Shown here one piece after another: positions 1 to 46,083 of a stretch of 46,083 nucleotides of DNA. A program made the translations under genes and the position numbers. Within the stretch, counting starts at the first letter, position 1; every line of letters starts with the position of its first letter. This DNA comes from Acidobacteriota bacterium (lineage in GTDB: Bacteria; Acidobacteriota; Vicinamibacteria; Vicinamibacterales; UBA823). The DNA lies in contig PCAK01000003.1 in assembly GCA_002730525.1 (NCBI GenBank), positions 1 through 46,083 of the forward strand, given 5' to 3'. The notes under the pieces are model-generated. The model was not told the origin of the DNA. It did not search any database and saw only the letters and a list, made by a program, of their open reading frames with translations.

Positions 1-63
1 TCCTTTGGGTGGGCCCCTGCGCCCGTCAATCAATTGGGGATCGCAAGATACCCCGTAAAGGAG

Positions 64-112
64 GCTGGCTCTCTCATCCCATCTGCCGGGGCGAGCCCGA
101 AAGGCGAAGCCC
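64..112 (+). repeat. Dispersed intergenic repeat, copy A
   Basis: Bases 64-99 are identical over 36 bp to 28601-28636. Bases 83-112 also match, at 27 of 30 positions, the inverted-repeat arm that bounds the IS110 fragment near 28 kb. The core contains CTGCCGGGGCGAGCCCG, which can form a hairpin. It lies just before the aminotransferase start, so the open frame running upstream from position 34 is repeat sequence and not protein. A 15-bp piece (63-77) recurs inverted at 46015-46029. Nothing else is recognisable in bases 1-129. Confidence 0.85.
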
Positions 113-129
113 ACTTACGAAAGGACACG

Positions 130-1254
130 ATGCCGAAATTCCAGCCGTTCGTCATGGAACGGATGATGTCGAAGTGGGAGAACCAGGTCGATTACAACCT
201 GTCGGAGAGCGGCGTGCACCCCGCGACCGTCCGCGACCTCGTCCCCGATCCGGGGCAGGTCGAGGATCTCCTCTCGACCGAGTTCGTCTATTCCCAGGCC
301 AACGGCGTTCCGGAGCTGCGTGAGCGGATCGCGGCGCTCTACCCGGGAGCGACCGCCGACAACGTCCTCGTCACCGTCGGCTGCATCGAGGCGAACTTGA
401 TCACGCTGCAGACGCTGCTCGAGCCTGGCGACGAGATGGCCGTCATGACGCCGAACTACCTGCAGGTGTGGGGCTCGGCGAAGAACCTCGGCGCGTCGGT
501 CACGACGTTCGACCTCGACCCCGACCGCGCGTGGGCGCTCGACGTTGACTCGCTCAACCGGGCCGTCACCGAGCAGACGAAGCTCGTCGCCGTCTGCAAC
601 CCGAACAACCCGACCGGTCGGATCATGACGTCGGTCGAGATGGACGCCGTCGTTGCCGCCGCCGACCGCGTTGGGGCATGGCTCCTGGCCGACGAGGTCT
701 ACAGCGGCGCCGAGCGGCTGACCGATGAGATGACCCCGTCGTTCTGGGGGCGCTACGACAAGCTGTTCGCCAACAACAGTCTCAGCAAGGCGTACGGTCT
801 GCCTGGACTGAGGGTCGGCTGGATCGTCGGGCCACCCGACAAGGTCGACGAGGCCTGGGCCCGCCACGAGTACACGACGATCACCGCCCCGACGCTGTCG
901 CACAACCTTGCGACGATCGCGGTGTCGCCCGACGTCCGGCCGAAGCTGCTCGATCGGACCCGCGGCTATATCCGTCGTGGCTATCCGATCCTCGAGGAGT
1001 GGATGCAGTCGCACGGCGATCTCTTCTCGATCGTTCCACCCGATGCGGCGGCAATCGCGTTTCCGAAGTACCGGATCGACGTCAACTCGACGACGTTCGT
1101 CGAGCGGTTGTTCAAGGAGAAGAAAGCGCTGGTCGCGGCCGGCGATCACTTCAACGTCGACAAGCACCTCCGGATCAGCTTCGGGCTGCCGGCCGACTAC
1201 CTTCGCGGCGGCCTCGACCGGATCCACGAGATGTTCGCGGACATCGCGGACTAG
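130..1254 (+). CDS. PLP-dependent aminotransferase, class I/II fold
   Basis: This is a cytosolic fold-type I aminotransferase that would move an amino group between an amino acid and a 2-oxo acid through pyridoxal phosphate. The ATG at 130 gives 374 residues, normal for the family, and follows AAGGA at 121-125. Visible motifs are NPNNPTG (substrate and cofactor binding), ADEVY (the Asp contacting the PLP ring nitrogen), and NSLSKAYGLPGLRVGW, with K220 as the expected Schiff-base lysine. The C-terminal RISFG matches the carboxylate-binding arginine region. The N-terminal SESGVHP stretch resembles enzymes near capreomycidine-synthase-type aminotransferases, but the substrate cannot be assigned. 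The next gene begins 24 bp downstream on the same strand, although no functional link to recombination genes is evident. The in-frame start at 34 is rejected because it is repeat-derived. Confidence 0.9.
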   Translation: MPKFQPFVMERMMSKWENQVDYNLSESGVHPATVRDLVPDPGQVEDLLSTEFVYSQANGVPELRERIAALYPGATADNVLVTVGCIEANLITLQTLLEPGDEMAVMTPNYLQVWGSAKNLGASVTTFDLDPDRAWALDVDSLNRAVTEQTKLVAVCNPNNPTGRIMTSVEMDAVVAAADRVGAWLLADEVYSGAERLTDEMTPSFWGRYDKLFANNSLSKAYGLPGLRVGWIVGPPDKVDEAWARHEYTTITAPTLSHNLATIAVSPDVRPKLLDRTRGYIRRGYPILEEWMQSHGDLFSIVPPDAAAIAFPKYRIDVNSTTFVERLFKEKKALVAAGDHFNVDKHLRISFGLPADYLRGGLDRIHEMFADIAD

Positions 1255-1278
1255 GGCGTGGGAGGCAGGAGGCTCCTG

Positions 1279-4200
1279 ATGGACCCCTTCCTCGATCAGC
1301 TCGCCGCGCTCTGCCGCGAGCAGCCGACGGCACCGAAGTGGGTGATCGTGCCGAGCCACGCGCTCGGGCACACCCTGGGCGATCGCCTGGCGCTCGGCGG
1401 CACCAGCTGGGTCAATCTCCGCTTCAAAACCCCATTCGACCTCGCACTCGAGGCGGCGGCGCCGACGCTGGTCGATCGCGGCGTCGATCCGATCGCCGAA
1501 GACGTCGGCCCGACGCTCGTCATGCGTCTGCTGCTCGACCTGCCGCCCGACACGCCCGCCTACTTCCGCGCGCTCGACAGCGAGATCCTCCAGGAGAAGA
1601 TGGCGGCCGCGCTCTGGTCGACCCTGAGCGAACTGCGGATGTCCGGTCTCGGGGCCGGTGCGCTCCTGGCCTGGGCTTTCGACAACCCGGACAAGCGCGC
1701 CGAGTTGGTCGCGCTGGTCGAGGCCTACGAGCGATACCTGGCCGACCGACAGCTTGCCGACACGGCGGCCGTCTTCACGGAGGCGCTGGCACTTGTCGAC
1801 GACTGTCCGATCGGAGGAGACGATCCGAGGCTGACGTTGCCCGACGTCCTCTGGCCGCTGCTCACTCGCCGCTTCCTCGACGCATTGCCGGGCCACGAGG
1901 TGGGCGAGGCGGCCGTACGTCGCCCGCCAGGTCTGACGGTGCCCGGCCGGCTCACCGGCCTTGCGCTCGAGCGGCCGGCGGGAACACGGACCGGCGGAAC
2001 GAGCGGTGACGGGCCCGATGCGGCCGGAGGCACCGACGCGGCGTCGCTCTGGTTCCTGATGACGCCGGAGGCGGCGCCACCGCCGAAGGACGACGGCACC
2101 CTGGCGATGTTCCGAGCGGGCGGGAAGGAAGCCGAGGTCGAAGAGGTGTTCCGTCGGATTGCGGCGTCGCGCGTTCGACTCGACGACGTCGAGATTGTCT
2201 GTGCCGCTTCCGACTACCCGTTCCTCATCTGGCAGAAAGCGGTCCGGCACGACTGGCCGGTGACCCTGAGCGCCGGCGTGCCGGTGACCGCCACGCGGCC
2301 CGCGCGCGCGATCGCGGCGCTGTTCGACTGGATCGAACGGGACTATCCGGCCAGCCGGCTCCGGCGGCTCTTCCAGTCGGGTGACGTGACGCTCCGGCGC
2401 GACGATGGGTTGACCTCGGGGCGGGCGGCCCGGCTGCTCACGCGATCGGAAGCGGCGTGGGGCCGTTCGACGTACGATGCCGCGCTCCGCGGCCTGGCGG
2501 CCGCCGACCGCGAACGGGCCGCCGATCCCGAGGTCGACGAGGAGGCCCAGGGCCGCGCCCGTGATCGTGCCGCGGAGGTCGATGGGCTCAGGATCTGGAT
2601 CGAGCACCTGCTGACGCTCATCCCCGAATCCGGCGAGGACGGCACCGTGGCGTTCGATGCGCTCCTCCGGGGCGTCGCGCGCTTCGCCGCCGACTATGCG
2701 AGACGGAGCGACCCGCTCGACAATCAGAGCGCCTCGGCGATCGGCGACGCGCTCGAGGAACTGAAGCTTCTCGGAGAGCTCCGGCGGCCGATGGGTGAGG
2801 CGCTCAGGCTGATCCGGAGCGCGCTCGAGGGCCTGACGGCCGGCGCGGATCGCGCGCGGCCGGGACATCTCCACGTCACCTCGATAGCACGCGCGGGCCA
2901 GGCAGGGCGTGCTCACACGTTCGTGGTCGGACTGGAAGAGGGCCGCGTCTTTCCGGCACCGGTCGAGGACGCCGTGCTGCTCGACGGCGAGCGCGAGGCG
3001 ATCGGCGGCGGTCTGCCGACCTCTGGCGACCACGCGACCGAGGCGGTCTTCGGCGTCGTCTCCCGGCTCGCGGCGATCGGCGCAGCGACCGACGACGACG
3101 GCACGACCACGCTCAGCTATTCCTGCCGCGACCTGCGCCAGTATCGCGACACGTTTCCCTCCTGGCTGCTGCTCCAGGCGTTTCGTCTCGGGCGGTCGGG
3201 TGAGACGACCTACGGCGATCTGATCGCCAAGCTGGCCGAGCCCGTCTCGGCGGTTCCGAGTCTGCCTGACGCCGCCGTCAGCGACAGTGGCTGGTGGCTG
3301 GCGAACCTGCACGTCGGCGGCCTGCCCGAGGCGCCGCTGCTCGAGGCCTTCCCCGGTCTGCGCCGCGGGTTGAAGGCCGAGCAGGCGCGCGAGTCAGACC
3401 TGTTCACGGTGTACGACGGCGCGGTGCCCGAGGCCGGCCGCCTGCTCGATCCGCGCGGATCGCGCCGCGTCATGTCGGCGACGCGGCTCGAGGGACTGGC
3501 GGAATGCCCGTTCAGGCACTTTCTGCAGTACGGCCTCGGCGTCGACGCGTTGGAGGAAGCCGAGCCCGAGCGCGACGTCTGGCTCAACCCGCTCACGCGC
3601 GGATCGGAGTTGCACGCGCTGTACGCCGACGTCATGCGGCGGGTGCGAGACGAAGGCCGCTCGGCCGACCCGTCGCACGATCTCGAATGGCTGACTGCCC
3701 GCGCCGACGACCGGCTGCGCCGCCTCACCGAGATCATGCCTCCGCCTTCGGCGCTCGTCTTCGACCGGGAGCGGCAGCAGCTCATCGAGGATCTGGCGCT
3801 CTTCTTGACGCTCGAGGCCGAGCAGCCCGATCGCCGGCCGGTCGCCCTGGAGGTCGGCTTCGGCCGCCCGGCGCGGGGTCTGCTAACCGACGAGGCCGAC
3901 GCGGTCGAGCCGCTGGCTCGAGCCGACGCGGTCCGGATCGGCGACGAGCGGTCGGGCTTCCTGCTGCGCGGCAAGATCGACCGGATCGATGAGGTCGACG
4001 GACGCTACGAGGTCGTCGACTACAAGACCGGCAGTTTCTTCGAGAAGAAGTACGGCGGGACCTTTCACGAGGGCCGACTGCTGCAGCACGCGCTCTACGG
4101 TCTGGCGGCGGTCGAGCTACTGCGACCGGTCGACCCCGACGCGCAGGTCAGCGCGGGGAGCTACTACTTCCCGAGCATCCGCGGCGGCGGACAGACGTCG

Positions 4201-4425
4201 TCGAAGCCGCACCCGCCGGCGGCCGCAACGCTGGGCGTGCTGGGCAATCTGTTCGACACGGTGGCCAACGGCGCGTTCGTGCACACCGCCGACGGAGAGA
4301 ACTGCCGGTTCTGCAAGCACTCGGACGCCTGCGGCCGCGACCGCTTCGCGCGCGCCGGGCGGAAGATCTGGAACACGGCGAACACGGCGCTCGAGCCGTA
4401 CCGGAAGCTATTGAGGACCGAATGA
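1279..4425 (+). CDS. addB: AddB-like subunit of a helicase-nuclease (PD-(D/E)XK, Fe-S)
   Basis: This is the partner subunit of an AddAB-type double-strand-break resection enzyme. The ATG at 1279 follows AGGAGG at 1267-1272 with 6-base spacing and gives 1048 residues. An in-frame GTG at 1258 is less likely. The C-terminal PD-(D/E)XK nuclease shows GKID (D901) and VDYKTG (D914, K916). C743 in CPFRHFL plus C1009, C1012 and C1018 (CxxCx5C) reproduce the four-cysteine 4Fe-4S arrangement known from AddB. The N-terminus (WVIVPSHALGHTLGDRL) aligns in style with the AddB helicase-like region but shows no Walker A GxxGxGKT, so this subunit probably does not hydrolyse ATP. The stop overlaps the start of the helicase subunit in ATGA (4422-4425), consistent with coupled, stoichiometric translation. 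The family call is firm; the symbol is by similarity. Confidence 0.88.
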   Translation: MDPFLDQLAALCREQPTAPKWVIVPSHALGHTLGDRLALGGTSWVNLRFKTPFDLALEAAAPTLVDRGVDPIAEDVGPTLVMRLLLDLPPDTPAYFRALDSEILQEKMAAALWSTLSELRMSGLGAGALLAWAFDNPDKRAELVALVEAYERYLADRQLADTAAVFTEALALVDDCPIGGDDPRLTLPDVLWPLLTRRFLDALPGHEVGEAAVRRPPGLTVPGRLTGLALERPAGTRTGGTSGDGPDAAGGTDAASLWFLMTPEAAPPPKDDGTLAMFRAGGKEAEVEEVFRRIAASRVRLDDVEIVCAASDYPFLIWQKAVRHDWPVTLSAGVPVTATRPARAIAALFDWIERDYPASRLRRLFQSGDVTLRRDDGLTSGRAARLLTRSEAAWGRSTYDAALRGLAAADRERAADPEVDEEAQGRARDRAAEVDGLRIWIEHLLTLIPESGEDGTVAFDALLRGVARFAADYARRSDPLDNQSASAIGDALEELKLLGELRRPMGEALRLIRSALEGLTAGADRARPGHLHVTSIARAGQAGRAHTFVVGLEEGRVFPAPVEDAVLLDGEREAIGGGLPTSGDHATEAVFGVVSRLAAIGAATDDDGTTTLSYSCRDLRQYRDTFPSWLLLQAFRLGRSGETTYGDLIAKLAEPVSAVPSLPDAAVSDSGWWLANLHVGGLPEAPLLEAFPGLRRGLKAEQARESDLFTVYDGAVPEAGRLLDPRGSRRVMSATRLEGLAECPFRHFLQYGLGVDALEEAEPERDVWLNPLTRGSELHALYADVMRRVRDEGRSADPSHDLEWLTARADDRLRRLTEIMPPPSALVFDRERQQLIEDLALFLTLEAEQPDRRPVALEVGFGRPARGLLTDEADAVEPLARADAVRIGDERSGFLLRGKIDRIDEVDGRYEVVDYKTGSFFEKKYGGTFHEGRLLQHALYGLAAVELLRPVDPDAQVSAGSYYFPSIRGGGQTSSKPHPPAAATLGVLGNLFDTVANGAFVHTADGENCRFCKHSDACGRDRFARAGRKIWNTANTALEPYRKLLRTE

Positions 4426-7400
4426 CGCTGCCCGATCAGGCCGCGCGCGAGTTGATCGCCAGCCGGCTCGATCTGAATTTGCTCGTCGAGGCCGGCGCCG
4501 GATCCGGCAAGACCGAGAACCTCGCGCAGCGGATGGCCGCCGGCATCGCCGATGGTGTCTACGAGATCGAGGGGATGGCCGCGGTCACGTTCACGCGGAA
4601 GGCGGCCGCCGAACTGCGCGGACGGTTCCAGCAGACGCTCGAGGTGCGGCTGGTCGACGAGGCCGTGCCCGAAAAGGCTGCGCGGATCCGGGCCGCCCTG
4701 TCGTCGCTCGACCGTCTGTTCGCCGGCACGATCCACGCCTTCTGTGCCCGACTCCTGCGCGAGCGCCCCGTCGAGGCCGGCATCGCGCCCGGGTTCACCG
4801 AACTCGACGAGATCGCCGACCTCGAACAGCAGCAGCAGTCGTGGCGCGAGTATCTCTCGCGCGAGCGCGCGCGTGGATCGGAGACGCTGCGGGCTCTCGA
4901 ATCGGCCGGCGTGCAGCCGAAGGATCTCGACGATGAGTTCCGGCGGGTCTGCCTGTTCGAAGAGGTCGAGTTCCCGTCGGGCGCCGCCGCGCCGCCGGAT
5001 GCGGAGGCCGCCTGGGACTCGCTTGACGCGATGTGGGCCGACCTCGGGCCGCGCGTGCCTGACGCGCTGCCCGAGGGGACGAAGTGCGCTGTCCAGAAGC
5101 GGGCCAGCGATTTCCGTTGGCGCCGACGTGCGGCGCGATCGCGGCGGTCGGCCGATCTCGTCACCCTCCTGACGATCTGGGATCACACGCCCAAGGTCAC
5201 GATGAAGTGGTGGGAGGGGTGCGCGCCGAACACGAAGCAGCTGCGCGAGCAGGTCGAGGAACTGCTCGGTCGATTCCGCGACGACGTCGTCACGCCGTAT
5301 CTCAGCGAATGGCGCCGCTACGTCTACCGCCTGGCCATCGAGTTGCTCGTGGACGCCCGCGACTACGCGCGCGACATGCGGTTCGGGCGCCTCGCCTTGA
5401 ACTACGGCGACTTGCTGCAGCGGGCCGCGAAGCTGCTGCGCGAGCAGCCAGACGTGCGACGCGCGCTGCAGGGGAAGTATCGGTGGCTCTTCATCGACGA
5501 GTTCCAGGATACCGATCCGATTCAGGCGGAAGTGGTGCTGCTGCTCGCGGCTGACGAAGCGGGGAAGCAGAGGCCGGCCCGGCGCATCGATTGGACCAAG
5601 GTGCGTCCCCGGGCGGGTGCGCTGTTCGTCGTCGGCGATCCGAAACAATCGATCTTTCGATTCCGCCGCGCCGACATCGAAATCTACGACCAGGTCCGCC
5701 GGATCATCGAGAAGTCCGGTGGCCAGACGGTGCCGCTCGAGGCGTCGTTCCGGGCGGTGCCCGCGCTGTGCAACTGGGCGAACGACGTCTTCGCCACTGT
5801 CTTTCCCGATGCCCCCACGCCCCAGCAGCCGGCGTTCCACCGGCTCGAGCCGGTACGCGACGATGCGCCGGCGACGGGTGTCCGAGTCCTGCTGCACGAG
5901 GCATCGGTCGACAGGAATGAACTCGCTGGCGAAGATGCGGCTCGGATCGCCGACTACATCCGGTTCGAAATTGCCGCCGGACGCCGCCGCCCCGAGGACT
6001 TCCTGATCCTGACGCGGATCAAGCGGAACCTTGCCGTCTACGCCGCCGCACTGGAGCGACTGGAGCTGCCGGTGGAAGTGAGTGGCGCCGGCGCGTTCGG
6101 CGACTCCGAGCACGTAAGGGAGCTGGCGGCCCTGCTGCGATCGCTCGCCGATCCCGACGATGGCGTTGTGCTCGTCGGCGTGCTGCGCGGACCGTTCTTC
6201 GGCATCAGCGACGAGGAACTGTTCCGGCACCGTCAGGCTGGCGGTGTCTTCAATCTCGCCCGTCCAGTGACAGGAGGACAGGTCGAAGCGCCGCCCGAGG
6301 CGATCCCGCCGCCTCCGCCCGTGCGCGCTCGCCGCGGACCCGACGCCGGCCAACCCAGCCTCTTCGAGGTGCCCGACGAGCCGAGTCGCCCGGCGGCCGA
6401 GTCCGCTCTCGTCGAACTGCAGGCGATGTACCGGTGGACGCGACAGCTCCCGGCGGCGGCGGCCACCGAACGGATCCTCGAGCGCACCGGCTTCCTCGCG
6501 CTCGCCGCGACCGGCACGCCGGGTGGTGCTGACGCCGGCGACTTGCTCCATGCGGTCGACCGGGTCCGTCAGATCGCCGAGGACGGCGGAACGCTCGCCG
6601 AGGCGGCCGCGGCGCTGACGCGAGAGATCGAAGGGAGCGACGTCGAGTCGTTGCCGCTCGAACCCGGCCGGAGCGACGTGGTCCGAGTGATGAACCTCCA
6701 CAAGGCCAAGGGACTCGAGGCGCCGGTTGTCTTCCTGGCCGACCCCGGCACCTCGGGCGGATCGCGTGGCGTCGATCTTCGCATCGAACGCGACGGCGAT
6801 CGCGCCGTCGGGTTCCTCCGGTTCGTCCGGCGGCGAAATTTCGCCGAGACGATCCTCGGCGAGCCCGACGGGTGGGCCGACCGCGCCGCGGTGGAACGGC
6901 AGTTCCTCGACTGCGAGGAGGACCGACTCCGCTACGTGGCGGCGACGCGCGCGATGGATCTGCTCGTCGTCTCGCGTTGGGAGAAGGCGACGGCGAAGAA
7001 ACCCGGGCCATGGACGGCGTTCGACACGGCGCTGGCTGGAGCCGAGGAGCTGGACGTCGGCGAGGCGACGGCGCCCACCGCGGTCGCGCGGAGTTCGGCG
7101 CCGGACGACCTCGCGTCTACCGCTGAGACCGCGGCCTCAGAACGGCAGGCGCGGCTCCGCCGCGCGGCGACACCTGCCTGGACGGTCGAGTCTGTCACCG
7201 GCGGCGAGCGGCACGAGATCACCGTCCGCGAGGACGACCCGGCGAGGCTGCTGCGCGGGCCGGCGACCGGCCTGGAGTGGGGCGACCTGGTGCACAAGTT
7301 ACTCGAGGACGCACTCCGCCGCGGCGAGGTCGACATCGCCCGACTGACGTGTCTGGCGAAGTGGTTGACGTTCGGTAAATCGGAACTGGCATCCGTCATC

Positions 7401-7757
7401 GACGAGGCAGTCGAGACGGTCGAAACGATCGCCGAGAGCGATCTCTGGGCGGAGGCGCTGGCGGCCGAAACGCGACACGTCGAGGTTCCGTTCGCCGTGG
7501 TCGAGGCTGGCTCGAGCGACAGCCCGCCGGTCGTTCGCCACGGCGTCATCGACCTCGTCTACCGCACCGCGGACGGCTGGGCGATCGTCGACCACAAGAC
7601 CGACCAGGTCGGCGCGGGCGGCCCCGAGGAACTCGCCGACCGCTATCGTGGGCAACTCGAACACTATGCCGAGGCCTGGCGGGCCGTGACGCGCGACGCC
7701 CGGGTGACGACCGGGCTCCATGTCGTGCGCGCCGGAGAAGTCAGTTGGACGTCCTGA
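4422..7757 (+). CDS. addA: AddA-like UvrD-family helicase-nuclease
   Basis: This is a 1111-residue SF1 helicase with a C-terminal nuclease, the motor subunit of an AddAB-type recombination complex that processes broken DNA ends for RecA loading. Motifs appear in order: Walker A GAGSGKT (K30), motif Ia VTFTRKAAAEL, Walker B FIDEFQDTDP (D359), motif III VGDPKQSIFRFR near 403, motif V MNLHKAKGLEAPVVFL from 757, and motif VI YVAATRAMDLL from 838. The C-terminal RecB-type nuclease shows GVIDLVY and VDHKTD (D1057, K1059). Its ATG lies within the stop of the upstream addB-like gene. A proline-rich linker (IPPPPPV) near residue 630 interrupts domain 2 and may be lineage-specific. It ends convergently with the Nudix gene, with 48 bp between them. 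Confidence 0.92.
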   Translation: MTLPDQAARELIASRLDLNLLVEAGAGSGKTENLAQRMAAGIADGVYEIEGMAAVTFTRKAAAELRGRFQQTLEVRLVDEAVPEKAARIRAALSSLDRLFAGTIHAFCARLLRERPVEAGIAPGFTELDEIADLEQQQQSWREYLSRERARGSETLRALESAGVQPKDLDDEFRRVCLFEEVEFPSGAAAPPDAEAAWDSLDAMWADLGPRVPDALPEGTKCAVQKRASDFRWRRRAARSRRSADLVTLLTIWDHTPKVTMKWWEGCAPNTKQLREQVEELLGRFRDDVVTPYLSEWRRYVYRLAIELLVDARDYARDMRFGRLALNYGDLLQRAAKLLREQPDVRRALQGKYRWLFIDEFQDTDPIQAEVVLLLAADEAGKQRPARRIDWTKVRPRAGALFVVGDPKQSIFRFRRADIEIYDQVRRIIEKSGGQTVPLEASFRAVPALCNWANDVFATVFPDAPTPQQPAFHRLEPVRDDAPATGVRVLLHEASVDRNELAGEDAARIADYIRFEIAAGRRRPEDFLILTRIKRNLAVYAAALERLELPVEVSGAGAFGDSEHVRELAALLRSLADPDDGVVLVGVLRGPFFGISDEELFRHRQAGGVFNLARPVTGGQVEAPPEAIPPPPPVRARRGPDAGQPSLFEVPDEPSRPAAESALVELQAMYRWTRQLPAAAATERILERTGFLALAATGTPGGADAGDLLHAVDRVRQIAEDGGTLAEAAAALTREIEGSDVESLPLEPGRSDVVRVMNLHKAKGLEAPVVFLADPGTSGGSRGVDLRIERDGDRAVGFLRFVRRRNFAETILGEPDGWADRAAVERQFLDCEEDRLRYVAATRAMDLLVVSRWEKATAKKPGPWTAFDTALAGAEELDVGEATAPTAVARSSAPDDLASTAETAASERQARLRRAATPAWTVESVTGGERHEITVREDDPARLLRGPATGLEWGDLVHKLLEDALRRGEVDIARLTCLAKWLTFGKSELASVIDEAVETVETIAESDLWAEALAAETRHVEVPFAVVEAGSSDSPPVVRHGVIDLVYRTADGWAIVDHKTDQVGAGGPEELADRYRGQLEHYAEAWRAVTRDARVTTGLHVVRAGEVSWTS

Positions 7758-7805
7758 CCCCGCGAGGTCAGATGCCAGCCCCCGTTTGGGCGATGGTGCA
7801 CCGGG

Positions 7806-8213
7806 TCAGACGTCGGACCCGGACTGGATCCCCAATGTTCGATCTGCGTCGCCGAGAATGGCCCGTGCATTGTCATGGACCAAGTGCTCTTGGGCAGCCG
7901 GGAGGGCGAGCCAGACGAGCTCTCGCTGTTCATCCGAACCCACCGACGCTTCGAACCTTGCGGTGAAGTAGGCGACGACGGCCTGCTTCGACGGGATCTC
8001 CGTCACACCGATCGGGTGCAGGATCTCGACGGCCGCTCCCGCCTCCTCGAGCACTTCGCGACGCGCCGTTTCCTCGAGCGTTTCCCCGCACTCGATATGT
8101 CCTTTCGGCAAGACCCACTCCGTTCCCGCGCTGGACCTCACGAGAAGGAATTGGCGCTCTCCGCCGTCCTCGCGAAATACCACCGCGCCCGCGTGGGTCG
8201 GAACGTTCGACAT
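7806..8213 (-). CDS. Nudix hydrolase (diadenosine polyphosphatase-like)
   Basis: This is a small cytosolic pyrophosphohydrolase of 135 residues. The Nudix box Gx5Ex7REUxEExGU is complete at residues 38-60 (GHIECGETLEETARREVLEE onward), including the metal-binding REVLEE. The preceding WVLPKGH and the overall length resemble bis(5'-nucleosyl)-tetraphosphatase-type members, but Nudix substrates cannot be read from sequence, so nucleotide-sugar or damaged-nucleotide hydrolysis remains possible. The ATG at 8213 lies 9 bp after the stop of the upstream phosphodiesterase gene on the same strand, so the two are probably co-transcribed and translationally coupled. No clear Shine-Dalgarno sequence of its own is seen. 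Confidence 0.92.
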   Translation of the reverse strand: MSNVPTHAGAVVFREDGGERQFLLVRSSAGTEWVLPKGHIECGETLEETARREVLEEAGAAVEILHPIGVTEIPSKQAVVAYFTARFEASVGSDEQRELVWLALPAAQEHLVHDNARAILGDADRTLGIQSGSDV

Positions 8214-8222
8214 CGGCGTGGG

Positions 8223-9845
8223 TTACGGGTTGTCCAGCGCTTCGGTGAGGACGCGGCCGTCGGTGCGAGCCAGCGTGATGCCGACGATCTCCGCCAGCGT
8301 CGGCGCGATGTCGGCTGGCGTCACCTCGGCCAGGTAGTGACCGGGCGTGACGCCTGCGCCCATGAACAGGATCGGCACCCGCGTGTCGTAGCCGTAGCTC
8401 GTGCCGTGGCCGGCGGCGTTGGTCGACGTCGTCCAGTACGGTCGGAGGACGACGAGGAGATCGCCGCTTCGGCCCGGGTAGTAGCCCCGCGCCAGTGCGC
8501 GCTCGATCGAGTCGCCGGTGTCGCGACGTTCGCGGATCGTGTCGCCGCGATAGACCTTGGCCACGCCTACGATCGCCTCGATCGCACCAGAGACGGCAGC
8601 GAGCGCGCTCGGGTCGGCGAGCAGGCGCGCGTACACACCCGGCGCGAAGTAGAAATCCTGCTCTTCGAATTGCGCGACGTACTCACCGGGCCCGAACTCC
8701 TCCCGCATGGCTGCCTCCGCCGCGTCGACGATACGCTGTGCCGGAATCCGGCCCGCATCTGCCAGGCGCGCCCGACGCTCGGGAATCGGCGTAACCCCGT
8801 GATCGGCCGACAGTGCGACGACGTAGCGATCCGGTCCGACCGCCGCGTCTAGATCGTCGAGCAGGCGCCCGAGCATCAGATCCAGGCGAAAGAGGACGTC
8901 CTGCACCTCGTGACTCTTGGGTCCGAACCGATGGCCCGCCCAGTCGAGCGCCGAGAGGCCGAGCGCGAGGTAGTCGGTGGCTTCGCGCTGGCCGAGATCG
9001 AGTTCGTTCACGGCGACGATGGCGAGCCGGCCCAGGTAGTCGTTCGACAGCGGACTGGCCGCCCACTTGTCGTAGAAGAGCTGATCGGCCGATTCGTCTC
9101 GACCGACGAGCGGATGCGGCAGTCCGGTCGCCCAGCCGTCGAATGGCCGGCTGACGTCAACGGAGCCGTCAAAGAGGTAGGTGTCCTCGGGCATGGCACG
9201 AGACCAGATCTCGCCAAGATCGTCGGCGACCGGGTTCGCGTCGAGGAATCGCGCGACGAACGGCACGGGCGCCGCCGCGTAGGCCGCGGATGTCACCCAC
9301 GCCGTCTCCTGCCGCCAGAGCGCCATGTCGGCGCGGTGGCCAGCCAGCATCACTCCAACGCGAGGCTTCATCGACATGCTGACGACCCGGGCCCCGGCCT
9401 GCGCGCGTAGTTCGTCGCCCAGGGTCGGGACCAGCAGGCTGCCCGGGCCCTGCGTGGCGTCGACAGGATTGTCGTACGTCAGCAGCCGCCCCTCAGGGTC
9501 GTCCGCGCAGGCGCGCAGCCGGCTTTCCGCGCGGTCGTACCAGTTGTTGCCGACGATGCCGTGGCTTTCGGGCAGACTGCCGGTCGCGATGGTCGAGTGT
9601 CCGACGCACGTATTCGTCTGGAAGTACGGGTAGGCCGCCTGCTGGAACCAGGCGCCGTCGTCGACGAGACGCTTCAGGCCGGCGTTCCACTGATGCTGGA
9701 AGCGTTTGATGTAGTCGGCCCGCATCTGGTCGACGACGATCAGGACGACGAGCTTCGGCGACTCGGTCTGCGCGGAGAGGGAACTCGCAGTGAGCAGCAG
9801 CGCTAGGTAGGCGGTGGTCGAGACACGACGCATGATGCGCAGCAT
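8223..9845 (-). CDS. Secreted PafA-like alkaline phosphatase / phosphodiesterase
   Basis: This is an exported metallo-phosphoesterase of the alkaline phosphatase superfamily, predicted to hydrolyse phosphate mono- or diesters in the periplasm. The N-terminus is a signal peptide ending SSLSAQ. Metal and active-site motifs are VVDQMRAD (D39), TNTCVGHSTIATGS with T79 as the expected nucleophile, GIVGNNW (Asn contacting phosphate), LDWAGHRFGPKSHEVQD, SADHG and HGTSYGYDTRVPI. This spacing matches PafA-type phosphatases, which use Thr rather than Ser and do not need Pi-repressed expression; whether that applies here is inference. Length (540 residues) is typical. A second start at 9833 also leaves a good signal peptide, and neither start has a strong ribosome-binding site. 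The Nudix gene follows 9 bp downstream. Confidence 0.9.
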   Translation of the reverse strand: MLRIMRRVSTTAYLALLLTASSLSAQTESPKLVVLIVVDQMRADYIKRFQHQWNAGLKRLVDDGAWFQQAAYPYFQTNTCVGHSTIATGSLPESHGIVGNNWYDRAESRLRACADDPEGRLLTYDNPVDATQGPGSLLVPTLGDELRAQAGARVVSMSMKPRVGVMLAGHRADMALWRQETAWVTSAAYAAAPVPFVARFLDANPVADDLGEIWSRAMPEDTYLFDGSVDVSRPFDGWATGLPHPLVGRDESADQLFYDKWAASPLSNDYLGRLAIVAVNELDLGQREATDYLALGLSALDWAGHRFGPKSHEVQDVLFRLDLMLGRLLDDLDAAVGPDRYVVALSADHGVTPIPERRARLADAGRIPAQRIVDAAEAAMREEFGPGEYVAQFEEQDFYFAPGVYARLLADPSALAAVSGAIEAIVGVAKVYRGDTIRERRDTGDSIERALARGYYPGRSGDLLVVLRPYWTTSTNAAGHGTSYGYDTRVPILFMGAGVTPGHYLAEVTPADIAPTLAEIVGITLARTDGRVLTEALDNP

Positions 9846-9916
9846 CCGCGATCTACCGGAGGCGGGTCAAGTGGCGTGGCTCGACAGCCGAGTAGATCAA
9901 GAGATCGTGCTTCGCA

Positions 9917-10261
9917 TCAGGTGGCTCGCAGCGCTCGACCCATCGCCAGCGACACCCGCTGCCAGTGCTCGGATTTCGTCCGCAGCTGCCGCCGGCCCGA
10001 CGGCGTCAGCTGGTAGTACTTGGCGCGTCGATTGTTCTCGGATTCGCCCCACTCCGCCGCGAGCCACCCATCCTGCTCCAGCCGGTGCAGGGCGGGAAAG
10101 AGCGAGCCCGGTTTGACGCTGAACGTGTTGCGCGAGATCTGCTCGATCCGGCGGGCGATCCCGAGCCCGTGGTTCGGGCCCAGCGCCAGGGCCTTCAGAA
10201 TCAGCAGGTCGAGCGTGCCCTGCAGGAGGTCGATCGGTTCAGGCCGTTCAGTCATGGTCAC
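9917..10261 (-). CDS. PadR-family transcriptional regulator
   Basis: This is a 114-residue winged-helix repressor of the PadR family. The pattern LLQGTLDLLILKALALGPNHGLGIARRI, RNTFSVKPGSLFPALHRLEQDGWL and AKYYQLTPSGRRQL is the classic short PadR domain; the C-terminal dimerisation helix is brief. Members in Acidobacteriota usually sit beside, and are presumed to control, an ADOP-type MacB-like permease. Here only a 65-residue remnant of such a permease lies upstream on the same strand (10295-10492), so the normal target is lost. A 51-bp nested dyad at 10263-10313 sits directly before the start codon and is the likely autoregulatory operator. The phosphatase gene follows 71 bp downstream and could have become a new target. 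Confidence 0.92.
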   Translation of the reverse strand: MTMTERPEPIDLLQGTLDLLILKALALGPNHGLGIARRIEQISRNTFSVKPGSLFPALHRLEQDGWLAAEWGESENNRRAKYYQLTPSGRRQLRTKSEHWQRVSLAMGRALRAT

Positions 10262-10262
10262 G

Positions 10263-10313
10263 TCCTATCGGATGTCTATAGGGAATCATCCTTCCTATAG
10301 ATTGTCAATAGGA
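10263..10313. promoter_or_regulatory. Nested dyad, probable PadR operator
   Basis: Two inverted repeats share the same centre at 10288. The inner arms are CTATAGG (10276-10282) and CCTATAG (10294-10300); the outer arms are TCCTAT (10263-10268) and ATAGGA (10308-10313). Counting the whole span, 16 of 25 base pairs are complementary. It is AT-rich in a GC-rich setting and abuts the PadR ATG at 10261, which fits autorepression. The upstream ADOP remnant ends inside it. Confidence 0.65.
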
Positions 10314-10492
10314 GCGCGCACCTGGTGGGGTGAGGTGCGCAACGGCGCGGCGGCACCGACGACGCTGAAGATCGCGGTGTTCGCGCCGATCCAGATCGCC
10401 AGCGTCAGCAGCGCCACCGCTGTGAACGTCGGCGCACGACCGAGCGTTCGTCCGGCGTACCGCAGGTCCTGAGTCAGGTCGGCCAGAAGCAT
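10295..10492 (-). pseudogene. ADOP permease N-terminal remnant (truncated)
   Basis: This 65-codon frame starts [20 protein letters not shown] and continues through the diagnostic first membrane segment ([19 protein letters not shown]) of acidobacterial duplicated orphan permeases (ADOP, MacB/FtsX-like). It then diverges and stops within the PadR operator. Intact ADOPs have two MacB_PCD-FtsX halves and about 800 residues, so more than 90 percent is missing. Its ATG overlaps the stop of the M14 peptidase gene in TGATG (10494-10490). It may still be translated as a small membrane peptide, but is more likely a relic. Confidence 0.75.
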
Positions 10493-13125
10493 CAGCTCTC
10501 GCGCTTCATACCTCCAGAAAGCAGGGCATTGAAGAGGATGCGGAACGAGCCGAATGGCTGCCCGCGCCACTGGGGCCTGAAGCCGAGCAGGACGACACGT
10601 CCGTCCCCGTGCCGCACCTCGAGCGCCGCGGCACGGTCGTTCAGCCGGTTCTCACCGAGCAGGTAGCCCGAGAGCAACGGTGATCCGGTCGAGGCGTAGC
10701 GCGCCAGCGCCTGACCCTCGAAGCCGTCCAGGGTCTCGAACGCCGGGCTCCGGCCGAAGAACACGGCGCTCCGTGGCGCCACGCCGGCCATGATCGGATG
10801 CGCCGTGTCGGCCTCGATCTCGAGCAGTGACCCGCCGGCGAAGAACTCGCCGCGTGACAGGCCCGACAGCACGTTTCTCACCGGGAGGCCCAGCGCTTCG
10901 ATGGCGAAGCCACTCGCCCCGTTCAAGCAGACGAGCGTCCCGCCGTCGCGGACGAACCGATCCAGTGCGCGTACACCCTCGAGGCCGATGCCGCCAGCGT
11001 AGCGCGGCGGCACGACACCCTCCGCGAATCCGTCGACGATCGAGCCGCGGCCGGGATCGGTCAGGACAATGACGTCGTATCGCGTGCCGAGATCGCCAGC
11101 GCGCATTTCGATGTCACGGATGTTCGCGAAGTCGAACTCGAAGCGTTCGAACACCCAGCGCGTCCAGCCCTCGTCCATGCTCGGGTTCCACGGACGGTGC
11201 AGACCGACCGCTGGGCGCGTCAGCTCGGTGCCTCCCGTCGACTCGACGGTCGTCGCGACGCGCAGCTCGCCTATCGACGCCCGCGCGTTGGGCCCGAGCC
11301 CGGAAATGACGAACGCGGCGCCGGTATCGTCCTGCCGCAGCTGGACCCGGCCGCCTGACTGCCACGCCCGATTCACCGCGCGGAACGCGTTGAGCTGGGC
11401 TGCGTCGACGGCGAACGTGCCGTCGTCGGGAACGCTGCTCGCGCGCGGCACGATGCCAGCGGCCACTGGGTTCGTGTCGAAGCCGACGCCCGGAACGCTG
11501 TCGAACGGCGCGGCGTCCTTGCCGTGCTCGCCGTCGCGCCAATCGACGGCCGCGCCGTGAGCGAGCGCCATGGCCGATCGCACGGCATCGGTCAGCGGTG
11601 AGCGCGCCTCGATCACGCGGGCGCCCATTTGCTGCGAGAGCGTCCAGCCCGCGGCATCGTACGGCTGCTCGAGCGGGCCATCGGGAAACTCGCGGAGGTC
11701 CGGATAGGTCTGGATCTCGAGCATCTGGCGTACCAGTTCACCGAACTCCTGATTCATCGGGACGACCCAGGTGCCGGCGTCGTAGACCGTCCCTTCGACG
11801 GTGACCTCGGATTGCAGTTCGTGGACGCGGATGCCATTGAACGCGAGTCGGCGCAGTAATTCCACCGGCGCCATCGGATCGCGCTGATCCCGGGGCACGA
11901 AGTACGCGAACGGCGCTTCGGCCTCGTACTTGGCGATTGTGTCGCGCCCGGTCTGGTAGCGGTTGTAGAGCAGGTCGTCCTTGTATTTCGCGGCGAAATC
12001 CAACACCGAGAGCGACGCCGTCTCCATGTATTCGACCGCGTCGCGGAGCCGCCACCAGCCGCCGCGCCACGGGCTGGGGTAGAGCGACTCCGATCGCAGA
12101 CCACGCTGTCGCGCCGGGAAGTCCTGAACCGTGTAGAAGTGCGGTGTCGCGTAGCGGTACAGGGCGGTTTCCGTCCAGAACGACGCGCGGTTCTGCAGCA
12201 TCGGCAGGTAGTCGACGTAGCCGGGATACCAGGCGTCGTAGCCGGTGCCCATGTGGGTGGCGCCGATCTGGCCGCGTTCCTCTAGCCCTTGCGCCATGAG
12301 CATGCCGATCGTGTTGACCGTGCGCGACATCAGCGGATGTACACGTCGGCCGATCGGCTCGGCGAACGGCGGTAGCCAGATGCGGGTGGGGAAGGGCGCG
12401 GTCTGATGCTGGGTGTAGACGATCTGCGGCTCCCACTCTTGCATCGTCCTGGCGATGACGCGCGACTCGATCATGTTGAGCATGTAGGCGTCGCGGTTGT
12501 TGTCGTGGCCGACATACTTCTGGTACAGCGCGGTCAGCGGCGCCACTTCGTAGGACGTGCCGACGTTCGACCGGTACCACTCGGCCACCATGGTCTGGCC
12601 GTCGGGATTCAACGTCGGCCAGAGCATGAAGATCACGTTGTCGAGAATCGCCTGAATCTCGCGATCCGCGCTGCCCGTGAGCAGGTCGTAGGCCAGTTGC
12701 AGCGTGTGCTGCGCCGTGGCCACCTCGGTGGAGTGCACGCCGCCGTCGATATGGACAATTGCCTTACCCTCGCGCGCGAGCGCCCGGGCCTCGTCGTCGG
12801 TCAACCCCTGCGGGTGCGCGAGCCGGACGGCGATCTCGCGATAGCGCTCGAGGTTCGCTAGGTTGTCCGCGGACGAGATGAACGCCACGTGGACCGGGTG
12901 GCCGAACGACGTCTCGCCGACATGGACCAGCGTCAGTTCATCGGTGGCCGCGTCGAGCCGTTCGAAGTAGGCGATCGCATCGTCGTACGACGCCAGGTGA
13001 AAGTCGGCTCCCACGGTGTATCCCAGGACCGACTCCGGCGTCGGCACCTGGGCGGTTGCGGGTACCGCCCGGATCAGCAGTACCGCCGCACAACAGCCCC
13101 AGATCGATAGCGCTCGTCTCGTCAC
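10492..13125 (-). CDS. Secreted M14-family zinc carboxypeptidase
   Basis: This is an exported metallopeptidase that would trim peptides in the periplasm or outside the cell. The GTG start at 13125 follows AGGAG with 6-base spacing, and gives 877 residues opening with a signal peptide that ends VPATAQ. The zinc site is H131 and E134 in [12 protein letters not shown], with H240 in [15 protein letters not shown] as third ligand. TLNPDGQT and GHDNNRDAY fit substrate-binding residues of the M14 fold. Residues about 620-860 form a second domain ([31 protein letters not shown]) resembling class I glutamine-amidotransferase-like folds that accompany this M14 subgroup; no catalytic Cys-His pair is evident there. 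Only 3 bp separate it from the M28 gene upstream, so both belong to one operon. Confidence 0.9.
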
Positions 13126-13128
13126 AAC

Positions 13129-14679
13129 TCACTCCTGTGGGCGCGGTCGGGGGAACGTCCCCTCGCGCATCGCGGCGTGGTACGCGAAGCTCGCCATCAC
13201 CACCGAGTTGATCATCAGGTCGTGCGGCAGAAGCTTGTCGTAGACGTCCATGTTGAAGTGGTGGGTCCTGGCTCGGTAGTCGATCCGGTCCTGGACGAAC
13301 TGGAACCCAGGCAACCCGACCTGGTTGAACGCCAGGTGATCGGTGCCCCTGTTGCTGAACTGGGAGATAGTCTCGACCTTCAGGTCCTGGAACGGGGTCA
13401 TCCACGCCTTGAGGATCGGCGTCGCTTGGACGTTGCCCTGGGTGTGCACGCCGCGGAACTGGCCGGTGCCGTTGTCCATGTTGAAGTAGACGGAGAACTT
13501 GTCGTGGTCTGGCGTGTACACGCCGTCTTCCCCGAAGCGGTGTCGGATGTAGCCTCGTGACCCGACGAGGCCCATCTCCTCCTGGCTCCACAGCGCCACG
13601 CGGATCGTGCGTCGAGGCCGAGCACCGATGACCTTCAGAATGCGCATCGCCTCGAGCACGACCGACACGCCACTCGCGTTGTCGGTGGCGCCGGTGCCGG
13701 TGTGCCATGAATCGAGGTGCGCCCCGATCATGACGACCTCATCGGCGAGATCGGTGCCGGGGATCTCTGCGATCACGTTGTAGCCCGCCGGATCCGATTC
13801 ATCGAGCCCGACGCGAACCTCGACATCCATCGTCACCGGCAGGCCGCGCTCAAGAATCCGGTAGATCCGGTTGTAGTGCTCGGTCGCGACGGCGAGCGTG
13901 GGCAGGGCGTTCTCGATCCCCGCGCGGGTCCGGTCGCTCCGGGTCGACGCATGGCCCGTCGCATAGACGGTGCCGTCGCTCCCGATACTTGCCGCCAGCA
14001 CGACGGCGACGCCTTCCGACTTGTAGAACGCCTCCACCTCCGCGGCGGAAATCCCCTCGCGCCGGAAGGTCGACTGTTCGAGTTGCCCACGGGCGTGGCG
14101 GCGGATGAGCAGGTCGACGCCCTCGGTCTCGAAGACGCCAAGCGACTCCTCGTCGTGCCGGAACGCGTCCTGCACGAAGCGCGGGCCCATCGGCATCGGC
14201 GGCGTGGACAGGACAACGGCGCCGTCGAGTCGGCCTCGATACTGGTCGAGGTCCTCCGGGGTCTGGATCGTCGCTATGACGGCGTTCGTTACGACCGGTC
14301 CTCCCGTCCCGGGTGTCAGGGCGAGCGGGTAGGCGATCACCATCTGATAGTCAGGCGCGGTCATGTGCACCGAGACCCGCTGGATCTCCCACCCGACGGT
14401 CTCGTCACCCCAGGCCTCTCGCTCGACCCCGGACAGCCCGACCTCCGTCATCCGGGCCATCGCCCACTCCTGAGCCTGGCGCATGTTCGGTGACCCGGTG
14501 AACCGCGGGCCGATCACGTCGGCCAGGTAGCCGGCACTCTCCATCACCTGGGAGTTGTCGAATCCCTCGGTCCGGATGTCGTCGACGACATCCCAGTAGA
14601 CGGGTTCTTGTGCTGCCGTGAATGACGGCACGACGAGTATCGCGGCCGCGAAGGCCAGATTCCGAGTCGTTCTACTCAT
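13129..14679 (-). CDS. Secreted M28-family zinc aminopeptidase
   Basis: This is an exported dinuclear-zinc peptidase of 516 residues. The signal peptide ends SFTAAQ. A protease-associated-like insert (about 125-270) precedes the catalytic core, where HLDSW (H321, D323), TDNASG (D333) and SQEEMG (E367 catalytic, E368 ligand) give the M28 metal site. YFNMDNG and DHLAFNQVGLPGFQF supply the remaining Asp and His ligands. Such enzymes release N-terminal residues or cleave dipeptides, and fit the M14 carboxypeptidase directly downstream. The alanine racemase gene lies 17 bp upstream on the same strand, consistent with co-transcription. Substrate preference cannot be read from sequence. Confidence 0.92.
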   Translation of the reverse strand: MSRTTRNLAFAAAILVVPSFTAAQEPVYWDVVDDIRTEGFDNSQVMESAGYLADVIGPRFTGSPNMRQAQEWAMARMTEVGLSGVEREAWGDETVGWEIQRVSVHMTAPDYQMVIAYPLALTPGTGGPVVTNAVIATIQTPEDLDQYRGRLDGAVVLSTPPMPMGPRFVQDAFRHDEESLGVFETEGVDLLIRRHARGQLEQSTFRREGISAAEVEAFYKSEGVAVVLAASIGSDGTVYATGHASTRSDRTRAGIENALPTLAVATEHYNRIYRILERGLPVTMDVEVRVGLDESDPAGYNVIAEIPGTDLADEVVMIGAHLDSWHTGTGATDNASGVSVVLEAMRILKVIGARPRRTIRVALWSQEEMGLVGSRGYIRHRFGEDGVYTPDHDKFSVYFNMDNGTGQFRGVHTQGNVQATPILKAWMTPFQDLKVETISQFSNRGTDHLAFNQVGLPGFQFVQDRIDYRARTHHFNMDVYDKLLPHDLMINSVVMASFAYHAAMREGTFPRPRPQE

Positions 14680-14696
14680 CTACTTCTTCGCCTTCC

Positions 14697-15947
14697 CTAG
14701 ACCATCCGCCGGTCCATCAGCGGACCGAGGTGCATCGTCAGGTCGTAGACCGACCCATTGAACTCCGCCGCGAGATCCTCGGCGCGCGATCCGTCCTCCC
14801 AGTCGAACACCGTCACCTCGTCACCGATCTGCACGCGACCCTCGGCGCCGATCTCGACCATCGTGTGGCTCGCCGAGATGGCGGCAATGATCGGATAGCG
14901 TCTGCCGCCGATCGTCAGGTGGCCGCCCTGGGCCGCGGCGCGCGGCAGCCCGTCGACGTGGCCGATTGGCAAGGTTGCGATCCAGACATCGTTCTCCGCT
15001 TGGTAGGCGCGGCCGTAGCCGGCGGTTTCCCCGCGGCGGAGCTGCTTGACGTAGGCGACGCGCGCTCGCATCGCTGCCGCCGGCCGCAGATCGAGGACGC
15101 CCAGCTCCCGGAATGGTGGCTCGGAATAGACGCCGAAGATCGCCATGCCCACGCGCACCATGTCCAGGAAGGCGTCCGGATGCTCGAACAGCGCGAAACT
15201 GGACGCGGCGTGGAGCCGACCGACGTCGATTTCTTCGCTGCGCAGCGTTGCCCCCACTTCCTGGAGCCGTTCGATCTGCATCGGGTCGAGTTCGACGTCT
15301 TCGGACAGCGTCGTCTGGAGGCCTTCGATCCTCACCCCGGATCGGCCGGCCAGATCGCGCACCAGCGGCGCTGCATCTCGCGCCGGGACGCCGACCCGGC
15401 CCATGCCGGTGTCGAGGCAGACATGAATCGAAATCGTCTTCTGCAACTTCGCCGCCACGCGCTCCAGCGCGTCGCCGATCGGTGTGTAGACCATCGGCAT
15501 GATGTCGCGCGCACCCATCTCCTCGAGGTTCACCTCGTCGAACGGCCCCATGAGCAACACCGGCTTGCGAATGCCGGCATCGCGCAGCGCCACCGCCTCG
15601 TTCAGCTTCACGACCGCCATGCCCTCGACGGCATCGAGCGGATCCAGGATCCTGCCGGCGTTCGTGATGCCGAGGCCGTAGGCGTTGTTCTTGATGACCG
15701 CCATGATCGGCCGGCTATCGACACGTCGCGAGATCACCTCGATGTTGTGGCGAAGATTGTCGGCGTGCACTTCCACCCACGGATCGAACGACGAGTGCAC
15801 GGCGCTGTCCGAACGCGCCGACGTCTGCGCGGCCGCGTCGAGCGGCCGCAGCGCGGGCACGGCCGCCGTCGCGGCCATCGCCGTCAAGAAGGCCCGGCGC
15901 CCAGGCGCCTTCCGTGCGGTCGGTTGCGAAAGTCTCTTCGGGGCCAT
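14697..15947 (-). CDS. Tat-exported alanine / amino-acid racemase
   Basis: This is a fold-type III PLP racemase that would interconvert L- and D-alanine or other amino acids. The ATG at 15947 follows GAGG with 8-base spacing and gives 416 residues. The first 41 residues carry a twin-arginine signal (GRRAFLTAMAATAAVPALRP, then DAAAQ), so the enzyme should fold with its cofactor inside and be exported. K86 in AVIKNNAYGLG is the Schiff-base lysine and Y311 in AGYGRAY the opposite catalytic base. CLDTGMGRVG and HAASSFAL match family blocks, while the usual THF after GL is TTL here. Periplasmic racemases of broad specificity are known, which suggests wider substrates than alanine (inference). It is embedded in a secreted-peptidase operon, 5 bp after the S9 gene. 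Confidence 0.88.
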   Translation of the reverse strand: MAPKRLSQPTARKAPGRRAFLTAMAATAAVPALRPLDAAAQTSARSDSAVHSSFDPWVEVHADNLRHNIEVISRRVDSRPIMAVIKNNAYGLGITNAGRILDPLDAVEGMAVVKLNEAVALRDAGIRKPVLLMGPFDEVNLEEMGARDIMPMVYTPIGDALERVAAKLQKTISIHVCLDTGMGRVGVPARDAAPLVRDLAGRSGVRIEGLQTTLSEDVELDPMQIERLQEVGATLRSEEIDVGRLHAASSFALFEHPDAFLDMVRVGMAIFGVYSEPPFRELGVLDLRPAAAMRARVAYVKQLRRGETAGYGRAYQAENDVWIATLPIGHVDGLPRAAAQGGHLTIGGRRYPIIAAISASHTMVEIGAEGRVQIGDEVTVFDWEDGSRAEDLAAEFNGSVYDLTMHLGPLMDRRMV

Positions 15948-15952
15948 GCGTC

Positions 15953-18900
15953 TCACCTCGGTGTGGGTTGGTCGTTCAATCGCCCGTTTGCATCGATCTT
16001 GACGATCAGCCAACGACCCGCGTGGGCCGCCGGATCGACCTCGATCACGCGGGCCGTCTTGCGGCCCTGATCCGTCATCGTCACGATCTCGACATCGACG
16101 CGTCCGGCCTCAGCCAGGCCGACATGCACCGGCAGGGCACTCTGCGAGTTGTACCCCGAGCCCGTATCGACGATGCCCATCCCGAGCAGCCGATCGGTGC
16201 CGGCCGCGAACACGCGGACCTCCGAGCCCGCACGTGTGTAGCGGCCGTCGCCGTCGAGCACCATCACCTGAAGCGAGCGGCTCGCCTGCGGCTCGTTTGT
16301 TCGGTTGAAGGCGACGTAGTGCATCCCGTCGGGCGTGCCGCCGGTCAGCGCGAGATCGAGGGCGCCGTCCAGGTCGAAGTCGGCCCACTGTGCGCCATGG
16401 TCGGAGGCAAGATCTCCGAGCACGTCGGGCGTGACATCGATGAACCGCTCGCCGTCGTTGCGCAGCAGATAGTCGCGATACTGCTTACCGCCCGTTACGG
16501 TGCCGTTCACGTAGAGGTCGAGTCGGCCGTCGTTGTCGTAGTCGCCCCAGGTACCGGTGTCGTAGAAGCTGTCGATGGCCAGTCCCATCTGCGGCGCCAC
16601 GTTCTCGAAACGACCGTCGTCGAGGTTGCGCAGCAGCCCGTTCGGACCGTAGTTCGCCGTGAAGATGTCCAGCGCGCCGTCGTTGTCGTAGTCCGCGAGC
16701 GTCGGCCGCACACTGCCGTTCGATCGGAAGCCGAGCGGTCGACCGCCTGAATCCGCGCCCGACTCGATCGCGACGTCGACGAAGCGGGTGCCGTCGTTGC
16801 GGAACAGACCGTTGGCGTCGCCGTCCATGTTGGCGACGTACAGGTCGAGGTCGCCGTCCTTGTCGAAGTCGAACCAGACGGCTCCGACGGTGCGGCGGCT
16901 GTCACCGACGCCCAGCGCCGAGGCGACATCGGTGAAACGGCCGTCGTCGTTTCGGAAGAGCACGTTCGGTTTATCCCGGAGCCCGAGGAACAGATCGACG
17001 TCGCCGTCGTTGTCGTAGTCGACCCAGCTCACCTGCCTGAAGCTCCCAGAGATCGCGACGCCGGCCGGGTCGGTCACGTCGGTGAACCGCGCACCGTCGC
17101 CCTCGTTGCGGTACAGCCGATTCGAGCTGCCTTGCCGGGAGACGAAGCCGACGAACAGATCGAGGTGGCCGTCGCCGTCGTAGTCGCCCCACGCGGCGGC
17201 GCGGGTCACATCGTTGTCGGCGAGGCCGATCTCGGCGGCCACATCGGTCAGTGTGCCCGCGTCGTTCCGGTACATCCGGTTGGGCTGCTGGCTGAACCCG
17301 ACGAACAGATCGAGGTCGCCGTCGTTGTCGTAGTCCGCGATCGCGTTGGTGAATGCGTTGCCGTCGTCGAGCATGGCCTGGTCGGTCAGTTCGAACGCCG
17401 GCCGCTCGCCGGCCGCGTCCAACCGCTCGAAGTGCTCGGCGATCCACGTCACCCAGCGCCGCCGCACGTCGCGCCGGTGCACCGGGTCGGGCGGGAAGTG
17501 GCCGCTCACCGGATAGGCGATGAACGATGTCTCGACGCCGTTGTCCTCCAACGCATGATAGAGCTTGTAGGACTGGCTCACGGTCACGCGCTCGTCACCC
17601 GTAGCGTGGAGAATCAGCGTTGGCGTGCTGATCTGGTGGGCGTAGGCCATCGGCGACTGCCGCCAGTAGTTCAGCGCGTTGTCGTTGAGCCACGGCGACC
17701 CGTCGAGGCCGCCGCCGGCCCAGACATTCATGTCGGCCATGCTGTACCAGTCGAACCAGTCGGTCACCGAAGCGCCCGCCACCGCGGCCGCCCATCCGTC
17801 GTAGTGCGCGGTGAGCCAGGCGGTCATGTAGCCGCCGTACGACCAGCCGGAGACGGCGATGCGATCGTCGTCGACGATGCCGAGCACCTTGACCGCGTCG
17901 ACACCCGACATCACGTCACGCCCCGGCCCGTCGCCCGCGTCGTTGATCACGGCGCTCTGGAACGCGTCCCCCTGCGTGCTGCTGCCGCGGTAGTTCGGGC
18001 TGAAGACCAGCCATCCCTGCGCGGCCAGGATCTGATTGAACGTGCTGAACGACTCGATCGACGCGCCCATCGGGCCGCCGTGGATGCTGAGGACGAGTGG
18101 ATAGCGCACACCCTCCTCGAAATCAGGCGGGTAGATGAGGATGCCGTTCTGGTCGAACCCATCCGGGCCATCCCAGGTGATCGTCTCCACGTCGCCGAGC
18201 CGCATCGATGCTAACCGGGCATTGAAGTCAGTCAATCGCCGTGGCTCCCACGTGCCGGCGGCCATGACGTACAACTCGGAAGGCCGGTCAGGCTCCCGGC
18301 CGATGAAGGCCACGGTACCGTCAGGCGCCACGGCCGGATTGGACGCCGGGTGAATCGGTCCGAGATCGATGCGCTCGGACGCGCCGTCGAGCGCAACCTG
18401 CCAGAAGGCGCGCGACGTCAGGTCGGTCCCGGAGACCAGCAGCGTCTGGTCGTTGAGCCAGGCCAGTCCGCCGAGGCTCCGATCGATCGCTTCCGTCACG
18501 TCCATGGCCGCACCGCCGCCGATCGGCTTCAAGAAGATGCCCGAAGGGTGGAAGCCCGCCTCTCGGCCTCGCGAGCGGCCGAACGCCAGAAACTTACCGT
18601 CGGGCGAGAACGCTCTCAGCGACACGCTCGCATCGGTCACGAGCGGTCGTTGCTGACCCGATTCCAGATCGAGCACCCGGATCGCCGATCGGATGCTCTC
18701 GCCGGAGTGCGGACGCGGCAGGACGCGGAGGGCGACGGTCGAACCATCTGGCGACACAGCCAGGTCGGTGAAGCTCTCTACGCCCTCGGTGAGCCGGGCG
18801 GTCTTTCGATCGTTAATCGATACCTTCCAGACGTGTGCCGGGGCCGGCGCGGCCTGTGCGAGGTAGCTGTTGTAGCCAACCTCGAACGACCGGTTGTGGC

Positions 18901-19411
18901 GCTCCTCGCCCTCGCGTTCCTCGGACGCGTCCGGGACGGTATAGAGAAGATGCGACCCGTCCGGTGTCCATCGAAAGGTGCGGACGCCCTGCTTTCCCTC
19001 GGTGACCTGTTTGGCCTCACCGCCGCTCATCGACAGGACGAAGAGCTGCGGCCCGCCTTCGCCCTCACTGGAATCCACGAACGCCAGCCGATCGCCCGAC
19101 GGCGACCAGCGCGGCTGGCCGACGGCCGGCCGCTGTGGCGTCAGGTCCCGCTGGGCGCCAGTCGCGACATCGACGAGGACCAGCGTGCGATCGAACCGGT
19201 TGTCGTCGTAGTTGGGTCGGCTCGTGACGATCACGACCGCCTGTCCGTCGGGCGAGATAGCCGGAGCGGACAGGCCGACGTCGAGGCGCAGGTCGTCGAC
19301 CGTCAGCGTCCGCGTCTGCGCCGAGAGGCCTGGCACGAAGAGCGCGACGATTGCGACGACCGTCGCGAGGAGAACCGACTCGGCAATCCGATGGAGTCGG
19401 GAGAAACTCAT
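15953..19411 (-). CDS. S9 prolyl oligopeptidase fused to FG-GAP/VCBS and UnbV-like domains
   Basis: This is an exported serine peptidase of unusual architecture, 1152 residues in one uninterrupted frame. After a signal peptide (to about 31) comes a TolB/S9-type propeller (about 40-400), then the alpha/beta-hydrolase domain with GWSYGGYM (S524), GDERVT (D606) and SGHFPPD (H638) as catalytic triad. From about residue 685 seven calcium-type DxDxDGxxD motifs follow (for example DYDNDGDLDLF and DFDKDGDLDLY), typical of FG-GAP/VCBS propellers. The tail (SGYNSQSALPVHVGL) resembles the ASPIC/UnbV domain. S9 enzymes normally end after the catalytic domain, so the extension adds about 470 residues and perhaps substrate or surface binding. 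The start ATG follows GGGAG with 8-base spacing. It leads into the racemase gene with a 5-bp gap. Confidence 0.88.
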   Translation of the reverse strand: MSFSRLHRIAESVLLATVVAIVALFVPGLSAQTRTLTVDDLRLDVGLSAPAISPDGQAVVIVTSRPNYDDNRFDRTLVLVDVATGAQRDLTPQRPAVGQPRWSPSGDRLAFVDSSEGEGGPQLFVLSMSGGEAKQVTEGKQGVRTFRWTPDGSHLLYTVPDASEEREGEERHNRSFEVGYNSYLAQAAPAPAHVWKVSINDRKTARLTEGVESFTDLAVSPDGSTVALRVLPRPHSGESIRSAIRVLDLESGQQRPLVTDASVSLRAFSPDGKFLAFGRSRGREAGFHPSGIFLKPIGGGAAMDVTEAIDRSLGGLAWLNDQTLLVSGTDLTSRAFWQVALDGASERIDLGPIHPASNPAVAPDGTVAFIGREPDRPSELYVMAAGTWEPRRLTDFNARLASMRLGDVETITWDGPDGFDQNGILIYPPDFEEGVRYPLVLSIHGGPMGASIESFSTFNQILAAQGWLVFSPNYRGSSTQGDAFQSAVINDAGDGPGRDVMSGVDAVKVLGIVDDDRIAVSGWSYGGYMTAWLTAHYDGWAAAVAGASVTDWFDWYSMADMNVWAGGGLDGSPWLNDNALNYWRQSPMAYAHQISTPTLILHATGDERVTVSQSYKLYHALEDNGVETSFIAYPVSGHFPPDPVHRRDVRRRWVTWIAEHFERLDAAGERPAFELTDQAMLDDGNAFTNAIADYDNDGDLDLFVGFSQQPNRMYRNDAGTLTDVAAEIGLADNDVTRAAAWGDYDGDGHLDLFVGFVSRQGSSNRLYRNEGDGARFTDVTDPAGVAISGSFRQVSWVDYDNDGDVDLFLGLRDKPNVLFRNDDGRFTDVASALGVGDSRRTVGAVWFDFDKDGDLDLYVANMDGDANGLFRNDGTRFVDVAIESGADSGGRPLGFRSNGSVRPTLADYDNDGALDIFTANYGPNGLLRNLDDGRFENVAPQMGLAIDSFYDTGTWGDYDNDGRLDLYVNGTVTGGKQYRDYLLRNDGERFIDVTPDVLGDLASDHGAQWADFDLDGALDLALTGGTPDGMHYVAFNRTNEPQASRSLQVMVLDGDGRYTRAGSEVRVFAAGTDRLLGMGIVDTGSGYNSQSALPVHVGLAEAGRVDVEIVTMTDQGRKTARVIEVDPAAHAGRWLIVKIDANGRLNDQPTPR

Positions 19412-19477
19412 TATGGACGCTCCCTGACAGATGACGGAGGAACCGCCGAGCCTTGGATCCTACCAGCGACCTGACAT

Positions 19478-22400
19478 CTACGGCACGACAATTCCCGCTA
19501 GCCCCCGATCGGCCAGCGTCCGGTTGAAATCGGCCAGATCGTCGTCGCGGACGTCGGTCATTTGCAGCTCGTAGGTGTCGAGCAGCTCCTTGTAGTTCTC
19601 GAAGACCTCGCGTTGCTGCGTCGTCGGTGGGAAGTCGGTCTGGCCGATGTAGCCGGCCAGGCTGCTCAACTTTGCCAGGAGCTGGCGCGGCCAGCGGATC
19701 GAGTCCTGGCGCGCCGAGCCGCCCGAGAGGCGCTGGTCGCTCAGCCGCATCTCGATCGCCAGCAGCCGATCGTCCAGGGCCCGTGCCGCCTCGCGGATCC
19801 CGTCGGCGTCGGGGTGATCCCCGAGCCGGCCGCCGACGTCGCCGAGTTGCTTCCGGATCGACTCGATCTCGTTGATGAGCGCCACCGCGTCGTTCAGAAT
19901 GTCGCGCAGCTCGAGCAGCAGCGCCGTCTGTTCGCCGATGTCGGCCTCGCTGCCCGCCGAGTTGGGGTCCTTCAGCACCGTGAGCGTCCGCGTCAGCTCG
20001 GTTTCGCCCACCGTCAGCCGGATCGTGTAGTCGCCTGGCGGCGCCAGCACGCCGACGCGGCCGCCGTCGCCGATCGGCCTGATGCCGGTCTCCGGATCGG
20101 GCCGGACGTGCGAGTGCTGGTAGGCCGGCGTCTGGAGCCGCGGCTCGTCGGTCTGCGTGTGGCGCAGGTCCCAGTGCACCCGGTTGATGCCGGCCGTGGT
20201 CGGCAGGTTCGATAGCGACCGGATCTCCGAGCCCGACGCGTCGAGGACGGCGAGGCTCAACCCCACGTCGTCTTCAAGATCCGCCGGCAGGTAGTAGTGG
20301 AGCGACGCGCCGTAGGTCGGGTTCGTGCCGGCGCCCGAGTCTTCGGGCTGGCTCGTGACGCTCTCCCGGTTGCGGAACCTGTACGCCGGCCGCGGGTCGA
20401 AGAGGTGCGCGTCGGCCGCGAGCACGTCGGCGTCGAGTTGCTGCAGCGGCGTGATGTCGTCGAGGATCCAGAAGCCGCGACCGTAGGTGCCGACGACCAG
20501 GTCGTTGAAGTGCGGCTGGATCGTCAGCCAGTGCGCCGGCGCGTGTGGCAGGTTGGTCTGCAGCGGGAGCCACTGTCCGCCGTCGTCGAACGACACGTAG
20601 ACGGCGTTCTCGGTGCCGGCGTAGAGCAGCCCCGCGCGCGTCGGATCTTCCCGGACGACGCGAACCGAGCTCAAGATGCTTGCCGGAATCGATTGGCTGA
20701 TCTTCGTCCAGCTGTCGCCGTAGTCGGTCGTCTTGTAGATGAACGGGTCGAAATCGTTCACCTGATGCAGGTCGACGCTGATGTAGGTCGTGCCCGCGTC
20801 GTGGGCCGATGGCTCGATGTTGCTGATCGTGCCCATCGGCGGCAGGTCGGGGATGGCATCGGTGACGTTGTCCCAGGTGGCGCCACCATCGCGCGTCAGG
20901 TGCACGAGGCCGTCGTTCGAGCCGGCCCAGACCACGCCGGCCTCGAGCGGTGATTCGGCGATAGCGAAGAGCACGCCGGCGTAGGTCGGGCTCACGTCCT
21001 CGGGCGTCAGGCCGCCGGTCTTCTGCTGCCGGCTCCGGTCGTTCCGCGTGAGATCCGGGCTGATCATCTCCCAGCTCTGACCGCCGTTCGTCGTCACGTG
21101 CACGTACTGGCTGCCGACATACACGCGGTTGTGGTCATGGGGCGAGATCGCGATCGGGAACGTCCACTGGAATCGGTACGGCAGTTCGGCCGCTGCCCAT
21201 CCCTCGGGATTGTCCGGCCAGACGCTGACGTTGCGGGCATGGCCGGTTTCGAGGTCGTAGCGCTCGAGGATGCTGTCGTAGCAGCCCGACCAGACGATGT
21301 TGTTCTCCACCGGATCAGGAATGGCAAAGCCCGACTCGCAGCCGCCGACCGAGTGCATCAGGCCGATCGGGATGCCGCCCGATTGCAGGCTGTTGCTCGG
21401 TACCCGGGCGGACGGGCCGTCTTGGCGGTTACCGTAGACGTAGTAGGGGATCCGGTTGTCGGTGTAGGCGTGGTACATCTGGGCGATCGGCAGCCGCGGC
21501 CGCCACCACTGCGCGCCGCGCGTCGTCGAGATCGACACGCCGCCGTCGTGGCCGACGATCATCCTGTCGGGCAGCCGCGGGTCGATCCACATGTCGTGGT
21601 TGTCACCGCCCGCCGTGCCGCGTTCGATCGTGAGGCCGCCATCGAGCGAGACCGAGTGGCGGGTCGACATGAAGTGGATCTCGTCACGATCGTCCGGTGC
21701 CACTGCCGCGCGTGTGTAGTAGAGCGGCCGCTGCGCCAGCGTGTGGTCGGCGTTGACCATCCGCCAGGATTGTCCGCCGTCGTCCGAGCGCCAGAGCACG
21801 CCGGCGTGATCGTCGAGTTCGGCGAAGTCGCCGTTCGAGTTCGTCTCGATCAGCGCGTAGATCCGGTTCGAGTCGTCGGGCGTCATCGCCAGGCCGATCT
21901 TGCCGATCGGCTTGTCGGGCAGCCCGTTACCGGTCAGCTCCTCCCAGGTCTCGCCGCCGTCACGAGACGTCCAGAGGCCGCTGCCGGTCCCCCCGCTCTC
22001 GCGGCCCCAGGTCCAGATCTCCAGCTGCCACATGCCGGCGAAGAGGACCTCCGGGTTGTTCGGATCCATGACGATGTCAGCCGCGCCGGTCCGTTCGTCG
22101 ACGAAGAGCACCCGCTCCCAGGTGTCGCCGCCGTCGGTCGAGCGAAAGACGCCGCGCTCGGGCTGCGGCCCGTAGGCGTGGCCGAGCGCCGCCGCGAAGA
22201 CGATGTCGGGGTCGTTCGGGTGGATGACGATCCGGCCGATCCGGCCGGTGGCGTCGAGGCCCATCCGGCGCCAGGACTGGCCGGCGTCGGTCGACTTGTA
22301 GATGCCGTTGCCGTGGGAGATGTTGCTGCGGATGAACGTCTCGCCCGTGCCGGCCCAGACGACGTTGGGGTTGACCGGGTCGATCGCCAGCGCGCCGATC

Positions 22401-22684
22401 GACGCGACCGGCTGATCGTCGAAGACCGGCTCCCAGTGGATGCCGCCGTCGACCGACTTGAACACGCCCCCCGATGCGGCACCGAGGTAGTAGATGTTCG
22501 GGTCGCCGGGCACGCCGACGACCGCGCTCACGCGGTTGCCGACCGGCCCGATGTGGCGGTACTCCAGGGCGCTGAAGATCTCCGGGTCGAGTGCGTCGAG
22601 TTGCTGGGCGGACGAGTCCGGCACGGCCGGCAGCAAGAGAGCGGTGAGGGCGAGTAGTGGAATGGTCCGGAGAGTGCGCGGCAT
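19478..22684 (-). CDS. Secreted sortilin/VPS10-like BNR beta-propeller protein
   Basis: This 1068-residue exported protein has a signal peptide ending PDSSAQ and repeated Asp-box motifs of the SxDGGxxW type (SVDGGIHW, STDAGQSW, STDGGDTW, SRDGGETW, SDDGGQSW, TRDGGATW). It forms two large propellers as in the sortilin/VPS10 and BNR families. A jellyroll-like segment and a helical, charged stretch near the C-terminus (about 915-1010) follow. Acidobacteriota often encode such proteins near secreted peptidases; annotation pipelines call them glycosyl hydrolases, but no catalytic acid pair is recognisable, so a binding role is equally possible. The ATG follows GGAGG with 6-base spacing. It is 66 bp upstream of the S9 peptidase gene on the same strand and may share its transcript. 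Confidence 0.85.
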   Translation of the reverse strand: MPRTLRTIPLLALTALLLPAVPDSSAQQLDALDPEIFSALEYRHIGPVGNRVSAVVGVPGDPNIYYLGAASGGVFKSVDGGIHWEPVFDDQPVASIGALAIDPVNPNVVWAGTGETFIRSNISHGNGIYKSTDAGQSWRRMGLDATGRIGRIVIHPNDPDIVFAAALGHAYGPQPERGVFRSTDGGDTWERVLFVDERTGAADIVMDPNNPEVLFAGMWQLEIWTWGRESGGTGSGLWTSRDGGETWEELTGNGLPDKPIGKIGLAMTPDDSNRIYALIETNSNGDFAELDDHAGVLWRSDDGGQSWRMVNADHTLAQRPLYYTRAAVAPDDRDEIHFMSTRHSVSLDGGLTIERGTAGGDNHDMWIDPRLPDRMIVGHDGGVSISTTRGAQWWRPRLPIAQMYHAYTDNRIPYYVYGNRQDGPSARVPSNSLQSGGIPIGLMHSVGGCESGFAIPDPVENNIVWSGCYDSILERYDLETGHARNVSVWPDNPEGWAAAELPYRFQWTFPIAISPHDHNRVYVGSQYVHVTTNGGQSWEMISPDLTRNDRSRQQKTGGLTPEDVSPTYAGVLFAIAESPLEAGVVWAGSNDGLVHLTRDGGATWDNVTDAIPDLPPMGTISNIEPSAHDAGTTYISVDLHQVNDFDPFIYKTTDYGDSWTKISQSIPASILSSVRVVREDPTRAGLLYAGTENAVYVSFDDGGQWLPLQTNLPHAPAHWLTIQPHFNDLVVGTYGRGFWILDDITPLQQLDADVLAADAHLFDPRPAYRFRNRESVTSQPEDSGAGTNPTYGASLHYYLPADLEDDVGLSLAVLDASGSEIRSLSNLPTTAGINRVHWDLRHTQTDEPRLQTPAYQHSHVRPDPETGIRPIGDGGRVGVLAPPGDYTIRLTVGETELTRTLTVLKDPNSAGSEADIGEQTALLLELRDILNDAVALINEIESIRKQLGDVGGRLGDHPDADGIREAARALDDRLLAIEMRLSDQRLSGGSARQDSIRWPRQLLAKLSSLAGYIGQTDFPPTTQQREVFENYKELLDTYELQMTDVRDDDLADFNRTLADRGLAGIVVP

Positions 22685-22718
22685 TGGGGTCCTCCAGGAC
22701 GAGATCGCGATCGACCTA

Positions 22719-22724
22719 ACTATA
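22719..22724 (-). promoter_or_regulatory. Candidate -10 box for the envelope-hydrolase operon
   Basis: On the minus strand TATAGT lies 35 bases before the ATG at 22684, in a short gap after the upstream membrane-protein gene. The -35 region at 17-base spacing is poor, so this is only a candidate for the promoter driving the sortilin-like, S9, racemase, M28 and M14 genes. Confidence 0.3.
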
Positions 22725-22753
22725 CCCGGAGGCGACGGCTCGTAGGGCTCGAG

Positions 22754-23347
22754 CTACAGCCGCAGCAGCTGGTCGCGCAGGACGCGCGCCTGGGTGCGGC
22801 TGACCTTCAGTTCTTGCCCGTTGGTGAGCGTCACGGTCTGGGTGCCGCCGGGCAGGAGGCTGACCGACTTGAAGAGGTCGAGATTGGCCAGGGTGCCTCG
22901 ACTGAGAAGGATGCCAAAGCCGGGGCCGATCAGATGGTGCATCTCCGAGAACAGTGGTACGCCGAGCGTCGTGGCCGCATAGACGTGGGAGACCGCGGCC
23001 GAGGCGCTGAGGGTATAGGCGGCGGCCGTCAGCAGCTTGATCCGATGAGCGCGCGGCCCGCGCAACTGGTTGCGGAGCACCGAGTGGACGACGACGGCCG
23101 GCAACAGGTCGATCGCCGCGAACGTGGCCACGCCGACCGAGATGCTGACCGGGACGAGCGCCAGCTCCGACGCGGCATACCGCCAGAGGCTGCCGAGGTT
23201 CCAGACGCAGCCCATCACCGCCGTGGCGAGGGACAGCGGACTCTCGCGTCGCGTCGGCCAGACCATCGCGAACAACATCGCGTAGATGGTGATCGCGACG
23301 AGGTAGCCGACGAGATGCGCGGCCGATCCGGCGTCGAGTGGAGACAT
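22754..23347 (-). CDS. Membrane protein with LytTR-like C-terminal tail
   Basis: The ATG at 23347 gives 197 residues. Residues about 8-136 hold four or five hydrophobic segments (HLVGYLVAITIYAMLFAMVW, LLPAVVVHSV and others) resembling the membrane sensor module of acidobacterial histidine kinases. The last 50 residues (SRGTLANLDLFKSV, TVTLTNGQELKVSR) match the C-terminal half of a LytTR DNA-binding domain, where VNLD and LxxGxxxxxSR are conserved. No histidine-kinase or receiver domain is present, so the gene looks like an in-frame fusion left by deletion of the middle of a kinase/LytTR-regulator pair. A membrane-tethered DNA-binding regulator with a partial domain is a less likely alternative. 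The in-frame start at 23416 lacks a hydrophobic or conserved extension. Confidence 0.6.
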   Translation of the reverse strand: MSPLDAGSAAHLVGYLVAITIYAMLFAMVWPTRRESPLSLATAVMGCVWNLGSLWRYAASELALVPVSISVGVATFAAIDLLPAVVVHSVLRNQLRGPRAHRIKLLTAAAYTLSASAAVSHVYAATTLGVPLFSEMHHLIGPGFGILLSRGTLANLDLFKSVSLLPGGTQTVTLTNGQELKVSRTQARVLRDQLLRL

Positions 23348-23596
23348 CTTCAGGTGGCAGTCTAGCCCTCGGCGGAGCGGCGGCCAACCGATCCCCGACC
23401 AGCCGTCGCCAGCCACCCACGAACGGTAGACAGGTTGGGGTAAACGGGGCCCAGGGGGCAGGACGTCTAGACTGGAAGCCGCTCATGGGGCCTGTCAGTC
23501 CGCCTGTCGGGTGCCCGGAACCGGTCGTGGGAAAGGCGGAGATCGTTGCAAACACACCGGTTATCGTTTCCGTCTAGGTCGGGTGGAGGCAACGTG

Positions 23597-25969
23597 ATGC
23601 ACTCGACGACGATGACCCGACCGATAGTGAGACTGATGGGTTCGACGAGACTTCCGCTGCTTGGCGTGGCACTTGGCGCCGTTCTGCCTCTGGCCGTCGC
23701 GACGACCGCGCCGGCGCAGGCGCAGGATACTCAGGCTGCGGCCTCGTCCCCATCCTCGACCACCGCCACGGCGCCCGCGCCGTCCGGCCCGGCGATCGAC
23801 GGGCCGCCGCGGCCCGTCCCGCCCGCCGTGCAGACGACCAGCGCCGACGGCCGCGTCACCGTGAGAGCCGTCCGCGTGCCCGAGGGTGTGGTCATCGACG
23901 GGCGCCTTTCCGACGAGATCTACGCGCAGATTCCGTCGATAGAGGGTTTCATCCAGCAGGAACCGGTCTCAGGCGATCCGGCCACCGAGGCCAGCGAAGT
24001 CTGGGTCCTGTTCGACGACGACAACCTCTACGTGGCGGCGCGGCTCTGGGATAGTCAGCCCGACCGGATCGTCGCGAACGAGATGCGCCGCGATCACTGG
24101 AATATCAGCCGCGGCGATAGCCTGACGGTCGCCCTCGACACGTTCTATGACCGTCGAAACGGCTTCATCTTCCAGACGAATCCGCTGGGCGCGCTCCGCG
24201 ACGCGCAGGTGACGAGCGAGCGCGACGAGAACGGTGACTGGAACACCGTCTGGAACGTCCGCACCGCCTGGTTCGAGGGCGGATGGACCGCGGAGATGGC
24301 CATTCCGTTCAAGTCGCTGCGCTACCAGGATCGGACCGATCAGTTGTGGGGCATCAACGTTCAGCGCAACGTCTCCTGGAAGAACGAGCGCTCGTTCCTG
24401 AGCCCGGTTCCCGCGTCGGTCAGCTTCGGCGCGATCAACCGGTTCTCGTCGGCGGCCACGTTGGTCGGCATCCAGACGCCCGCATCGGCGAAGAACATCG
24501 AGCTGAAGCCGTACGGCATCTCGACCACCACGACCGACCGGACCGAGGACATCTCCAACGAGGTCGACGGCGACATCGGCTTCGACGCGAAGTACGGCGT
24601 GACCCGCGGGCTCACGGCCGACTTCACCGTCAACACCGACTTCGCGCAGGTCGAGGCTGACGATCAGCAGGTCAACCTGACGCGCTTCAGCCTGTTCTTC
24701 CCGGAGAAGCGCGAGTTCTTCCTCGAGGGCCAGGGCGTCTTCAACTTCGGCGGGCGCGAGAACCGGATCTGGGGACCGGGTGGCGATACCCCGATCATCT
24801 TCCACAGCCGGCGGATCGGCATCGGTGAGAACGGCGAGGAGCCGATCCGGGCCGGCGGCCGGATGACGGGCCGCGCCGGCGCCTTCACGCTCGGCATGCT
24901 CAACATGCAGACCGCCGAGACCCAGGCCGGATTGACGCCAGGCACGAACTTCAGTGTCGTTCGCGTGCGCCGGGACATCCTGCGCCGGAGCACGATCGGA
25001 CTGATCGGGACACATCGGTCGATCGCACTGGGCGGGGTCGGTTCGAACCAATCCTACGGCGCCGACGCGAGCTTCGCGTTCTTCGAGAATCTGCAGATCG
25101 ACACCTACTACGCCATGACCAACACGCCGGAGCGTTCGGGTGACGACGAGAGCTACCGGACCAGGGTCGAGAACGATGGTGACCGCTACGGGTTCGAGTA
25201 CGAGCACCTGGCCGTCGGCGAGAACTTCAACCCCGAGATCGGCTTCGTCAGGCGCCGCGACTTCACGCTCAACCGCGGCGAGTTGAAGTTCAGCCCGCGT
25301 CCGACGTTTACCAACAAGGTCCGCAAGTTCAACTACTCGGCCGGAATCGACTACTTCGAGAACGGCGCGGGCCAGGTCGAGACGCGCGAGTTCGAGGGCC
25401 GATTCCGGACGGAGCTACAGGACGGCGATGACTTCAACGTCGAATACTCGAACACCTACGAGTTCCTCGACCGGCCGTTCTGGATCGGCAACGGCGTCAT
25501 CATTCCCGTCGGCGAGTACGACTTCCAGCGTGTGGGCGGGTCGTACCAGTTCGGTCCGCAGCGCCGGGTGTCGGGGTGGACGAGCGTCGGCTACGGGAGC
25601 TTCTACGGCGGCACGCGCACAGAGGCGTCGATCCGGAGCCGGGCGGAAATCACGCCGCAGCTCTCGGTTGAGCCCGAGATCTCGATGGACTGGGTGGACC
25701 TGCCGGGCGGCGCGTTTACGAGCGCGCTGGCCGGCACGCGCCTCACCTATACGGCGTCGCCGCGGATGTTTGTCGGCGCGTTCGTGCAATACAGTTCGAC
25801 CGACAGCGCGCTGAGCACGAACATCCGATTCCGGTGGGAATATCAACCGGGGAGTGACATCTTCGTGGTCTACAGCGAGGGGCGCGAGAGCCATCTGGAC
25901 CCGCGTGAGGTCTCGGGCCTACAGAATCGCGGCTTCGCGATCAAGATGACCCGGCTGTTCAGATTCTGA
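23597..25969 (+). CDS. DUF5916 outer-membrane protein with CBM9-like domain
   Basis: This is an envelope protein of 790 residues. The ATG at 23597 follows GGAGG (23585-23589) with 7-base spacing; the frame is open further upstream but without support. The signal peptide ends APAQAQ and is followed by a low-complexity Ala/Ser/Pro linker. A carbohydrate-binding CBM9-like sandwich spans about 80-230 (GVVIDGRLSDEIYAQIP, ASEVWVLFDDDNLYVAARLW). The DUF5916 region continues to the end with alternating strands and a terminal phenylalanine (TRLFRF), the usual signal for beta-barrel insertion. The family is common in Acidobacteriota and Bacteroidota and has no settled function; ligand capture or transport at the outer membrane is plausible. 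The FAH lipoprotein gene follows after 57 bp. Confidence 0.87.
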   Translation: MHSTTMTRPIVRLMGSTRLPLLGVALGAVLPLAVATTAPAQAQDTQAAASSPSSTTATAPAPSGPAIDGPPRPVPPAVQTTSADGRVTVRAVRVPEGVVIDGRLSDEIYAQIPSIEGFIQQEPVSGDPATEASEVWVLFDDDNLYVAARLWDSQPDRIVANEMRRDHWNISRGDSLTVALDTFYDRRNGFIFQTNPLGALRDAQVTSERDENGDWNTVWNVRTAWFEGGWTAEMAIPFKSLRYQDRTDQLWGINVQRNVSWKNERSFLSPVPASVSFGAINRFSSAATLVGIQTPASAKNIELKPYGISTTTTDRTEDISNEVDGDIGFDAKYGVTRGLTADFTVNTDFAQVEADDQQVNLTRFSLFFPEKREFFLEGQGVFNFGGRENRIWGPGGDTPIIFHSRRIGIGENGEEPIRAGGRMTGRAGAFTLGMLNMQTAETQAGLTPGTNFSVVRVRRDILRRSTIGLIGTHRSIALGGVGSNQSYGADASFAFFENLQIDTYYAMTNTPERSGDDESYRTRVENDGDRYGFEYEHLAVGENFNPEIGFVRRRDFTLNRGELKFSPRPTFTNKVRKFNYSAGIDYFENGAGQVETREFEGRFRTELQDGDDFNVEYSNTYEFLDRPFWIGNGVIIPVGEYDFQRVGGSYQFGPQRRVSGWTSVGYGSFYGGTRTEASIRSRAEITPQLSVEPEISMDWVDLPGGAFTSALAGTRLTYTASPRMFVGAFVQYSSTDSALSTNIRFRWEYQPGSDIFVVYSEGRESHLDPREVSGLQNRGFAIKMTRLFRF

Positions 25970-26026
25970 CGTTTCGAGGCGTAACGCAGTCGGCCGTGCC
26001 GACCTTTGACTGAAAGAGGAGACGCG

Positions 26027-27160
26027 ATGAAGAGATTCACAATCCGAGGTGCCGGCTGGTCTTGGTCGATGGGCGCGCTCGTGCTCGGCCTGGTGGTCGC
26101 CATCTCGTCATGCAGTTCAACGACGGCGCAGCTCTCGGACGCGCCAGACACGCCGTTCAAGCTGGCGACGATCAGCGTCGGCGGCGACGAGGTCGTGGGC
26201 GTTGTGCTCGGCGATCAGATCCTCGAGTTGACCGGTACGAACGCCCACCTGGTCGCTGAGGCCGGCGTCGGCCCGATGGACCTGCCGAATGAGATGCGCG
26301 CGCTCATCGAGTCGTGGGAGACGAGTGCGCCGCGGATGTACCAGATTGCCAACTTCTTCCAGGACGGCGCCGACGCCTCGCTGCCGTTCGTCCACGCCGA
26401 GGTCGGCGCGTCGGTCGAAGCGCCGATCAAGTATCCGTGGAACATCCTGGCGGCGGCGGCCAACTACAAGGCCCACGCCGAGGGCATGGCCGGGGACGAC
26501 GAAGAGGATGAGCCGGAAGAAGGTGGTCGTGGCGGCTTCGATCCGTCTCGCGTCGCCGAGATCGATCCGGCGCGCGACGCGCCGGTGATGTTCGCGAAGT
26601 CGCCCCGCTCGGGCATCATCGGGACCGGCGAGCCCTACTATGTCCCACCGGGCCGCGGGCGGATCGACTGGGAAGGCGAGATGGCGGTCATCATCGGCAA
26701 GCCGGCCTATCTGGTCACGCCTGAGGAGTCACTCGACTACGTCTTCGGCTACAGCATCATGTATGACGTCAGCGACCGCGGCGGTCGCGTCCGCGAGGTA
26801 TCGATGTTCCCCGGCCCGAACTGGTTCGACGGCAAGAGCACGAACCGTGGCGCGCCGTTCGGCCCCTACATCGTGCCGAAGGAGTTCATGCCGAATCACG
26901 ACGCGCTCCGGGTGCGGACCTGGGTCAACGGTGAGCTGATGCAGGACCAGACGACGGCCGACCTCATCTGGCCGCAGGAGAACCTGATCGCTTACACGAC
27001 GTCGATCCTGACGCTCTACCCGGGCGACGTCATCGCCACCGGGACGCCATCGGGCACCGGCGCCGAGCGCGGCGAGTTCGTGGGTGCCGGCGATGTCGTT
27101 GAGATCGAGATCGACGGCATCGGCAGGCTCACGACGCCGATCGAGGATTACCCGGGATAG
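26027..27160 (+). CDS. FAH-family hydrolase, predicted lipoprotein
   Basis: This is a fumarylacetoacetate-hydrolase-fold protein of 377 residues. The ATG at 26027 follows AGAGGAG; the upstream in-frame TTG is rejected. The N-terminus has a hydrophobic helix and lipobox ISSC with C29 as the lipidation site, so it should be membrane-anchored and exported, which is unusual for this mostly cytosolic family. The metal-binding core is intact: DWEGEMAVIIGKP (the two Glu), YDVSDRGGR (Asp), GPFGPYIV and DVIATGTPSGTG. Between NYKAHAEGM and VMFAKSPRSG lies an acidic insert of roughly 25-30 residues (DDEEDEPEEGG). It likely cleaves C-C bonds or decarboxylates small oxo-acids, but the substrate is unknown. 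A strong terminator follows. Confidence 0.88.
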   Translation: MKRFTIRGAGWSWSMGALVLGLVVAISSCSSTTAQLSDAPDTPFKLATISVGGDEVVGVVLGDQILELTGTNAHLVAEAGVGPMDLPNEMRALIESWETSAPRMYQIANFFQDGADASLPFVHAEVGASVEAPIKYPWNILAAAANYKAHAEGMAGDDEEDEPEEGGRGGFDPSRVAEIDPARDAPVMFAKSPRSGIIGTGEPYYVPPGRGRIDWEGEMAVIIGKPAYLVTPEESLDYVFGYSIMYDVSDRGGRVREVSMFPGPNWFDGKSTNRGAPFGPYIVPKEFMPNHDALRVRTWVNGELMQDQTTADLIWPQENLIAYTTSILTLYPGDVIATGTPSGTGAERGEFVGAGDVVEIEIDGIGRLTTPIEDYPG

Positions 27161-27189
27161 GCAGCCGAGGGCTGATCGCTGAACACGAA

Positions 27190-27228
27190 GGGCTGAGGGC
27201 CGGCGACGGCCCCCAGCCCTTTTCTTTT
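27190..27228 (+). terminator. Rho-independent terminator
   Basis: GGGCTGAGGGCC (27190-27201) pairs with GGCCCCCAGCCC (27208-27219) with one mismatch around a 6-base loop, and is followed by TTTTCTTTT. It ends the DUF5916/FAH transcript and separates it from the DUF4159 gene. Confidence 0.9.
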
Positions 27229-27275
27229 CAGGCCATGCCTTACAATGGGCCCGTTCGCGACAACCGAGAAACGCG

Positions 27276-28130
27276 ATGGCGAGCCCCGTACTCCCGCGCA
27301 CATGGTTCCGCTTGATCTGCGGTCTCCTGGTTGCGGTGCTGCTGGCCGCCGGTGCGGCCGAGGCGCAGTGGGGCGGCGGATGGCGGCGGTGGCGGGGCGG
27401 TCCGCCGCGCTTTCCGAGTGAGGTCGCGACCGACCGGTCGTTTGTCTTCGCGCGGGTGATGTTCGAGAGCGTCCGGCGCGAGCCGGGCGGCTACGGCTGG
27501 AGCACCGATTATCCGGACGCCGATTACAATTTCATGATCCGGCTGTCCGAGTTGACGAAGACGCCGGTCAGCTTCGGCCAGTACCGTGAGCCCAATCACG
27601 TCGTCGTCCGGCTGACCGACCCCGAGATCTTCGACTACCCGTTCATCTTCATGTCCGATGTCGGGACGGCGTTCCTCTCCGACGATGAGGCCGTCGGCCT
27701 CCGCCGCTACCTCGAACAGGGCGGGTTCCTCTGGGTCGACGACTTCTGGGGACCGGCCGCCTGGGATGTCTGGCGGGGCGAGATTCACAAGGCGCTGCCG
27801 TTTTCGCAGTATCCGATCGTCGACCTGCCGCTCAGCCATCCGATCTTCCGGGGGATGTTCGACATGGAGGGCTACCCCCAGATCCCGTCGATTCAGCACT
27901 GGCGGCGGAGCGGCGGCTCCACGACATCGGAGCGCGGCCGGCGCTCGGAGCAACCGCACTATCGAGGCATCACTGACGAGCGCGGCCGCCTGATGGTGCT
28001 GATGACCCACAACACCGACGTCGCTGACGGCTGGGAGCGCGAGGGTGAGGACACCGAGTACTTCCTCGCGTACTCGATCGACGCGTACTCGATCGGGATC
28101 AACGTCCTGATGTACGCGATGACGCACTAG
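27276..28130 (+). CDS. DUF4159 secreted protein
   Basis: This is a 284-residue protein with a signal peptide ending GAAEAQ, then a short Trp/Arg/Gly-rich segment (WGGGWRRWRGG). The DUF4159 domain covers the rest: YGWSTDYPDADYNFMIRLSE, YPFIFMSDVGTAFLS, LRRYLEQGGFLWVDDFWG and the C-terminal HNTDVADGWEREGED. The fold is related to glutamine-amidotransferase-like domains seen in gene clusters with MoxR ATPases and DUF58 proteins, but none of those partners is present here. A TACAAT at 27241-27246, just after the preceding terminator, could be its -10 box, giving a short leader. Function is unknown; localisation is probably periplasmic. Confidence 0.85.
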   Translation: MASPVLPRTWFRLICGLLVAVLLAAGAAEAQWGGGWRRWRGGPPRFPSEVATDRSFVFARVMFESVRREPGGYGWSTDYPDADYNFMIRLSELTKTPVSFGQYREPNHVVVRLTDPEIFDYPFIFMSDVGTAFLSDDEAVGLRRYLEQGGFLWVDDFWGPAAWDVWRGEIHKALPFSQYPIVDLPLSHPIFRGMFDMEGYPQIPSIQHWRRSGGSTTSERGRRSEQPHYRGITDERGRLMVLMTHNTDVADGWEREGEDTEYFLAYSIDAYSIGINVLMYAMTH

Positions 28131-28139
28131 CGCGAAATC

Positions 28140-28190
28140 GGGCGTCGCCCTGCGGGCTCGCCCCGGCAGCCCTAAAGGACTGCCCTACCT
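28140..28190 (-). repeat. Dispersed repeat and left inverted arm of the IS110-fragment element
   Basis: Read on the minus strand, 28169-28140 matches 28620-28649 at 28 of 30 positions, making a long inverted repeat around a 450-bp core. The adjoining GGTAGGGCAG-type hairpin (28170-28190) resembles the repeats at 31265-31318 and 45990-46010. It starts 9 bp after the DUF4159 stop. Confidence 0.85.
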
Positions 28191-28191
28191 C

Positions 28192-28614
28192 CAGGCTCGC
28201 GCGCGTACGGAGGAGACTCAGATCCCGTTGGGCCTGTTCGCCACGGTGCTGAATCGGGGCGAGTAGGGTCGGGTCCACCCGGCCCAACCGGGCCAGTAGT
28301 TTCGCATCCAGCCGGTCGCTCTTGGCGTCGTGCTCGGCAATCAACCGCACCCGCCGCGCATTCGCGACGATGACATCACAGCCCGCCGCCGTCAGCGCGC
28401 GGCTCAGCCACGGCGGCTGCGACCCGACTTCCAGGATGACCCGCGCGCCCGGGTAGCGCGCCACCGTCGGCACCACCCGCGCCCGGGTCGTCCGCGTCCG
28501 GAACCGCTCGACCACCGCCCCCGTCGCATCCATCACACAGCCCTCGGTCATCCGGTCACCCAGATCCAACCCGATCGTCACCGTCGCGCCACTCGTGATA
28601 GCTGGCTCTCTCAT
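28192..28614 (-). mobile_element. IS110-family transposase fragment (RuvC-like DEDD domain only)
   Basis: The frame from the ATG at 28614 encodes about 141 residues matching the N-terminal DEDD (RuvC-like) domain of IS110-family transposases: TIGLDLGD (D17), ILEVGSQP (E62), and SDRLDAKLLARL (D100, D103), then QRDLSLLRTRASL. All four acidic positions are present. Homology ends there, and the frame continues into the repeat. The Transposase_20 C-terminal domain with the catalytic serine is absent, so it cannot transpose alone. The start codon itself lies in the right-hand repeat copy. No bridge-RNA-like noncoding end of normal length remains. The 510-bp unit bounded by inverted repeats resembles a MITE carrying a gene fragment; no target duplication is visible. 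Confidence 0.75.
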
Positions 28615-28649
28615 CCCATCTGCCGGGGCGAGCCCGCGGGGCGACACCC
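28601..28649 (+). repeat. Dispersed repeat, copy B, right inverted arm
   Basis: Bases 28601-28636 are identical to 64-99. Bases 28620-28649 form the right arm of the inverted repeat (28 of 30 with the reverse complement of 28140-28169). The arm ends 6 bp before the stop codon of the TonB-receptor gene. Confidence 0.9.
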
Positions 28650-28655
28650 GCCTTC

Positions 28656-31247
28656 TCAGAACCTCGCGCGCAGTCCGACCCAGATCCCCCGCGGCGCGCC
28701 CGGCGTGACGAACCTGGGCGTGCCGGCGTCCGGCGCCTCGGCGAGCGGCACCTCCACCTCGGCAAGCGTCCCGAACGTCGCGTAGTCGGCATCGAACAGG
28801 TTCGAGACCCGAAGGAAGCTCTCCAGTTGCTCGGTGAAGCGGTAGGTCGTCAACAGATTGACGATCGCGTAGCCGGGTAACGGCGGCTGGTCGTTGCCTT
28901 CGTCCCCGAGTAGGCGCCGTGACGACGACGCGACGAGGTCGGCGCCGAGGGTCCAGCGGTCGTGGAGGTCGAACGTCGCTCCGGCCGCGAATCCGTGCTC
29001 GGGCACGCCCGGCAGGTGATCGCCCGACTCGACGAGCAGCATGCCGTCCTCGGTGGCCGCGTCGTTGACGTCGGGATCGCTGGGCAGCGCGAGCGCTGAT
29101 TGAAACGTCGCGCGGGTCCAGGCGTAGCTCGCGCGCCAGCGGGCGCGGCCAACCGCGCCGCTCACGTCAAGCTCGATTCCCCGCCGCTCGGTCGCGCCGG
29201 CGTTCTGGAAGTACCCGGCGCCGATGAGGACCGGCGAGGCGACGAAGATGATGTCGTCGGCGATCCGGGAGCGATAGAACGCGGCCGACCAGTCGATCGA
29301 ACCGATCGACATTCCCGCCGCGCGTCCGCGGGCGCCGGCTTCGACCGTCCGGCTGACGACCTGGGCGAGCGGTGGGTCGGAGAGGAAGGCGTTCGGCACC
29401 CGGCACGGCTCCTCGGGGTCGGCGCAGCTCAGCTCGGCCGCGGTCGGCGCGCGGCTCGACTCGCCGTAGCTCGCGTAGAGCGTCGTGCCATCGGCGACCT
29501 CGGCCGTCAGGCCGACCGACGGATTCAACCGATCGAACGTGTGCGCGCCGTCGAGCGTCATCCCGAGCGTATCGTCGATGTCGATCGTCGAGCGCGTGTA
29601 GCGCGCGGTGAGCGTGGCATGCAGACGAGGTGTGATCGTCAACGTGTCGGCCAGATAGAGCGCGCGGTGCCGATTGCGTGTCGTCAGGCCTGTGTTGAAC
29701 TCGTCGTCGGGAAACTCGCCTGCCACGCCGATCAGGATGCCGCTGCCGTCGACCGTCCGGGCCGGGGTGAGTGAGCCGACCTCGGTCGTGCTGTTGAAGT
29801 CGACATCTGCATCATCCAGGGCGGCGCCCAGCAGGAGCACGTTCTCGCGGTCCTGCCAACGGCTGGTGAGCCGCGTTTGGACCGATCCGCCGTAGCCGGT
29901 GCCGTCCGTCGTGGTCCGGTTGAAGGCGGCATCACCCATGCCGTCGGCCGAGGGTATGAAGGCCCCGGTCGTGCGATCGATGACTGGGGTCTCGTCGTCG
30001 CAGAGCAGAGCATTCAAAGGGTCCGCGGGGCACGATTCGAACTCGGCCGCGTCGCCGTTCAGCGTGTTCCGGCGGATGTCGCGGACGTAGGCCGCGGCCT
30101 GAAGCGACAGTGCCGACGACACCAGAATGTTCGCGCGACCCTGGACCGACCCCAGTTCGTTGCGTGTCGTATCCGGGAAGGTGTAGACCGCGGAGCGGTC
30201 GGCGGCAAGCAGGTCGACCGGCACCGGCCCGTTGCCGTTGAGATCACTGTTCGCGTAGAGGCCGGTCACACCGACCTCACCGCGTTGGCCGCGGCGGACG
30301 ACATCGGCCATCACCTGCACGATCTCGGAGCTCGACTCGTCGCGCCACCCGTTCTCGCTGCGCCGCGAGGCGCCGAGATAGAGTCCGGTGTTCCCGAACC
30401 GGCGTCCGAACTCGGCGGTGAGATCCGCGCGCCCGAACGAGCCCCCACTCAACTCGACCCGCGTCCCGGCCGAGTCGAGGCCGTTCGCCAACTCGATCGA
30501 AACGGCGCCACCGAGCGCATTCAGGCCGAAGACGGGCGTAGCGCCAGGGACGAGTTGCACGCGCCGCACCGCGAAATCAGGGATCAGGTCGAACTGGATC
30601 GTGTCGCCGAACGGCTCGTTCAAACGGACACCGTTCTGGTAGACGGCCAGGCCCTGCGGCAGACCGAGCAGCGGGGAGGCGGTGAAGCCGCGGAAGCGGA
30701 GGTCGGGCTGGTGCGGGTTGCCCGTCGACTCGTTGATCGTCGCGCTGCCCAGCGAATCGTCGAAGAGATTGCCGAGCGATCGGACGCCAGTGGCCTCGAG
30801 GCTGTCGGCATCGAACGTTCGGACGTTGGCCGGGACACGTCGAGCGTCGATGCCGCCGCCCGGCAGCGGCGCAACGGCGACGACGTCGACGGCATCGGCG
30901 GCAATCGGCGCCAGCTGGAGCGTGATGTCGAGGCGCACGGCGGCGGATGAGATGACGGTGACGTTGCGGGTGGCCGCTACGAAGCGTTCGAGTGCGAACG
31001 TGATCTGGTAGTCGCCAGGGGGCGGGCTGTCGAAGGCGTAGTCGCCGGTGGGTCCCGACGTCGTCGTGATGAAGTGGGTGAGCCGTTCGGAGGTCAGGGT
31101 GATGGCGACGCCGGTCAAGCGTCCGCCCTGGGCATCGGAGACCGTTCCGGAGAGTGCGGGCGTGCCAGCAGGTTGGGCAGCGAGAAGTGATGCAGACAGA
31201 CAGAAGGCGGCGGTGAGGGCGAGCGACGGAACGACCAGGACGCGCAA
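28656..31247 (-). CDS. TonB-dependent outer-membrane receptor
   Basis: This is an 863-residue active-transport receptor. A TTG at 31247 is the most likely start, because it gives a complete signal peptide ending SLLAAQP; no strong ribosome-binding site is seen. A carboxypeptidase-regulatory-like domain (about 30-110: LSGTVSDAQGGRLTGVAITL) precedes the plug (about 135-245: VPANVRTFDADSLEATGVRS, LRFRGFTASPLLGLPQGLAV, VPGATPVFGLNALGGAVSIE). The remainder is a 22-strand-type barrel ending GLRARF with terminal Phe. Ligand is unknown; a neighbouring transport or enzyme gene that would reveal it is absent. The start of the plug with SLGSATINESTGN suggests catecholate- or nutrient-type receptors. It is downstream of the kinase gene on the same strand but separated by a repeat. 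Confidence 0.93.
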   Translation of the reverse strand: MRVLVVPSLALTAAFCLSASLLAAQPAGTPALSGTVSDAQGGRLTGVAITLTSERLTHFITTTSGPTGDYAFDSPPPGDYQITFALERFVAATRNVTVISSAAVRLDITLQLAPIAADAVDVVAVAPLPGGGIDARRVPANVRTFDADSLEATGVRSLGNLFDDSLGSATINESTGNPHQPDLRFRGFTASPLLGLPQGLAVYQNGVRLNEPFGDTIQFDLIPDFAVRRVQLVPGATPVFGLNALGGAVSIELANGLDSAGTRVELSGGSFGRADLTAEFGRRFGNTGLYLGASRRSENGWRDESSSEIVQVMADVVRRGQRGEVGVTGLYANSDLNGNGPVPVDLLAADRSAVYTFPDTTRNELGSVQGRANILVSSALSLQAAAYVRDIRRNTLNGDAAEFESCPADPLNALLCDDETPVIDRTTGAFIPSADGMGDAAFNRTTTDGTGYGGSVQTRLTSRWQDRENVLLLGAALDDADVDFNSTTEVGSLTPARTVDGSGILIGVAGEFPDDEFNTGLTTRNRHRALYLADTLTITPRLHATLTARYTRSTIDIDDTLGMTLDGAHTFDRLNPSVGLTAEVADGTTLYASYGESSRAPTAAELSCADPEEPCRVPNAFLSDPPLAQVVSRTVEAGARGRAAGMSIGSIDWSAAFYRSRIADDIIFVASPVLIGAGYFQNAGATERRGIELDVSGAVGRARWRASYAWTRATFQSALALPSDPDVNDAATEDGMLLVESGDHLPGVPEHGFAAGATFDLHDRWTLGADLVASSSRRLLGDEGNDQPPLPGYAIVNLLTTYRFTEQLESFLRVSNLFDADYATFGTLAEVEVPLAEAPDAGTPRFVTPGAPRGIWVGLRARF

Positions 31248-31264
31248 CGTTTCTCGTCAGAGAC

Positions 31265-31318
31265 GGGCAGGCCTTCGGCTCCGCCTCGGCCAGGCAGGTC
31301 TCAAGCCCTGCCCTACAC
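31265..31318 (-). repeat. Dispersed GTAGGGCAGGGCTT-type repeat
   Basis: On the minus strand it begins TGTAGGGCAGGGCTT (31317-31303), identical over 15 bp to 45990-46004, and continues through G/C-rich inverted segments able to fold into two hairpins. It occupies the whole gap between the kinase stop and the TonB-receptor start, so it may act as a terminator or mRNA stabiliser. Confidence 0.75.
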
Positions 31319-31324
31319 CATTGC

Positions 31325-34051
31325 TCAGGGCTCGATTGGCGCGCGCTCGCGCAGCTCCTCGAACCAGTTGAGGACGACCTCGATCTGCGGCTCGGCGGCG
31401 TCTGGATCGTCGGCGACCATGACGAACTGCTCGCCGTCGGCCGTGACGTCGTAGTTTCGGCCGTTCTGGACGGCCAGATAGTCGCCTTCGAACAGGAGCG
31501 CTGGAGTCCCCGGCGTCAACTCGTCACTACCCTGGATCTCGACCGCCATTACCTGCCGCTCGTTCCTGTAGACTAGTTCCCGGCCGTCCCTGGTCCAGCG
31601 GGGCTCGGTCCCGCCGTCGGTCGAGATCAGCGTCTTCGCCCCCGGCCCGGGATAGGCCTGGACGTAGACCTCGAACCGCCCCGACTCATTCGACTGATAG
31701 GCGATCCAGCGGCCGTCGGGTGAGAACTCGGCTTCATGCTCCTCGAACGGCGTCTGAACGAACGGCTGTAGTTCTCCGCCTTCCTCCAGCGGAAGGATCC
31801 AGATATCCCGGCTCGTCTCCGGGTGTCGTTCCACGAACGCGAGCAAGGCGTCGTCGGGTGACAGCGACGTTGGGTGCTTGTCGAACTGGTGGACGTACAG
31901 TTCCTCTGCCTCCCCGCTGCCGTCCGATGCGCTCGAGAAGAGATCGAACGCCGGTCCGCCAGCTTCCGAGTTGAACAGAAGCCGGTCGGCGTTCGACGTC
32001 CAGACGGGGGAGCCTTCCAGGCCTTCGGTAAAGGTCGCGCGGGTCAACGTCCCACGCCCCAGCTCCAGGACCCAGAGGTCCGAGCGCGCGTCCTCGATCC
32101 GGACGGCCACACGTTGGCCGTCGGGTGAGATCGCCGGCTGGGAGTAGCGGCGGCGCTCCTCCGTGGCCGGCCGGACGGTGCCCTCGCGGTCGACCCAGAC
32201 GAGCATCTGGTCGGCCGAGAGTGCCGAGGCCGGAACGTAGGCGAGCGCGCCGTCGTCGGAGACGCTGAACTGTGAGTTGGTGTCCTGGCCGAAGACGACG
32301 TCCTCGAGGACCGGCGTCGCCGGCCCCGTCACCTCGAGCGTCGCCAGATCGAAGGGCACGGCCATCAACGTGTTCGAGATCGTCGGGTAGATCAGGTGGC
32401 CGGTCGGGACGTACCGGGCATACGTCGCGCCTTCGAGAACCGTGCGGCGCTCGCCGGTCGAGAGTGTCAGAACGTCGGTGTGACTCGCCTCGAGTACCTC
32501 GCTGACGTAGACCGTGAACAGGAGTGAATCGCCATCGGGCAGGAGCTGCGGATACCAGTGGCCGAACTCGCCTGTCGCGGTGTCGGGTACCGTCAACTGC
32601 TCTGGCTCGCCGCCGTTCGCGGAGATGCGAGAAAGACCGCTGGTGGCACTATGGGCGTAGAGAATCGTATCGTCGTCCCCCCACTGACCCGAGAAACTGG
32701 CGGCGTTGCCCTTGTCGACGATCGTGATCGGCGAGCCGCCCTCCGGCGAGGCCTTCTTGAGTTCGGTCCCGGCATAGAAGGCGACCCATTGACCGCCGGG
32801 TGAGAAGAACGGCTCGCTCGCGCCTTCGCTGCCCTCGACGAGCGTCGCCTCCAGCTCGTCCATCTCGCGGATCCAGAGCCTGGCGGTCTCACCCTGACCC
32901 GTCGTGAATGCCAGGCGCGATCCGTCGGGCGACATCGCGATGTTGGCCGCCGTAGCGGGAGACAACTCGGTACCTTGCGGAATCGAGACCGACAGGCGCG
33001 TGACGCGCGTCTCTGGCTCCGGCCGCGTCAGGTTCCAGGTCAGGATGCCGGCAACGACGACGGCGATCCCGGCAGCCGCCCACGGGAGAACGCGCTTCCA
33101 GGTCGGCGGCGCGGCGTCCTGCGGGTCGGTCGTCGCCGCAACGACATCGTCGAGCTCGAGGCGCGCTGATCCGATATGCGGCAGTCGCCGCCTGGCGTCC
33201 TTTTCCAGACAGAGCCGCAGCAGCTTCCGGACGCCGTTCGGTGTCTGCGATGGCAGGCTCGGCCAGTCGACGTCTGCGCGGAGGACGGCGGCGAGCGTAT
33301 CGCTGATCGTCTGGCCGGCGAAGATCTGGGTGCCGGTCAGCATCTCGAACAGCACGGCGCCGAACGCCCAGATGTCCGTGCGCCGGTCGACCCGCGCGCC
33401 GCGCGCCTGCTCGGGGCTCATGTAGGCCGGCGTTCCGAGAATGACACCCGCGCGCGTTCCCATCGCCGAGATCGTCGGCGAACTGCTGTCGGCGTCCTCG
33501 GCGCGTTCGATCGCGCTGTCGTCCGACAGCGCCTTGGCGAGGCCGAAGTCGAGGACCTTCACCGTGCCGTCGGGCATCACCTTGATGTTCGCCGGCTTCA
33601 GGTCACGGTGGATGACACCCTGGTCGTGCGCCGCCTCGAGCGCTTCGGTCAGCTGGCGCGCGACATGGAGCGACTCGTCGATTGTCAGACCGCGCTGCCA
33701 GCCGTTCCAGTCGGCCTTGCCCAGCTCGAGCGAGCCGTGCGCGATGCACTCGGAGAGCGTCGGTCCCTCGATCAGTTCGAGGACCAAGGCATGGACGCCC
33801 TCGCCCTCGTCTTCTTCCAGACCGTAGATGGCGGCGATGTTCTTGTGATTCAGCGAGGCCAGGACCTGGGCCTCGCGGCGGAACCGGGCCAGCCGCTCGG
33901 GGTCGGCGGCGAGCTGCGCCGGCAGGACCTTCAAGGCGACGTCGCGCTCGAGTGTCGCGTCGTGCGCCCGGTACACCTCGCCCATGCCGCCCGCGGCGAT
34001 GTGGGCGGTCACTTCGTACTGGCCGACACGGGTCCCGGGCGCAAGTCGCAT
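31325..34051 (-). CDS. Membrane Ser/Thr protein kinase with beta-propeller sensor
   Basis: This is a Hanks-type kinase of 908 residues. Kinase motifs are IAAGGMGEVYRA (glycine loop), K41 in VALKVLP, VIHRDLKPANIKV (D150), LDFGLAK (D168), and GTPAYMSPEQARG. One transmembrane helix lies at about 321-341 (VLPWAAAGIAVVVAGILTWN), placing the kinase in the cytosol and the C-terminal 560 residues outside. That part repeats TolB/PD40-type blades (AISPDGQRVAVRI, EFSPDGRWIAYQSN, WTRDGRELVY), typical of acidobacterial sensor kinases. The ligand and substrates are unknown. A TATAAT sits only 11 bases upstream of the ATG. The gene is divergent from the LVIVD/copper-oxidase operon 211 bp away. Confidence 0.94.
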   Translation of the reverse strand: MRLAPGTRVGQYEVTAHIAAGGMGEVYRAHDATLERDVALKVLPAQLAADPERLARFRREAQVLASLNHKNIAAIYGLEEDEGEGVHALVLELIEGPTLSECIAHGSLELGKADWNGWQRGLTIDESLHVARQLTEALEAAHDQGVIHRDLKPANIKVMPDGTVKVLDFGLAKALSDDSAIERAEDADSSSPTISAMGTRAGVILGTPAYMSPEQARGARVDRRTDIWAFGAVLFEMLTGTQIFAGQTISDTLAAVLRADVDWPSLPSQTPNGVRKLLRLCLEKDARRRLPHIGSARLELDDVVAATTDPQDAAPPTWKRVLPWAAAGIAVVVAGILTWNLTRPEPETRVTRLSVSIPQGTELSPATAANIAMSPDGSRLAFTTGQGETARLWIREMDELEATLVEGSEGASEPFFSPGGQWVAFYAGTELKKASPEGGSPITIVDKGNAASFSGQWGDDDTILYAHSATSGLSRISANGGEPEQLTVPDTATGEFGHWYPQLLPDGDSLLFTVYVSEVLEASHTDVLTLSTGERRTVLEGATYARYVPTGHLIYPTISNTLMAVPFDLATLEVTGPATPVLEDVVFGQDTNSQFSVSDDGALAYVPASALSADQMLVWVDREGTVRPATEERRRYSQPAISPDGQRVAVRIEDARSDLWVLELGRGTLTRATFTEGLEGSPVWTSNADRLLFNSEAGGPAFDLFSSASDGSGEAEELYVHQFDKHPTSLSPDDALLAFVERHPETSRDIWILPLEEGGELQPFVQTPFEEHEAEFSPDGRWIAYQSNESGRFEVYVQAYPGPGAKTLISTDGGTEPRWTRDGRELVYRNERQVMAVEIQGSDELTPGTPALLFEGDYLAVQNGRNYDVTADGEQFVMVADDPDAAEPQIEVVLNWFEELRERAPIEP

Positions 34052-34062
34052 GAACAGAATCG

Positions 34063-34068
34063 ATTATA
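34063..34068 (-). promoter_or_regulatory. Candidate -10 box, kinase gene
   Basis: A consensus TATAAT reads on the minus strand 11 bases before the kinase ATG at 34051. The predicted transcript would have a leader of only a few bases. The -35 hexamer at 17-base spacing (CAGTTC) is weak. The rest of the 211-bp divergent gap holds TATAGAAT at 34183-34190 as a possible -10 for the plus-strand operon, and nothing else recognisable. Confidence 0.4.
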
Positions 34069-34262
34069 TAGAAGAGGAGGGTGCAGAACTGCGCAGCGCG
34101 GCCGGGCTCTCGCCCCGAAATCAGGCCTGTTTTCCTCGGTCGCCCCCGTTCTCGGCCCGGGAAGTCCGGCGCAGGTCCGTACTATAGAATGACCGTCTGA
34201 GTTCCAGTCGTGGCTGTGCCAACGGGGAGGGCCGGCCTCGTTCGTTTCAGCAAGGGAGCGCT

Positions 34263-35624
34263 ATGACTATCCGTAGCAACTCGATCGGGTTCGCGACCGT
34301 GGCCGCCGTGGCGCTGACCGTGCTTCTTCCGGCCCGTGACGCCGCCGCGCAGTGGACGCCCGAGAAGCCCGGCAGCGAGAACATCACCGTGCTGGGGCAC
34401 CTGCCGCTCGGGCCGCGACTGAGCGTTTCGGACACCGACATCGAGCAGGAGCTGGATCGGCCCTACGCCTACGTCGGCCGGATGGTCTACGGCTTCGAGG
34501 GTGACAAGGGGGTCGACATCATCGACCTGCACGATCCGACGAAGCCCGAGCGGATCTACTCCTGGCGGATCGAGGACCAGGACCTCCATCTCGGCACCGG
34601 CGGCATGGACGTGAAGCACTTCAAGTGGAACGACCGCTACTACGTCGTCCAGTCGCTCCAGTTCCGCCAGGGCGGACCCGACCCCGACCTGGGCGCGGTC
34701 GTTCTCGATGTCACCGGACTGCCCGATCCCGACGCCGTGACGGAAGTGGCGCGGATCCGGTCGCCCGACACACCGGGCGGCTTTCACAACATCTTCATCT
34801 ACAAGCACAGCACCGGTCGCGTCCTGCTGATCACGACCGTCGGGGCGCCTTACGCTCACGTCTACGATCTCGGCTACGTCGTCGAGGGCTTCCTGGACGA
34901 CGCACTGGTCGCGCGGATTCCGGTGCCCGACACGACGGGCGAACGCCGTGGCTATCATGACTTCTACGCCGGCTACCACGTCGACAGCGCCGAGGACCGG
35001 TTCTACGGCGGCGGCACCGGCGGCTACTACGTCTACAACATCACCGATCTGGAGGAGCCCGAGCTGCTCGTCACGCTGACCGGCGTCAGCGGCGTTCGCT
35101 CGGGCCACACCTTCACGCCGACCCCCGACGGGCGCTACGTCGTCGCCGAGACCGAGTATCAGTACGCGCCGCTCCGGATCTTCGATCTCGAGCCGGCGTT
35201 CGAGGGCGAGACGAAGAACATCCGCAGCCCGATTTCGGCCTGGACGGCCGACTGGCAGCACCTCGTGCACAACCACGAGGTCCGCTGGCCCTACGTCTTC
35301 GTCTCGGGCTACCTCGACGGCTTGCAGATTTTCAGCCTGATGGATCCGGAGAACCCGGTGACGGTCGGCTACTACGACACCTACACCGGCCCGCCGAACA
35401 AGATCCGCTACTCGCAGTTCAACGGTGCGTTCGGCATCGACGTCCGCAACGCCGACGGCCTGATCGTCATCAGCGACATGACGACCGGCTTCTGGTCGTT
35501 CCGGATGGAGGGCTTCTCGGGTTGGAACGGCGCCGACTGGGGGATGCCCGACATCTCGAGTGCGCAGAAGTGGGACGAGGAACTCGGCGAACTGCTCTCG
35601 GTCGGGTCTGGAGGTAGCCGATGA
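34263..35624 (+). CDS. Secreted LVIVD-repeat beta-propeller protein
   Basis: This is an exported propeller of 453 residues. The signal peptide ends DAAAQ, and GGGAG precedes the ATG closely. Repeats resemble the LVIVD family: YAYVGRMVYGFEGDKGVDII, TGGYYVYNITDLEEPELLVT and PYVFVSGYLDGLQIFSLMDP. The protein is rich in histidines that could bind metal (HNIF, GYHDFYAGYHVDS, HLVHNHEVRW). It is the first gene of a three-gene operon; its stop overlaps the next start in ATGA (35621-35624). Because the third gene is a multicopper oxidase, a role as partner, substrate-binding or copper-handling protein is plausible (inference). No enzymatic motif is recognised. Confidence 0.85.
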   Translation: MTIRSNSIGFATVAAVALTVLLPARDAAAQWTPEKPGSENITVLGHLPLGPRLSVSDTDIEQELDRPYAYVGRMVYGFEGDKGVDIIDLHDPTKPERIYSWRIEDQDLHLGTGGMDVKHFKWNDRYYVVQSLQFRQGGPDPDLGAVVLDVTGLPDPDAVTEVARIRSPDTPGGFHNIFIYKHSTGRVLLITTVGAPYAHVYDLGYVVEGFLDDALVARIPVPDTTGERRGYHDFYAGYHVDSAEDRFYGGGTGGYYVYNITDLEEPELLVTLTGVSGVRSGHTFTPTPDGRYVVAETEYQYAPLRIFDLEPAFEGETKNIRSPISAWTADWQHLVHNHEVRWPYVFVSGYLDGLQIFSLMDPENPVTVGYYDTYTGPPNKIRYSQFNGAFGIDVRNADGLIVISDMTTGFWSFRMEGFSGWNGADWGMPDISSAQKWDEELGELLSVGSGGSR

Positions 35625-36202
35625 GGGTGATGAGCGCGGCGACCGTTGCGGCCGGTGCGGCGCTGGCGTTGAGCGCGACGCTGTGTGCCGCGGCACCGGC
35701 GACCCTCGTGGTGGAGACACTGACGCCCTGCAGCACGACAATCTCGGCACCGCTCCTGCCGTCGCAGTACTACGGCATCGAGATGGTCACGACGCGGCGC
35801 GTGCCAGGCACCGGTCGGGCGACGGGCGCCGGCACCGTGGCGTTCGCGCGTTCGCCGTTCGGCGTGGCCGTGTCGCCGAGCGGCGCCTACGTCTACGACC
35901 TGTCGCTCTCGGTCGACCGGATCAAGGCGCCGCGCCGCGGCGCTTACACCGCCTGGGCGGTGTCGCCCGACCTCGACGACGTCGTCCGGCTCGGCGTCCT
36001 CGAGGAAGGCCAGTCGGTTTCGGGCCGCGTCGCCTGGAACAAGTTCCTCGTCGTCGTCACGCTCGAGCCGTCGGCCGAGCCGACCGATAGCTGGCAGGGC
36101 CCCGTCGTCATGCGCGGGATGTCCCGCTCCGGGATGATGCACACCCTGGCCGGTCACGGCCCGTACGAGAACGAGCCCTGCCTGAAGTACGGCTTCAAGT
36201 GA
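35621..36202 (+). CDS. Secreted protein of unknown function in copper-oxidase operon
   Basis: This is a 193-residue protein with a signal peptide (MRVMSAATVAAGAALALSAT onward, ending near CAAAP). The mature part is short and beta-rich, with two cysteines (near 37 and 187) that could form a disulphide joining the ends. TAWAVSPDLDDVVRLGVL and the final HTLAGHGPYENEPC are distinctive, but no family was recognised. It overlaps both neighbours by 4 bp (ATGA upstream, GTGA downstream), which points to coupled translation and a shared function with the LVIVD propeller and the multicopper oxidase. The methionine/histidine-containing segment MRGMSRSGMMHTLAGHG could bind copper. This is speculation. 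Confidence 0.8.
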   Translation: MRVMSAATVAAGAALALSATLCAAAPATLVVETLTPCSTTISAPLLPSQYYGIEMVTTRRVPGTGRATGAGTVAFARSPFGVAVSPSGAYVYDLSLSVDRIKAPRRGAYTAWAVSPDLDDVVRLGVLEEGQSVSGRVAWNKFLVVVTLEPSAEPTDSWQGPVVMRGMSRSGMMHTLAGHGPYENEPCLKYGFK

Positions 36203-37989
36203 ACTTGCCGTCGCGGACACTGGGTCTGTTCCTTCTGGCGGGCGTTTGCCTGATCCCACCCGCTTCGGCTGCAGCCCAGCCCGAGCGACCCGCCGAAGCC
36301 ACCCCGGCCAGGCCGATGCCGATGGGCGGGCAGGAGCCCGCTCAGCCGATGGCGATGGGTCAGGCTGATCAATCGATGCAGATGGGGCCGGTCGAGGTCC
36401 TCGGCGACGGCAACGTCGCCTGGCGGATGCCACCGATGGATGCACCGATGCCGCCGCTGCCGGGTATCGAGACCGCGGTGCCGATCGTCGGGCCGTTCCT
36501 GGCGATGGGCGACGCCGATCCAACTGGCTATCCAGAAGCGCAGCCGGGCGAGATCGTCGAGATGGCCGACGGCGAGACGCTCGATCTGGTGGCGTCGATC
36601 GTCCGGCGGACGATCAACGGCAAGACGTTCCTGATGTACGGCTACAACGGTCAGTATCCCGGACCGCTCATCAAGGGGGAGCGCGGTTCGACCGTCATCG
36701 TGAACTTTACGAACGAGATCGAGATGCCGACGACTGTACACTGGCACGGGCTGAGGCTCGACAATCGGTTCGACGGAGTGCCCGACGTCACCCAGCCGCC
36801 CGTGCTGGTCGGTGAGTCGTTCACCCATGAACTGTACTTCCGCGACAGCGGCATCTACTGGTACCACCCGCACATGCGGGAGGACATTCAGCAGGATCTC
36901 GGCCTCTACGGCAACGTGCTCGTCGCACCGCCCGAGACCGACTACTACGGCCGCGTGAACCGGGAAGAGGTGATCATCCTCGACGACATCCTGATGGACG
37001 ACCAGGGGCCGATCCCGTGGGGTGACACGGCGCCGAGTCACGCGCTGATGGGCCGGTTTGGCAACGTGATGCTCATCAACGGCGCGACCGACTATCACCT
37101 CGAGGTCGACCGCGGCGACGTCGTCAGGTTCTACATCACCAACGTCGCGAACTCTCGGACGTTCAACATGGTCTTCGGCGGCGCGCCCGTGAAGGTCGTC
37201 GGATCGGACGTCAGCAAGTTCGAGCGCGAGGAGTGGGTCGACAGCGTCGTCATCGCACCGGCGGAACGCTACATCGTCGAGGTGAGGTTCGAGACGTCGG
37301 GCGAGGTCGAGCTGACCAACTCGATCCAGGCGATCGACGACTTCATGGGCGAGTTCTACTACCAACTCAAGATCCTCGGGCGTGTGACGGTGCGCGAGAC
37401 GGCAGCAGCCGAGGATCTGTCCGCCGAGTTCGAGACGCTACGAGAGCACGCCGATGTCATCGATGACATCGACGCGTACCGGGATGCCTTCGATCGTGAG
37501 CCTGATCACCAGCTCGAGCTGACGCTGCGTGTCAAGAATCTGCCGCTGCCGATCATCCGCGCGATGGAGTTCGAGGCCGGACTCTACGCGCCGCCGCTCG
37601 AGTGGAACGACGCGATGCCGATGATGAACTGGCTGTCGACCGCCGAGCAGGTCGAGTGGATCCTTCGGGACGCCGACACCGGCGACGAGAACATGGCAAT
37701 CGACTGGAGGTTCTCGGTCGGCGACGTCGTCAAGATCCGGATCTTCAACAACCCCGAGACGCTCCACCCGATGAACCACCCGATCCACCTGCACGGCCAG
37801 CGCTACCTCGTGGTGTCGATCGACGGCGTGCCGACGCAGAACCTGGTCTGGAAGGACACGGCGATCGTGCCGGTCGGATCGACGGTCGACATCATCGCCG
37901 ACATGGCCAATCCCGGCGAGTGGATGATGCACTGCCACATCGCCGAGCACCTCCACGCCGGGATGATGACCAGCTTTATCGTCCAGTAG
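36199..37989 (+). CDS. Methionine-rich multicopper oxidase
   Basis: This is a periplasmic multicopper oxidase of 596 residues that would couple one-electron substrate oxidation to reduction of oxygen to water. The GTG start lies in GTGA, overlapping the stop of the previous gene. The signal peptide ends SAAAQ. Copper ligands are complete: HWHG (H181, H183), WYHPHM (H223, H225), HPIHLHG (H527, H530, H532) and HCHIAEHLHAGM (H578, C579, H580, H584, with M589 as axial type-1 ligand). Nine methionines between residues 40 and 84 (MPMGG, MAMGQ, SMQMG, RMPPM) form a Met-rich N-terminal extension like those used for Cu(I) capture. Cuprous oxidation for copper tolerance is likely; organic substrates are not excluded. 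A hairpin follows the stop. Confidence 0.93.
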   Translation: MNLPSRTLGLFLLAGVCLIPPASAAAQPERPAEATPARPMPMGGQEPAQPMAMGQADQSMQMGPVEVLGDGNVAWRMPPMDAPMPPLPGIETAVPIVGPFLAMGDADPTGYPEAQPGEIVEMADGETLDLVASIVRRTINGKTFLMYGYNGQYPGPLIKGERGSTVIVNFTNEIEMPTTVHWHGLRLDNRFDGVPDVTQPPVLVGESFTHELYFRDSGIYWYHPHMREDIQQDLGLYGNVLVAPPETDYYGRVNREEVIILDDILMDDQGPIPWGDTAPSHALMGRFGNVMLINGATDYHLEVDRGDVVRFYITNVANSRTFNMVFGGAPVKVVGSDVSKFEREEWVDSVVIAPAERYIVEVRFETSGEVELTNSIQAIDDFMGEFYYQLKILGRVTVRETAAAEDLSAEFETLREHADVIDDIDAYRDAFDREPDHQLELTLRVKNLPLPIIRAMEFEAGLYAPPLEWNDAMPMMNWLSTAEQVEWILRDADTGDENMAIDWRFSVGDVVKIRIFNNPETLHPMNHPIHLHGQRYLVVSIDGVPTQNLVWKDTAIVPVGSTVDIIADMANPGEWMMHCHIAEHLHAGMMTSFIVQ

Positions 37990-37990
37990 A

Positions 37991-38009
37991 TGGGGCGCCT
38001 TGCGCCCCA
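37991..38009. terminator. Perfect hairpin between convergent genes
   Basis: TGGGGCGC (37991-37998) pairs perfectly with GCGCCCCA (38002-38009) around CTT, directly after the oxidase stop. There is no T-run, so it is a weak terminator candidate that could serve both strands, since the glycosyltransferase gene converges from the right. Confidence 0.5.
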
Positions 38010-38103
38010 AGCCCCACGCGGCGTCCTCTGCGGGAACCCCGCGCGCCCCACTCCAGACGCCACGAGGCGCGCCGCGCGCGCCTTGGTCTTCTTGCGAGCG
38101 CCC

Positions 38104-39615
38104 TCAGTCTTCGGTCGGCGCGGCTTTGCGCGCGACGGCGATCAGCCCCAGGCCCGACCAGGGCAGCAGGTGGTCGATCCCGCGGAAGAGTCCGATCCTC
38201 AGGTTCAGCAGGGTAATCTGCCAGCTCGCGAACTCGCGCCGGCCCAGAATCTTGCCGACCAACCACCAGGCGGGCTTCGACATCCGGTTGAAGTCGTCGA
38301 GGTGTTCGACCTCGTAGCCGCCTTCCTGCAGTTCCTGCGCGAGCAGCCGGCGATCGTACCGGCAGCGGTGACCGGCCTCCTCGTCGAGCGGCGAGTACAG
38401 GTCCTGGCCCTGCGGCACGTAGACCACCACGCGGCCGCCCGGCGCCAGTGCGCGGCCGATGTTGCGCAGCACGACCATCGGGTCGTCCACTTCCTCGAGA
38501 ATGTTGACGCACAGGACGCTGTCGAAGGCGCCTTCCTCGCCGTCGAACGAGGAGGGAACCTCGGGGTCGAGATGCGCGGCGCTCAGGCCGGACCTGGCCG
38601 CCGTGACGCCCTTCAGGTACGCGACGTGGGTCTGGTCGACGTCGGCCGCGACGTAGAGGACGCGCGGCACGAGCTGCCGGGAGAGATTGCCCACGCCCGA
38701 GCCGAGCTCGAGCACGCGGTCGCCGAGCCACGGCCGCACCGTGTCCGCGAGCCAGGCGTCGAGCCGCCTCACCCGCCGCAGGCTGCGGTGCATCGGCGCG
38801 CCGGTGACGTTGTCCTTGTAAAGGTCGTCGACGCACCAGAACCAGACGACGGCGCCGAGTGCCCGAACGCCGTCCCACCAGCCGGCCTTCTTGCCCTCGC
38901 GCCGGGTGCGCCCGCAATAGCTGACCGGCACCTCGAAGACCCGCCATCCGCGCTTGGCCGCCTTTGCCGTCAGCTCGATCTCCACCGCGAAGTCGTTCGA
39001 CCTGATCGGCGTCGACTTGAGCAACGACGCTCGAAACATCTTGGAGCCGGTCTCGACGTCGGTGAGGTGGAGGTTCGTGAAGAGATTGCTGAACAGCGTC
39101 AGCACCCGGTTGCCGACCGTCTGCCGGAAGCCGATCGCCCGCCGTCGGTCGGTTGGCGCTACGCGTGAGCCATAGACGACGTCGGCGCCATTCTCGAGGA
39201 ACGGACGAACGAGGGCGGTCAGGTCGCGCGGGTCGTACTCGAGGTCGGCGTCCTGGATGACGATGAGGTCTCCAGTCGCCGCCTCGACGCCGGCTCTGAC
39301 GGCCGCGCCCTTGCCGGCGTGTCCGGAGATCGCGACGACCTGGATCTGACTGTCATGTCGAGCGGCGACCTCGTGCACCAGCGCGGTCGAGCCGTCGGTC
39401 GATCCGTCGTCGACGACGATGACCTCCAGCCTGGCGATCCCCGGCGGCCGTACCGCGAGCAGGCGTGTGAGCAATTCGACGACGTAGAACCGCTCGTTGT
39501 AGACCGGAACCACGACGCTCAGCGTGGCGCCGTGTGGAAAGCTGTCACGCCACGCGTCTTCCCATGACGATGCCCCGAACGGCGGGATCAGCGAGAGGCT
39601 GGGGTCGGATGTCAT
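38104..39615 (-). CDS. GT2 glycosyltransferase fused to SAM-dependent methyltransferase
   Basis: This is a bifunctional protein of 503 residues. Residues 30-265 are a family-2 glycosyltransferase: [40 protein letters not shown], and [10 protein letters not shown] with D122-A-D124 as the metal-binding DxD. It resembles polyprenyl-phosphate sugar transferases. Residues about 285-500 are a class I methyltransferase with motif [13 protein letters not shown] (302-313), AADVD, and [15 protein letters not shown]. The pair could glycosylate a lipid or polymer carrier and methylate the same product, as a cap or modification. The ATG at 39615 overlaps the macrodomain stop in ATGA. No clear transmembrane segment was seen apart from the hydrophobic ALGAVVWFW stretch. 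Confidence 0.9.
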
Positions 39616-40154
39616 CGTGCCTGTTCCGCGGCGCTCAGCCAGGTGCGACGCATCGCCACCCCGGAGAGCACGAATCGGATCTGTTCGAGCCTCCCCGCGT
39701 GGGCGTGCGCGGCCTCGACCGCGATCTTCGCCGCGGCCGCGGGCGGGTAGCCGTAGACGCCGCACGAGATCGCGGGCAGCGCGATCGTCCTGACGTGGTG
39801 CTCGTTGGCCAGTTCCAGCGACGAGCGATAGGCGGCGCGCAGGAAGGGCGCCGACACACTGGCCGATCGGTACATCGGGCCGACCGTATGAATGACGTGC
39901 CGGGCGGGCAGATTGAATCCTGGCGTGATCCGCGCCTCCCCGGTCGGGCACCGGACGCCGGGCGAGACCTCGGGAAACGCGCGACAGGCTTCGAGCAACT
40001 CGGGGCCGGCGGCCTGATGGATCGCGCCGTCCACGCCGCCACCACCCAGCAAGGTTTCATTCGCCGCATTCACGATGGCGTCGACCTCGAACTCCGTGAG
40101 ATCACCTTCGTCTATGAAGAGCGTCGTCGTGTCGGACAACCGGAAGCGGTCCAC
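39612..40154 (-). CDS. Macrodomain protein (O-acetyl-ADP-ribose deacetylase-like)
   Basis: This is a stand-alone macrodomain of 180 residues. The GTG at 40154 is chosen because AAGGA precedes it by a few bases and it begins just before the conserved fold ([20 protein letters not shown]). Binding motifs are [19 protein letters not shown] (ADP-ribose loop and catalytic Asn/Asp region), [10 protein letters not shown], and [12 protein letters not shown] (phosphate loop). Members remove acetyl groups from O-acetyl-ADP-ribose or ADP-ribose from proteins or nucleic acids. No ADP-ribosyltransferase toxin gene is adjacent, so a metabolic role is likelier. The 4-bp overlap with the glycosyltransferase-methyltransferase gene suggests co-expression for a nucleotide-sugar-linked pathway, which is inference. 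Confidence 0.92.
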
Positions 40155-40242
40155 TCTTATCCTTCGGCGCCTAGCTCGCTGTGGGTAGCCACGGGCAGTA
40201 TTATGCCCGCGACCGCGACCGAACGCACGGCCCGTGTGGCCG

Positions 40243-41340
40243 CTACTCCCGGCGGAGGGCGGTCGCCGGGCGGGCGGCGACGTAGCAGGCACCGGTCGCC
40301 ACGACGAGCAGCATCGCCGTGACGACAACGAAGGTCGCCGGATCGGTCGCGGATACGCCGAACAGCAGCGTGTCGAGCGCGCGTGCGCCGGCGTAGGCGC
40401 AGAGGAGACCGAGCAGCGCGCCGACGACGGCCAGACGCAGCCCCTGCCCGACCGCAATTGCGAGCATCTCGGCCCGCGTGGCACCGAGCGCAATCCTGAT
40501 TCCAAACTCTCGGGTCCGTCGACCGACGGTGTACGCGATCACGCCGTGGATGCCGATCAGCGCGAGCGCCACGGCGACTGCCGCGAAGCTGGCGAGCAGC
40601 CAGGTCGTGAAGCGGTCGCGCGCCATGACGTCGTCGAGGAGCTGCGCCGACGTCCGGACGCGGGTCAGTGGCAGGTTGGGGTCGATGGTCCAGACGGCGT
40701 TCCGAACGGCGTCGACGAAGCCGGGTTGGCCGGTGCGGCCGCGCACGACGAGTGTCGCGCTTTGCGACCATGCAAAGGGATTCTGTGTGTACGGAAAGTA
40801 GATCTCGGGTCGTACCGGACTCACGACCGTGTCCTGGTGCACGTCGTCGACGACGCCGATGACGGTGAGCCAGAGATCATCGTCGCCACGCTTCACCCGC
40901 TGTCCGATCGGATCGGTGTCCGGCCAGGCGTGTCCGGCGAACGTCCGATTGAGAATCGCCACCGGCAGTCCGTCACTCGTATCCCTTGCGTCGAACGCCC
41001 GCCCGCGCAGGACCGGCACCTGCATCACCTCGAACAGCTCTGGGGTGACGGTCCGTACGCTGGCCCCGATACGATCCTCGTCGGCCCAGCCGTCAATCGC
41101 CACATCGGCCGTCCAGGTATCGCCGTCGATGTGCAGAATGTGGATGAAGCCGGCGCGATCGACGCCAGGCAATGCCTCGACCCGTTCGGCGATCTCGCCG
41201 AGGAACGTCTGCTGCCGGTCAGGCGAATCGATGTTGCTTCGAAATCGGAGCGACATCGTGACCAGGTTCTCGGTCGTGAAGCCGGGGCTCTGGCGCAGCC
41301 GGCGGAGCGCGTAGCGGACGTTCTGGCGGAGGATATCCAT
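40243..41340 (-). pseudogene. ADOP permease with in-frame internal deletion
   Basis: This 365-residue frame opens like an intact ADOP (MDILRQNVRYALRRLRQSPG) but passes at residues 19-24 straight into the sequence normally found at the start of the second MacB_PCD half (ENLVTMSLRFRSN). It continues through the second periplasmic domain to the C-terminal FtsX half ([36 protein letters not shown]) and ends at the usual ALRRE. Intact members are about 800 residues, so roughly the first half is gone. The joint falls at PGF (41278-41286), a tripeptide found at both sites in intact ADOPs, suggesting recombination between short repeats. The frame is uninterrupted, so a half-size membrane product may still be made. 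No PadR gene is adjacent. Confidence 0.8.
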
Positions 41341-41397
41341 GGTTCAGTCTACGGCCCAGCGTCGCCGGTAGTTCCCTTCGTGCTAGCCTTCCGTTCC

Positions 41398-42786
41398 ATG
41401 TCCCAGCCGCCGGCGCCGGCGGCGTCTGCCGCCGATTACCTCCGCTTCATTATGCCCTCGCTCGCCGGCATTTCGATGATGCTCGTGCCGATCCGGTACG
41501 GCGACACCATCAACATCGGCATGGGCATCGTCGCCGCTGAGTTGCAGGCGGCGCTCGCGCCTATCCTGCCGGCGCTCGCCACACTGGTCATCGTCCTGTC
41601 GGCGGCGGCGACGGTCGCGATGGTCGTAGCGCGACGCCGCCTCGACGCAGAGGCAGCCGCGCGCCTCGACGCCTCGGCTGCGGGACATCCGATCCTGGCG
41701 ATGTTCTTCGTCGGGCCGTGGGTTCTCGTCGCGCGGATCGCCGGGGCGATCGCCGCGTGCCTCGTCCTGCTGCAGGTCGGTCCCGCCTGGATCACCTCGA
41801 ACGCCACGGGCGGCGTCATCCTGAACGACCTGATTCCGGTAATTTTCATGATCTTCGTCGTCGCGCCGTTCCTGTTGCCGCTGCTCACCGACTTCGGCCT
41901 CATGGAGCTGATGGGCACGCTGCTCCGGACGGTCTTCCGCCCGCTGTTCACGATGCCGGGTCGATCGTCGATCGATGCGCTGGCGTCGTGGATGGGGTCG
42001 GCGCCGGTCGGTGTCCTGATCACGTCGCAGCAGTTCGAGCAGGGGTTCTACACCGAACGCGAAGCCGCCACGATCGCGACGACGTTCTCCGTGGTGTCGC
42101 TTGCCTTCGCCCTCGTCATCATCAACTTCGTGGCGCTCGGAGAGTACTTCGTGCCGTATTACGGCGCGATCATCCTATCGGGCACCGTGGCGGCGATCAT
42201 CATGCCGCGGATCCCGCCGCTGTCGTGGAAGCGCGACGTGTACTACGCGCCGGTCGGCAAACAGATCGCCGAGGACCTTCCAGAGGGCCGCAGCCTCTGG
42301 TCGCGGGGACTGGAGCTCGCCGTCGCGCGCGCTCGCCGGGCGCCGGCCGCGCCGGTCTTGCTGAAGCGCGCCGTCTTCAATATCTACGACATCTGGTTCG
42401 GCCTGCTGCCGCTCATCATGAGCATCGGCGCCCTGGCACTCGTCCTGACCGAGCACACGCCGATCTTCATCTGGCTCTCGGCGCCGCTGGTGCCGTTCCT
42501 GCGCCTGCTCGGGATCCCCGACGCCGCGGCGGCAGCGCCGGCGTTTCTCGTCGGCTTCGCCGATCAGTTCTTGCCAGCCGTCTTGGGCCAGGCGATCGAG
42601 AGCGCTCACACGCGCTTCGTCATCGCCTGCGCGGCGGTGACGCAGCTCGTCTACATGTCCGAGCTGGGCGCGTTGATCCTGAAGTCGAAGATTCCGGTGA
42701 GCGTCGCCGAGTTGTTCGCGATCTTCGTCCTGCGAACGCTGATCACGATTCCGGTCTGCGCGTTCGTTGCCGCGCTGATCTTCTGA
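41398..42786 (+). CDS. YjiH-type membrane protein with nucleoside-recognition (Gate) domain
   Basis: This is an integral inner-membrane protein of 462 residues with about ten hydrophobic segments. The ATG at 41398 begins MSQPPAPAASAADYLRFIMP. The frame is open far upstream on this strand, but that stretch covers the opposite-strand ADOP and is discarded. Matching features of the YjiH/nucleoside-recognition family are IPIRYGDTINIGMG-like (seen as VPIRYGDTINIGMGI), GSAPVGVLITSQQFEQGFYT, and the Gate-domain segment FDIWFGLLPLIMSIG (here IYDIWFGLLPLIMSIGALAL). The family is thought to transport small molecules, with no established substrate. It is divergent from the ADOP pseudogene and convergent with the next one, and lacks operon partners. 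Confidence 0.88.
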   Translation: MSQPPAPAASAADYLRFIMPSLAGISMMLVPIRYGDTINIGMGIVAAELQAALAPILPALATLVIVLSAAATVAMVVARRRLDAEAAARLDASAAGHPILAMFFVGPWVLVARIAGAIAACLVLLQVGPAWITSNATGGVILNDLIPVIFMIFVVAPFLLPLLTDFGLMELMGTLLRTVFRPLFTMPGRSSIDALASWMGSAPVGVLITSQQFEQGFYTEREAATIATTFSVVSLAFALVIINFVALGEYFVPYYGAIILSGTVAAIIMPRIPPLSWKRDVYYAPVGKQIAEDLPEGRSLWSRGLELAVARARRAPAAPVLLKRAVFNIYDIWFGLLPLIMSIGALALVLTEHTPIFIWLSAPLVPFLRLLGIPDAAAAAPAFLVGFADQFLPAVLGQAIESAHTRFVIACAAVTQLVYMSELGALILKSKIPVSVAELFAIFVLRTLITIPVCAFVAALIF

Positions 42787-42816
42787 CGTCGGCGGGTCAG
42801 GAGAGTTGGACCGTCG

Positions 42817-43351
42817 CTACTCGGCTCGCAACGCCTGGATCGGGTCGATGTGTGCTGCGCGTCTGGCCGGGAGGTAGCTCGCCAGCAGCGCAATGGCCGT
42901 GAGGGTAGTGGAGACCGCGACGTAGGTTGCCGGGTCGACCGCGCTCACGCCGACCAGCAGTCCGGTCATCAGTCGCGTCAGCCAGTACGCGCCGACGAGC
43001 CCGAGCGCCACACCGGTGACGGCCAACACCAGTCCCTGTCGCAGCACCATTCTCGTCACCGTCGTTGCCTCGGCGCCCAGGGCGATTCGGACGCCGATCT
43101 CCTGCGTGCGCTGCATCACGACGTACGAGATCACTCCGTACATCCCGACAGCAGCCAGCAAGAGGGCCACCACGGCGGCAATTGCCAGCATCACGAGCGT
43201 GAATGACGTTCGGGCCGTCGACTCGCGCCACGGCGTCCCGGTAACCGTCTTCGAGCTGAGAGGCGATGTTGTCGATGACCTCGAGTTCGGTGGACGGATC
43301 GATGTCGTGCAGCCGAATCTCGGTTCGGACGTACGCTTTCCAGTCACGCAT
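42817..43351 (-). pseudogene. ADOP permease broken by deletion and frameshift
   Basis: The ATG at 43351 begins a permease-prefix segment (MRDWKAYVRTEIRLHDIDPS, LEVIDNIASQLEDGYRDAVA) that overlaps the PadR stop. Near 43205-43225 homology switches to another frame, which encodes only the last FtsX domain (TSFTLVMLAIAAVVALLLAA, TQEIGVRIALGAEATTVTRM, PARRAAHIDPIQALRAE). More than 600 residues between these ends are missing and the two parts are out of frame, so no permease can be made. The C-terminal half is otherwise well preserved, suggesting a recent event. It is the expected target gene of the adjoining PadR regulator. Confidence 0.8.
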
Positions 43352-43676
43352 TGCTCGGCTCCGAGACCAGGCTGATGGCCAGCGTGAACTCCTTCCACGT
43401 TTGCCGCTCCACCGCCAAGGCTGCCACGCCTCTCTTCGTCAGACGGTAGTAGCGTCGGCGGCGTTCGCCCGGTTTCTCGATCCACCGCCCGTCGATCCAA
43501 CCGCGCTCCTCCAGTCGACAGAGGATCGGGTACAGAGACGAGATCTGAAATCGCAGTCGTCCACCCGAGCGCTGCTCGATGAGCTTGCCGATTTCGTAGC
43601 CGTGGCGCGGCCGGTCACACAGGAGCGCGAGGACCAGGAGCTCGACGCTCCCCTTCTTCATCGCTGGACTGAACAT
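43344..43676 (-). CDS. PadR-family transcriptional regulator
   Basis: This is a 110-residue winged-helix repressor. The ATG at 43676 is chosen because GGAGG lies 5 bases upstream; an in-frame ATG at 43694 lies before that site. Family blocks are KKGSVELLVLALLCDRPRHG, YEIGKLIEQRSGG, ISSLYPILCRLEERGWI and RRRRYYRLTKRGV. It resembles the LLRD-type PadRs found before ADOP permease genes and overlaps the broken ADOP gene downstream by 8 bp. Three TATGT(C/T) elements upstream are candidate operator sites. With its partner gene destroyed, it may now only control itself or act on other loci. Confidence 0.93.
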   Translation of the reverse strand: MFSPAMKKGSVELLVLALLCDRPRHGYEIGKLIEQRSGGRLRFQISSLYPILCRLEERGWIDGRWIEKPGERRRRYYRLTKRGVAALAVERQTWKEFTLAISLVSEPSNA

Positions 43677-43688
43677 GGAAGCCTCCAT

Positions 43689-43729
43689 CAACATACGTCA
43701 AGCCAACATATTGCATTGACATATATCAA
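43689..43729. promoter_or_regulatory. Triple TATGT(C/T) array, probable PadR operator
   Basis: On the minus strand TATGTC (43723-43718), TATGTT (43710-43705) and TATGTT (43695-43690) recur at 13- and 15-base spacing. The outer element lies in the near-palindrome TTGACATATATCAA (43716-43729). PadR proteins commonly bind ATGT/ACAT-containing sites. The array sits between the upstream gene end and the PadR Shine-Dalgarno, as expected for autoregulation. Confidence 0.5.
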
Positions 43730-43776
43730 CAACGAACTTCCGGCACAAGGCTTCAGCGTGGGTTCCGTAGCGTCGA

Positions 43777-44412
43777 CTACATCCCGTAGATGATCTGCAG
43801 CAGGCCGGTGTAGTTCTGCTCGACCCACTCTTCCATCGTCGCGCCCAGGACCACGGCGGGGGAGAGCAGGATGCTGCCCTGACGGCGTCCCATCAACGTC
43901 ATCGTGAAGTCGTTGTTCCGCACCCGGAGTTGCGCCAGAATCGCGCGCTCGCGTCTTGCCTGGCTGAGGCGCGACCCGAGCCGCTCGTTGACGCCAGAGG
44001 CGGGTTCTCGATCGTCGCGGTTGGTCGCGCCGCGCGCGGTGAAGCTGTGGAGGATCTCCGTGCCGACGACCTCGAGAATCAGGTCGGCCTGGGTCTCGGC
44101 GTCGACGACCATCAACAGTTCCTGGCGCCGGTCGCCACGCTGCAATTGCCGGCTGAGCGCTTCGACCGCATCCTCGGCCTGTTCGGCATCGTAGCGGTAG
44201 TTGCGCGAGCGGGTCCCGGAGTACGACTCGCCCGACTCGTTCCAGCCGGGCGGTACCTCGGTCCGTTCCGCTTCGGCGAAGACGTAGATCCGGATCGGAT
44301 CGGAGACCTCGACCAGACTGTCATTCTCTTGGGCGAGGGCGGGCGCGGCCGCGATCAGCAGCGCGGCGGTCGTGACGAACAAGAAGCCGAGCGACGGGCG
44401 GCGGTCTGGCAT
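43777..44412 (-). CDS. Secreted protein of unknown function beside sulfatase
   Basis: This is a 211-residue protein starting at the ATG at 44412, which follows AGGGGG with 5-base spacing; an in-frame GTG at 44418 is less suitable. The signal peptide ends AAPALAQ. The mature protein is hydrophilic, with an Arg/Tyr-rich segment (SGTRSRNYRYDAEQAED) and helices (VEALSRQLQRGDRRQELLMV). The pattern DAETQADLILEVVGTEIL followed by AQLRVRNNDFTM resembles lipoprotein-like proteins that report on combined enzyme assemblies, but no family was identified. It begins 15 bp after the sulfatase stop on the same strand, so the two are very probably co-transcribed. No function is proposed. Confidence 0.8.
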   Translation of the reverse strand: MPDRRPSLGFLFVTTAALLIAAAPALAQENDSLVEVSDPIRIYVFAEAERTEVPPGWNESGESYSGTRSRNYRYDAEQAEDAVEALSRQLQRGDRRQELLMVVDAETQADLILEVVGTEILHSFTARGATNRDDREPASGVNERLGSRLSQARRERAILAQLRVRNNDFTMTLMGRRQGSILLSPAVVLGATMEEWVEQNYTGLLQIIYGM

Positions 44413-44427
44413 GCGCACCCCCTGCGA

Positions 44428-45963
44428 CTATTGAGCCTCGGGGACTCTCAAATCTGACTTCAGGCGTCCGAGTTCGGCGAGCAACGCGTCGTGTGTCTCC
44501 GAGTAGGCCTCGTCGCCGTAGACCGACCGCATCTCGTTCGGGTCGGTCACGAGATCGAACAGCTCCCACTCGTCGGTTTCATAGTAGTGGATGAGTTTGT
44601 GGCGTTCGGTCCGCACCCCTTCGTGCGGCGCAACGTTGTGCACGCCCTGCTCGTAGTAGTGATAGTAGAACGTCGTTCGCCAGTCGTCCGGCGTCTCGCC
44701 GCCGAGGATCGGCACCAGGCTCTCGCCCTGCATGTCGTCGGGCACGTCGACGCCCGCCGCATCGAGAAATGTCTCGGCGAAGTCGAGGTTCGACACCATG
44801 TCGCTGTTGACCGAACCCTCTTCGACGACGCCGGGCCAGCGGACCAGCAGCGGTGTCTTCAGCGATTCCTCGTACATCCAGCGCTTGTCGAACCAGCCGT
44901 GCTCGCCGAGGTAGAAACCCTGGTCTGAGGCGTAGACGACGATCGTGTTCTCGGCCAGACCGGTCGCGTCGAGGTAGCGGAGGATCCGGCCGACGTTGTC
45001 GTCGACCGACGCGATCGTCCGGAGGTAGTCCTTGATGTAGCGCTGGTATTTCCAGCGGACGAGGTTGCGCCCCTTGAGGCCAGCGGCCAGAAACGCGGCA
45101 TTCTTCGGTTCGTAGGCGGCGTCCCAGACGCGGCGCTGGCCTTCGTCAAGCCGGCCGTAGCCTTCGAGCCAGAGCCGCATCCCCGGGGCGTCCTCGGGCG
45201 TCCCGGGCGGCGGCTTCAGCTTCATGTCGTGCCCGTCGATCATGTGCCGTCCGATCTCCATCTCCTGCAACCGCGCCGGGCTCGCGCGGTTCGCGTAGTC
45301 GTCGAACAACGTTTCGGGTTCCGGGATGTCGACGCCGTCGTACAAGGTCAGTTTCTCCGGGCCCGACATCCAGCCGCGGTGCGGTGCCTTGTGCTGCGTC
45401 ATCAGCAGGAACGGCCGGTCGGGGTCGCGGTCCTCGAGCCAGGCCAGGCTCAGGTCGGTGATGATGTCGGTGACGTAGCCGTGGTGCCGCTTCTGGCCGC
45501 CGGGGACCCGGAAGTCAGGGTTGTAGTACGACCCTTGTCCGGGCAGGACCTCCCAGTAGTCGAACCCGGACGGCTCGCTCTTCAGGTGCCACTTGCCGAC
45601 CATCGCCGTCTGGTAGCCGGCACCTTGCAGCAGTTTCGGGAACGTCTGCTGGCTGCCGTCGAAGACCTGGCGGTTGTCGAGCAGGCCGTTCACGTGGCTG
45701 TACTTGCCGGTCTGGATCACCGCCCGGCTCGGCGCGCAGATCGAATTGGTGACCAGCGCGTTCTCGAATCGCATCCCCTCGCGGGCGATCCGGTCGATGT
45801 TCGGTGTCTGGTTGATCCGCGATCCGTAGGCCGAGATCGCCTGGTAGGCGTGGTCGTCGCTGAAGATGAAGACGATGTTCGGCCGGCCGGTCTGCGCCAG
45901 GGCGGGCGCGGCCAGGGCCAGCAGGAGTAGGGTCGCCGCGAAGTGTTTGGGTCCCATAGCCAT
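44428..45963 (-). CDS. Secreted type I sulfatase
   Basis: This is an exported arylsulfatase-family enzyme of 511 residues that would cleave sulfate esters, probably on a glycan. The ATG at 45963 follows GGGAG with 5-base spacing, and the signal peptide ends AAPALAQ. The active-site motif [15 protein letters not shown] holds C76, the cysteine that must be converted to formylglycine. Calcium ligands are D36-D37 (FIFSDDHAY) and [14 protein letters not shown] (the Asp-Gln pair). [16 protein letters not shown] and THQHKAP-type segments ([11 protein letters not shown]) match the S1 sulfatase core, near N-acetylglucosamine-6-sulfatase-type groups. No formylglycine-generating enzyme gene is in the window. 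The C-terminal subdomain ([20 protein letters not shown]) is intact. Confidence 0.94.
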
Positions 45964-45989
45964 AAGGTCTCCCGAACGGAGTATATCTC

Positions 45990-46029
45990 TGTAGGGCAGG
46001 GCTTTGGCCCTTCCATGAGAGAGCCAGCC
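45990..46029 (+). repeat. Dispersed repeat, composite copy at right edge
   Basis: TGTAGGGCAGGGCTT (45990-46004) equals the reverse complement of 31303-31317, and ATGAGAGAGCCAGCC (46015-46029) equals the reverse complement of 63-77. The two halves of the repeat family are therefore joined here by a short GGCCC hairpin. It lies upstream of the sulfatase gene. Bases 46030-46083 show nothing recognisable. Confidence 0.8.
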
Positions 46030-46083
46030 GGTGTCAAGGCCGCCGGTCGGTCAGGGGGCACACGCTTCCATCCGCACTCTCGA

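Follow-up and report, generated by a model that had tools for sequence, protein, structure and literature searches.

The window analysed here, a stretch of 46,083 nucleotides from an Acidobacteriota bacterium, contains at 15953..19411 a gene that encodes an S9 peptidase and a CRTAC1-type protein in one chain. The gene lies on the minus strand, as do all the features of the cluster described below. It starts with ATG at 19411, ends with TGA at 15953 and runs without a stop for 1152 amino acids. The initial annotation, which did not give the strand, had reported one uninterrupted frame of 1152 codons, and this is confirmed. A predicted signal peptide (aa 1-31, MSFSRLHRIAESVLLATVVAIVALFVPGLSA; 19319..19411), helical at residues 4-29 in the structural model, is followed by the S9 N-terminal beta-propeller (aa ~34-400; 18212..19312), which was recognised by PD40 (E = 8e-16) and DPPIV_N matches. 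The S9 alpha/beta-hydrolase catalytic domain (aa ~425-662; 17426..18139) comes next, with Peptidase_S9 (PF00326) matching aa 454-662 (E = 1.7e-44). The complete S9 triad claimed before was found with each residue in its normal S9 context: the nucleophile S524 in GWSYGG (17840..17842), D606 in ATGDERV (17594..17596) and H638 in SGHFPP (17498..17500). The NCBIfam models for Dpp5 and lasso isopeptidase scored far under their own cutoffs on the fusion protein.

The junction (aa 663-672; 17396..17425), placed from the module starts and the model, bridges the last S9 helix and the conserved CRTAC1 start, a phenylalanine and then a Q-containing stretch. The CRTAC1-type seven-bladed FG-GAP propeller (aa ~673-1045; 16277..17395) is covered by six FG-GAP_3 stretches (E = 2e-41 in the whole protein, 2e-46 in the module alone). 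All seven DxDxDGxxD motifs that had been reported after the peptidase were located, starting at aa 693 (17309..17335), 743, 798, 848, 907, 957 and 1011. For the UnbV/ASPIC-like C-terminal domain (aa ~1046-1146; 15974..16276) the match in this copy is weak: UnbV_ASPIC (PF07593) scores 21.6 bits on the whole protein and 22.8 bits on the module, below the cutoff of 23.4. However, UnbV_ASPIC matches 33 of 35 aligned homologous modules with E <= 0.01 (best 1.2e-9), several relatives exceed the cutoff, and the structural match to CRTAC1 extends to aa 1146. An EGF domain was not found in the Pfam search of the fusion protein. GC3 is 0.77-0.94 along the entire frame, join included, as expected if the frame is coding throughout.

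The same frame and join were found in a congener (UBA2161), on a separately assembled 144-kb contig, with 92% identity over aa 9-1152. Draft assemblies are involved, and a merging of two genes by assembly or sequencing could be suspected from that; but another species' independently assembled contig has the same frame, join and neighbours, which makes an artefact hardly conceivable. For practical purposes, a chimeric assembly is ruled out. A stop and a separate start between the two parts, which according to the initial annotation would speak against a fusion, are absent in the congener; separate genes occur only in more distant relatives. Comparison of the two species gives dN/dS values of 0.124 (S9 propeller), 0.073 (catalytic domain) and 0.125 (CRTAC1 propeller), with purifying selection acting equally on the two main folds. 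The value is 0.32 at the junction (aa 663-690) and 0.59 in the fast-evolving tail, over 92 codons with small dS.

Structure prediction, which the initial annotation had proposed as a check, fits each half to a solved fold. AlphaFold gave pLDDT 91 and pTM 0.75 for the whole chain, and pLDDT 93 and pTM 0.94 for the module alone; because of the whole-chain pTM, the relative placement of the halves is uncertain. Residues 34-662 have as their nearest solved structure an S9 carboxypeptidase of Geobacillus stearothermophilus (8WT1; Z 40.7), and the closest structures are S9 carboxypeptidases and acylaminoacyl peptidases. Residues 667-1146 match murine CRTAC1 (9ETN) with Z 43.5 and rmsd 2.3 over 452 residues at 24% identity. 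In a Foldseek search with the module alone, 9ETN was found at E 6.8e-29 and TM 0.82, and the second-best structure at 1.3e-9. The loop motif is integrin-like, but integrins match the module much more weakly than CRTAC1 (E about 1e-8, TM about 0.45). A sequence search of the PDB found no relative of the module; the likeness to CRTAC1 emerged by fold comparison only. By its predicted structure, the C-terminal half (aa ~671-1146) corresponds to an entire CRTAC1-type protein. The earlier view that the parts normally occur as separate proteins holds for the S9 peptidase and the module. It does not hold for the FG-GAP propeller and the UnbV tail, which are one known unit, that of the CRTAC1 family, so that two proteins are fused here and not three.

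The fusion gene lies in a tight same-strand cluster of five apparently exported proteins, with leaders recognised by eye, of which three are peptidases. Upstream, 66 bp before the fusion gene, is a gene for a sortilin/BNR-type propeller with a leader (19478..22684; PF15902, 3e-27). Downstream, with its likely start 5 bp past the stop of the fusion gene, is a gene for an alanine-racemase-type PLP enzyme (14697..15947; PF01168/PF00842); it has a Tat-like leader (GRRAFL) and is probably exported. It is followed by genes for an M28 peptidase (13129..14679; PF04389, 6e-33) and an M14 zinc carboxypeptidase (10492..13125; PF00246, 4e-16), each with a leader in its sequence. As judged from the encoded proteins, the cluster looks like a peptide-degrading one, perhaps able to handle D-amino acids. 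The order of the M14, M28, racemase and BNR genes is conserved in the congener, except that one gene is inserted. The inserted gene (L038:2034-4928, 964 aa) encodes an Amidohydro_3 and Beta-lactamase fusion between the BNR and S9-CRTAC1 genes and is missing at the same place in the window. The racemase-type enzyme reads ASHTMVE at a position where a CMDQ-type stretch would be expected. Elsewhere in the window, 31325-34051 encodes a Ser/Thr protein kinase that carries a PD40 propeller at its C-terminus, and neighbouring genes for a PDDEXK nuclease and a UvrD-type helicase-nuclease form an AddB/AddA-like pair at 1258-7757.

The S9-CRTAC1 fusion was seen in one genus only, in two species. The S9 half has unfused relatives with 66-72% identity elsewhere in the Acidobacteriota and in a single Gemmatimonadota MAG, and all 24 other members of the S9 group in the tree have open frames without room for the module. 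The module closest to that of the fusion belongs to a leader-bearing solo protein (contig C637 of genome G245). This genome also carries one of the nearest S9 genes, on a different contig, and the nearest S9 gene and the solo module are likewise separate genes on different contigs in G819 and G821. A solo module is present in three of the four genomes with a close S9 gene, versus 14 of 394 in the phylum sample (Fisher p 2.5e-4); the association is suggestive, since G245 is counted on both sides and the four genomes are non-random and possibly related. In the tree, the S9-fused module clusters with solo proteins (100/99 support), apart from both groups joined to S45 enzymes. The module start comes right after the leader in solo proteins and after a short linker in the fusion. 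Because this start is conserved in solo and fused forms, the stop codon and the leader were lost cleanly. No solo CRTAC1 copy was found in the source genome of the window.

Eight genomes of six families (G130, G052, G135, G045, G345, G380, G700 and G501) encode S45 penicillin-amidase-type proteins that have the same module as their C-terminal part; one of these genomes, G380, is a closed single contig. The tree label of G501 as a solo module was rejected: its acylase and module contigs share matching ends and represent an S45 fusion split in two. With G501 relabelled, fewer changes are needed for that group, and the S9 branch is unaffected. The S45 acylase family is mostly unfused. Among 48 close-match genomes of the phylum sample, the module is known in three (G501, G380 and G345), and the open frames of the others are mostly near 800 aa, with one of 1061 aa (G014) whose contents were unread. 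In six genomes, a gene for a second S45 type immediately precedes a solo module; where both gene ends were readable, the spacing ranges from an overlap of 4 bp to a gap of about 80 bp. Genes of this type stand directly upstream of the modules at L093, L094, L112, L113, L114, L116 and L084. At L093:1563-4211 (G052 contig C263) the gene is in frame with the module, on one draft contig whose relatives have two overlapping or close genes, so a frame error is possible. Because the tree separates the S9-fused module from both S45 groups, the module has been joined to amide-bond hydrolases at least twice independently.

Of the 58 module rows, 39 are solo and six more are solo behind an S45 gene; most have their own leader, and the neighbours of most solo modules are varied. 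Among these rows, no confirmed fusion to a domain type other than S9 or S45 was seen. Long frames around the solo modules L015, L019, L029, L090, L091, L092 and L095 are not fusions. Further S9 fusions suspected from open frames of 1058-1469 aa in G014, G034, G043, G063 and G056 were also rejected: the extra length, as far as it was readable (L124-L126 were seen in part), is arginine-rich non-coding read-through of the kind common in GC-rich DNA. The exception is G034, which has a phosphatase-like tail. At L123 (minus strand, 2631-6827), an S9 frame has a C-terminal extension like a tyrosine/dual-specificity phosphatase (HCGGGNRA). At L097:3315-6386, a solo module ends 7 bp before a same-strand gene that resembles a beta-lactamase-family serine hydrolase.

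The explanation that we consider best, and to which we give about an even chance, is that the gene encodes an S9C exopeptidase that is secreted and carries an ion-stabilised CRTAC1 domain as an accessory for docking or for handling substrates. The protein would be one exported enzyme of two parts. Because the triad and the S9 fold are intact, the N-terminal part is predicted to be a complete S9C-type serine peptidase of the acylaminoacyl-peptidase/carboxypeptidase group, which would cut short peptides. The C-terminal part would be a complete bacterial CRTAC1 that lost its signal peptide on joining the peptidase's C-terminus; its rigid propeller and small beta domain are probably stabilised by bound metal ions. 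It may hold the peptidase at a surface, a polymer or a partner protein, or handle its substrates, while the other exported peptidases of the cluster degrade peptides. We infer this docking or substrate-handling role because the module is repeatedly paired with amide hydrolases. Surface tethering and calcium stabilisation, both suggested in the initial annotation, are plausible. In proteins of known structure, calcium is bound by calcium-blade loops of the DxDxDG type (PMC3123361), and in bacterial integrin-type propellers every blade carries one site (PMC3192720). The fast tail and the varied neighbours of most solo modules count against an accessory role.

It is also conceivable that a chance event in one genus joined two exported proteins, that each half works alone and that the link serves no shared function. 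The restriction of the fusion to one genus and the weak constraint on the tail are in line with this, and the S9 and module genes need not cooperate, because they are on different contigs in the nearest relatives. Nevertheless, purifying selection is equal on both main folds, S45 amide hydrolases acquired the module separately and have retained it across families, and the source genome has no remaining solo copy. We therefore regard a neutral join as somewhat unlikely. If the CRTAC1 half were instead a regulator or inhibitor, it could keep the active site or the entry tunnel closed as long as no ions or ligand are bound. To judge from the titles of the structures, a Deinococcus S9 relative was solved in active and inactive forms, suggesting that access to the site is switchable, and calcium blades of the Dx[DN]xDG type have been described in regulatory contexts (PMC3123361). 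S45 enzymes, which have another fold and another active site, bear the module at the same end, however, and this favours a generic accessory and makes a gate improbable. Cleavage after export into a peptidase and a CRTAC1 protein, with the gene fusion merely securing equal amounts, would fit a dN/dS that is higher at the junction than in either fold and the leader-bearing peptidases encoded next door. But the linker is short, the helix in the model runs nearly straight into the module and no cleavage motif was seen; we consider such cleavage highly improbable.

If the accessory reading of the fusion is extended, Acidobacteriota CRTAC1-type proteins may be general accessory partners of extracytoplasmic amide-bond hydrolases, acting solo in trans or fused in cis and recruited separately by S9 peptidases and S45 acylases. 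This generalisation is tentative and, as it stands, rather doubtful. If it is true, the fusions would provide a first mechanistic role for the CRTAC1 proteins of bacteria and perhaps for those of animals too. The S9 and CRTAC1 families are both known, and CRTAC1-type proteins are present in several bacterial phyla, but the joint architecture is without a match in the literature searched. Within that search, whose scope left out most subscription papers, no fusion of FG-GAP/UnbV with penicillin acylase, prolyl oligopeptidase or peptidase in Acidobacteria was found, nor was a function for any bacterial CRTAC1 member. The fusion of the same module to S45 penicillin-acylase-type enzymes is also new. 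The repeated association of the module with amide hydrolases is of more interest than the single protein, and the S45 fusions bear most on the function of the module, as a first testable hint of what a bacterial CRTAC1 does. With the fusion to a well-understood enzyme and the parallel S45 fusions, an 'FG-GAP protein of unknown function' becomes testable with a construct and its truncation, and the naturally joined enzyme-propeller pairs are targets for structure solution.

Murine CRTAC1 (9ETN) has the propeller and then the C-terminal domain, an order common to the C-terminal half of the fusion, but lacks the attached peptidase. The study of 9ETN reportedly found that potassium ions stabilise a compact propeller-TTR core. 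On the peptidase side, 8WT1 and the S9 enzyme of Deinococcus radiodurans (5YZM and others) have the same two-domain architecture as aa 34-662 of the fusion (Z 40.7 and 38-39, respectively) and the same catalytic serine in GxSYGG; they are 27-29% identical to it and were matched over their whole chains, which are without the C-terminal module. Solo bacterial CRTAC1-type proteins, such as that of G245, are 63-68% identical to the fusion module and have a leader but no enzyme half. The Cu/Zn-SOD of Deinococcus that is joined to a beta-propeller lactonase (PMC12362111) is also a natural enzyme-propeller fusion, but its enzyme and its propeller family are both unrelated to those described here. The S45-CRTAC1 fusions of Acidobacteriota share with the S9 fusion the module, its C-terminal position and its start motif, whereas their enzyme belongs to an unrelated Ntn-hydrolase family and their module to another branch of the tree.
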